Virus record (IMG/VR): IMGVR_UViG_3300009151_002763
Location: 1-39,315 of that record
DNA length: 39,315 nt
Direction: 5' to 3' (one strand)
Source: a virus
Shown one piece after another: positions 1-39,315 of the stretch; positions within the stretch are counted from its first letter, which is position 1, and every line of letters starts with the position of its first letter. The translations under genes and the position numbers were made by a program. The notes under the pieces are model-generated. The model did no database searches and was not told where the DNA came from. It saw only the letters and a program-made list of their open reading frames with translations.

Positions 1-1833
1 CCTACCGGACAATCAACAAGTTTTTACAAATATCAAGCTAAGACAAACTCCCAAACTAATGATCCAGGAAGTGGTTACCTACTCTGGAACAATTCAACTT
101 TATTATCAGCTACTAATATTCATATCAGTCATCTTACTGACGACAGTATTGATATTGACATATTCCTTGCATTAATAAACCTTAATGATGTATTAATCAT
201 ACAAGATAGAAACGACTCTGCAAACTATCAAAAATGGCAAGTTAATGGTACACCAACAATACATGCTAATAGTTATATAGAATTTCCAGTAGCACTGCTT
301 GATAGTGGTGGCTCAGCGATCACAGGTAATCAAGCAATATTCCTTGCTATCGTATCGACACCGGTTGATGGCGCTACAGGTATACAGGGTGCAAGTGGTT
401 CGACAGGTTTGAGCGGAGCGACTGGTACTCAAGGTATCACAGGCGCTTCAGGTGCAACAGGACCTCAAGGTACTCAAGGTAATCAAGGTCAACAAGGTAT
501 CACAGGTGCGTCAGGTGTACAAGGTCCAGATGGATCCACAGGTTTAACTGGTGAACAAGGTGCATCAGGTGCAAGTGGTGCAAGCGGAGCAACAGGTCCA
601 CAAGGACCACAAGGTACACGTGGTTCGACAGGTTTAACTGGTAATACAGGTATAAACGGCGCATCAGGTGCGTCAGGTGCAAGTGGAGCTACTGGTCCAC
701 AAGGTCAAACAGGTTTACAAGGTGCATCAGGTGCCACAGGTATAAATGGTGCGACTGGTTCTACAGGTCCTACTGGTGGACAAGGTGAACAAGGTGCGTC
801 AGGTATATTTGGTGCTACAGGAAGTACGGGTCCAACAGGTACTAATGGTACTAACGGAACGAATGGAGCATCAGGTGCTAGTGGTGCAAGTGGAGCTACT
901 GGTCCTGCTGGTACTAATGGAACTAATGGAGCATCAGGTGCTAGTGGTGCTACAGGTACATTTAGTGCATTTACTGCACAGTTTGGTCCACAAACTGGAG
1001 CAACAGGTGCAACTGGTTCTGTACAAATACTTGGTAGTTTACAAATAGGTACAGGATCTACTGGTGCTACAGGTGCAGTGACTGCATCAGATAAGATAAT
1101 ATCTTCTGCATCTATAGGTGCATCAGGTGCACAGGGTGCGTTTGCATATGGTACACTAAACTATACAGATGGCAACATCCTTGCATCGTTTACATCATCT
1201 GTAAACAGTTACAACCAGATACTTCTACAAAATACAAGCACTGGTACAGCTGCATCTACTAACTTCGTAGTATCAAACGACCAAGCAACTAACTCAACCT
1301 ACTACGGTGAGTTTGGTATGAACGGTTCTGGCTTCACACAAGGCTCATCATTATTCTCTACACCAGGTATCGTATACCTCGCAGCACAGTCTACAGACCT
1401 TGCTATCGGTACATACGGCGCTAAGAACATCTACTTCACAACAAACGATAGTGCTACCGCACATATGACGATCAGTTCTACTGGCTATGTTGGTATCGGT
1501 ACTACACCATCAGGTTCATATAAACTTGAAGTATCTGGTACAGTGAGTGCTACAGATCTTAACACCACATCTGATAAGCGTGTTAAGAAGAACATCAAGA
1601 AGATCAAGAACGCACTTGATATAGTCAAAGCTATAGATGGTGTATCATTCAAATGGAAAGAAAATGGTAAACAATCTTATGGTGTTATTGCTCAAGACTT
1701 ACAAGAGATATTACCAGAACTAGTTGGTGGTAATGAAGACAGTTTATCTGTGTCATACTTACCGTTGATAGCATTCTTGATTGAAGCGATCAAAGATCAG
1801 CAAAAACAGATCGATAAATTGGCTAATAAATAA
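1..1833 (+). CDS. Collagen-like tail fibre protein with C-terminal S74 chaperone (5' end outside window)
   Basis: The frame is open from base 1, so the gene begins upstream and 610 residues are visible. Residues 1-123 are a non-repetitive, probably beta-rich domain. Residues 124-321 are an unbroken collagen-like Gly-X-Y tract (66 triplets), expected to form a triple helix. Beta-rich Ser/Thr-rich sequence follows. The last ~90 residues match the intramolecular chaperone of endosialidase (peptidase S74). The SDKR motif, with the likely catalytic Ser at residue 524, is followed by Lys-rich helices, '[16 protein letters not shown]' and a coiled-coil-like end. In this family the chaperone trimerises the fibre and then cuts itself off before the Ser. 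Role: distal tail fibre or host recognition, inferred from the domains and from phage context. A TTG at 409 could be taken for a start but lies inside the collagen tract, so it is not the real one. Confidence 0.9.
370..963 (+). repeat. Collagen-like Gly-X-Y coding repeat
   Basis: This is a degenerate 9-base periodicity encoding 66 consecutive Gly-X-Y triplets. GAS, GAT, GPQ and GTN dominate, including runs of [13 protein letters not shown]. Every third codon is a glycine GGN without interruption. A shorter collagen-like patch ([15 protein letters not shown]) recurs at about 1000-1080. Confidence 0.9.
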
Positions 1834-1834
1834 T

Positions 1835-1863
1835 TTTACATTAAACAAATTCTATATTATAAT
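1835..1863 (+). promoter_or_regulatory. Candidate sigma70-like promoter upstream of first glyco-cassette
   Basis: TTTACA (1835-1840) lies 17 bases before TATAAT (1858-1863). This is 5/6 and 6/6 matches to the bacterial -35/-10 consensus at the ideal spacing, in the 54-base gap after the fibre gene. The gap is AT-rich, so chance is possible. The -10 also reads TATAATTA, one mismatch from the T4 late box TATAAATA, so a weak late promoter is the alternative. The gene behind it has a good ribosome site (GAGGAG). Confidence 0.5.
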
Positions 1864-1887
1864 TATATCATAAACTGAGGAGTAACT

Positions 1888-3489
1888 ATGTCAAGAGTGA
1901 AGTTTCACACTGTTGAGCAACCAGATTCAGATACGACAACATTCGTATTATCATGCAACCGTCTAGACGTCCTAGATAAAACACTTAACTCATTCTTTGA
2001 GACACAAGACTACATCACAAAGCTAGTCATCGTAGACGACTCTGCAGAGCCTGGTGTATTTGAGACTCTTGTAGAAAGATACGGAGACTTCTCAGACGTT
2101 ATCTGCTTCCCTAAAAATCGTTCACAGTGGTGGGCCATGGATTTCATGGTTTCCTACTGCGATACAGAATACATCTTCTATCTTGAAGACGACTGGGAGC
2201 TCCTCAAACCTGGTTACCTAGACCAATCAAAAGCAATCCTTAAAAAATATAGAGATGTTGGTGTAGTAGATACTTCATGGCGTACGTTTGAGTTTCAAGG
2301 CATAGACTCATATCATAAAGAGCTTATCGATGACATGTTCTATTGGAAGAGACCATGGAAGATAACAGATGGACACTTAGCTTGGCATGCATGGGTAGGT
2401 TCACCAAACCTAAGACGCAGAGATGACCTTATCATGTTAGGCCGTGTAGAGAAGTGGCACAACGAATGGAACATCGATCGTAAGTTTACTGCGTTAGGTT
2501 TCAAAGGAGTATACCTTAATGGAGAATACTCAAGACACTTAGGTGACAAGTGTTCTAAGATGGAAGGTAAACGACCAGACGACTCTAAGACTCCTTATGA
2601 CTTCTTACCTCCAGAACTTAAGAAGAATCGTAGAGCCCCATACATCGACTACAGAGAGATGGACTACATATATGAATATCCAGCAGATGTAACTCTAGTT
2701 ACCATGGCAGTAGATATATCTCGCGGTGATAGATCTTTCGAAGAACACTACATCAAAGGTCTTGATCATCTGCTAGCCGTACGTAACCCGTTAATCGTGT
2801 ATGCAGATCCCAAGTATCATGACTATATCCGTAAGAGACGTAAACAACTAAACGTAGCTACATCAGATAATAGGATCCAAGTAAGAGGCCTCGACCTAAG
2901 AGATATCGAAGATCGTACACCGTTCAATGAGATACAGAACATCATAACTAATCCAGAATGGATCAAGCAGTCTGACTGGATTGATGGTTCTGCTTTGACA
3001 AACCCATACTATATACCTCTTACCATAATCAAGAACGCTTTGCTTGCACAAGTTGCCAACTCAAACCCGTTTGGATCTAAACGATTCTATTGGATAGACT
3101 CGGGTATGTCAAGTAGCTTTAATCTTGATGAACCAATATCTACATGGAACTTCTTATTCTTACCTAAGGATAAGTTCTTCTTGACTTCATATCCATACAA
3201 TACAGATTCTGAGATCCATGGCTGTAACATTGATACAATGACAGAGATTGTTGGTAGAAAACCAGAGTACGTTTGTCGTGCAACACTATTTGGGGGCAGC
3301 AGGGAACAGATCGCTGAATTCAATGATAAATACTTTGATCTGATCAAGCAGTGCCTAGACAAAGGTACTATAGGAACAGAAGAAGCAATATTTACATTAG
3401 TTGAGATGAAGTATCCTGACTTAGTAAATCGTTATGCAATGCCAAATGGCGATATTAAAAATTATTTGAACACTATAAGGAATAGATGA
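1888..3489 (+). CDS. Two-domain glycosyltransferase: GT2-like domain plus HtrL/YibB-like domain
   Basis: A 533-residue protein with two apparent sugar-transfer domains. Residues ~10-230 look like a GT-A (family 2) fold: 'TFVLSCNRLDVLDKTL' at the N-terminus, VIVDDS near residue 48, and the metal-binding LEDDWE near residue 100. Residues ~262-530 resemble the HtrL/YibB (WlaTC-like) family found in LPS loci: 'VTLVTMAVDISRGDRSFEEH', then a YADP motif, FYWIDSG, and a C-terminal EEAIFTLVE segment. The family is known from surface-polysaccharide gene clusters. Donor and acceptor cannot be read. The start ATG has a strong GAGGAG site 7 bases upstream. The stop overlaps the next gene by 4 bases, so translation is probably coupled. 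The GT2 call is firmer than the HtrL call. Confidence 0.8.
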   Translation: MSRVKFHTVEQPDSDTTTFVLSCNRLDVLDKTLNSFFETQDYITKLVIVDDSAEPGVFETLVERYGDFSDVICFPKNRSQWWAMDFMVSYCDTEYIFYLEDDWELLKPGYLDQSKAILKKYRDVGVVDTSWRTFEFQGIDSYHKELIDDMFYWKRPWKITDGHLAWHAWVGSPNLRRRDDLIMLGRVEKWHNEWNIDRKFTALGFKGVYLNGEYSRHLGDKCSKMEGKRPDDSKTPYDFLPPELKKNRRAPYIDYREMDYIYEYPADVTLVTMAVDISRGDRSFEEHYIKGLDHLLAVRNPLIVYADPKYHDYIRKRRKQLNVATSDNRIQVRGLDLRDIEDRTPFNEIQNIITNPEWIKQSDWIDGSALTNPYYIPLTIIKNALLAQVANSNPFGSKRFYWIDSGMSSSFNLDEPISTWNFLFLPKDKFFLTSYPYNTDSEIHGCNIDTMTEIVGRKPEYVCRATLFGGSREQIAEFNDKYFDLIKQCLDKGTIGTEEAIFTLVEMKYPDLVNRYAMPNGDIKNYLNTIRNR

Positions 3490-5168
3490 TGCGCTTTCAT
3501 ATTTTAGGTCTCCCACATACAGTATCAAGCAAAGAGTATGTTGCTTGTGCCTACACTCAAAAAGTAGTTAAGTTTGCAAAGATGATGACTGATCGTGGTC
3601 ATACCGTCATCCACTACGGTCATGAAGACTCTGACCTACAATGTACTGAGCATGTACCTGTAACTACAAATAAAGACCTTGAGATTGCTTATGGTTCTTA
3701 TGATTGGCGTAAGAACTTCTTTAAGTTTGCTACAAACGATCATGCATATACAGAATTCTATAAAAATGCTATTCGTGAAGTAGGTAAACGCAAACAACCT
3801 AATGACTTCATCTTACCATTTTGGGGATCAGGTACTAGACCAGTATGTGATGCACACCCAGACTTAATCGTCGTAGAACCCGGCATTGGTTATGCTGGTG
3901 GACATTGGGCTAAATTTAAGATCTTTGAATCATATGCTATCATGCATGCATACTATGGACTTGAGGCTGTTGGTATGTGTAAGAATAACTTCTATGATGT
4001 AGTTATCCCAAACTACTTTGATCCTGATGACTTTACATATGCACCTGAAACAAAGGAAGACTACTGCTTATTCTTAGGTCGAGTCTATGAAGGTAAAGGT
4101 ATCCATATAGCTATCCAAGCTACTGAAAAAGCTGGCATGAAACTAAAGGTCGCAGGTCAGAATAACCTTGAAGCATGCGGATACAAAGAGATCCCTAAAC
4201 ACGTTGAGTTCATAGGCTATGCGGACGTAGAGAAGCGTAGAGAGCTGATGAGTAAAGCAAAGGTATCATTCGTTGCATCTATGTACGTTGAGCCGTTTGG
4301 TGGTGTACAGATCGAGAACTTATTCTCTGGAACACCTACTATCACTACTGATTGGGGTTCATTCACAGAGAACAACATCCATGGTGTTACAGGCTATCGT
4401 TGTCGTACCATGGAAGAGTTTGTGTGGGCACTTAAGAACATCGATCGTATCAATCCACAAGACTGTCGTGATTGGGCATTAAGAAACTTCTCACTTGAGA
4501 AAGTTGCTAAGATGTATGAAGAATACTTCCAAGCTGTACTTAACATCCATGGTAAACAAGGTTGGTATGAACCAAATCCTGGTCGTACAGATATGGACTA
4601 TGCAGTCAAGCATTATCCTGGTCGAGCAGACCCTATCGACTACGGCTATATTGAAGCTGAAGAGAGACCATGTGCTGCACGTATCGCAGAATGGATAAAA
4701 GAAAAGCTAGACCCTAAATCATTACTTGACATTGGTTGTGGTCCTGGCATGTACGTAGACGAGCTTATCAAAGTAGGTGTACCAGCATTTGGTATCGACA
4801 TCGATGATCGAGTAGAAGGTAAAGACTACCTCGCAAGAGAGAGCATCTTTGATACTAAGAGGACAGCAGAAGTAGTGACGTGCTATGAAGTATTAGAACA
4901 CATAGACCCTACATATGCAGACCAAGAAGTAGATGCATTATATAATGCTATCGAACCAGGTGGTACAATGATATTCACAGCTGCCCAACCTGGTCAAGGT
5001 GGAGTAGGTCATATCAACTGTCGTAAGAGAGATTACTGGCTCAAGAAGTTTGTGGATAAAGGATTAATCTATCATCCAGGTCTTACAGAAGAATTAATTG
5101 CCTTTGAAAAGAAAGGCATACACATGGGTTGGTTCATAAGAAATGTGATGGTATTTAAGAAAAAATAG
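3486..5168 (+). CDS. GT4-type glycosyltransferase fused to SAM-dependent methyltransferase
   Basis: A 560-residue bifunctional protein. Residues ~1-360 are a GT-B glycosyltransferase (group 1/GT4). An N-terminal Rossmann half (FHILGLPHT...) is followed by 'LFLGRVYEGKGIHIAIQA' near residue 195 and the nucleotide-sugar-binding 'EPFGGVQIENLFSGTP' near 268. Residues ~395-560 are a class I methyltransferase with motif I LLDIGCGPG near 412, followed by VVTCYEVLEHID and EPGGTMIFT. Fusion suggests a sugar is added and then methylated, or that the acceptor is modified at two points. The ATG overlaps the upstream stop (ATGA). A second ATG follows immediately, so the start is uncertain by one codon. Confidence 0.88.
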   Translation: MMRFHILGLPHTVSSKEYVACAYTQKVVKFAKMMTDRGHTVIHYGHEDSDLQCTEHVPVTTNKDLEIAYGSYDWRKNFFKFATNDHAYTEFYKNAIREVGKRKQPNDFILPFWGSGTRPVCDAHPDLIVVEPGIGYAGGHWAKFKIFESYAIMHAYYGLEAVGMCKNNFYDVVIPNYFDPDDFTYAPETKEDYCLFLGRVYEGKGIHIAIQATEKAGMKLKVAGQNNLEACGYKEIPKHVEFIGYADVEKRRELMSKAKVSFVASMYVEPFGGVQIENLFSGTPTITTDWGSFTENNIHGVTGYRCRTMEEFVWALKNIDRINPQDCRDWALRNFSLEKVAKMYEEYFQAVLNIHGKQGWYEPNPGRTDMDYAVKHYPGRADPIDYGYIEAEERPCAARIAEWIKEKLDPKSLLDIGCGPGMYVDELIKVGVPAFGIDIDDRVEGKDYLARESIFDTKRTAEVVTCYEVLEHIDPTYADQEVDALYNAIEPGGTMIFTAAQPGQGGVGHINCRKRDYWLKKFVDKGLIYHPGLTEELIAFEKKGIHMGWFIRNVMVFKKK

Positions 5169-5179
5169 ACAAACTGAAT

Positions 5180-5212
5180 CGTCTGTTATATAAATAATAC
5201 TATTAACAGACG
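5180..5212 (+). repeat. Perfect 9-bp inverted repeat enclosing a late promoter
   Basis: CGTCTGTTA (5180-5188) and TAACAGACG (5204-5212) are exact reverse complements, separated by 15 bases that contain most of the TATAAATA box at 5189-5196. It lacks a GC-rich stem plus T-tract, so it is not a classical terminator. It could be a weak terminator or processing hairpin for the upstream mRNA, or a protein-binding palindrome over the promoter. Confidence 0.7.
5189..5196 (+). promoter_or_regulatory. T4-type late promoter (TATAAATA)
   Basis: Perfect match to the T4 late -10 consensus read by the phage sigma factor gp55 with the sliding clamp. It lies 34 bases upstream of the 5230 start codon, in the gap after the first glyco-cassette. 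It is expected to drive 5230, 5622 and the giant repeat gene. Confidence 0.8.
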
Positions 5213-5229
5213 AGTTCTAGGGAGCGAAG

Positions 5230-5622
5230 ATGTCTATCAAAGTCCAAGGCACGACCGTAATCAGTGACGGTAGTGTATTCTATCCATTAAACACAGTTGA
5301 TCGCGCATCGACAGTATCCATATCATCAGGTACTCTTACCCTTGATCTCCAAGCTAGTTCAATCTTTGAACTAAACCTCACATCAAACGTTACATCATTA
5401 ACACTTAATAACGTTGCATCCAGTTCTGGTACTAACGTGACAAGCTTTACACTCATAACCATCGGCGATGGTACAGCACGTACTATAGCATGGCCAGGTA
5501 CTTTCGTTTGGCCAGGTGGTACAGCCCCAACAATCACATCCACATACGCTAAGAGAGACGTGTTCGTATTCTTCTACGAGAACACCGTGTGGCATGCATT
5601 CATCGCAGGACAAAACCTATAA
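5230..5622 (+). CDS. Small beta-rich putative virion protein
   Basis: A 130-residue protein with no family I recognise firmly. The sequence is strongly beta-type: alternating hydrophobics, Thr/Ser-rich, 'SSIFELNLTSNVTSLTLNN' and then 'TIAWPGTFVWPGG'. It ends in aromatic strands (VFVFFYENTVWHAFIAGQNL). Similar short proteins occur among structural genes of marine phages, and a fibre or baseplate-associated role is inferred from position after a late promoter and before a chaperone-like gene. A GGGAG ribosome site lies 6 bases upstream of the ATG. The stop overlaps the next start (TAATG). Confidence 0.7.
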   Translation: MSIKVQGTTVISDGSVFYPLNTVDRASTVSISSGTLTLDLQASSIFELNLTSNVTSLTLNNVASSSGTNVTSFTLITIGDGTARTIAWPGTFVWPGGTAPTITSTYAKRDVFVFFYENTVWHAFIAGQNL

Positions 5623-6113
5623 TGGCTAACTTCGCATACATAAAAGATGATGTAGTACAGGAAGTTCATGACAGCTTACCTGGAAACTGGAAAAATTACA
5701 GTAACTTCTTTGCATTAACAGATGAGACAGACTACCTTAAATCAATAGGTTGGTATCCAGTCGTCTATCAAGCACCAGAGTATGATGAGTCTACTAAGAA
5801 GCTTGGTCAACTAACATACAACTTTGATGGTACACAGGTCATCGAGTCTAATGAAGTCGTTGATAAACCAGTAGTATATACTCCTCCAGCTAAGACTGAA
5901 GCTGAACTATTAGCAGAAGCTTGGGTCGCAGTAAGAGCTCAAAGAGACTTACTCATGGCAGAAGCCGACTGGAGATATAATAGGTATGCAAGACAAGTAA
6001 GACTTGAGTTGACACCTACAGATGATATCGCTTTACTAGATGCATATATGCAGGCGTTAGCCGACGTCACTGCTCAAGAAGACCCTTATAATATTACATG
6101 GCCGACACTATAG
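5622..6113 (+). CDS. Tail-fibre/tail assembly chaperone-like protein
   Basis: A 163-residue protein. The start chosen is the ATG overlapping the previous stop (TAATG at 5620-5624), giving MANFAYIKDD. An upstream in-frame ATG at 5589 would lie inside the preceding gene. The C-terminal ~70 residues have the layout of phage tail assembly chaperones (Phage_tail_APC type): 'AVRAQRDLLMAEADWRYNRY', a second helix with 'ALLDAYMQALADVT', and a terminal NITWP. Such proteins help fold or assemble the adjacent tail fibre and are not always in the virion. It sits directly before the giant repeat gene (stop TAG abuts its ATG), which suggests the giant protein is its client. Confidence 0.7.
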   Translation: MANFAYIKDDVVQEVHDSLPGNWKNYSNFFALTDETDYLKSIGWYPVVYQAPEYDESTKKLGQLTYNFDGTQVIESNEVVDKPVVYTPPAKTEAELLAEAWVAVRAQRDLLMAEADWRYNRYARQVRLELTPTDDIALLDAYMQALADVTAQEDPYNITWPTL

Positions 6114-9100
6114 ATGTTAAGAAACCTGCTACTCGCTGCAGCTGGAGCTACATCACCAGTACAATTATCTTCAGGACCGTTATACTCCTGGGGTGATAAT
6201 ACCTATGGCGAGTTGGGTCTTAGTGACCTAGTACACCGTTCATCACCAGTCCAAGTTGGTAGTTCATCATGGATATCCATAGCATCAAGTAATAACTTCA
6301 CTGCAGCCATAAGTCCAGATTATAATCTCTATGTATGGGGAGATACTACTGCATTAGGGTATAGTGTAGATTATAGTAGTCCAACACTAGTAACTCCATT
6401 AGATGTTACAAACGCATATACACCAATTAGTTTTTCATTTACTCAAGTAGCTGCAGGAAATTCTCATTTAGTATTAAAAGGTACAAATCAAGAATATGGA
6501 ACAATCCCACTAACTCTTGGATATGGAGATAAGGGTCAACTTGGAGGTAATGCTACAAGTTGGCAAGATAAGAGCTGGACAATGGTCTCTACCGCTCCTG
6601 GTGGAACACATACTCTTGCGATCAATACAATTGACTATTCTTTATGGACATGGGGTAACAATGCTTCAGGTCAACTAGGTTTTGCCAACACAGTGCATAG
6701 ATCATCACCAGTTCAACTTGGTACTAATTCTTGGTATTATGTAGCAGCAGGAGGAAATGGAGCAGGCGGTCTTGGTTCTAGTTATGCGATCGATATGAAT
6801 GGACTTTTGTGGGCGTGGGGTGATAATACGTATGGTCAATTAGGTTTTGCCGACACAGTGCATAGATCATCACCAGTTCAAGTTGGTAGTAGTATTTGGA
6901 CTATAATATCAGCTGGTGGCGGTACAGCCATAGGTATCACAGAAGATAATAATAATCCTCCTAATTTTATTGATTTAACTGGAAGGCTTTGGTCATGGGG
7001 CAATAATACATACGGTAAGTTAGGCCAAAATGATCAAGTCCATCGTTCATCACCAACACAAGTTGGTACTAACAGTAGTTGGAAATTTGTTTCTACAGGT
7101 GTGTCACACGTAGCGGCTTTAGGTACATCACAGTTATTGTTTACTTGGGGATTGAACTCTACTGGTCAACTAGGTGATAATACTATAGTACATAGATCAT
7201 CACCAGTTCAAGTTGGCAGTAATGGATTTGATACTGTTGCATGTGGTGTGTCATTTACTGTTGCTTTATCTAGTAACAAATTAGTTACATGGGGTAGCAA
7301 CACTAATGGTGAATTAGGTTCAAATACAAGAGTACATAGATCATCACCAGTTCAAGTTGGTGCAGCAAACTATAAGATCCCTTCTTATGATTTTAGAGGC
7401 GGCGGTGGAATAGCTGCGTATACTGGTGCAGCTGTCATAGATGTTTCATATAAATTATGGGCTTGGGGGCCAAATACTACGGCATTTGGCTCGGTAGTAG
7501 GTGATGGCACTGTTGTATCACGTTCATCTCCTGTACAAATTGGTACGTCATCATGGAGTTTTATTACTTCTGGAGGTGTTGGCACAGTAGGTTATACCGC
7601 AGGAATTAAGACAGACGGAACATTGTTTTTATGGGGTAATAATACGAATGGTCAACTAGGTATAAACGTTGTCGGTGCACATCGTTCATCACCAACCCAA
7701 ATTGGTGCTTATAATGCATACACTACTAATTTAGTTAATCCAGGTTTTTATACCTTTGGTAGTGCAACATATGCTCGTAATGTATTCGCGGGAGGTAACA
7801 ACTCTGCGTATGTATCACAAGGAGATGCTGGAGCATATGTTGGTTATGTATATGTTTGGGGAGACAATACATATGGCCAAATAGGAGATAGTACAGTTGC
7901 ACATCGATCATCACCATTTCAAGTAGGTACATGGCCATTTGATAGAGGCGGATTATCTGCAAAGATGGGTATTGGTGCTAGCCATATGACCTTAATCTCT
8001 AATGATGGATCATTATGGACATGGGGTAATAATACTTCAGGACAACTTGGAAGTGCAACAGCAGCACACCGTTCATCTCCAGTACAAGTAGGTACATCAT
8101 CATGGTCTGCTGTGTCTGCAGGAGCATCACACACATTAGCCATAACATCCAATGGTTCTCTATATGGTTGGGGATCATACGCTGGTCAAACAGGATTCGC
8201 CCCAGCGTGGTGGACAGACGTTAATATCGCATACACGAGTTCTATAGGTCTTAAGAACGATGGTTCACTATGGACATGGGGTGGTAATGCTCTAGGTCAA
8301 CTTGGTAGCTTAACTCTTACACATCGTTCATCTCCTGTTCAAGTAGGCACATCTTCATGGACTGCTATAGCTGGTGAAGTAACTAGTAACTATGGTATAC
8401 TTAAAGATGGAGGGCTATATGCATGGGGCGGTAATACATATGGACAACTAGGTCTAAGTGACTTAGTACATCGATCATCTCCAGTACAAGTAGGTACATC
8501 AAGTTGGACATCATTAGGTGGCGGAGCTATAGATACAACTCTTGTTGTAAGAGTTGCAATCCGTAAAGATGGAGGATTATTTAGTTGGGGCGTTAATACT
8601 GTAGGTCAAATTGGTGATAGTTCGGCTATACACCGTTCATCTCCAGTTCAAATAGGTTCTTCATCATGGTCAGCGGTGTCATCTACAGGTGACTTCTCTG
8701 CAGGTATCAAGAAAGACGGCTCTCTATGGGTATGGGGTAACTTAACATCAGGTCAAGTTGGTAATAACTTCTCAGATGTATCATACTGGTCACAGATAAG
8801 TAACGGTGTATCACACTCAATGGCTATCAAGAACGATGGTACACTATGGGCATGGGGTAGCAATGCTAGTGGTCAACTAGGAGATGGAACATACACTTCT
8901 AAGTCTTCACCAGTACAAATCAGCACATCATCATGGACTTCTGTGTCTACTGGTACAGATCATACTATGGCTGTACGTTCTGATGGAGCTTTATTCGGTT
9001 GGGGCTTTAATCAGGTAGGTCAAGTAGGTGATAACTATCAAAATACTGTATATTCATGGACAACACTGAGTATAGGTGGAGGTAATACTACTGGTGGATT

Positions 9101-12100
9101 CAGGTTAGGTATTAGACAAGATGGATCTTTATGGGGTTGGGGTCTTGGTACAGGTGGTGCACTAGGCACAAACGATTCTATATCAAGAAGTTGGCCTGTA
9201 CAAATTGGATCTTCAACATGGACTTCGGTAGCTGCAGGTGCTTCTACAGCTATAGCTATTCGTAGCGATGGTGGGTTATTTACATGGGGATATAATCAAA
9301 ACGGTGGGTTAGGATTAAACGATCGTGTAGATAGATCATCACCAGTCCAAGTAGGTACATCAAGCTGGACATCGGTATTTTCTGGCGCAAACTCTTTATT
9401 TGCTATCAGAACAGACGGATCACTATGGTCATGGGGTTTAGGCATATTCGGTATCTTAGGATCTAACGCGGTTGGAGCTCGTTCATCACCTGTACAAGTT
9501 GGTACTACATCAAGTTGGACAAAAGTAGCTGCAACATTAAGTTATGCTTTAGCTTTAGATTCTGCTGGAGGGTTATGGTCATGGGGATCTGGTACAGGTG
9601 GGTTACTCGGATCTGCTGCAGCTGTGCATCGATCATCACCTGTTCAAGTAGGTACATCTTCATGGACAGCTATAGCTGCTGGTCTAAGCGGAGCTGCAGC
9701 TGTTAGATCGGATGGTGCTTTATTTACATGGGGATTTGGTATCAACGGCGTGTTAGGATCTAACGCTACTGCAAATCGTTCATCACCAGTGCAAGTTGGT
9801 ACATCATCATGGACACAAGTCATGACGACATACGCTGACTTAAATGACATGTGGGCTATTCTTTCAGACGGTGGGTTATTTGCATGGGGTGTTAACACTA
9901 ATGGCGAAGTTGATAACTCTGGTGCATCAGTATCATCTCCTGTTCAAGTAGGCACATCATCATGGTCACAAGTATATAGCGGCGCAGGAACTACACCTGC
10001 GGCCAAAGCTACTAATGGTTTAATATATACATGGGGCACAAATACTAACGGTGAGGCAGCTATAGCTTCACTTGGTACGAACGCTATAAACAATATACCT
10101 TATGATTTACTTGGATTAGCTACTCCAATTATATCACCAATACAGATTGGTACATCATCATGGTCATCTGTCTCAGCGTCAGCGCAGTATACTTTAGCTA
10201 TTAGATCTAATAATATGCTGTATGCATGGGGTTATAACTTTAATGGACTATTAGGTCAAAGCAATACAACACTCAGATCATCTCCAACACAAATTGGTAC
10301 TTCATCATGGACTGCTGTATCTACATTTACATCAAACGTAGCTGCATTAAGATCAGACGGTAGATTGTTTGCATGGGGAGATGACTCAACAGGTCAACTA
10401 GGTCAAGTGGATCAAAACGTTTCAAGGTCTTCACCAGTACAGATCGGTACATCATCATGGACAGCAATAGCCACTGGTCTAAACCACATGTTCGCTATTA
10501 AGTCTAATAATACATTATGGGGTTGGGGTGATGACACATACGGACAACTAGGTTTAAACATTAATACTACAACGTATCCTGCAGCATCATGGACAAGTAT
10601 AGGCATTGGTGTAGATCATGTTGCAGCTATTGATCAAGCTGGACGACTCATAACATGGGGTAACAACGCTACAGGTCAACTAGCCACTGGAACTACTACT
10701 GCAAGGTCTTCACCAACGCAAGTCGGTACGTCTTCATGGTCACAGGTATATTCTGGTTCTGGCACAACTTTTGTTAAAGCTATTGATTCAACGTTATATG
10801 CTACAGGTGCAAATACTACAGGTCAACTAGGTGATACCACTATAGTGAATAAGTCTTCGCTGGTACAAGTTGGTGGATCATGGTCAATGATCTCAGCTGG
10901 CGTATCTACCACAGCAGGTATCAAGGCAGACGGTACACTATGGGCATGGGGTAACGGTAACAACGGTATGCTTGGCCAAAATGATAAAACCTCTATCAAC
11001 AGATCATCACCTGTACAGATCGGTTCTGGTTCATGGACGACAGTGTCAGTAGGTATTAGTCATGTAGCTGCCGTAAGAAATGATGGTGCACTATTCACAT
11101 GGGGTTTTGGAGTTAATGGAGAACTTGGTGATAACCTTGCAAACTCTGCAAATCAAAGCTTCCAATCATGGGCATCTATAGCTGCCTCTGAGAGTACTAC
11201 TTTTGGTATCAAGGCAGACGGCACACTATGGTCATGGGGTAGTGGTAATATTGGTGCATTAGGTCAAAATAATACAACAAATTATTCTTCACCAGTGCAA
11301 ATTGGTGCATCAAGTTGGACAACTGTATCTACCGGAGGGTCATTCGCTGCAGCTATCAGATCTGATGGTACACTATGGTCATGGGGTAATGGTAATAATG
11401 GTGCATTAGGTCAAAATAATACAACAAATTATTCTTCACCAGTGCAAATTGGTGCATCAAGTTGGACATTAATTTATGCTACGTCCGGTAATGGTAGTGG
11501 TGGAATTGGTAGAATATATGGTATACGATCAGATGGCGGTTTGTTTGCATGGGGAGGTGGTAATAATGGTGTATTAGGTCTAAATGATTCGAATAATCGT
11601 TCTTCACCAGTGCAAATTGGTGCATCAAGTTGGACACAAGTGACCTCTGCACAACATACAGCAGCTAATGGAGCAATTCCATTTGCTGCAGCTATTAGGT
11701 CTGACGGTGGACTATTCACATGGGGTCAAAATACTTATGGTGTGTTTGGTGATGGTAGTCTTGATAATTCTTATCGTTCATCTCCAGTTCAAGTTGGTAC
11801 ATCATCATGGACATCAGTGGCAGCAGGTTCATCACACGCGGTCGGTATAACAACAGATGGTGCATTATGGACATGGGGTCTTGGTAGTACAGGTGAACTC
11901 GGTGATAATACTGGAATTATACCTAGCATATTATTTACACAAGTAGCATACGGTGTATCACATACGCTAGCTATCAAAGGTGATGGATCACTATGGGCGT
12001 GGGGATATAATATTAGCGGAGAATTAGGACTTACAGATCGTGTATACAGATCATCACCAGTCCAAATAGGTACATCATCATGGACAGCTATAGCCGCGAT

Positions 12101-15100
12101 AAAAGCTGGTAGTGCATCAGGGACAGCATCACTTGCTATACGTTCTGATGGAGCATTATTTAGCTGGGGTGGTGGTACAAATGGTGAGTTAGGAGACAGC
12201 ACAACAGCACCTCGATCATCACCAGTCCAAATAGGTACATCATCATGGACATCTATATATGCAGGTACATCACATGTAGGTGGTATAAGTAATTCAAGTT
12301 TATATGTATGGGGCGGTAATACTAGTGGTCAACTAGGAGATGGTACAACAGTATCCAAGTCTTCACCAGTACAAGTTGGTGCGTCTTCATGGACACAAGT
12401 ATCACTCGGCGATCAACATAGTTTAGGTATAGTTAGCTCAAAACTATATACATGGGGTCTTGGTACGTCTGGTCAGCTTGGTAATAACTTAGCAACTGCA
12501 ATCAATACTTCATGGTCACAGATTTCATATGGTGATTCTCATATAGTAGCACTCAAAGCAGATGGTTCATTATGGACATGGGGAGCAGATGATTCGGGTC
12601 AGCTAGGTGATAACACAAATGTGCACAGATCATCACCAGTACAAATAGGTACATCATCATGGACAGCTATAGCTGCCGGACCAACATATACTTTTGCGAT
12701 ACGTAGTGGTGGTAGTTTATTTGCATGGGGTAGTGGAGCAACATATGGAACTCTTGGCCTAAATGATACTTCAACTTATTCATCACCGGTTCAAGTAGGT
12801 ACTTCTTCATGGACAAGTGTTTATACTAATACAAGTTTTGTTGCAGCTATAAGAAGTGATAAAGCTTTATTTACATGGGGTGCTAATAATAGAGGACAAC
12901 TAGGAGACGGCTCTGCATATGTACATCGTTCATCTCCAGTGCAGATTGGTGCATCTTCATGGACAAGCGTTACGGCTGGTGATACACACACGATGGCTAT
13001 TCGTTCTGACGGAGCTTTGTTTGGATTTGGTAATAATGGTAACGGACAACTTGGAGACTTGGTAACTAGTACCATAAGCTTACCAACATATTCATGGACA
13101 CAGATTTCATATGGTTCTAATGATGGTGGTGGACAATTTGCATTAGCACTCAAAGCAGACGGGTCACTATGGTCATGGGGAGATAATACTGCAGGCGTAT
13201 TAGGCTTTACTGATACTGTGCATAGGTCATCACCAGTGCAAGTTGGTACGTCTTCATGGACATCTGTGTTTGCTGGAGTTTCAAATGCATTTGCTATCCG
13301 TTCAGACGGTGGATTATTTGCATGGGGTGCCAATCTCTCTACAGACCCATTACCGTTCAGTGATGCGACTGCTCGCTCATCTCCAGTACAAGTAGGTACG
13401 TCTTCATGGTCACAAGTATCAGGCGGTATTAGCTCTGCAACTGCAACGTATGCGGCTATTCGTTCAGACGGTGGGTTATTTGCATGGGGTGATAACACCT
13501 ACGGTCAGTTAGGTAATAATAGTAACTTTTTAAGTTCATCATCACCAGTACAGATCGGTACATCATCATGGTCATCAGTATCTGTTGGTGAGAGTCATAT
13601 CACAGCTATACGTAGTGGTGGATCATTATATGTATGGGGTGGTAATTCACAAGGTCAACTAGGTGACAATTTATCATTGGTCGGCACAGCTATACCTCAA
13701 CTTTCATGGACACAAATCCAAACTGGCCTTGGTGATTCAACAACTGGAAATAATCCACCATCTGCTGGTATCAAAGCCGACGGTTCATTATGGACATGGG
13801 GCTTAAACAGTAGTGGAGAATTAGGTTCAACCTCAAAAGTACATAGGTCATCACCAATACAAGTAGGTACATCATCATGGACAACAGTATCAGTTGGGTC
13901 ATCTATTGCAGCTGCTATTAAATCTGATGCTACACTCTGGACATGGGGTCTTAACTCTATTGGACAACTAGGAGACGGCACAGTAGTATCTCGATCATCA
14001 CCAGTTCAAATTGGCGGATCATGGTCTTCAGTTTCTGCAGGCATATCTGCACAACTCGGTGTTAAGAGTGATGGATCATTATGGTCATGGGGGTCTGGTA
14101 CTGGAGGACATTTAGGTTCTAATGCAGTTGCTCATCGTTCATCACCTGTACAAGTAGGTACATCGTCATGGTCACAAGTATGGACCAACGCTGCCGCAAC
14201 AACACAAAGCGTATATGCAACTAACTCTTCAGGTGTACTATATGCCTGGGGACTTAATACAAACTATAACTTAGGTGATACCACAGCTATACATCGTTCA
14301 TCACCAGTGCAGATAGGTACATCATCATGGTCTTCTATCGCGGCAGGATTAAGCACTACTATAGGTATATCAAATAATAGATTATTTGCATGGGGTGGCG
14401 GAGGTGGCGGACAACTAGGTGACAATGCGACATATTCTACTGCTGCTATTACAGTTACATCATGGAACTTCATAGCTATCAGTGGGCTTGGTAATAGCTT
14501 TGGTATCAAGTCAGACTCTACACTATGGACATGGGGCGGAGGTGGTTCTGGCGTCAATGGTACAGGTACTTCAACTTTCTCTCAGTCTTCTCCAGTACAG
14601 ATAACTGGTGTTGGTTATTCAAGCTGGTCACAAGTTTCTACTAATGGATACACTGCGGCTGGTATCACAACAAACGGTTTATTATGGACATGGGGATATA
14701 ATAATAGTGGTGAATTAGGCGTAAATGCAAGTGCTTCTAGGTCTACACCAGGTCAAATCAGTGCATCTTCATGGGCGTGTGTGAGTGTTGGTGGAGCAGG
14801 CGGAAATGGAGTCGTCGCGGCTATCACTACAGGTTTTGCACTATATACATGGGGTTATGGTACTAATGGACAACTAGGTAATAGTGTAACAACTAGTAGA
14901 TCATCTCCTGTGCAAGTTGGTACATCATCATGGGTACAAGTTTCGGTCGGTGGCTCACATGTAATAGCAATGCAGGTAAGTTCCGGGAATATATTTACAT
15001 GGGGTAGTAATACCTATGGTCAGTTAGGTTCAGTGGACTCAGTCACATCACGATCATCTCCAGTCCAAATCGGTACATCATCATATAAAGCTAATAATCC

Positions 15101-18100
15101 CACACTTGGTCGACCAATATCTATTGCTGCAGGATTGAGTCATACCCTGTTTGTTGGTGGTAATGCTGGAGTTGCTCAACTATGGACATGGGGCGGTAAT
15201 TCAAATGGTGAACTAGGTTCTAATACTGTAACAGCAAGATCATCACCAGTCCAAGTAGGTACTTCATCATGGTCACAAGTCGCTGCGGGTAATGGATTCT
15301 CGATAGGTATCGCAGCTCCTTCAGGTGCATTATATACATGGGGTGCTAATAATACAGGTCAACAAGGCTCTAATAACGGTAGTGGAATTGCTGCTAGATC
15401 TTCACCAGTTCAGGTAGGTACTACATCATCATATACAATGATATCTACAGGTGATGCGGGTAATAACACTACTGCTGCTGTAGCAGCTATCGTAGGATCT
15501 CAACTATGGGCATGGGGTAATAACACTAATGGTAACGTTGGTGATGGTACTACCCTACATAGATCATCTCCAGTCCAGATCGGTGCTGCAGCTGCGGTGG
15601 CGTCATTCTGGAGTACATCATCTCCTGTACAGATCGGTAGTTCATCATGGACACAGGTAGCAGTAAAAAATGGTAACTCATTCTTTGCAAGGAGAAATGA
15701 TGGTGCTCTATTTGCATGGGGTCTAAATACAAACGGTGAGTTGGGTCTTAATGACCTAGTACATAGATCGTCACCAGTTCAAGTAGGCTCATCATCATAC
15801 ACGACTATTGGAGCAAACAACGGCGCTCTTGGTGTTATAACTACAGGTGGTCTAGCATATCTATGGGGATTAGGTACTAGTGGACAACTTGGTGATAACA
15901 CGATCGTATCTAAGTCTTCGCCTGTACAAGTAGCATCTACATTATACACATCATTAGCATATCTATTGGCATCACCGATACAGATCGGTACTTCATCATG
16001 GTCACAAGTAGCCGCTGGCGCTTCATTCACAGCAGCTAGGAGGACAGACGGTGGTCTATTCACATGGGGATTAGGTACCGGTGGATTACTAGGTGACTCT
16101 ACAGTTGCATCAAGATCATCACCTGTACAAGTTGGTACATCATCATGGACATCAATAGCTACAAAGCTAAATGCTGTAGCTGGTATACTATCAGGTGGTG
16201 GGCTATATACATGGGGATTAAACGCTAATGGAGAACTAGGTTCAACCTCAAGAGTGCACCGCTCTTCACCAGTCCAAATCGGTACATCATCATTTACACA
16301 AGTTTCTGTTGGTCAAGTTGGCATGGGTGCAATCACGACAGGATCTACACTCTTTACGTGGGGTACTAACGGAGGTGGATGGCTCGGTGATAACTCAGTC
16401 ACATCACGATCATCTCCAGTACAGATTGGTCCTAACGCTTCTGGTATAATATCTCCTGTACAGATCGGTACATCATCATGGTCGCAAGTCACAGCTGGTT
16501 ACTTAAATTCATTCGCGATAAGGTCTGATGGTGCATTGTTCTCAATGGGTTATAATAATACTGGTGATTTAGGTCAAAGTGATCTAGTACATAGATCATC
16601 ACCAACACAAGTAGGTTCATCATCATGGACAAGTGTATCTTCAAGACTTAACCATGTACTTGGATTAACTATTGATGGAGGCTTATATACATGGGGATCT
16701 GGTACCGGTGGATTACAAGGATCTAATGCTACTGCAAATAGATCAGCACCAACACACGTAGGTACATCTTCATGGACATCAATATCTGCTGGAGTAAGTA
16801 ATGGTGGCGCTATTGGTCTTGGTAATACACTATTCACATGGGGATTAAATGGTACAGGTCAGCTAGGTGACAATACTGTAGTACACAGATCATCCCCTGT
16901 ACAAGTAGCTAACTCAACTTATAAGATCTTAAGTCCTACACAGATCGGTACATCATCATGGTCAACTGTAGCTGCAGGTAACTCATTCGCTGCTGCCTTA
17001 ACTGGAGTCAAGTATTGGTCGACAGTAGCTACATTAGCATCAGGATCTAGATTTGCAATAAGATATGATGGTGCATTGTTTGCATGGGGTGCAGGAACTA
17101 GTGGTATATTAGGCTCAAATGATACCGTACATAGATCATCTCCAGTCCAAGTAGGTGCATCTTCATGGACATCAATTTCATCTTTAGGTGATAGTGCGAT
17201 TATGGCTATTCGTGCTGACGGTGGTCTATTCACATGGGGATTAGGTACCGGTGGATTACTAGGTGACTCTACAGTTGCATCAAGATCATCTCCAGTACAA
17301 GTTGGTACATCATCATGGTCACAAATAGCGTCTGGTTGTTCTACAGCCGCGGCTATTCGTACTGACGGTGCACTATTCACATGGGGTGTCAATAGTGTTG
17401 GAGCACTAGGTGATAATACTATCGTTAGTAGATCATCTCCAGTACAAATAGCTGGATCATGGTCTAAAATTGCGGCAGGTGGTGATCAGAATTGGATGGT
17501 TGGTATCAAAGCAGGCGGCACACTATGGGCATGGGGAAGTAACACATATGGTCAACTTAGCTCTAATGATAGAGTACATCGTTCATCTCCTGTACAGGTC
17601 GGTACATCATCATGGTCTGCAGTTGCTGCACAGAGTGTGACAGTTGCAGCTATTCGTACTGACAGTGGACTATTTACATGGGGGTTTGGTGGTAATGGTC
17701 AACTTGGCTCTAATGATAGAGTACATCGTTCATCTCCAGTCCAAGTAGGTACTAATAGCTGGACCACTATAGGCGGTAACGGTCATAATTTAAATGAATG
17801 TATGTATGGTATCCTCACTGATAATACATTATACACGTGGGGTTATGGTAATTCTGGTCAACTAGGTGATAGTAATGCAGTAAATAGATCTTCACCAGTA
17901 CAAATTGGTGGATCTTGGAGTATAGTATCTATGCATAATACTACTACTGCGGGCATCACTATCGACGGTGCATTATATGCCTGGGGTGCAAACACATATG
18001 GTCAAGGAACTAGTGATAAGATAGTTTATTCATCTCCAGTCCAAGTAGGTAGTGAGATTATTTCACCTAGACTACATGTATGGGGTGATAACACATATGG

Positions 18101-21100
18101 TCAACTAGGTCTAAATGACGTAGCATCTAGATCATCACCAGTGCAAGTACCATCTGGTTTTGTTAATAAAGTTGTAGTGTTGACATCAGGAAGTTCAACT
18201 GTCATACCTTCTGACTTCTCATCATTGATATCTGTAGAAGCTATAGGTGGAGGTGGAGGTGTCAGTGGTGCAAATAGTGGAGGTTCTGGTGGTGGTGCAT
18301 ATGCAGTGACTACTTCTATCACCGGTTTAGCAGCAAATCAAACAGTTTATTATCAAGTTGGTGCTGGTGTAGATTCATGGTTGAATACTTCTAATGCTGT
18401 ACCTACATCTTCTACTACAGGTGTATTAGCAAAAGCTGGTAGTCCTAACTCAGGTGGAACTGGCGGTGCTGGTGGACTAGCAGCTTCATCTATAGGAAGT
18501 ACAGTATATAGCGGTGGTGATGGTGGTGGTAGTAATGCTGTAGCAAGTACTACGGGCGGGGGTGGTGGCGCAGCTGGACCAAATGGTGCAGGAGCTAATG
18601 GTGCTGCTAGCTCAGGTAGTTATGGTGGTGGCGGCGGTGGCGCTGATGGAGGTAGTGCTGGATCTGGTACTACGGGCGGTGCTGGTGCTGGTCCTGGTGG
18701 ATTAACAGGAACCGGATCTGGAGCAGGTGGTAACGGTTCAAGTGGTGGTGTAGGATCTCCAGGAACTACTCATTATATAACTTCATGGGGTGGAACTTAT
18801 GGTCCAGGAGGTGGTGGGGGTGGCGCTTATAGCTCCAGTGGTGGAGCTGGTGGTAATTATGGTGGTGGTGGCGGTGGTAATTATAATAACTTTACATCTA
18901 CTGGCACATCTGGTATCATAGTCATACGTTATGTATCAACAACAAATTATTCATTTGCTAGTATTGTTGCAAGCTCTTCAACACTAGCTTCTATTGATAG
19001 TACATCTTCTTTATGGATATGGGGTGCTGGCACAAATGGTGTCTTAGGTGACTTAACGACAGCCCATAGGTCATCACCTGTACAGATATCATCAAGTACA
19101 TCATGGTCTTCAGTATATGCAGGACCAAATAATATTGCTCTTAAGGCAATTACGCCAAGTAGTTACTTATATACATGGGGTCTTGGTACAGCAGGTCAAC
19201 TAGGTGATAACACGATCGTATCTAAGTCATCACCAGTCCAAATTGGTGGTATATATTATCTAAAGACTCCAACTAAGATCGGTACATCTTCATGGACATC
19301 AGTATCGGCTGGTACAGCTATCACATTTGGTAAACTATCAAATGGATCCATATATTCGTGGGGTAATAATACTAACGGACAACTAGGTCAAAGTGATCTA
19401 GTACATAGATCATCTCCTGTACAGATAGGTACATCATCATGGACAAGCGTATCAACTGGTACATCAACAGCATTTGGTATATCATCCACAAAAGCACTAT
19501 ATGCATGGGGTATAGGTACACTTGGTGCATTAGGTCTTAATAGTGTTGTTACTCAATCATCACCGACACAAGTCGGTCTACAACAATATGTACAACTATC
19601 TCCTGTGCAGATAGGTACATCATCATGGTCAACTGTATCTGCAGGTAACTCATTCACGGTAGCTATCAAGACAGATAATACACTGTGGGCATGGGGTAGC
19701 GGTAGTAATGGTATACTTGGTCAAAACGACACGACTAGCCGTTCATCACCTGTACAAATAGGTTCTTCGTCGTCTGCAAAGACTATACTCATAACATCTA
19801 CCGGATCTGGTACATTTACTATCCCATCAGATTTTTCTTCGATCGTAAAAGTAGAAGCAATAGGTGCTGGTGGTAATTCTATTGCAGGTGGTTCTCCAGG
19901 TGGTGGAGGAGGCGGTGGTGGTGCATTCGCAGCGACTACTACGATCACTGGATTAGCAGCAAATGGTACAGCATACTATAACGTTGCTGCAAATAGTTCT
20001 AGCAGTACATGGTTCAACGCGGCTGCTAATTCTGTTCCGACTTTATCTACACAAGGTGTGTTAGCAGCTCCTGGAGCAAACGGTACTTCATCAGCTGGTG
20101 GTACAGGTGGTCAAGCATCAAACTCTGTAGGTACGACTAAATATTCCGGTGGTGATGGTGGTTATGGTAATAGTCCTGGTGTTGGTGCGGGTGGTGGTGC
20201 CGCTGGTCCTGGAGGAGCAGGTGGTAATGGTCAGACAGGTGGTACAGTAGGTGGTGGCGGTGGTGGTGGTGGAACTACTGGAGCTGGTGGTGCGGGTGGT
20301 GTATACACTGGTAGTGGCAATGGTGCAGGAACTGCTGGAGCTAGCGGAGGAGGAGCCGGTGGTGGAGGTTCAGTTTCTGGAAGTGCAGGTGGATCAGGCA
20401 CATTCTGGACAGGTTCTATATACCCATCAACTACTGGTTCAGGTGCTACAGCAGGTTCTGGTGGAGGCGGTGGTTCAGTAAGTAATGGCACTGGATTTGC
20501 AGGTGGTGCATACGGCGGTGGAGCTGGTGCAGGAAATAATGCAGGTACTGCTGCTGTAGGTAGTCAAGGTATTATTGCATTTACTTATATGCCAATATCA
20601 ACAATATCTTGGTCATCAGTAACGACTGGTAACGGATATGTATTAGGTATATCAGGTGGAAACACATATGCATGGGGCAACAACTCATATGGTCAGATAG
20701 GTGACACCACTATAGCACATAGATCAGCTCCATTACAAGTCGGCACAAGTCTGTTAACAAGTGTAGCTGCACATCCATCAGCGTCGTTTGGCGGAGGTGT
20801 TACACCTACTCCTTCTATACTAGCTCTATGGGGTCAAAATACTAATGGTCAACTAGGTGCTAACAGTAGAGTACATAGGTCATCACCTGTACAAGTTGCT
20901 AGCATTACAGTATTGAAACAACTATCATCACCAACCCAGGTTGGTACATCTTCATGGACAATCATCGAAGCTGGTTCAGCATACAGTGCAGGTATTACTA
21001 GTGATAATACACTATATGCATGGGGTGCAGGTACCGCTGGTGCAGCCGATGGTACTACAGCACATCGTTCATCCCCAGTTCAGATAGGCAATATAGGATT

Positions 21101-22847
21101 TAATAGTATAGCTATAGGTGGTAATACATCTGATACTAACTTTGTAGGAGCAATACCTACTGGAACAACATCAAGTGGTACAAATGCTGCTTTGATAAGA
21201 GCAACTGCTGCAACCGGATCATTTACTATACCAACAGACTTCATATCATTTGTTTCTGTTGAAGCGATAGGCGGTGGTGCACACGGAGTTGTTGGCAGTA
21301 ATACATATTGGGGAGGTGGTGGTGGCGGTGGTGCAGCATATGCTAAGTCAACCTCTATCTCAGGATTAACTAAAGGTCAAACACTCTACTATCAAGTTGG
21401 TTCTGGAGGTAGCGGCACGCCTACAGATACATGGTTAAACACATCTAATAATGCTCCAACTTCTTCTACGACTGGTGTATTAGCAAAAGCTGGTTCACTT
21501 GGGTCTGGATCAACCGGAGGAACTGGAGGTAGTGCATCATCATGCATAGGTGATGTTGCATATTCAGGTGGTAATGGCGGTACTGGAAATAGTTTCTCAG
21601 GTGCTGGAGGTGGTGGTAGTGCTGGTCCAAATGGTGCAGGCGGCAATGGTGGTAACGGTTCAGGTTCTTCATCTGGTGGAGGTGGTGGAGCTGACGGTGG
21701 TACTAGTGCTTCTGGAAGGACTGCAGGTCTTGGACCTAATAGTGGAACTGGAACAGGATCTGGTCAAGGAGGTGCAGGTATTAGCAGTAACACTGCTGCT
21801 GGAGTAGGTACTACTCATTGGATATCTTCATGGGGCGGAACTTATGGTCCAAGCGGCGGTGGTGGAGGCGGCTATTCTGGTAGTACGGGCCAACCTGGTG
21901 GGAATGCTGGAACCTATGGTGGTGGTGGTGGTGGCGGTTATACAAGTGGTAAAGCTGGTGGTAATGGAGGCATAGGTATCATTGCATTTAATTACCTAGG
22001 AACTACAGGCATCACAAAAACTATCTACGTATGGGGAGCTAATACATCAGGTCAACTTGGTGACTCTACTGTAGTAGCTAAGTCATCACCAGTCCAGGTT
22101 GCTGTATTAACTACATACTATAGATCTTCACCAGTACAAGTTGGATCAGACTCATGGGCAACTGTATCAACTGGTTTATCTAAGATATTTGGTATCAAGA
22201 CAGATAATACCTTATGGGCATGGGGTAATAATACATACGGTGAGTTAAGTCAGGGTGATACAGCGGCGCGTTCATCCCCAGTTCAGATAGGCGGAGCATG
22301 GAGTAAAGTAATAGCAGGTCAAACAAACGTTATGGCATTAAGATCTGATAGTACTTTATGGGTATGGGGCAATGATTCTAGAGGAGTATTAGGTCTTGGT
22401 ACTGTTGGATCTACGGTACTTTCTCCAACCCAATTAGGTACTGGTTCATGGTCAATGGTATATACAAATTCAATAGACTCTGCAGCTATAGACGTACAAC
22501 AAAACTTATGGACATGGGGTGATGCAACCAATGGCCAATTAGGAGATATTGCTCATTTACACCGTTCATCACCAGTTCAAATAGGTACAGGATATGGTGG
22601 TCTTACAACGACTACATCAAGTCCAATACAGATAGGTGCATTAAGTTGGTCATCAGTATCAGCTGGTACAAACTTCTCTATGGGTATTAATACTGCTGGC
22701 AATCTATATACATGGGGAGCTAATACATCAGGTCAACTTGGTCAAAACGTATATACTCCTGTGTTATCAAGTCCAGTACAAGTTGGCACAAGTAGTTGGG
22801 TAGCAGTCTCAGCTGGAACATCTCATGCTGGTGCTTTAAGGAAGTAG
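6114..22847 (+). CDS. Giant RCC1-repeat (beta-propeller) fibre/adhesin-like protein, 5577 aa
   Basis: One continuous frame of 5577 codons. After a short N-terminus (MLRNLLLAAAGA) the RCC1 pattern begins at about residue 24. It repeats every ~45-55 residues: a 'LW.WG.N..GQLG' strand block, '..HRSSPVQVGTSSW', then 'T.V..G..H..AI..DG'. I counted about 89 copies of the SSPVQ-type signature by eye. Three glycine-rich domains interrupt the last third (residues ~4020-4273, ~4556-4825, ~5027-5295). RCC1 repeats fold as beta-propellers used for protein binding (RCC1, BLIP-II). A virion adhesin role is inferred from the late promoter, the tail-assembly-chaperone-like neighbour and the fibre locus. I see no signal peptide, transmembrane helix, catalytic motif or recognised baseplate-attachment domain. 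There is no clear ribosome site; translation is probably coupled to the abutting upstream stop. Confidence 0.9.
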   Translation: MLRNLLLAAAGATSPVQLSSGPLYSWGDNTYGELGLSDLVHRSSPVQVGSSSWISIASSNNFTAAISPDYNLYVWGDTTALGYSVDYSSPTLVTPLDVTNAYTPISFSFTQVAAGNSHLVLKGTNQEYGTIPLTLGYGDKGQLGGNATSWQDKSWTMVSTAPGGTHTLAINTIDYSLWTWGNNASGQLGFANTVHRSSPVQLGTNSWYYVAAGGNGAGGLGSSYAIDMNGLLWAWGDNTYGQLGFADTVHRSSPVQVGSSIWTIISAGGGTAIGITEDNNNPPNFIDLTGRLWSWGNNTYGKLGQNDQVHRSSPTQVGTNSSWKFVSTGVSHVAALGTSQLLFTWGLNSTGQLGDNTIVHRSSPVQVGSNGFDTVACGVSFTVALSSNKLVTWGSNTNGELGSNTRVHRSSPVQVGAANYKIPSYDFRGGGGIAAYTGAAVIDVSYKLWAWGPNTTAFGSVVGDGTVVSRSSPVQIGTSSWSFITSGGVGTVGYTAGIKTDGTLFLWGNNTNGQLGINVVGAHRSSPTQIGAYNAYTTNLVNPGFYTFGSATYARNVFAGGNNSAYVSQGDAGAYVGYVYVWGDNTYGQIGDSTVAHRSSPFQVGTWPFDRGGLSAKMGIGASHMTLISNDGSLWTWGNNTSGQLGSATAAHRSSPVQVGTSSWSAVSAGASHTLAITSNGSLYGWGSYAGQTGFAPAWWTDVNIAYTSSIGLKNDGSLWTWGGNALGQLGSLTLTHRSSPVQVGTSSWTAIAGEVTSNYGILKDGGLYAWGGNTYGQLGLSDLVHRSSPVQVGTSSWTSLGGGAIDTTLVVRVAIRKDGGLFSWGVNTVGQIGDSSAIHRSSPVQIGSSSWSAVSSTGDFSAGIKKDGSLWVWGNLTSGQVGNNFSDVSYWSQISNGVSHSMAIKNDGTLWAWGSNASGQLGDGTYTSKSSPVQISTSSWTSVSTGTDHTMAVRSDGALFGWGFNQVGQVGDNYQNTVYSWTTLSIGGGNTTGGFRLGIRQDGSLWGWGLGTGGALGTNDSISRSWPVQIGSSTWTSVAAGASTAIAIRSDGGLFTWGYNQNGGLGLNDRVDRSSPVQVGTSSWTSVFSGANSLFAIRTDGSLWSWGLGIFGILGSNAVGARSSPVQVGTTSSWTKVAATLSYALALDSAGGLWSWGSGTGGLLGSAAAVHRSSPVQVGTSSWTAIAAGLSGAAAVRSDGALFTWGFGINGVLGSNATANRSSPVQVGTSSWTQVMTTYADLNDMWAILSDGGLFAWGVNTNGEVDNSGASVSSPVQVGTSSWSQVYSGAGTTPAAKATNGLIYTWGTNTNGEAAIASLGTNAINNIPYDLLGLATPIISPIQIGTSSWSSVSASAQYTLAIRSNNMLYAWGYNFNGLLGQSNTTLRSSPTQIGTSSWTAVSTFTSNVAALRSDGRLFAWGDDSTGQLGQVDQNVSRSSPVQIGTSSWTAIATGLNHMFAIKSNNTLWGWGDDTYGQLGLNINTTTYPAASWTSIGIGVDHVAAIDQAGRLITWGNNATGQLATGTTTARSSPTQVGTSSWSQVYSGSGTTFVKAIDSTLYATGANTTGQLGDTTIVNKSSLVQVGGSWSMISAGVSTTAGIKADGTLWAWGNGNNGMLGQNDKTSINRSSPVQIGSGSWTTVSVGISHVAAVRNDGALFTWGFGVNGELGDNLANSANQSFQSWASIAASESTTFGIKADGTLWSWGSGNIGALGQNNTTNYSSPVQIGASSWTTVSTGGSFAAAIRSDGTLWSWGNGNNGALGQNNTTNYSSPVQIGASSWTLIYATSGNGSGGIGRIYGIRSDGGLFAWGGGNNGVLGLNDSNNRSSPVQIGASSWTQVTSAQHTAANGAIPFAAAIRSDGGLFTWGQNTYGVFGDGSLDNSYRSSPVQVGTSSWTSVAAGSSHAVGITTDGALWTWGLGSTGELGDNTGIIPSILFTQVAYGVSHTLAIKGDGSLWAWGYNISGELGLTDRVYRSSPVQIGTSSWTAIAAIKAGSASGTASLAIRSDGALFSWGGGTNGELGDSTTAPRSSPVQIGTSSWTSIYAGTSHVGGISNSSLYVWGGNTSGQLGDGTTVSKSSPVQVGASSWTQVSLGDQHSLGIVSSKLYTWGLGTSGQLGNNLATAINTSWSQISYGDSHIVALKADGSLWTWGADDSGQLGDNTNVHRSSPVQIGTSSWTAIAAGPTYTFAIRSGGSLFAWGSGATYGTLGLNDTSTYSSPVQVGTSSWTSVYTNTSFVAAIRSDKALFTWGANNRGQLGDGSAYVHRSSPVQIGASSWTSVTAGDTHTMAIRSDGALFGFGNNGNGQLGDLVTSTISLPTYSWTQISYGSNDGGGQFALALKADGSLWSWGDNTAGVLGFTDTVHRSSPVQVGTSSWTSVFAGVSNAFAIRSDGGLFAWGANLSTDPLPFSDATARSSPVQVGTSSWSQVSGGISSATATYAAIRSDGGLFAWGDNTYGQLGNNSNFLSSSSPVQIGTSSWSSVSVGESHITAIRSGGSLYVWGGNSQGQLGDNLSLVGTAIPQLSWTQIQTGLGDSTTGNNPPSAGIKADGSLWTWGLNSSGELGSTSKVHRSSPIQVGTSSWTTVSVGSSIAAAIKSDATLWTWGLNSIGQLGDGTVVSRSSPVQIGGSWSSVSAGISAQLGVKSDGSLWSWGSGTGGHLGSNAVAHRSSPVQVGTSSWSQVWTNAAATTQSVYATNSSGVLYAWGLNTNYNLGDTTAIHRSSPVQIGTSSWSSIAAGLSTTIGISNNRLFAWGGGGGGQLGDNATYSTAAITVTSWNFIAISGLGNSFGIKSDSTLWTWGGGGSGVNGTGTSTFSQSSPVQITGVGYSSWSQVSTNGYTAAGITTNGLLWTWGYNNSGELGVNASASRSTPGQISASSWACVSVGGAGGNGVVAAITTGFALYTWGYGTNGQLGNSVTTSRSSPVQVGTSSWVQVSVGGSHVIAMQVSSGNIFTWGSNTYGQLGSVDSVTSRSSPVQIGTSSYKANNPTLGRPISIAAGLSHTLFVGGNAGVAQLWTWGGNSNGELGSNTVTARSSPVQVGTSSWSQVAAGNGFSIGIAAPSGALYTWGANNTGQQGSNNGSGIAARSSPVQVGTTSSYTMISTGDAGNNTTAAVAAIVGSQLWAWGNNTNGNVGDGTTLHRSSPVQIGAAAAVASFWSTSSPVQIGSSSWTQVAVKNGNSFFARRNDGALFAWGLNTNGELGLNDLVHRSSPVQVGSSSYTTIGANNGALGVITTGGLAYLWGLGTSGQLGDNTIVSKSSPVQVASTLYTSLAYLLASPIQIGTSSWSQVAAGASFTAARRTDGGLFTWGLGTGGLLGDSTVASRSSPVQVGTSSWTSIATKLNAVAGILSGGGLYTWGLNANGELGSTSRVHRSSPVQIGTSSFTQVSVGQVGMGAITTGSTLFTWGTNGGGWLGDNSVTSRSSPVQIGPNASGIISPVQIGTSSWSQVTAGYLNSFAIRSDGALFSMGYNNTGDLGQSDLVHRSSPTQVGSSSWTSVSSRLNHVLGLTIDGGLYTWGSGTGGLQGSNATANRSAPTHVGTSSWTSISAGVSNGGAIGLGNTLFTWGLNGTGQLGDNTVVHRSSPVQVANSTYKILSPTQIGTSSWSTVAAGNSFAAALTGVKYWSTVATLASGSRFAIRYDGALFAWGAGTSGILGSNDTVHRSSPVQVGASSWTSISSLGDSAIMAIRADGGLFTWGLGTGGLLGDSTVASRSSPVQVGTSSWSQIASGCSTAAAIRTDGALFTWGVNSVGALGDNTIVSRSSPVQIAGSWSKIAAGGDQNWMVGIKAGGTLWAWGSNTYGQLSSNDRVHRSSPVQVGTSSWSAVAAQSVTVAAIRTDSGLFTWGFGGNGQLGSNDRVHRSSPVQVGTNSWTTIGGNGHNLNECMYGILTDNTLYTWGYGNSGQLGDSNAVNRSSPVQIGGSWSIVSMHNTTTAGITIDGALYAWGANTYGQGTSDKIVYSSPVQVGSEIISPRLHVWGDNTYGQLGLNDVASRSSPVQVPSGFVNKVVVLTSGSSTVIPSDFSSLISVEAIGGGGGVSGANSGGSGGGAYAVTTSITGLAANQTVYYQVGAGVDSWLNTSNAVPTSSTTGVLAKAGSPNSGGTGGAGGLAASSIGSTVYSGGDGGGSNAVASTTGGGGGAAGPNGAGANGAASSGSYGGGGGGADGGSAGSGTTGGAGAGPGGLTGTGSGAGGNGSSGGVGSPGTTHYITSWGGTYGPGGGGGGAYSSSGGAGGNYGGGGGGNYNNFTSTGTSGIIVIRYVSTTNYSFASIVASSSTLASIDSTSSLWIWGAGTNGVLGDLTTAHRSSPVQISSSTSWSSVYAGPNNIALKAITPSSYLYTWGLGTAGQLGDNTIVSKSSPVQIGGIYYLKTPTKIGTSSWTSVSAGTAITFGKLSNGSIYSWGNNTNGQLGQSDLVHRSSPVQIGTSSWTSVSTGTSTAFGISSTKALYAWGIGTLGALGLNSVVTQSSPTQVGLQQYVQLSPVQIGTSSWSTVSAGNSFTVAIKTDNTLWAWGSGSNGILGQNDTTSRSSPVQIGSSSSAKTILITSTGSGTFTIPSDFSSIVKVEAIGAGGNSIAGGSPGGGGGGGGAFAATTTITGLAANGTAYYNVAANSSSSTWFNAAANSVPTLSTQGVLAAPGANGTSSAGGTGGQASNSVGTTKYSGGDGGYGNSPGVGAGGGAAGPGGAGGNGQTGGTVGGGGGGGGTTGAGGAGGVYTGSGNGAGTAGASGGGAGGGGSVSGSAGGSGTFWTGSIYPSTTGSGATAGSGGGGGSVSNGTGFAGGAYGGGAGAGNNAGTAAVGSQGIIAFTYMPISTISWSSVTTGNGYVLGISGGNTYAWGNNSYGQIGDTTIAHRSAPLQVGTSLLTSVAAHPSASFGGGVTPTPSILALWGQNTNGQLGANSRVHRSSPVQVASITVLKQLSSPTQVGTSSWTIIEAGSAYSAGITSDNTLYAWGAGTAGAADGTTAHRSSPVQIGNIGFNSIAIGGNTSDTNFVGAIPTGTTSSGTNAALIRATAATGSFTIPTDFISFVSVEAIGGGAHGVVGSNTYWGGGGGGGAAYAKSTSISGLTKGQTLYYQVGSGGSGTPTDTWLNTSNNAPTSSTTGVLAKAGSLGSGSTGGTGGSASSCIGDVAYSGGNGGTGNSFSGAGGGGSAGPNGAGGNGGNGSGSSSGGGGGADGGTSASGRTAGLGPNSGTGTGSGQGGAGISSNTAAGVGTTHWISSWGGTYGPSGGGGGGYSGSTGQPGGNAGTYGGGGGGGYTSGKAGGNGGIGIIAFNYLGTTGITKTIYVWGANTSGQLGDSTVVAKSSPVQVAVLTTYYRSSPVQVGSDSWATVSTGLSKIFGIKTDNTLWAWGNNTYGELSQGDTAARSSPVQIGGAWSKVIAGQTNVMALRSDSTLWVWGNDSRGVLGLGTVGSTVLSPTQLGTGSWSMVYTNSIDSAAIDVQQNLWTWGDATNGQLGDIAHLHRSSPVQIGTGYGGLTTTTSSPIQIGALSWSSVSAGTNFSMGINTAGNLYTWGANTSGQLGQNVYTPVLSSPVQVGTSSWVAVSAGTSHAGALRK
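11253..11468 (+). repeat. Recent tandem duplication inside the RCC1 array (147-bp period)
   Basis: The ~69 bases starting at 11253 recur identically starting at 11400, one 49-residue repeat later; flanking bases are also nearly the same. The core recurs in part near 11600. This high identity contrasts with the synonymous divergence elsewhere in the array and points to a recent duplication or gene conversion. Confidence 0.85.
11901..13661 (+). repeat. Three tandem higher-order units of four RCC1 repeats
   Basis: Junctions at 11901, 12480, 13053 and 13662 lack the HRSSPVQVG segment and read GDN/GNN/GDL followed by a short variable stretch and then an aromatic-containing strand. They delimit units of 579, 573 and 609 bases. 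Each unit opens with an (I/L)K.DGSLW repeat, and three repeats of IRS.G.LF or LY type follow. This is a second level of periodicity above the single RCC1 repeat. Confidence 0.7.
16047..17290 (+). repeat. Dispersed exact 74-bp duplication, 1170 bp apart
   Basis: Bases 16047-16120 and 17217-17290 are identical by eye and encode the same stretch (GLGTGGLLGDSTVASRSS). The offset is exactly 390 codons, so the duplication is in phase with the reading frame. This suggests segment duplication of several repeats or gene conversion. Confidence 0.8.
18171..18935 (+). other. Glycine-rich insert domain 1 of the giant protein
   Basis: Residues ~4020-4273. It begins 'VVVLTSGSSTVIPSDFSS', continues SVEAIGGGGG, carries many Gly3-Gly6 runs, and ends GIIVIRYV. 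This beta-start, poly-Gly, beta-end layout is the glycine-rich domain seen in many phage tail-fibre and adhesin proteins. The Gly runs could pack as polyglycine helices, as in the S16-type gp38 adhesin. Confidence 0.8.
19779..20590 (+). other. Glycine-rich insert domain 2 of the giant protein
   Basis: Residues ~4556-4825. Same layout as insert 1: 'KTILITSTGSGTFTIPSDF', KVEAIGAGG, long Gly/Ala/Ser tracts, ending GIIAFTYM. RCC1 repeats resume directly after it. Confidence 0.8.
21192..22000 (+). other. Glycine-rich insert domain 3 of the giant protein
   Basis: Residues ~5027-5295. It begins LIRATAATGSFTIPTDF, continues SVEAIGGG and ends GIIAFNYLG. It is closer to insert 1 than to insert 2: both share LNTSN..PTSSTTGVLAKAGS and SWGGTYGP before the final Gly tract. 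Confidence 0.8.
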
Positions 22848-22855
22848 TATAAATA
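22848..22855 (+). promoter_or_regulatory. T4-type late promoter (TATAAATA)
   Basis: Perfect late-box match immediately after the stop codon of the giant gene, 66 bases upstream of the 22922 start. It is expected to drive the second glyco-cassette late in infection. Confidence 0.75.
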
Positions 22856-22864
22856 CAAAAATAA

Positions 22865-22894
22865 TTGTAATTTAATTATGCTTTATTATATAAT
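22865..22894 (+). promoter_or_regulatory. Possible sigma70-like promoter of second glyco-cassette
   Basis: TTGTAA (22865-22870, 4/6 to the -35) lies 18 bases before TATAAT (22889-22894, 6/6). It is just downstream of the late box and upstream of the AAGGAG ribosome site for 22922. The region is very AT-rich, so a chance match is quite possible. Confidence 0.35.
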
Positions 22895-22921
22895 AATATA
22901 GTATTCAACAAAGGAGCAAGT

Positions 22922-24661
22922 ATGAAACATGAGATTGATCAGATGCTGGAGTGGCAACTTGAAGGTAGACATGCAGAAGCACGTGTACTTTCAGACAAGC
23001 TCGAAGCCATCGGCCCAAAAGAGATCAAAGACCCATCGGGTAAAACCACACAAGATATCTGGATGAGACACTGTTTTAATCGTGGATGGTTCATGATCCA
23101 AGACGGGGAATATCAAAAAGGGTGTCAACTACTAGAGAACGGACGATTCCTTAACGTATATGGATCTCCACCTCTCATGACTCAGGCTCCTATCTTTAAT
23201 CCTGACACTGACTCAATCAAAGATAAATCTATCATCATCTCGCTCGAAGGCGGGTATGGTGACGAGATCATCCATGCAAGGTTTGCAACATCATTCAAAA
23301 AACAAGGGGCAAAGGCAGTATACATAGCTGCAGCTCCTGAACTAGTATCTGTATTCTCACGCATCGAAGGCGTAGATAAAGTCATCCTTCGTAACCAAGC
23401 AAACACCGTAGCTCATGATTACTGGGTCCCAGGCTTCTCCTCAGGTTGGATCGCTGGACATGAGTTCGATGAAGACTTCCCATCAGGTCCATACCTAAGT
23501 GCTATCCCAGAATCTGTACAAGTTTGGTCGGACGTCATCAAGTCAAAGAAGATCAAGATAGGTATCCGTTGGGCAGGTAACCCTAAGTTTGAACACCAAC
23601 AATTCCGTAGGTTTCCTGAGAACTTCATCACCAACTTAAAAGACTATAAAGAACTACAGCTCTTTAGTTTCCAAAAAGATCATAACACTATCGTATTGCC
23701 AGAAGGTATCACAGACTTACAGAACATACTGATATCATGGGAAGATACGATGGCAGCATTAGCTAACCTCGACTTACTCATCACCTCATGTACTTCTGTA
23801 GCACACATCGCTGCAGCAATGGGTGTAGAGACATGGGTCATAGTTCCTGCATTACCATATCATACATGGACACATGGCGCGCCTGACTCAACTACATCAC
23901 CATACTATAAGTCAGTTCGTTTATTTAGACAAACCGTATACGGTAAATGGAACGATGTATGGCAAAAATTATATGTAGCATTAGAAGAGAAGTATAAACT
24001 TAAACATATCGACCAACCTGATGAAGATCGTGTAGATAAGAAGCTTAACTTAGGTTGTGGTCTCACTAAGATCAAAGGTTATAACAACGTTGATAAGTCA
24101 ACTTCAGTTAAACCTGATGAGATCGTAGACCTTGATATAACTCCATGGCCTTGGAAAGACAATGAGTATACTCACATCGTAGCTAAGGATATCATTGAAC
24201 ACATGGATGATGTGGTCGCTACTATCAAAGAGATGTATCGTGTATCTGCCCACGGAGCAATATGGGAAGTACAAGTCCCACATTGGAGGTCAGACACAGC
24301 TCTTGATGACCCAACACACAAACACTTAGTAACTAAAGAGTTCTTTAGTATGTTCGATAAACAAAAGAACCTTAATAATGTTAAGCGTCGTGCTACTGAA
24401 TCATTACTAGCATTTGATCATGACATCGACATCGAAGTGGTTGATACACAGTTCATCTACACAGATTTATGGCAGAAGAAGATCCAACGCCGTGAGATCA
24501 ACGAAGATGAGTTGACGTATGCATTGAACCACTTCAATAACGTTGCATTATCAATGGTCGTATTGATCCAAGTATTTAAACCTGGCCGTATTGATAAGAA
24601 AGAACTGGATGATGAGATCGCTACCATAACGGAGATCGAAATAAAGCCAGCTAACGAATGA
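22922..24661 (+). CDS. GT9/TPR-type glycosyltransferase fused to methyltransferase
   Basis: A 579-residue protein. Residues ~1-80 are helical and TPR-like (LEWQLEGRHAEARVLSDKLE, then GEYQKGCQLLENGR). Residues ~105-350 resemble GT-B glycosyltransferases of the heptosyltransferase/TPR-associated type: 'SLEGGYGDEIIHARFA' near 108, IGIRWAGNP near 213, and 'DLLITSCTSVAHIAAAMG' near 283. The last fits the nucleotide-sugar site of GT9 and OGT-like enzymes. Residues ~370-490 are a class I methyltransferase (KLNLGCG near 373, then DIIEHMDD). Sugar and methyl acceptors are unknown. A strong AAGGAG site precedes the ATG, and the end overlaps the next gene by 4 bases (ATGA). This is the second glycosyltransferase-methyltransferase fusion in the window. 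Confidence 0.82.
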   Translation: MKHEIDQMLEWQLEGRHAEARVLSDKLEAIGPKEIKDPSGKTTQDIWMRHCFNRGWFMIQDGEYQKGCQLLENGRFLNVYGSPPLMTQAPIFNPDTDSIKDKSIIISLEGGYGDEIIHARFATSFKKQGAKAVYIAAAPELVSVFSRIEGVDKVILRNQANTVAHDYWVPGFSSGWIAGHEFDEDFPSGPYLSAIPESVQVWSDVIKSKKIKIGIRWAGNPKFEHQQFRRFPENFITNLKDYKELQLFSFQKDHNTIVLPEGITDLQNILISWEDTMAALANLDLLITSCTSVAHIAAAMGVETWVIVPALPYHTWTHGAPDSTTSPYYKSVRLFRQTVYGKWNDVWQKLYVALEEKYKLKHIDQPDEDRVDKKLNLGCGLTKIKGYNNVDKSTSVKPDEIVDLDITPWPWKDNEYTHIVAKDIIEHMDDVVATIKEMYRVSAHGAIWEVQVPHWRSDTALDDPTHKHLVTKEFFSMFDKQKNLNNVKRRATESLLAFDHDIDIEVVDTQFIYTDLWQKKIQRREINEDELTYALNHFNNVALSMVVLIQVFKPGRIDKKELDDEIATITEIEIKPANE

Positions 24662-25344
24662 GGTTCATACTAGATAATACTAAAGATTTGATACAAAAAT
24701 GTTTAGCAAAGGGTTCCTTCTATGAGCAGGAGGAGCTCGATCTACTAGCTAAGTACATATCACCTGGTTGGAACATCATCGACGTGGGTGCTAACATAGG
24801 CAACCATGCGTTCTACTTTGATAAGAACTGTAAACCAAACGTAGTATATGTCATTGAACCATTAGTGCGTGCATATCAACTCATGCTCACTAACTCAGCA
24901 CTCAACTACTGTCATACGCTTAACTTTGATTACCTCGGTATCGGTCTAGGAAGCCATGAAGGTAAGTATGAGATATGCCAAGTAGATGAGAACAACCTTG
25001 GTGGTACGATACTCATGGAGTGTCCTGTGACACACACTAAAGAACAAATGGATCTTATCACTAAGGTCACAGCTACTCCTCAGACCCTCACAGTAGTGAC
25101 GGGTGATTCTATATTCGCAGATAAGAAGATAGACCTAATCAAGATAGACGTGGAGACGATGGAGATAGACGTACTCGTTGGATTTGAGAAGACTATTATA
25201 AAAAACCAACCTCTTATATTCATTGAGATATGGAACAAGAAGCTATCTGAATTCCAGTCTTGGTTGAAGGAACATAAGTATAAGATAATTAAGACCACAA
25301 GTAAACATGAGAATTACCAAAACTTTTTGATTGGACCTATATGA
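24658..25344 (+). CDS. FkbM-family SAM-dependent methyltransferase
   Basis: A 228-residue class I methyltransferase. Motif I is NIIDVGANIGNHAFYF (residues ~37-52), followed by VYVIEP. The FkbM signature LIKIDVETMEIDVLVGFE lies near 159-176, with PLIFIEIW after it. The usual IDVEG.E is IDVETME here, which is a small variation. FkbM enzymes are typically O-methyltransferases for sugars or secondary metabolites. ATGA overlaps at both ends place it in the 22922-27498 operon. Confidence 0.87.
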   Translation: MRFILDNTKDLIQKCLAKGSFYEQEELDLLAKYISPGWNIIDVGANIGNHAFYFDKNCKPNVVYVIEPLVRAYQLMLTNSALNYCHTLNFDYLGIGLGSHEGKYEICQVDENNLGGTILMECPVTHTKEQMDLITKVTATPQTLTVVTGDSIFADKKIDLIKIDVETMEIDVLVGFEKTIIKNQPLIFIEIWNKKLSEFQSWLKEHKYKIIKTTSKHENYQNFLIGPI

Positions 25345-26051
25345 TTAATTTATTCTTTAAGAACCAGATCGACGTTGAAGATGCATACATCATCACAGTA
25401 AAAGGTAATGAAGCATCTGAAAAGCATGCAGCTGAGTGCGCTGCATCATGTAAGTCAGTTGGTCAATCATATAAGATCTGGGATGCATATGATGCAACAC
25501 AAGGTCTACCAATAAGAGAGCCTGAACATTCTAAAGATGACTCTATCATGGCTATGCTTAAGGTCACAGATCATTACCTAACAAAAGGTGAAGTTGCTTG
25601 TGCTCTATCTCACATAAGTCTTTGGAAACATTGTGCTGTGATCGATAAGCCCATCATCATATTAGAGCATGACGCTATCATGCTTAAGAAGTTTACTACG
25701 ATCAATAACTATAACACCATAGTATACCTTGGTGGGTCAGAATGGAAAGATCAAAACTGGCCAATGATGCCTATCCCTCCTCATGCATCAGAAGGTCCAA
25801 ACTATCACTTCATCTGTAGAGCTCATGCTTATGCTATTGACCCTACGATGGCAAAGAACTTATTATCACACGTGATTAAGTTTGGTATACTAGCACCACT
25901 TGATATCCTCATGCGTGTTGATGTATTCAACGTATCACACCAAGGTTTATATGCATACGATAAGCCGTATAACAGGATATCAGACACCACTATCAAGGCA
26001 AGACCGCTCGACGGTAGGACCACTAAACGTAATGACAGACTGGAGAGTTAA
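25341..26051 (+). CDS. Glycosyltransferase family 25 (LPS/LOS-type)
   Basis: A 236-residue protein with the GT25 layout: AYIITVKGNEAS at the start, 'GEVACALSHISLWKHC' at ~82-97, and IIILEHDAIM at ~104-113 (the family's E-D-D-like acidic motif, here EHD). FICRAHAYAIDP follows near 155. GT25 enzymes add galactose or similar sugars in lipooligosaccharide synthesis; collagen galactosyltransferases are related. The last point is of interest because a collagen-like fibre lies in the same window, but a link is speculative. Confidence 0.8.
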   Translation: MINLFFKNQIDVEDAYIITVKGNEASEKHAAECAASCKSVGQSYKIWDAYDATQGLPIREPEHSKDDSIMAMLKVTDHYLTKGEVACALSHISLWKHCAVIDKPIIILEHDAIMLKKFTTINNYNTIVYLGGSEWKDQNWPMMPIPPHASEGPNYHFICRAHAYAIDPTMAKNLLSHVIKFGILAPLDILMRVDVFNVSHQGLYAYDKPYNRISDTTIKARPLDGRTTKRNDRLES

Positions 26052-26665
26052 TGGCTTATCAATTTACCTGGGATTTTAATTATAATGCTAAAGGTGGGGT
26101 AAAAGGTAACCTAGCTGAGATAATACAGACATACGGTATACCAACAACATACATCGAAGTTGGTGTGTTTGAAGGCGGTACGACTGTATGGATGAACGAT
26201 CAGCTTGCTCCACTCAATAAAGACTTTAAGATATATGGTATAGACCCACATACTACGAGTCCTGATATCGCAGGAGACCTTGGCGATGTAGGTAAAAGGT
26301 TCGAACATAACATCAAAGAGTGTGAAGACCCACGTATAGAGTACATGAAAGAGTACAGTAATAAGGCTCTCATCGAACTCAATAACCGTGGTGTCAAAGC
26401 ACAGTTAATCTACATCGACGGTGATCATACTGCGCCTGTCGTACTTACAGATCTTGTTTTAGCTTGGGAATTATTAGTTCCAGGTGGAGTCATCTTATGT
26501 GATGATACTACTGTATGGATGTGGGAAGACTCTACTGGTTATAAGCCAGCACAGATGAGCCCACGCATGGCAGTTGAGTTCTTTATTCAATGTCATTGGA
26601 ACGATATCGAGATCATACCTACACATGATGGTATCCAGACTGCATTCCGTAAAAGGATAAAATGA
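26051..26665 (+). CDS. Class I SAM methyltransferase (Methyltransf_24 type)
   Basis: A 204-residue protein. Motif I is YIEVGVFEGGTTVWM (~34-48), followed by YGIDPHT, LIYIDGDH (~117-124) and 'LLVPGGVILCDDT' (~140-152). This IDGDH plus GG...DD layout is typical of sugar or cephalosporin-hydroxylase-like methyltransferases of the Methyltransf_24 group. The start overlaps the previous stop by 1 base (TAATG) and the end overlaps the next start (ATGA). Confidence 0.82.
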   Translation: MAYQFTWDFNYNAKGGVKGNLAEIIQTYGIPTTYIEVGVFEGGTTVWMNDQLAPLNKDFKIYGIDPHTTSPDIAGDLGDVGKRFEHNIKECEDPRIEYMKEYSNKALIELNNRGVKAQLIYIDGDHTAPVVLTDLVLAWELLVPGGVILCDDTTVWMWEDSTGYKPAQMSPRMAVEFFIQCHWNDIEIIPTHDGIQTAFRKRIK

Positions 26666-27498
26666 TAACTGCTGCTTACACTATATGTAAGAATGAGTTA
26701 AAGTACGTTGAGAAGTGGCTCTACTATACAAAAGACTTTAACTATCGAGTCTTACTAGATACAGGATCTACCGATGGCACATGGGAAGCTTTGCAAGAAG
26801 CTGCTAAGTTAGATCCTAACCTAATCATCGAGCAAAAGATATTCACTCCGTGGAAGTTTAATGTAGCTCGTATGTATAACCTTGACATGATACCTGATGA
26901 GGTAGAATGGGCACTATCACCTGACATGGACGAATACTTCTCTATCAACGTACTTGAAGAGATGGAAAAGACCATCAAAGAGAATCCTAATGTAACCAAC
27001 ATAGCAACAACGAGACTTGACTTATACACCAAACAAGTATTCGTTGGCCCTCCTCATACTATCCCTACTAATAAGATCCATAGAAGACATGATTACATAT
27101 GGGCTCAGCCGATATATGAACACCTATGGTATAAGCACCATGACAAAAAGCAAGAGGTGGAGATCTATAATGACATGGTATATCTGATCCATGATCAAGA
27201 CTTTAAGAAACAATCAAGGCCTGAACTATATACTAAGATGCTTAAGGAAGAGTTTGAGACAAATCCCACTAACTGTTGGACTCTATGGTTCTTGGTACAA
27301 CACTACTATAAAGAGCAAGACCTTGATAACTTCATCAAGTGTGCCATCGTCTTTGTCCCAAATACAGATCCTAAAGATGACAAACATGTACAAGTCAAAG
27401 CTACCCTTGAAAACATCTATGCGCATATGAAGAAAGATCTATCCCCAGAAGTACAAGCAGAGATCCTAAAAGCATTATCTAACTCCAAGCCATTATAA
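26662..27498 (+). CDS. GT2-like (SunS-type) glycosyltransferase
   Basis: A 278-residue GT-A fold protein. AAYTICKNELKYVEKWL begins at the N-terminus, then LLDTGSTDGTWE (~31-42) and the metal-binding 'LSPDMDEYFS' (~90-99). HRRHDYIW and HDQD follow. The C-terminal ~90 residues are helical and TPR-like (CWTLWFLVQHYYKEQDLDNF). Family members act on lipids, polysaccharides and, in the SunS group, on peptides, which makes it a candidate for protein glycosylation. It is the last gene of the cassette. Its stop overlaps the late promoter for gp13. Confidence 0.8.
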   Translation: MITAAYTICKNELKYVEKWLYYTKDFNYRVLLDTGSTDGTWEALQEAAKLDPNLIIEQKIFTPWKFNVARMYNLDMIPDEVEWALSPDMDEYFSINVLEEMEKTIKENPNVTNIATTRLDLYTKQVFVGPPHTIPTNKIHRRHDYIWAQPIYEHLWYKHHDKKQEVEIYNDMVYLIHDQDFKKQSRPELYTKMLKEEFETNPTNCWTLWFLVQHYYKEQDLDNFIKCAIVFVPNTDPKDDKHVQVKATLENIYAHMKKDLSPEVQAEILKALSNSKPL

Positions 27499-27501
27499 AT
27501 A
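27494..27501 (+). promoter_or_regulatory. T4-type late promoter (TATAAATA)
   Basis: Perfect late-box match overlapping the stop codon of the preceding glycosyltransferase gene, 34 bases before the gp13 start. It probably begins the gp13-gp14-29681-gp15-gp17 transcript. Confidence 0.8.
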
Positions 27502-27535
27502 GATAATAAATACTAAATTACATTAGGATATCATA

Positions 27536-28549
27536 ATGGCCGTTACAAGCAGAGCAACCCTAACCGAATATTGTCTTAGAGCTCTTGGTGAGCCAGTAGT
27601 AGAGATCAACGTAGACGACTCTCAATTAGAAGAGCGTATCGATGAGGCTCTTGACTATTGGAACCAATATCACTTTGATGGTGCAGAAAGAATGTACCTC
27701 AAACAAAAGATCACAGCTTCAACAATCAAGATCGTAGGAACAAATTCAGAGGCATTCCCAGTAGGTACTACTATAACAGGATCTACATCAGGCGCTAAAG
27801 CTTCAGTATGTTCAGAGTATGGCAGGACTGCGGCTAATAATATCATTGTCTGTAAAGATGTTACTATATCTAGTGAAGACACAAAGCAACATCATGTATT
27901 TAATGCTACTACAACTGGGGCATTTATAGTAGGTGAGACCATCACTGGTAATAATGGAGCTACTGCAGTAGTTCATGCAGATGGAGTTACCTTAGGTACA
28001 TATGACCTTAAATATTTTCCTATCCCAGACTACATATATGGTATAACAAGAGTCATCCCGTTTAATGCAGCATCCAGCTCAAAGAACCTATTCGACCTAC
28101 AGTACCAACTAAGACTTAACGACTTATATGACTTGACATCAACGTCATTGATCTACTATAAGACGGTCATGTCACACATCTCTTTACTTAACCTTGAATT
28201 AAACGGGTATCCTCTATACAGATTTAACCGTATGATGGGTAGACTATCACTAGACGTTAATTGGGATGCAGCTCTTGCACTAGGAGACTTCATCTTAGTA
28301 GAATGCTATAGAGCATTAGACCCAACAGTATTCAATAAAGTATGGAACGAACCATGGTTTAGACACTATGTGACAGCATTGTTTAAACGTCAATGGGCAA
28401 CTAACATCAAGAAATTCCAAGGTATTCAATTACCTGGAGGAGTAACTATCGATGGAGATAAGTTATACGCAGAAGCTATCACAGAGATCAAAGAACTAGA
28501 AGACGAGATGTTAAACAAATCAGCACCATTGGAGTTCTTCCTTGGCTAG
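27536..28549 (+). CDS. 13: Neck protein gp13
   Basis: A 337-residue homologue of T4 neck protein gp13, which with gp14 forms the collar joining the head to the tail. The N-terminus (RATLTEYCLRALGEPVVEIN, then DEALDYWNQYHFDG) is characteristic of marine T4-like gp13. The C-terminal half (LNGYPLYRFNRMMGRLSLD, then WFRHYVTALFKRQWA) is also conserved. Residues ~65-150 hold an insert with two similar segments, FPVGTTITGSTSGAKASV and FIVGETITGNNGATAVV, a beta-rich duplicated module. It is preceded by a late box and a TAGGA ribosome site. Confidence 0.88.
   Translation: MAVTSRATLTEYCLRALGEPVVEINVDDSQLEERIDEALDYWNQYHFDGAERMYLKQKITASTIKIVGTNSEAFPVGTTITGSTSGAKASVCSEYGRTAANNIIVCKDVTISSEDTKQHHVFNATTTGAFIVGETITGNNGATAVVHADGVTLGTYDLKYFPIPDYIYGITRVIPFNAASSSKNLFDLQYQLRLNDLYDLTSTSLIYYKTVMSHISLLNLELNGYPLYRFNRMMGRLSLDVNWDAALALGDFILVECYRALDPTVFNKVWNEPWFRHYVTALFKRQWATNIKKFQGIQLPGGVTIDGDKLYAEAITEIKELEDEMLNKSAPLEFFLG
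28531..28544 (+). promoter_or_regulatory. Ribosome site deciding a TTG start for gp14
   Basis: GGAG at 28531-28534 lies 7 bases before TTG 28542-28544. Translation from this TTG gives MARSVYFSNGIRSEQ, matching the expected N-terminus of marine gp14. The next in-frame ATG is more than 60 codons downstream. Confidence 0.7.
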
Positions 28550-29681
28550 ATCAGTATACTTCTCTAACGGGATTCGTTCCGAACAATTATTATATGAGGA
28601 CATCATAGTTGAGTCTATATCCATCTATGGGCAAGACTTTTACTATATACCACGTACATTAGTTGGTAAAGACGAAATCCTTGGTGAAGATAGACTATCT
28701 AAGTTTAAGCACGCGTATGGTATCGAGATGTACCTTGAGACAGTGAACGGCTTTGAAGGTCAAGGCGCATTCATTCAGAAGTTTGGTTTGATGATGGAAC
28801 AAAGCGCTACGTTGACTGTAGCTCGTAGAAAGTGGGAACAACTAATCGGACAACATGGTCTATCAATACTACCTAATCGTCCTGCTGAAGGTGACTTACT
28901 TTACTTTCCATTAACTGGTGGATTGTTTGAGATCAAGTTCGTAACACATCAAGACCCGTTCTATCAAGCTGGTAAGCTATATGTTTATAAGTTACAAGTT
29001 GAATTGTTCCAATATGCATCAGAACACATCCAAACAGGTATTAAAGAGATTGATGTATTTGAGACTCTCAAGACATTTGATGTTGAGAAGATACCAAACG
29101 GTACTGTAAAAGAGATTAAGGTAACTCGACGAGGTATTAACTATACTTCTGCACCGACAGTAACTATCGGTCCTGATTGGGTAGCATCTACTGCTATAAA
29201 TGTTAGAGATGAAGTATGTTATGATGGTCGAAGATATATATGTACTATCGCAGGTACAACTGATGTGAGTGGTCCTATACATACAGTAAGCGTTGCACCT
29301 AATGGTACTGCAACCCTACAGTTCTTTGGTTATAGAGCTACAGCTACAGCATACCTTGGTAATAACTTGACAGCAAATCAAGTCGTCAAGATCTTGGTAG
29401 ACGAGCCAGGTTCTGGATATACACACGCACCTATAGTAACTCTATCTGGTGGTGGTGGCGACTATGCAGTTGCAGAAGCTGTGATTTCCAACCTTGATAA
29501 TCAAGATTCATATGGTGATAATAATAAATTTAAAGAAGAAGCAGAAGGACTCATATTTAACGAGACTAACCCTTTCGGTGAGCTATCGACATATTATGTA
29601 GCGCCTTCTGATATATACGCTAACGCTGACTCAACAAACGTTCGAGCAGATTCAACTAAACTAACCGCGGATGCACAATAA
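28542..29681 (+). CDS. 14: Neck protein gp14
   Basis: A 379-residue homologue of T4 gp14, partner of gp13 in the neck. The N-terminal half is conserved (NGIRSEQLLYEDIIVESISIYGQDFYYIPR). The C-terminus has FKEEAEGLIFNETNPFGE. It is longer than T4 gp14 (about 256 residues). The extra length is an insert at ~185-310 holding two related segments, RRGINYTSAPTVTIGP and EPGSGYTHAPIVTLSGGG, plus a 'VRDEVCYDGRRYICT' chitin-binding-like strand pair. The insert motif recurs in gp18. The start is TTG, overlapping the gp13 stop by 8 bases. Confidence 0.87.
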   Translation: MARSVYFSNGIRSEQLLYEDIIVESISIYGQDFYYIPRTLVGKDEILGEDRLSKFKHAYGIEMYLETVNGFEGQGAFIQKFGLMMEQSATLTVARRKWEQLIGQHGLSILPNRPAEGDLLYFPLTGGLFEIKFVTHQDPFYQAGKLYVYKLQVELFQYASEHIQTGIKEIDVFETLKTFDVEKIPNGTVKEIKVTRRGINYTSAPTVTIGPDWVASTAINVRDEVCYDGRRYICTIAGTTDVSGPIHTVSVAPNGTATLQFFGYRATATAYLGNNLTANQVVKILVDEPGSGYTHAPIVTLSGGGGDYAVAEAVISNLDNQDSYGDNNKFKEEAEGLIFNETNPFGELSTYYVAPSDIYANADSTNVRADSTKLTADAQ

Positions 29682-30136
29682 TGGCTAAACAAACGATTAA
29701 TATAGGAACAGCTCCTAACGACAAGACAGGCGACCAACTTAGGACTGCCTTTACAAAGATCAACTCTAACTTCACTGAAGTTTATGCAGGTATAACACCA
29801 TCATCTATTGGTGCTAGTGGACCAACTTGGCATTCATCTGTAACAGCTAGTCAGAACGCTGTGACGATATCTGTTGGAACGACTGGTGCTACTAGTGTTA
29901 TCACCTTTGATAGTCAAGGCGAGATATTACTTAATGGTTTTAATACACTTACTCCTCCAACATCATTAATTAATAATAATTATGTTGCCGAACTGGGTGC
30001 ATCTGGAGTATTAACAGTACCATCAAGAATAGTTGCTGTAGGTGGAGATCAATTTATTAGAGTATCTGATTTAAAAACTGTTGTTTCAGCTTCTGCAGAT
30101 TTTGCAGATTTTAAAACACGAGTAGCTGCACTATAA
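29681..30136 (+). CDS. Small structural-type protein inserted between gp14 and gp15
   Basis: A 151-residue protein. The N-terminal 'INIGTAPNDKTGDQLRTAFT' followed by KINSNFTEVY is a motif that recurs at the start of tail-fibre and other virion proteins of marine phages, probably a short helical attachment or trimerisation element. The rest is beta-rich and Ser/Thr-rich (TISVGTTGATSVITFDSQGE). T4 has no gene at this place. A role in the virion, perhaps a neck or whisker-like decoration, is inferred from position. It starts with a 1-base overlap (TAATG). Confidence 0.65.
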   Translation: MAKQTINIGTAPNDKTGDQLRTAFTKINSNFTEVYAGITPSSIGASGPTWHSSVTASQNAVTISVGTTGATSVITFDSQGEILLNGFNTLTPPTSLINNNYVAELGASGVLTVPSRIVAVGGDQFIRVSDLKTVVSASADFADFKTRVAAL

Positions 30137-30137
30137 C

Positions 30138-30866
30138 ATGTTAAACGGACAAACCTACTATCATGGTGCAGTAAGAAAGACGATCGTTGCTTTTGGTCGT
30201 CTATTCTCTGATATCAAGATCGCCAGACAAGGTAACGATGGAGCTGTTGTACAGACCATCGCTGTACCTCTTGCATATGCACCAAAGGAGAAGTGGTTAG
30301 TTCGTATCGACTCAGATCCAAACCTTAATCATAATACATATACATCTTTACCACGTCTATCATTTGAAGTTACAGGCTATCATTATGATGCGTCTCGTAA
30401 GACTAATAAGATGAATCAAATCAAGTGTAATGATAATTTATCTGCTGAAAGTCCTATTCGAAAGTCAGTATTCTCTCCAGCACCATATAACATAGACGTC
30501 AGTCTCTATGTGTTGACTAAGACACAAGAAGATGCTATGCAGATCGTTGAACAGATCTTACCAATATTTAATCCAGAATATACACTATCTATCAATGCAG
30601 TTCCAGAAATGGAGATAGTACAAGATATCCCTGTAATACTTAATAATATTACTGTAGAAGATAACTATGATGGTTCTTTCCAAGAAAGAAGATTTGTAGT
30701 ACATACCCTAACATTCACTATCAAGACAAACATATATGGTCCAGTCACTGATCAAGGAGTCATCCTTACATCTATGGCAAATGTCTCTATACCTGGCAGG
30801 AAGTATACTGCTGTGGCTCCATCTATAGATGGTCCAGTTACAGAGAACTGGGAATCACAATTCTAA
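30138..30866 (+). CDS. 15: Tail completion / sheath stabiliser protein gp15
   Basis: A 242-residue homologue of T4 gp15, the hexameric terminator that caps the tail and contacts the neck. Conserved features include YYHGAVRKTIVAFGRLFSDI at the start, VPLAYAPKEKWLVRI, 'LPRLSFEVTGYHYDASRK', 'PAPYNIDVSLYVLTKTQEDA' and QILPIFNPEYT. It starts 1 base after the upstream stop. It is directly followed by gp17 with a 1-base overlap, leaving no room for gp16. Confidence 0.92.
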   Translation: MLNGQTYYHGAVRKTIVAFGRLFSDIKIARQGNDGAVVQTIAVPLAYAPKEKWLVRIDSDPNLNHNTYTSLPRLSFEVTGYHYDASRKTNKMNQIKCNDNLSAESPIRKSVFSPAPYNIDVSLYVLTKTQEDAMQIVEQILPIFNPEYTLSINAVPEMEIVQDIPVILNNITVEDNYDGSFQERRFVVHTLTFTIKTNIYGPVTDQGVILTSMANVSIPGRKYTAVAPSIDGPVTENWESQF

Positions 30867-32455
30867 TGTCAAAAAATTATAATGCCAATAGTCAGTTAAA
30901 AGCGGCTGGTGTTAATATCCCTTTTACTGAAGATCAAGTCAAAGAGTACGTGAAGTGTGCTGCTGACCCTATCTACTTTATTGAGACGTACTGCAAGATC
31001 ATATCACTTGATCATGGTCTTATTGATTTTAAACTATATGATTGCCAAAAGGAAAAGGTGAAGATAATACATGACAATAGAAAAGTTATCCTTATGGAAG
31101 GTCGTCAACAAGGTAAGACGACAACTAGTGCAGCATATATTTTATGGTATACCCTATTTCAGGAATCGAAACAAGTCGCGATCATGGCAAACAAAGCCAC
31201 CGCCGCCCGTGAGGTCTTATACAGGTATCAATTGATGTATGAGAACCTTCCATTATGGTTACAGCAAGGCGTGACTACATGGAACAAGGGAGATATAGAA
31301 CTTGAGAACAATTCAAAGGTGTTCACTGCAGCAACGACATCTTCTGGTATCCGCGGTAAGTCAGTTAACATGCTATACGTCGACGAAGCAGCGATCATAC
31401 CTAACAACGTAGCAGAAAACTTCTTTACTTCAGTCTATCCTACGATATCTGCTGGTGAAACGACAAAGATCTTACTAAGCTCTACTCCATTGGGTTATAA
31501 TCACTTTTGGAAGTTTTGGAACGACGCAGAGAATGGACGTAATGACTTTGTACCTCTATTCATACCATATACACGAATCCCAGGTAGGGATGAAAAATGG
31601 GCAGAAACACAAAGGAGACAACTGGGTGAGCTGAAATATAACCAAGAGGTATTATGTACCTTCTTAGGTTCTGCACTCACTCTGGTGCGCTCAGATGTGA
31701 TCGGGAGACTATCTCCAGCTAGGATCATATATAGTAAGGATGGTTTGGATGTATACGATAAACCTATCAAGGATCATAGCTATTGTTTAGTAGCTGATAC
31801 TGCAAAGGGTGTGGGTGGAGACTACTCGACATTCTCTATCGTGGACATCACAGAGTCGCCATATAAACAAGTGGCCAAGTATAGAGACAACAACATTAGT
31901 CCTATGTTGTTCCCATCAGTGATTTATAAAGTAGCTACAGAATATAATCAAGCATACGTATTACTAGAAGTTAACTCTTCTGAACAAGTAGGGTCTATCC
32001 TATACTCTGAGATGGAGTATGAGAACATCTTATTTGTGAATAGAAACACAGACGGACAAGTAGTATCAGGTGGATTCGGTGGTGGTAAGACACAGCTCGG
32101 AGTCAATACTGATAAGAAAGTAAAAAGGATAGGTTGTATGAACTTCAAGGCCTTGATCGAAGAGAATAGACTCTTAGTTCAAGACATTGACACCATACAA
32201 GAGATATCTACCTTTATCGAAAATAATAAAGGCTCTTACGAGGCTGATGAAGGCTATCATGATGACTTAGTTATGACATTGGTGTTATTTGGCTGGTTGA
32301 CCACAAACCCGTACTTTAAAGACCTAAACAACGTAAACATTAGGCAATTAATGTATGAGAACCGTATCAAGCAGATTGAGGATGAGTTGACCCCATTCGG
32401 ATTCATGGATGATGGCAGGGGTAGCCAGGACGAACAGGTCCTATTGAATTTTTAA
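30866..32455 (+). CDS. 17: Terminase large subunit gp17 (packaging ATPase/nuclease)
   Basis: A 529-residue packaging motor. The N-terminal ATPase has Walker A GRQQGKTT (~79-86), Walker B MLYVDEAA (~169-176), and a coupling-type motif LLSSTPLG near 210. The C-terminal RNase H-like nuclease has VADTAKGVGGDYSTF (~309, first Asp), VLLEVNSSEQ (Glu near 367) and HDDLVMTLV (Asp near 467). It is somewhat shorter than T4 gp17 (610). It cuts concatemeric DNA and pumps it through the portal gp20, encoded downstream. Confidence 0.95.
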   Translation: MSKNYNANSQLKAAGVNIPFTEDQVKEYVKCAADPIYFIETYCKIISLDHGLIDFKLYDCQKEKVKIIHDNRKVILMEGRQQGKTTTSAAYILWYTLFQESKQVAIMANKATAAREVLYRYQLMYENLPLWLQQGVTTWNKGDIELENNSKVFTAATTSSGIRGKSVNMLYVDEAAIIPNNVAENFFTSVYPTISAGETTKILLSSTPLGYNHFWKFWNDAENGRNDFVPLFIPYTRIPGRDEKWAETQRRQLGELKYNQEVLCTFLGSALTLVRSDVIGRLSPARIIYSKDGLDVYDKPIKDHSYCLVADTAKGVGGDYSTFSIVDITESPYKQVAKYRDNNISPMLFPSVIYKVATEYNQAYVLLEVNSSEQVGSILYSEMEYENILFVNRNTDGQVVSGGFGGGKTQLGVNTDKKVKRIGCMNFKALIEENRLLVQDIDTIQEISTFIENNKGSYEADEGYHDDLVMTLVLFGWLTTNPYFKDLNNVNIRQLMYENRIKQIEDELTPFGFMDDGRGSQDEQVLLNF

Positions 32456-32459
32456 TAGT

Positions 32460-32467
32460 TATAAATA
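32460..32467 (+). promoter_or_regulatory. T4-type late promoter (TATAAATA)
   Basis: Perfect late-box match 61 bases before the gp18 start, consistent with high late expression of the tail sheath. Confidence 0.8.
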
Positions 32468-32473
32468 TATGTA

Positions 32474-32487
32474 TAGAGGTGACTCTA
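32474..32487 (+). other. Short hairpin in the gp18 leader
   Basis: TAGAG-GTGA-CTCTA is a 5-bp stem with a GNRA-type (GUGA in RNA) tetraloop, downstream of the gp18 late promoter and 40 bases before the start codon. It could stabilise the 5' end of the abundant sheath mRNA. The stem is short, so confidence is low. Confidence 0.35.
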
Positions 32488-32527
32488 GCTTATATCATAA
32501 AAACCTAATTTAAGGAGAAACACAAAA

Positions 32528-34486
32528 ATGCCGTTCCAATTATCTCCAGGAGTTGCGGTAGTCGAAAAAGACTTTTCAGCAATCATCCCAGCAGTTTCAA
32601 CATCAGCTGGTGCTTTTGCTGGTGCGTTCACATGGGGTCCAGTACTTGATCCTGTTACAATCTCATCTGAAAACGTTTTGGTCCAAAGATTTGGCAAACC
32701 AACAGATGCTAATGCACAATCATTCTTTACAGCTGCAAACTTCCTTGCTTATACAAACAACCTATTAACAGTACGTGCAGACACACAAAATCATAGAAAT
32801 GCAGTAGTTACCCAAACAGGTACAGTAACTAGCATCATCATGGATATTAAAGGTGACTCATACGCTTCAGCCCCATCAGTTACTATTGGTGCACCAAACA
32901 TTGCTGGAGGTATTAGAGCTACTGCACACGCAGTATTAGTCTCAGACAGAGTAGATAGTATCGTTATCGATAATCCAGGTACAGGTTATACAGCTGCTCC
33001 TTCAGTAACTATTGCTACTGGTCCAGGTACAGATGCTACAGCTCACTCAGCTATCACTACTTCAGGTATAAAGATCAATAACTTTGATTCTTACACAGCT
33101 TCTTATGTTAACGGAGAAGGAGTTGTTGGTGAATTTGCTGCTAAATATCCAGGTACTTTAGGTAACTCATTAGAAGTTTCTGTGGCTGACCAAACTACAT
33201 ATACTGATTGGGAATATGCGGCAGAATTTGATTCTACTCCTACTACTTCAGCTTATGCTTCTGCTGTAGGTGGTTCAAATGATGAACTACATATAGTCGT
33301 GGTCGACTCTGATGGTTTATGGTCAGGTACAGCTGGTACAGTATTAGAAAAATATGCATTCGTATCCAAAGCTTCTGATGGTAAAAAATCAGATGGTACA
33401 AACAACTACTATAAAGATGTGATCAACTCACAATCTAGATATATTTGGTGGATGGATCATACTACAACAGTAGCTACTTCAGTTAATGGTCAAGGCACTT
33501 CAGGCGTAGCTTGGGGATCTACAGCGGCTAATAACGGCTTTAAAGACCTTTCAGATCCAATCACTAAAACATTATCAGGTGGTGTTGATGACTTAACTCC
33601 TACAGATGGTCAATTAATGACAGCATATGACATCTTTGCTAACGCAGAGCTCTATGACATCTCATTGATTCCATTAGGTAAAGCTTCAGCAACAGTAGCG
33701 ACATATGTTATTAATAACATCGCAGAAGTTAGACTTGACTGTGTAGTGTTTGCTTCTCCAGAAAATACAATAACAGGTGATATCATCATCGGTAATGGAG
33801 CAGATGCAGTAACAGCTGTGACAGATTATCGTTTAGCATTACCTAGTACATCATACGCTGTATTAGATTCTGGTTACAAATACCAGTATGATAGATACAA
33901 TGACAAGTACAGATATGTTCCATTAAATGGTGACGTTGCTGGTCTTGCTGCACGTACAGACTACACTAATGATCCTTGGTGGTCACCAGCTGGTCTTAAC
34001 CGTGGTCAAATCAAGAACGTTGTTAAACTTGCATTCAATCCAGGTAAAACAGAACGCGATAACCTTTACAAAGCAGGCGTTAACCCAGTCGTTAACTTCC
34101 CTGGTCAAGGTACAGTTCTCTACGGCGATAAGACACTGCTTGCTAAACCAAGCGCATTTGATCGTATCAACGTACGTCGCCTCTTTATTGTACTTGAAAA
34201 AGCAATTGCTACAGCTTCTAAGTACCAATTATTTGAGTTCAATGACAGCTTTACAAGAGCACAATTTAAGAACTTAGTAGAACCGTTCTTAAGAGATGTT
34301 CAAGGTCGTAGAGGTGTTACTGACTTCAGAGTTAAATGTGATGATACAAACAATACAGGAGAAGTTATTGATCGCAATGAATTCATTGCTGATATCTATA
34401 TCAAACCTAATCGTTCGATTAACTTCATTACATTAAACTTCATTGCTGCAAGATCTTCAGTTTCTTTTACTGAAATCGGTGCATAG
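32528..34486 (+). CDS. 18: Tail sheath protein gp18
   Basis: A 652-residue contractile sheath subunit. The N-terminus 'SPGVAVVEKDFSAIIPAVST' followed by AGAFAGAFTWGPV and the C-terminal domain are typical of T4-like gp18. The conserved C-terminal stretch reads 'VVNFPGQGTVLYGDKTLL', then FDRINVRRLFIVLEKAI. Residues ~100-165 contain two related segments, GDSYASAPSVTIGAP and GTGYTAAPSVTIATGPG, matching the gp14 insert. Translation begins after AAGGAG. The sheath contracts around the gp19 tube on infection. Confidence 0.95.
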   Translation: MPFQLSPGVAVVEKDFSAIIPAVSTSAGAFAGAFTWGPVLDPVTISSENVLVQRFGKPTDANAQSFFTAANFLAYTNNLLTVRADTQNHRNAVVTQTGTVTSIIMDIKGDSYASAPSVTIGAPNIAGGIRATAHAVLVSDRVDSIVIDNPGTGYTAAPSVTIATGPGTDATAHSAITTSGIKINNFDSYTASYVNGEGVVGEFAAKYPGTLGNSLEVSVADQTTYTDWEYAAEFDSTPTTSAYASAVGGSNDELHIVVVDSDGLWSGTAGTVLEKYAFVSKASDGKKSDGTNNYYKDVINSQSRYIWWMDHTTTVATSVNGQGTSGVAWGSTAANNGFKDLSDPITKTLSGGVDDLTPTDGQLMTAYDIFANAELYDISLIPLGKASATVATYVINNIAEVRLDCVVFASPENTITGDIIIGNGADAVTAVTDYRLALPSTSYAVLDSGYKYQYDRYNDKYRYVPLNGDVAGLAARTDYTNDPWWSPAGLNRGQIKNVVKLAFNPGKTERDNLYKAGVNPVVNFPGQGTVLYGDKTLLAKPSAFDRINVRRLFIVLEKAIATASKYQLFEFNDSFTRAQFKNLVEPFLRDVQGRRGVTDFRVKCDDTNNTGEVIDRNEFIADIYIKPNRSINFITLNFIAARSSVSFTEIGA

Positions 34487-34488
34487 CA

Positions 34489-34496
34489 TATAAATA
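34489..34496 (+). promoter_or_regulatory. T4-type late promoter (TATAAATA)
   Basis: Perfect late-box match directly after the gp18 stop and 28 bases before the gp19 start. Confidence 0.8.
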
Positions 34497-34523
34497 ATAG
34501 AGAGAAAAAACAAAGGATAAACT

Positions 34524-35120
34524 ATGGCAAATATTAGCGATTTTAAAGCCCAACTGATCGGTGGCGGAGCTCGTCCCAATCAGTTTAGCGTAGAGTTAAC
34601 ATTCCCTTCATACGTTTCCGGTGGTACTGCTATTGGTCTACAGTCACAATTCTTATGTAAAGCTGCTGCATTGCCAGCTTCTACAATAGATAACATGCCT
34701 ATCCAATATCGCGGTCGTGCTGTTAACTTTGCTGGTGAAAGAACTTTTGCTCCATGGACAGTGGCAATCTACAACGATACAACATTTGGCATCCGTAATG
34801 CGATGGAAAAATGGTCAGACGGTGTACAAAACCATAGTCAAACAAATGGTCGTACAAACCCACGAGACTATCAAGTGGACTTAAGAGTGCATCAATTAGA
34901 TCGTAATGGTTCTATAGTTAAGACCTATAAGTTCCATGATGCATACCCAACAGAGATTGGTGCTATCGTTGTTGACTATGATACAGTTAACACAATGGAA
35001 ATTTTTGATGTAAGTTTCACTTACAACTATTGGACTTCTGATACAAGTACAGACGGATCGAACTTTGGAGTATCTGTTGCAGTTAATACTCCGATTGGTA
35101 CGTTCCCTATCAACGTTTAG
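34524..35120 (+). CDS. 19: Tail tube protein gp19
   Basis: A 198-residue tube subunit. Diagnostic stretches are ISDFKAQLIGGGARPNQFSV, 'KAAALPASTIDNMPIQYRGR', 'FAPWTVAIYNDTTFGIRNAM' and AYPTEIGAIVVDYDTVN. It forms the inner tube within the gp18 sheath. The ribosome site is AAAGGA. T4 gp19 is 163 residues; this one is slightly longer at the C-terminus. Confidence 0.95.
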   Translation: MANISDFKAQLIGGGARPNQFSVELTFPSYVSGGTAIGLQSQFLCKAAALPASTIDNMPIQYRGRAVNFAGERTFAPWTVAIYNDTTFGIRNAMEKWSDGVQNHSQTNGRTNPRDYQVDLRVHQLDRNGSIVKTYKFHDAYPTEIGAIVVDYDTVNTMEIFDVSFTYNYWTSDTSTDGSNFGVSVAVNTPIGTFPINV

Positions 35121-35129
35121 TTGGTATTT

Positions 35130-35137
35130 TATAATTA
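35130..35137 (+). promoter_or_regulatory. Degenerate late-type box before gp20
   Basis: TATAATTA, one mismatch from TATAAATA, lies 13 bases before the gp20 ATG. That is close for a leader but is the only promoter-like element in the 30-base gap. A TAAGG ribosome site follows. Confidence 0.3.
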
Positions 35138-35150
35138 AGTAAGGTATATT

Positions 35151-36734
35151 ATGGAAATCTTTGGATTCGAGATAGCAAAGAAAAAAGTCAAACGTGCGCA
35201 GGGCACAGAAGTTGTAACCCCTGCGCCGGATGACGGCTCAACGATAATATCTACACTTGGAGCTGCAGCTGCCTATTATGGCATGACTGTCGACCTTGAA
35301 GGTGTTATCAAGAACGAGAATGATTTAATCCGCCGATACAGAGAAGTATCTCAGTACGGTGATTGTGACAATGCTGTAGAGGACATCATTAACGAAGCTA
35401 TCGTTGCTAATAACAATGAACAGATCGTTGAAGTCGTACTAGACGATGTTAAGTTATCCGCTTCTGTTAAGAAGATGATACAAGACGAGTTTGAGGAGAT
35501 CCTTAAGCTCTATAAGTTTGATAGCAGAGGTCATGACATATTTAGGTCATGGTATGTGGATGGTAGACTATACTATCACATCCTTATTGACAACGAGAAC
35601 ATTAAGAATGGTATTCAAGAGTTAAGATACATCGATCCGCGTAAGATCAGACGTATCAAGAATATCAAAAAAGGCAAGAACGATAAAGGTATTGACGTCG
35701 TTGTTGGTATAGAAGAGTTCTATATCTATAATGATAAGGGTATCAACGAGAATACAAGTCAAGGCGTTAAGTTATCGATTGATTCGGTAATCTATTGTCC
35801 TTCAGGCTTGATCGATCAGAACTCTAACACTATGTTAGGGTATCTACATAAAGCGATCAAACCCGTAAACCAATTGAAGATGATCGAAGATGCATTGGTA
35901 ATCTACCGTGTATCGCGAGCACCTGAAAGACGTATATTTTACATTGACGTAGGTAACTTGCCAAAGCTTAAAGCTGAGCAATACGTCAATGATATCATGA
36001 ATAAGTATAGAAATAAAGTTGTCTACGATGCCAATACTGGCGAGATCAGAGACGACCGTAAACACCTCTCTATGATGGAAGACTTTTGGATGCCTCGACG
36101 AGAAGGTGGAAAAGGTACTGAAATCACTACCTTGAACGGCGGTCAGAACCTCGGTCAAATCGAAGACATCAATTATTTCCAAAACAAGTTGTATCAGTGC
36201 TTGAATGTGCCTGTATCAAGGATGAAGCCAGATCAAGGCTTCAGTATTGGCAGATCAAACGAGATAACAAGAGACGAAGTCAAGTTCAATAAGTTCATTG
36301 AACGTATTAGACGTAAGTTCTCTGCGTTATTTTCTGAAGCATTAAGAGTACAACTAGTTGCTAAACAGATTATTAGACCTGACGAGTGGGATCAAATCTC
36401 TCAAGACATTAGATTTGACTTCCAAGAAGATAACCACTTCGCAGAGTTAAAAGATTCAGAGATCCTTACTAATAGGATCAACGTACTAAACATGATGCAG
36501 CCATATATTGGCACATTCTATAGTATAGAGTACGTTAAGAGACATGTTCTCAAGCAGTCTGAAGAAGATGTTGAAGAGATACAAAAACAAATGGATGCAG
36601 AGCAAGAACAGATGCAAGCCATGATGACTATGCAGGGCGGGATGCCAGTCGACGGAGGAATGGGCGCAGGTCCAAACCCACCAGGATTGCCACCACCGAC
36701 TCCTCAGAATAAACCTAAAGGAGAAGTTAAATGA
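35151..36734 (+). CDS. 20: Portal vertex protein gp20
   Basis: A 527-residue portal subunit. Conserved stretches are LIRRYREVSQYGDCDNAVED near 60, LRYIDPRKIRRI near 160, SGLIDQNSNTMLGYLHKAIK near 215, 'LVIYRVSRAPERRIFYIDVG' near 247, DFWMPRREGGKGTEI near 312 and 'LNVPVSRMKPDQGFSIGRSN'. The C-terminus is Gln/Met/Pro-rich (MDAEQEQMQAMMTMQGG, then PNPPGLPPPTP). The dodecamer is the DNA entry point and the docking site for gp17. The 3' end overlaps the next gene by 4 bases. Confidence 0.95.
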   Translation: MEIFGFEIAKKKVKRAQGTEVVTPAPDDGSTIISTLGAAAAYYGMTVDLEGVIKNENDLIRRYREVSQYGDCDNAVEDIINEAIVANNNEQIVEVVLDDVKLSASVKKMIQDEFEEILKLYKFDSRGHDIFRSWYVDGRLYYHILIDNENIKNGIQELRYIDPRKIRRIKNIKKGKNDKGIDVVVGIEEFYIYNDKGINENTSQGVKLSIDSVIYCPSGLIDQNSNTMLGYLHKAIKPVNQLKMIEDALVIYRVSRAPERRIFYIDVGNLPKLKAEQYVNDIMNKYRNKVVYDANTGEIRDDRKHLSMMEDFWMPRREGGKGTEITTLNGGQNLGQIEDINYFQNKLYQCLNVPVSRMKPDQGFSIGRSNEITRDEVKFNKFIERIRRKFSALFSEALRVQLVAKQIIRPDEWDQISQDIRFDFQEDNHFAELKDSEILTNRINVLNMMQPYIGTFYSIEYVKRHVLKQSEEDVEEIQKQMDAEQEQMQAMMTMQGGMPVDGGMGAGPNPPGLPPPTPQNKPKGEVK

Positions 36735-37171
36735 CACAAGGCGTACAAGACTTAATCAAAGCAATCGATTCTGGTGATTCACAGACTATCGATGCAGCAT
36801 TTCAAGCTGAGATGGCTAATCGTATCTCTACTAGATTAGAAGACTTACGAGTATCTGTAGCTCAAGGCATGTTTGCAACAGAACAAGCAGCTGAAGAAAC
36901 TGCTGAAGAAGAAGTTTCTGAAGAAGCTGAAGAGATCGAAGAAGAAGTAGAACAGATCGATGAAGCTGGCACAATCACTGGTAAGATCGTAAAAGGTGTT
37001 GCTAGAGTTGGTAATGAATTAAAAGATGCTGGTAAAGGTACTGCTGAATTAGGTGGTCAAGCTGTAGGTACAGTAGCTAAAACAGCTGGTGCAATTGCTG
37101 CATTACCTGGTGCTACTAAAGCTGCTTACCAACAAGGTAAAGCTAACACATATAACTCGGTAGCTAGTTAA
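36731..37171 (+). CDS. 67: Prohead core protein, gp67-like
   Basis: A 146-residue protein in the T4 gp67 position right after gp20. The N-terminus (VQDLIKAIDSGDSQTIDAAF, then EMANRISTRLEDLRVSVAQ) and the acidic stretch that follows (EEEVSEEAEEIEEEVEQID) match the plan of gp67, an acidic scaffold-core protein cut by gp21 during head maturation. The last ~65 residues form an Ala/Gly-rich amphipathic extension (GKIVKGVARVGNELKDAGKG...) absent from the short T4 protein (80 residues). Ribosome site AAGGAG lies within the gp20 end. Confidence 0.7.
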   Translation: MTQGVQDLIKAIDSGDSQTIDAAFQAEMANRISTRLEDLRVSVAQGMFATEQAAEETAEEEVSEEAEEIEEEVEQIDEAGTITGKIVKGVARVGNELKDAGKGTAELGGQAVGTVAKTAGAIAALPGATKAAYQQGKANTYNSVAS

Positions 37172-37443
37172 TGTTTAATCCACTTAGCAAGATGAACGTA
37201 TCAGATCTAGGTCTTGATGCAGACTTATTAGAAGCCGCTGCAAAGTGCGGTTGTAAAAAAGAGTCTGCTTACAACCCATCTTGTTCTATGGACGACCTTA
37301 AAGCAGAACCAAATGGATCAAAACCTGATGCAATGAAAGTTAACATTGCTTATGAGGCAAAGAAAAAGATTAAAAAAGAGGGTGTGTTTGGTGACCAGGA
37401 ACCAGGTGGACCTAAGACATATACAAAGGATAATCCAGTATAA
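37171..37443 (+). CDS. Unknown small head-module protein
   Basis: A 90-residue protein I do not recognise. It carries three cysteines (KCGCKK near 26-31 and NPSCS near 38), a Lys-rich segment (YEAKKKIKKEGVFG) and a Gly/Pro-rich tail (GDQEPGGPKTYT). It starts with a 1-base overlap (TAATG) and ends the same way, so it is clearly cotranslated with its neighbours. Position between gp67-like and gp21 suggests a prohead core or head accessory role, but nothing in the sequence proves it. Confidence 0.65.
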   Translation: MFNPLSKMNVSDLGLDADLLEAAAKCGCKKESAYNPSCSMDDLKAEPNGSKPDAMKVNIAYEAKKKIKKEGVFGDQEPGGPKTYTKDNPV

Positions 37444-37982
37444 TGTACTACGGGAGTTTTCTTAAGGCCTTAAATGGCACTACTGCTCGTGTCCATTCAT
37501 ATGGTCATATGATCGAGCAGGCATCCAACGGTAAGATCCTTATCGATGGTGAGAAGACTTCTTTTACAGATTTAGAGGAAGCAAGACAATACGTTAAAGC
37601 AAAGCAATACAATAAAACGATAGAAGAACAAGTTAAGACACAATTATACGAAGATATCCCTGATAATAAGATAGCGAATATAATTAAAGAGCATCATGAT
37701 ATTAAAGTAACTGATACATTAATAGAGTCATACATAGAACTTGCTTCCTCTAAACTTTTTACTGTAGACCCTGTCGTATTAGAGATCAGAAACCTTAATA
37801 AGTTAGATAAGCTTATTGAAGGCAAGATAGATTATAAGTTAGCTGATGGCACTATCATCGCTATCAATGAGTCGACTCAAGATAAGTTGACAGAACTATT
37901 TAAAGACGAACAAGAAATCATTGAGCACATGAGAGAAAGTAAAGAAAACTTTATCGATGTGCTCAAACAAATCGGAGAATAA
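37443..37982 (+). CDS. Unknown head-module protein (possible gp68-position core protein)
   Basis: A 179-residue, highly charged, mostly helical protein. After a short start (MYYGSFLKALNGTTARVHSY) come long helices (FTDLEEARQYVKAKQYNKTI, then TQDKLTELFKDEQEIIEHMR). In T4 the gp68 prohead core gene lies here, between gp67 and gp21. The helical charged character fits a scaffold protein, but I see no sequence match that would justify the name. Confidence 0.65.
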   Translation: MYYGSFLKALNGTTARVHSYGHMIEQASNGKILIDGEKTSFTDLEEARQYVKAKQYNKTIEEQVKTQLYEDIPDNKIANIIKEHHDIKVTDTLIESYIELASSKLFTVDPVVLEIRNLNKLDKLIEGKIDYKLADGTIIAINESTQDKLTELFKDEQEIIEHMRESKENFIDVLKQIGE

Positions 37983-37984
37983 GA

Positions 37985-39103
37985 ATGGCATTAGCAACTC
38001 ATATCGTAAAGAATACAAATAAAGAGACTGTAATTTCTGTTAGTGGGGCAAATGATACTGTATCATTGGCATTGACTGGTTTAATATCTGCAGATCAAGT
38101 GTTAGGTGCATCTGGTGCAGATGATTATGCTGCTCCTGTAGTTAATGTTGCAACAGTAATTAGTTCTGGTACATTAGGATCTTCTGTATCACTTAGACGT
38201 GGTGCAACAGGTGCTACTGGACATCTTGTATTTGCTGGTGCTCCTGAGAATTCTCCAGTATTACAACTTAATCAATTTGGTTTCACTGAAAATGGCCAAA
38301 ATAACAAAGACATCCTTGTTACACATGCTGGTGCCTCTGGTGCTAACGTTACAACATGGGTAGTACTACACAAACAAGAAGGCTTCTACTCTAAAGTTGA
38401 GTATGAAAAATATGGTGCTTATGACGACGAAACACAAGTTGGCGCATTGGAAATCCCAGGTGCTCCAAATACAATTCCAGCTGGATTGTATGACTTACCA
38501 GCTCCAGGATCTGGCACTTATGAAACTGCTCAATCATTAACTATGACGTCAGCTGGTACACCATACATTCCAGGTTCAAGCTTAACATCTATCTCTAGTG
38601 AGACAGCTGGTCTATGGCGTAAGAAATTCGTTGGAAACTTTGGTACATCTGCTGGATCTGGTAATGATGTTACATTCTGTCGTACACAACCAAGTTACTT
38701 CGGCCAAGTTGATACATATGTTGGCTTTGGTCAGCAAAATCTTGCAACAGAAAACAACTACACTCTTGAGTGGGTCGGTTACTTTAAAGCTCCTAGCTCT
38801 GGAACTTATAACTTCTGGGCGAATGTTGACGACGATGTATACTTCTGGCTTGGTACGAATGCATTAGATGGAAATAATACATATTCAAATGCTCATTTAT
38901 ATACAAATAACTCAACACATACTAAGAACACTGACTCAGCTACATTAACAGCAGGTAAATACTACCCAGTTCGTATCCAATTTGCTGAATACTCTGGTGC
39001 TGAAAACATGCAGATCCTATGGGGTAAAACAACTGATACAACAGCTAGCGCTGGTACAGATGCTGCGGTTTGGGTACACAATCATACAACTAAAGGATTC
39101 TAA
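37985..39103 (+). CDS. Putative capsid-associated protein with PA14/GLEYA-like C-terminal domain
   Basis: A 372-residue protein. Residues ~1-150 are beta-rich (ISVSGANDTVSLALTGLISA, HLVFAGAPENSPVLQLNQFG). Residues ~245-372 resemble the PA14/GLEYA fold: WVGYFKAPSSGTYNFWANVD followed by DDVYFWLG, then 'LTAGKYYPVRIQFAEYSGAE' and MQILWG. The DD in NVDDDVYFWLG corresponds to the calcium/sugar-binding acidic pair of GLEYA/PA14 lectins. It lies among prohead genes just before gp21, where T4 has no such gene. A head decoration protein that binds carbohydrate is inferred. Confidence 0.75.
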   Translation: MALATHIVKNTNKETVISVSGANDTVSLALTGLISADQVLGASGADDYAAPVVNVATVISSGTLGSSVSLRRGATGATGHLVFAGAPENSPVLQLNQFGFTENGQNNKDILVTHAGASGANVTTWVVLHKQEGFYSKVEYEKYGAYDDETQVGALEIPGAPNTIPAGLYDLPAPGSGTYETAQSLTMTSAGTPYIPGSSLTSISSETAGLWRKKFVGNFGTSAGSGNDVTFCRTQPSYFGQVDTYVGFGQQNLATENNYTLEWVGYFKAPSSGTYNFWANVDDDVYFWLGTNALDGNNTYSNAHLYTNNSTHTKNTDSATLTAGKYYPVRIQFAEYSGAENMQILWGKTTDTTASAGTDAAVWVHNHTTKGF

Positions 39104-39105
39104 GT

Positions 39106-39315
39106 ATGAAACTAATTAAAGAACACACCGAGACCGTAAAATACTTAGTTGAAGAGAAACTAGGTAAAGGTAAAGAATACTTCATTGAAGGCGTATTCCT
39201 TCAATCGAACTTAAAGAATCGTAACGGCCGCATCTATCCAGTAGAGATACTTGATAATGAGGTAAAACGATATAACGATGAATATGTCAACAAGAGTCGT
39301 GCCTTTGGCGAGTTA
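39106..39315 (+). CDS. 21: Prohead core protease gp21 (3' end outside window)
   Basis: The first 70 residues of the T4-type prohead protease: KEYFIEGVFLQSNLKNRNGR, IYPVEILDNEV, then SRAFGEL at the window edge, matching the conserved EGIFMQ..V.NRN.R.YP and A.GEL of gp21. The catalytic residues lie beyond the window. It starts 2 bases after the previous stop. The enzyme cleaves scaffold and capsid proteins during head maturation. Confidence 0.9.
   Translation, partial: MKLIKEHTETVKYLVEEKLGKGKEYFIEGVFLQSNLKNRNGRIYPVEILDNEVKRYNDEYVNKSRAFGEL

Follow-up and report, generated by a model that had tools for sequence, protein, structure and literature searches.

The giant RCC1 gene and its neighbours

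The window analysed here, 39,315 bases long, is the entire IMG/VR record, a linear fragment of an uncultivated virus whose source phage is a freshwater relative of phage T4. Its genes and features are as follows.

1..1833, + strand: tail fibre with collagen-like repeats and a C-terminal Peptidase_S74 domain, 5′ end truncated by the window edge
1888..3489, + strand: Glycos_transf_2/HtrL-like protein (Pfam)
3486..5168, + strand: fusion of a group 1 glycosyltransferase and a methyltransferase (Pfam)
5189..5196, + strand: T4-type late promoter TATAAATA (consensus match only), 5′ of the small fibre-chaperone-RCC1 operon
5230..5622, + strand: small tail-fibre-like protein of 130 aa (PHROG tail fibre families, best 3.4e-10)
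5622..6113, + strand: Phage_tail_APC/tail-fibre-assembly chaperone-like protein (PF16778; phrog_188/4912, tail fiber assembly)
6114..22847, + strand: giant RCC1-repeat protein, 5,577 aa, ATG start, stop-free, 557 kDa, pI 6.8
6114..6179, + strand: N-terminal peptide MLRNLLLAAAGATSPVQLSSGP ahead of the first blade
6180..18161, + strand: main RCC1 array (aa 23-4016); its irregular junctions lack the outer strand or have it doubled
18162..19010, + strand: glycine-rich module 1 (aa ~4017-4299, 30% Gly)
19833..20594, + strand: glycine-rich module 2 (aa ~4574-4827, 36% Gly)
21132..22025, + strand: glycine-rich module 3 (aa ~5007-5304, 33% Gly)
22026..22844, + strand: C-terminal RCC1 blades (aa 5305-5577)
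22848..22855, + strand: T4-type late promoter TATAAATA 5′ of MT579 (pattern scan)
22922..24661, + strand: MT579, with an N-terminal helical and GT9-like glycosyltransferase fold and a C-terminal SAM methyltransferase
24658..27498, + strand: FkbM methyltransferase, GT25 glycosyltransferase, Methyltransf_24 and GT2 glycosyltransferase (Pfam)
27536..36734, + strand: T4-like neck proteins (gp13, gp14, gp15-type), terminase, tail sheath, tail tube and portal (PHROGs)

The first-pass annotation had described an uninterrupted frame filling 43% of the window, and all 5,577 codons are indeed open, occupying 42.6% of the 39,315 bases. Pfam RCC1 (PF00415) gave 85 matches at E≤1e-3 in the record, most of them above the curated cut-off of 21.7 bits, versus 0 in 14 control genomes. 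The profile search of the translation that the annotation had proposed as a check returned overwhelming whole-protein matches to PF25390 (E=0) and PF00415 (E=0 / 1.6e-217), with scores of 1018.8 and 704.6 bits; the protein also matched phrog_4219 at 3.7e-220, and an NCBIfam search gave no match. An HMM built from the protein's own repeats recognized 102 domains (98 at i-E≤1e-3) covering 4,357 of the 5,577 residues (78%). Its WG signature column was filled in 89 copies, the number previously estimated by eye, and the measured period was ~49-50 aa rather than the ~55 residues assumed before. The earlier description of the protein as almost wholly RCC1 holds for ~78% of its length, the array being broken by the three glycine-rich modules (roughly 15%), all of which fall within the last 1,600 residues. 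The third shows a weak Gly_rich_2 match (E=0.0057) under the cut-off. Overall composition was 17.6% Gly, 25.7% Ser+Thr and 3.4% Lys+Arg.

A recognized N-terminal virion-docking domain is usual, not universal, in tail fibres and receptor-binding proteins. The search of the RCC1 protein N-terminus for such a domain revealed no Pfam or PHROG tail domain, only the short hydrophobic peptide MLRNLLLAAAGATSPVQLSSGP. A short hydrophobic, LL-containing peptide also opens many RCC1 proteins of relatives, and it is possibly a docking peptide.

The late promoter and the tail-assembly-chaperone-like gene that had been noted upstream were both recovered, as TATAAATA at 5189 and as a PF16778 match at E=6.9e-9. 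The likely start of the chaperone-like gene is at 5622 (its longest frame begins at 5589), its stop abuts the RCC1 gene start, and tblastn against phage records found no sequence-level match to it. TATAAATA occurs as five exact + strand copies, shortly before the starts of the small fibre gene, MT579, gp13, gp18 and gp19, and the same pattern scan found none on the − strand. The sugar-transfer genes at 1888..5168 matched phrog_3408 at 3.2e-192. The structure of MT579 was predicted by AF2 with a pLDDT of 89.5, and Foldseek matched it to the GT9 structure 3tov (3.5e-8) and also to SAM methyltransferases. At the left edge, the truncated fibre carried Pfam Collagen (1.1e-25) and Peptidase_S74 (2.9e-18, an intramolecular chaperone) together with a PHROG tail fibre assignment. 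This collagen-like fibre lies near the GT25 gene (25341-26051); GT25 is the family of collagen galactosyltransferases, and the fibre may be glycosylated.

The proteins nearest to the portal were those of Methylophilales (55%) and Pelagibacter (54%) phages and of cyanophages (53%). An assignment to cyanobacterial hosts via psbA was not upheld, as this gene was absent from the long relatives of the window, including a 220-kb one, and was found only in S-SRM01. Several other genes of the T4-like cluster deserve mention. Directly after the portal in the head gene cluster, 37985-39103 encodes a protein of 372 aa whose C-terminal part has GLEYA (2.8e-18) and PA14 (4e-13) domains, both of lectin-type adhesins. 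Between the gp14 and gp15-type genes, a 151-aa protein (29681-30136) matches the T4 gp9/gp10 baseplate N-terminal domain over its first 40 residues (5e-6) and could be a fibre adaptor. The gp14-like neck protein (28542-29681) and the tail sheath (32528-34486) each have stretches that match one common set of giant virion-protein PHROGs (701, 5342, 4406, 460), which suggests that the two proteins may share an inserted domain.

Recurrence and variation of the array in relatives

In relatives, the operon runs from an S74 fibre through the small fibre and APC genes to one to three RCC1 genes, MT579 and GT25/MT204/GT2, followed in some contigs by T4-like neck genes. In 64 of the 73 informative relatives, MT579 is immediately preceded by an RCC1 gene. 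In most contigs with the upstream side visible, the immediate 5′ neighbour of the RCC1 gene, or of the first one where there are several, is the chaperone gene. Homologues of GT25, MT204 and GT2 recur, and a homologue of the 130-aa fibre protein occupies the same position. Sixty of the relatives, those whose arrays span 700 aa or more, formed 39 clusters at 95% MT identity. The same APC-RCC1-MT579-gp13 cassette was present in a contig binned as Bacteroidetes (L180, CAIWHI010000271.1), in which the terminase lies in separate reading frames, perhaps through an insertion or frame change.

LamG/ConA-lectin modules were found inside the arrays of several relatives (PF13385, to 7e-23). They are numerous among the RCC1 repeats of G004, G014 and G015 (L160-L165), whose frames span 6,285-8,626 aa, and long relatives have LamG genes at other places too. 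Relatives lacking RCC1 carry another repeat array with DUF6242 matches, or a glycine-rich protein, in the same slot; in L113 and L114 this is a long “AVGxxGTILTSSDGxTWT” repeat array with a DUF6242 match, Asp-box-like by eye. Where two or three genes share the array, the leading one mostly closes with “..GQLGDGT” and its successor opens with “..TNRSSPxQ” or the following strand, placing the junction within one blade, mostly with a 0-4-nt overlap. A programmed frameshift joining the split genes was rejected on the basis of these mostly 0-4-nt overlaps, the mid-repeat ends and the lack of a slippery site by eye.

Repeats are prone to mis-assembly and the record, a linear fragment, comes from an uncultivated virus; the frame could accordingly be a metagenome mis-assembly or a functionless, neutral repeat expansion. 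Several observations make this scarcely credible. The longest exact internal DNA repeat in the frame is 74 nt and the sequence contains zero N's, so short-read collapse or expansion of the array is unlikely. Giant RCC1 frames recur at the same locus in dozens of viral contigs, among them a complete frame of 7,937 aa (G015), open frames of at least 8,626 aa (G004) and at least 6,285 aa (G014), and tandem frames of 5,159 + 3,105 + 3,286 aa (G002) and 5,123 + 4,821 aa (G017). Two records that stem from different metagenomes share the 5,123-aa frame without a single difference over its 15,372 nt, which together with the short exact repeats led us to reject an assembly artefact. Within the arrays dN/dS was about 0.1-0.35, indicating purifying selection. 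The recurrence, the identical frame in two assemblies and the low dN/dS therefore show a genuine, constrained coding class.

Median identity between clusters was 73% for MT579 and 70% for GT25 versus 40.5% for the last 700 aa of the array. In relatives, not in the window phage, we observed sharply bounded divergent blocks inside the array in four independent close pairs. L061 and L063 are 99% identical in MT579, and their array block at aa ~940-1690 is 51-76% identical with one 90% stretch; dS rises from 0.21 outside the block to 1.68 inside, with dN/dS of 0.20 and 0.17, respectively. This jump in dS with dN/dS near 0.2 indicates that the block was acquired by recombination, as an allele of a distantly related phage, and did not arise by rapid adaptive point mutation. 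The last ~400 aa of L103/L104 are 38-67% identical versus 80-100% before, and a similar bounded block was found in L082/L083. Three of the four swapped blocks lie toward the array C-terminus; the tips of phage fibres are where these proteins normally vary. No donors of the swapped blocks were present among the retrieved loci. The array was also considered as a target of a diversity-generating retroelement, which was rejected since no RVT_1 reverse transcriptase was found in the window or in 18 long relatives, which are mostly fragments.

Propeller structure and known phage RCC1 proteins

AF2 prediction for aa 1950-2860 was of moderate confidence (pLDDT 73, pTM 0.46), and its low-confidence stretches coincided with three blades without an outer strand. 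Foldseek aligned ~375 columns of this segment to the whole seven-bladed UVR8 (TMt 0.76, rmsd ~4; pTM 0.46). The propellers of UVR8, HERC2 RLD and RCC1 are the closest solved sequences and folds, but, unlike the window array, they are single seven-bladed eukaryotic domains. The proposal of roughly a dozen seven-bladed propellers finds only partial support: it gains from the superposition on the UVR8 ring and from the ~7 and ~14 blades of the S-SRM01 and BUCT-ZZ01 proteins described below, and loses from the boundaries of giant arrays, which lack a seven-blade period. A first count of these boundaries hinted at a mode at 7 that the boundary-to-boundary count did not uphold.

Among isolated phages, the closest arrangement was found in Synechococcus phage BUCT-ZZ01, whose 700-aa UTS52180.1 contains the same repeat type (~40% identity) in the same APC, RCC1 and MT gene order, with an MT579 homologue (48.7%) and with a tail fibre gene and T4-like neck genes nearby as in the window. 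Its RCC1 protein differs in having 14 blades, in being 8 times shorter and in lacking a glycine-rich or LamG module. In Synechococcus phage S-SRM01 (Kyanoviridae), the RCC1 proteins gp335, gp337 and gp344 are encoded beside the long tail fibre distal subunit, with glycosyltransferase genes nearby as in the window; unlike the window array, these genes are separate and each encodes about one propeller (6-7 WG motifs, 345-405 aa). Small RCC1 proteins were detected in virions by mass spectrometry for E. coli phage W70 (phrog_4219 proteins, PMC11370258) and Cronobacter phage GAP32 (GAP_001, PMC5259590). The W70 proteins are of 40-43 kDa compared to 557 kDa here, and their genes W70_237-239 are numbered far from tail genes 106-137 (PMC11370258).

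The tail fibres of Pseudomonas phages PollyC and Ppr_SeaP3 combine a T7-type N-terminus with distal RCC1 propellers. The T7 N-terminus match scored 23 bits, under the Pfam cut-off of 25.2, and PHROG tail-fibre families matched residues 1-334 at 1.7e-66. These are podophage fibres of ~866 aa and, with their T7-type N-terminal domain, differ from the window protein. The receptor-binding protein Gp45 of phage phi11 also contains beta-propellers (PMC4901313), which are five-bladed, trimeric and non-RCC1 in contrast to the window array, and glycine-rich domains occur in the fibre tips of Pam3 (PMC9608196). RCC1 proteins of 1,000-1,700 aa are present in uncultured phage entries, and the PHROG 7220 model has a length of 1,734. 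Outside phages, a protein on a lake-water Hymenobacter plasmid (NZ_CP114768.1, 286757-288784), annotated with a T9SS sorting domain and containing RCC1 repeats, is 39.5% identical to the phage array over 684 aa. Algal-virus papers retrieved for RCC1 were set aside, “RCC” being a culture-collection code there. Small RCC1 proteins of phages are already known. In the open-access literature, which leaves most subscription papers outside, we found no account of this operon or of RCC1 arrays this large, and both appear to be undescribed.

Function of the giant RCC1 protein

RCC1 is a general binding fold, and function is therefore not deducible from the fold. The operon, the LamG lectins, the swaps, the fibre fusions, the virion RCC1 proteins and the known propeller and glycine-rich fibre domains favour an adhesin, and the gene product is probably a modular, multivalent virion adhesin of a T4-like phage. 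The giant multivalent adhesin first proposed for this tail-fibre locus thereby becomes the best-supported reading, drawing on an operon conserved in dozens of relatives, on LamG modules and segment swaps in their arrays, and on the RCC1-fibre fusions of the two Pseudomonas phages and mass spectrometry of small virion RCC1 proteins. As in tail-fibre genes, the RCC1 gene lies in a tail-fibre module with a fibre chaperone; late transcription is indicated by the TATAAATA consensus match only, at 5189, and a variable, swapped region amid conserved flanks by relatives, not the window itself. Counted against an adhesin were the N-terminus without a known docking domain, the moderate AF2 confidence, the giant-array boundaries without a seven-blade period, the W70 RCC1 genes distant from tail genes and their suspected DNA-encapsulation role, and the swap donors that were not found.

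As a virion adhesin, the protein would be made late, together with the tail-fibre-assembly-type chaperone, and may dock to the particle via its short N-terminus. Its blades would form a chain of closed beta-propellers, and the loop faces of these, along with the glycine-rich modules (LamG in relatives), could bind the host surface at many points. Judging from gene neighbourhood and late timing, the neighbouring GT9/methyltransferase, GT25, GT2 and other enzymes may glycosylate and methyl-cap the Ser/Thr-rich fibre; alternatively, the same enzymes may modify host glycans. Homologous recombination would shift specificity by exchanging parts of the array, mostly those near its C-terminus.

An unlikely alternative is a late-made non-virion protein, displayed by the infected cell or shed from it, which might block superinfection or alter aggregation. 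The nearest plasmid-borne bacterial relatives include T9SS-sorting-domain RCC1 proteins (Hymenobacter), and the flanking sugar-transfer genes could change the host surface; however, no secretion signal was seen by eye, the gene abuts the tail chaperone gene, and homologous small proteins reside in virions. We consider it very improbable that the product is a packaged DNA-condensing protein that helps compact the genome in the capsid, as suspected for RCC1 proteins by authors cited for W70, whose report repeats the suggestion for its virion proteins (PMC11370258), and as implied by the PHROG placement of RCC1 families under DNA metabolism. The window protein is not basic (pI 6.8, 3.4% Lys+Arg, 25.7% Ser+Thr), its gene lies in a tail-fibre operon with a tail chaperone, relatives carry lectin modules, RCC1 is found fused to a tail-fibre N-terminus, and an extended 557-kDa protein would be an unlikely capsid filler. 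Binding to proteins is what RCC1 folds do in known cases: BLIP-II binds beta-lactamase and RCC1 itself binds Ran. An intracellular host-takeover protein acting on a host enzyme would fit that precedent, but the protein's size, its late promoter and tail operon, the lectin modules and the modular swapping make it a most improbable role here.

Beyond a virion adhesin in general, we raise as a tentative and rather doubtful possibility that these loci encode a distinct host-binding organ, composed of propeller-lectin fibres of 0.5 to >1 MDa, sometimes with mid-blade cistron splits at which subunits could complete each other's blade, served by a dedicated GT9-methyltransferase and diversified by allele recombination rather than by a retroelement. 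If the adhesin reading is true, a common aquatic T4-like phage group spends 16 to 35 kb on one adhesin locus and offers a natural array-length series from 7 to over 100 blades. Near-identical phage pairs differing mainly by swapped blocks could then tie host range to defined propellers. PHROGs 4219, 7220 and 16766 are labelled “regulator of chromosome condensation, DNA metabolism”. This label looks wrong because phrog_4219 spans full-length tail-fibre proteins such as that of PollyC; for phage RCC1 families it would be misleading if they are adhesins, and “virion or tail adhesin” would be the better name.
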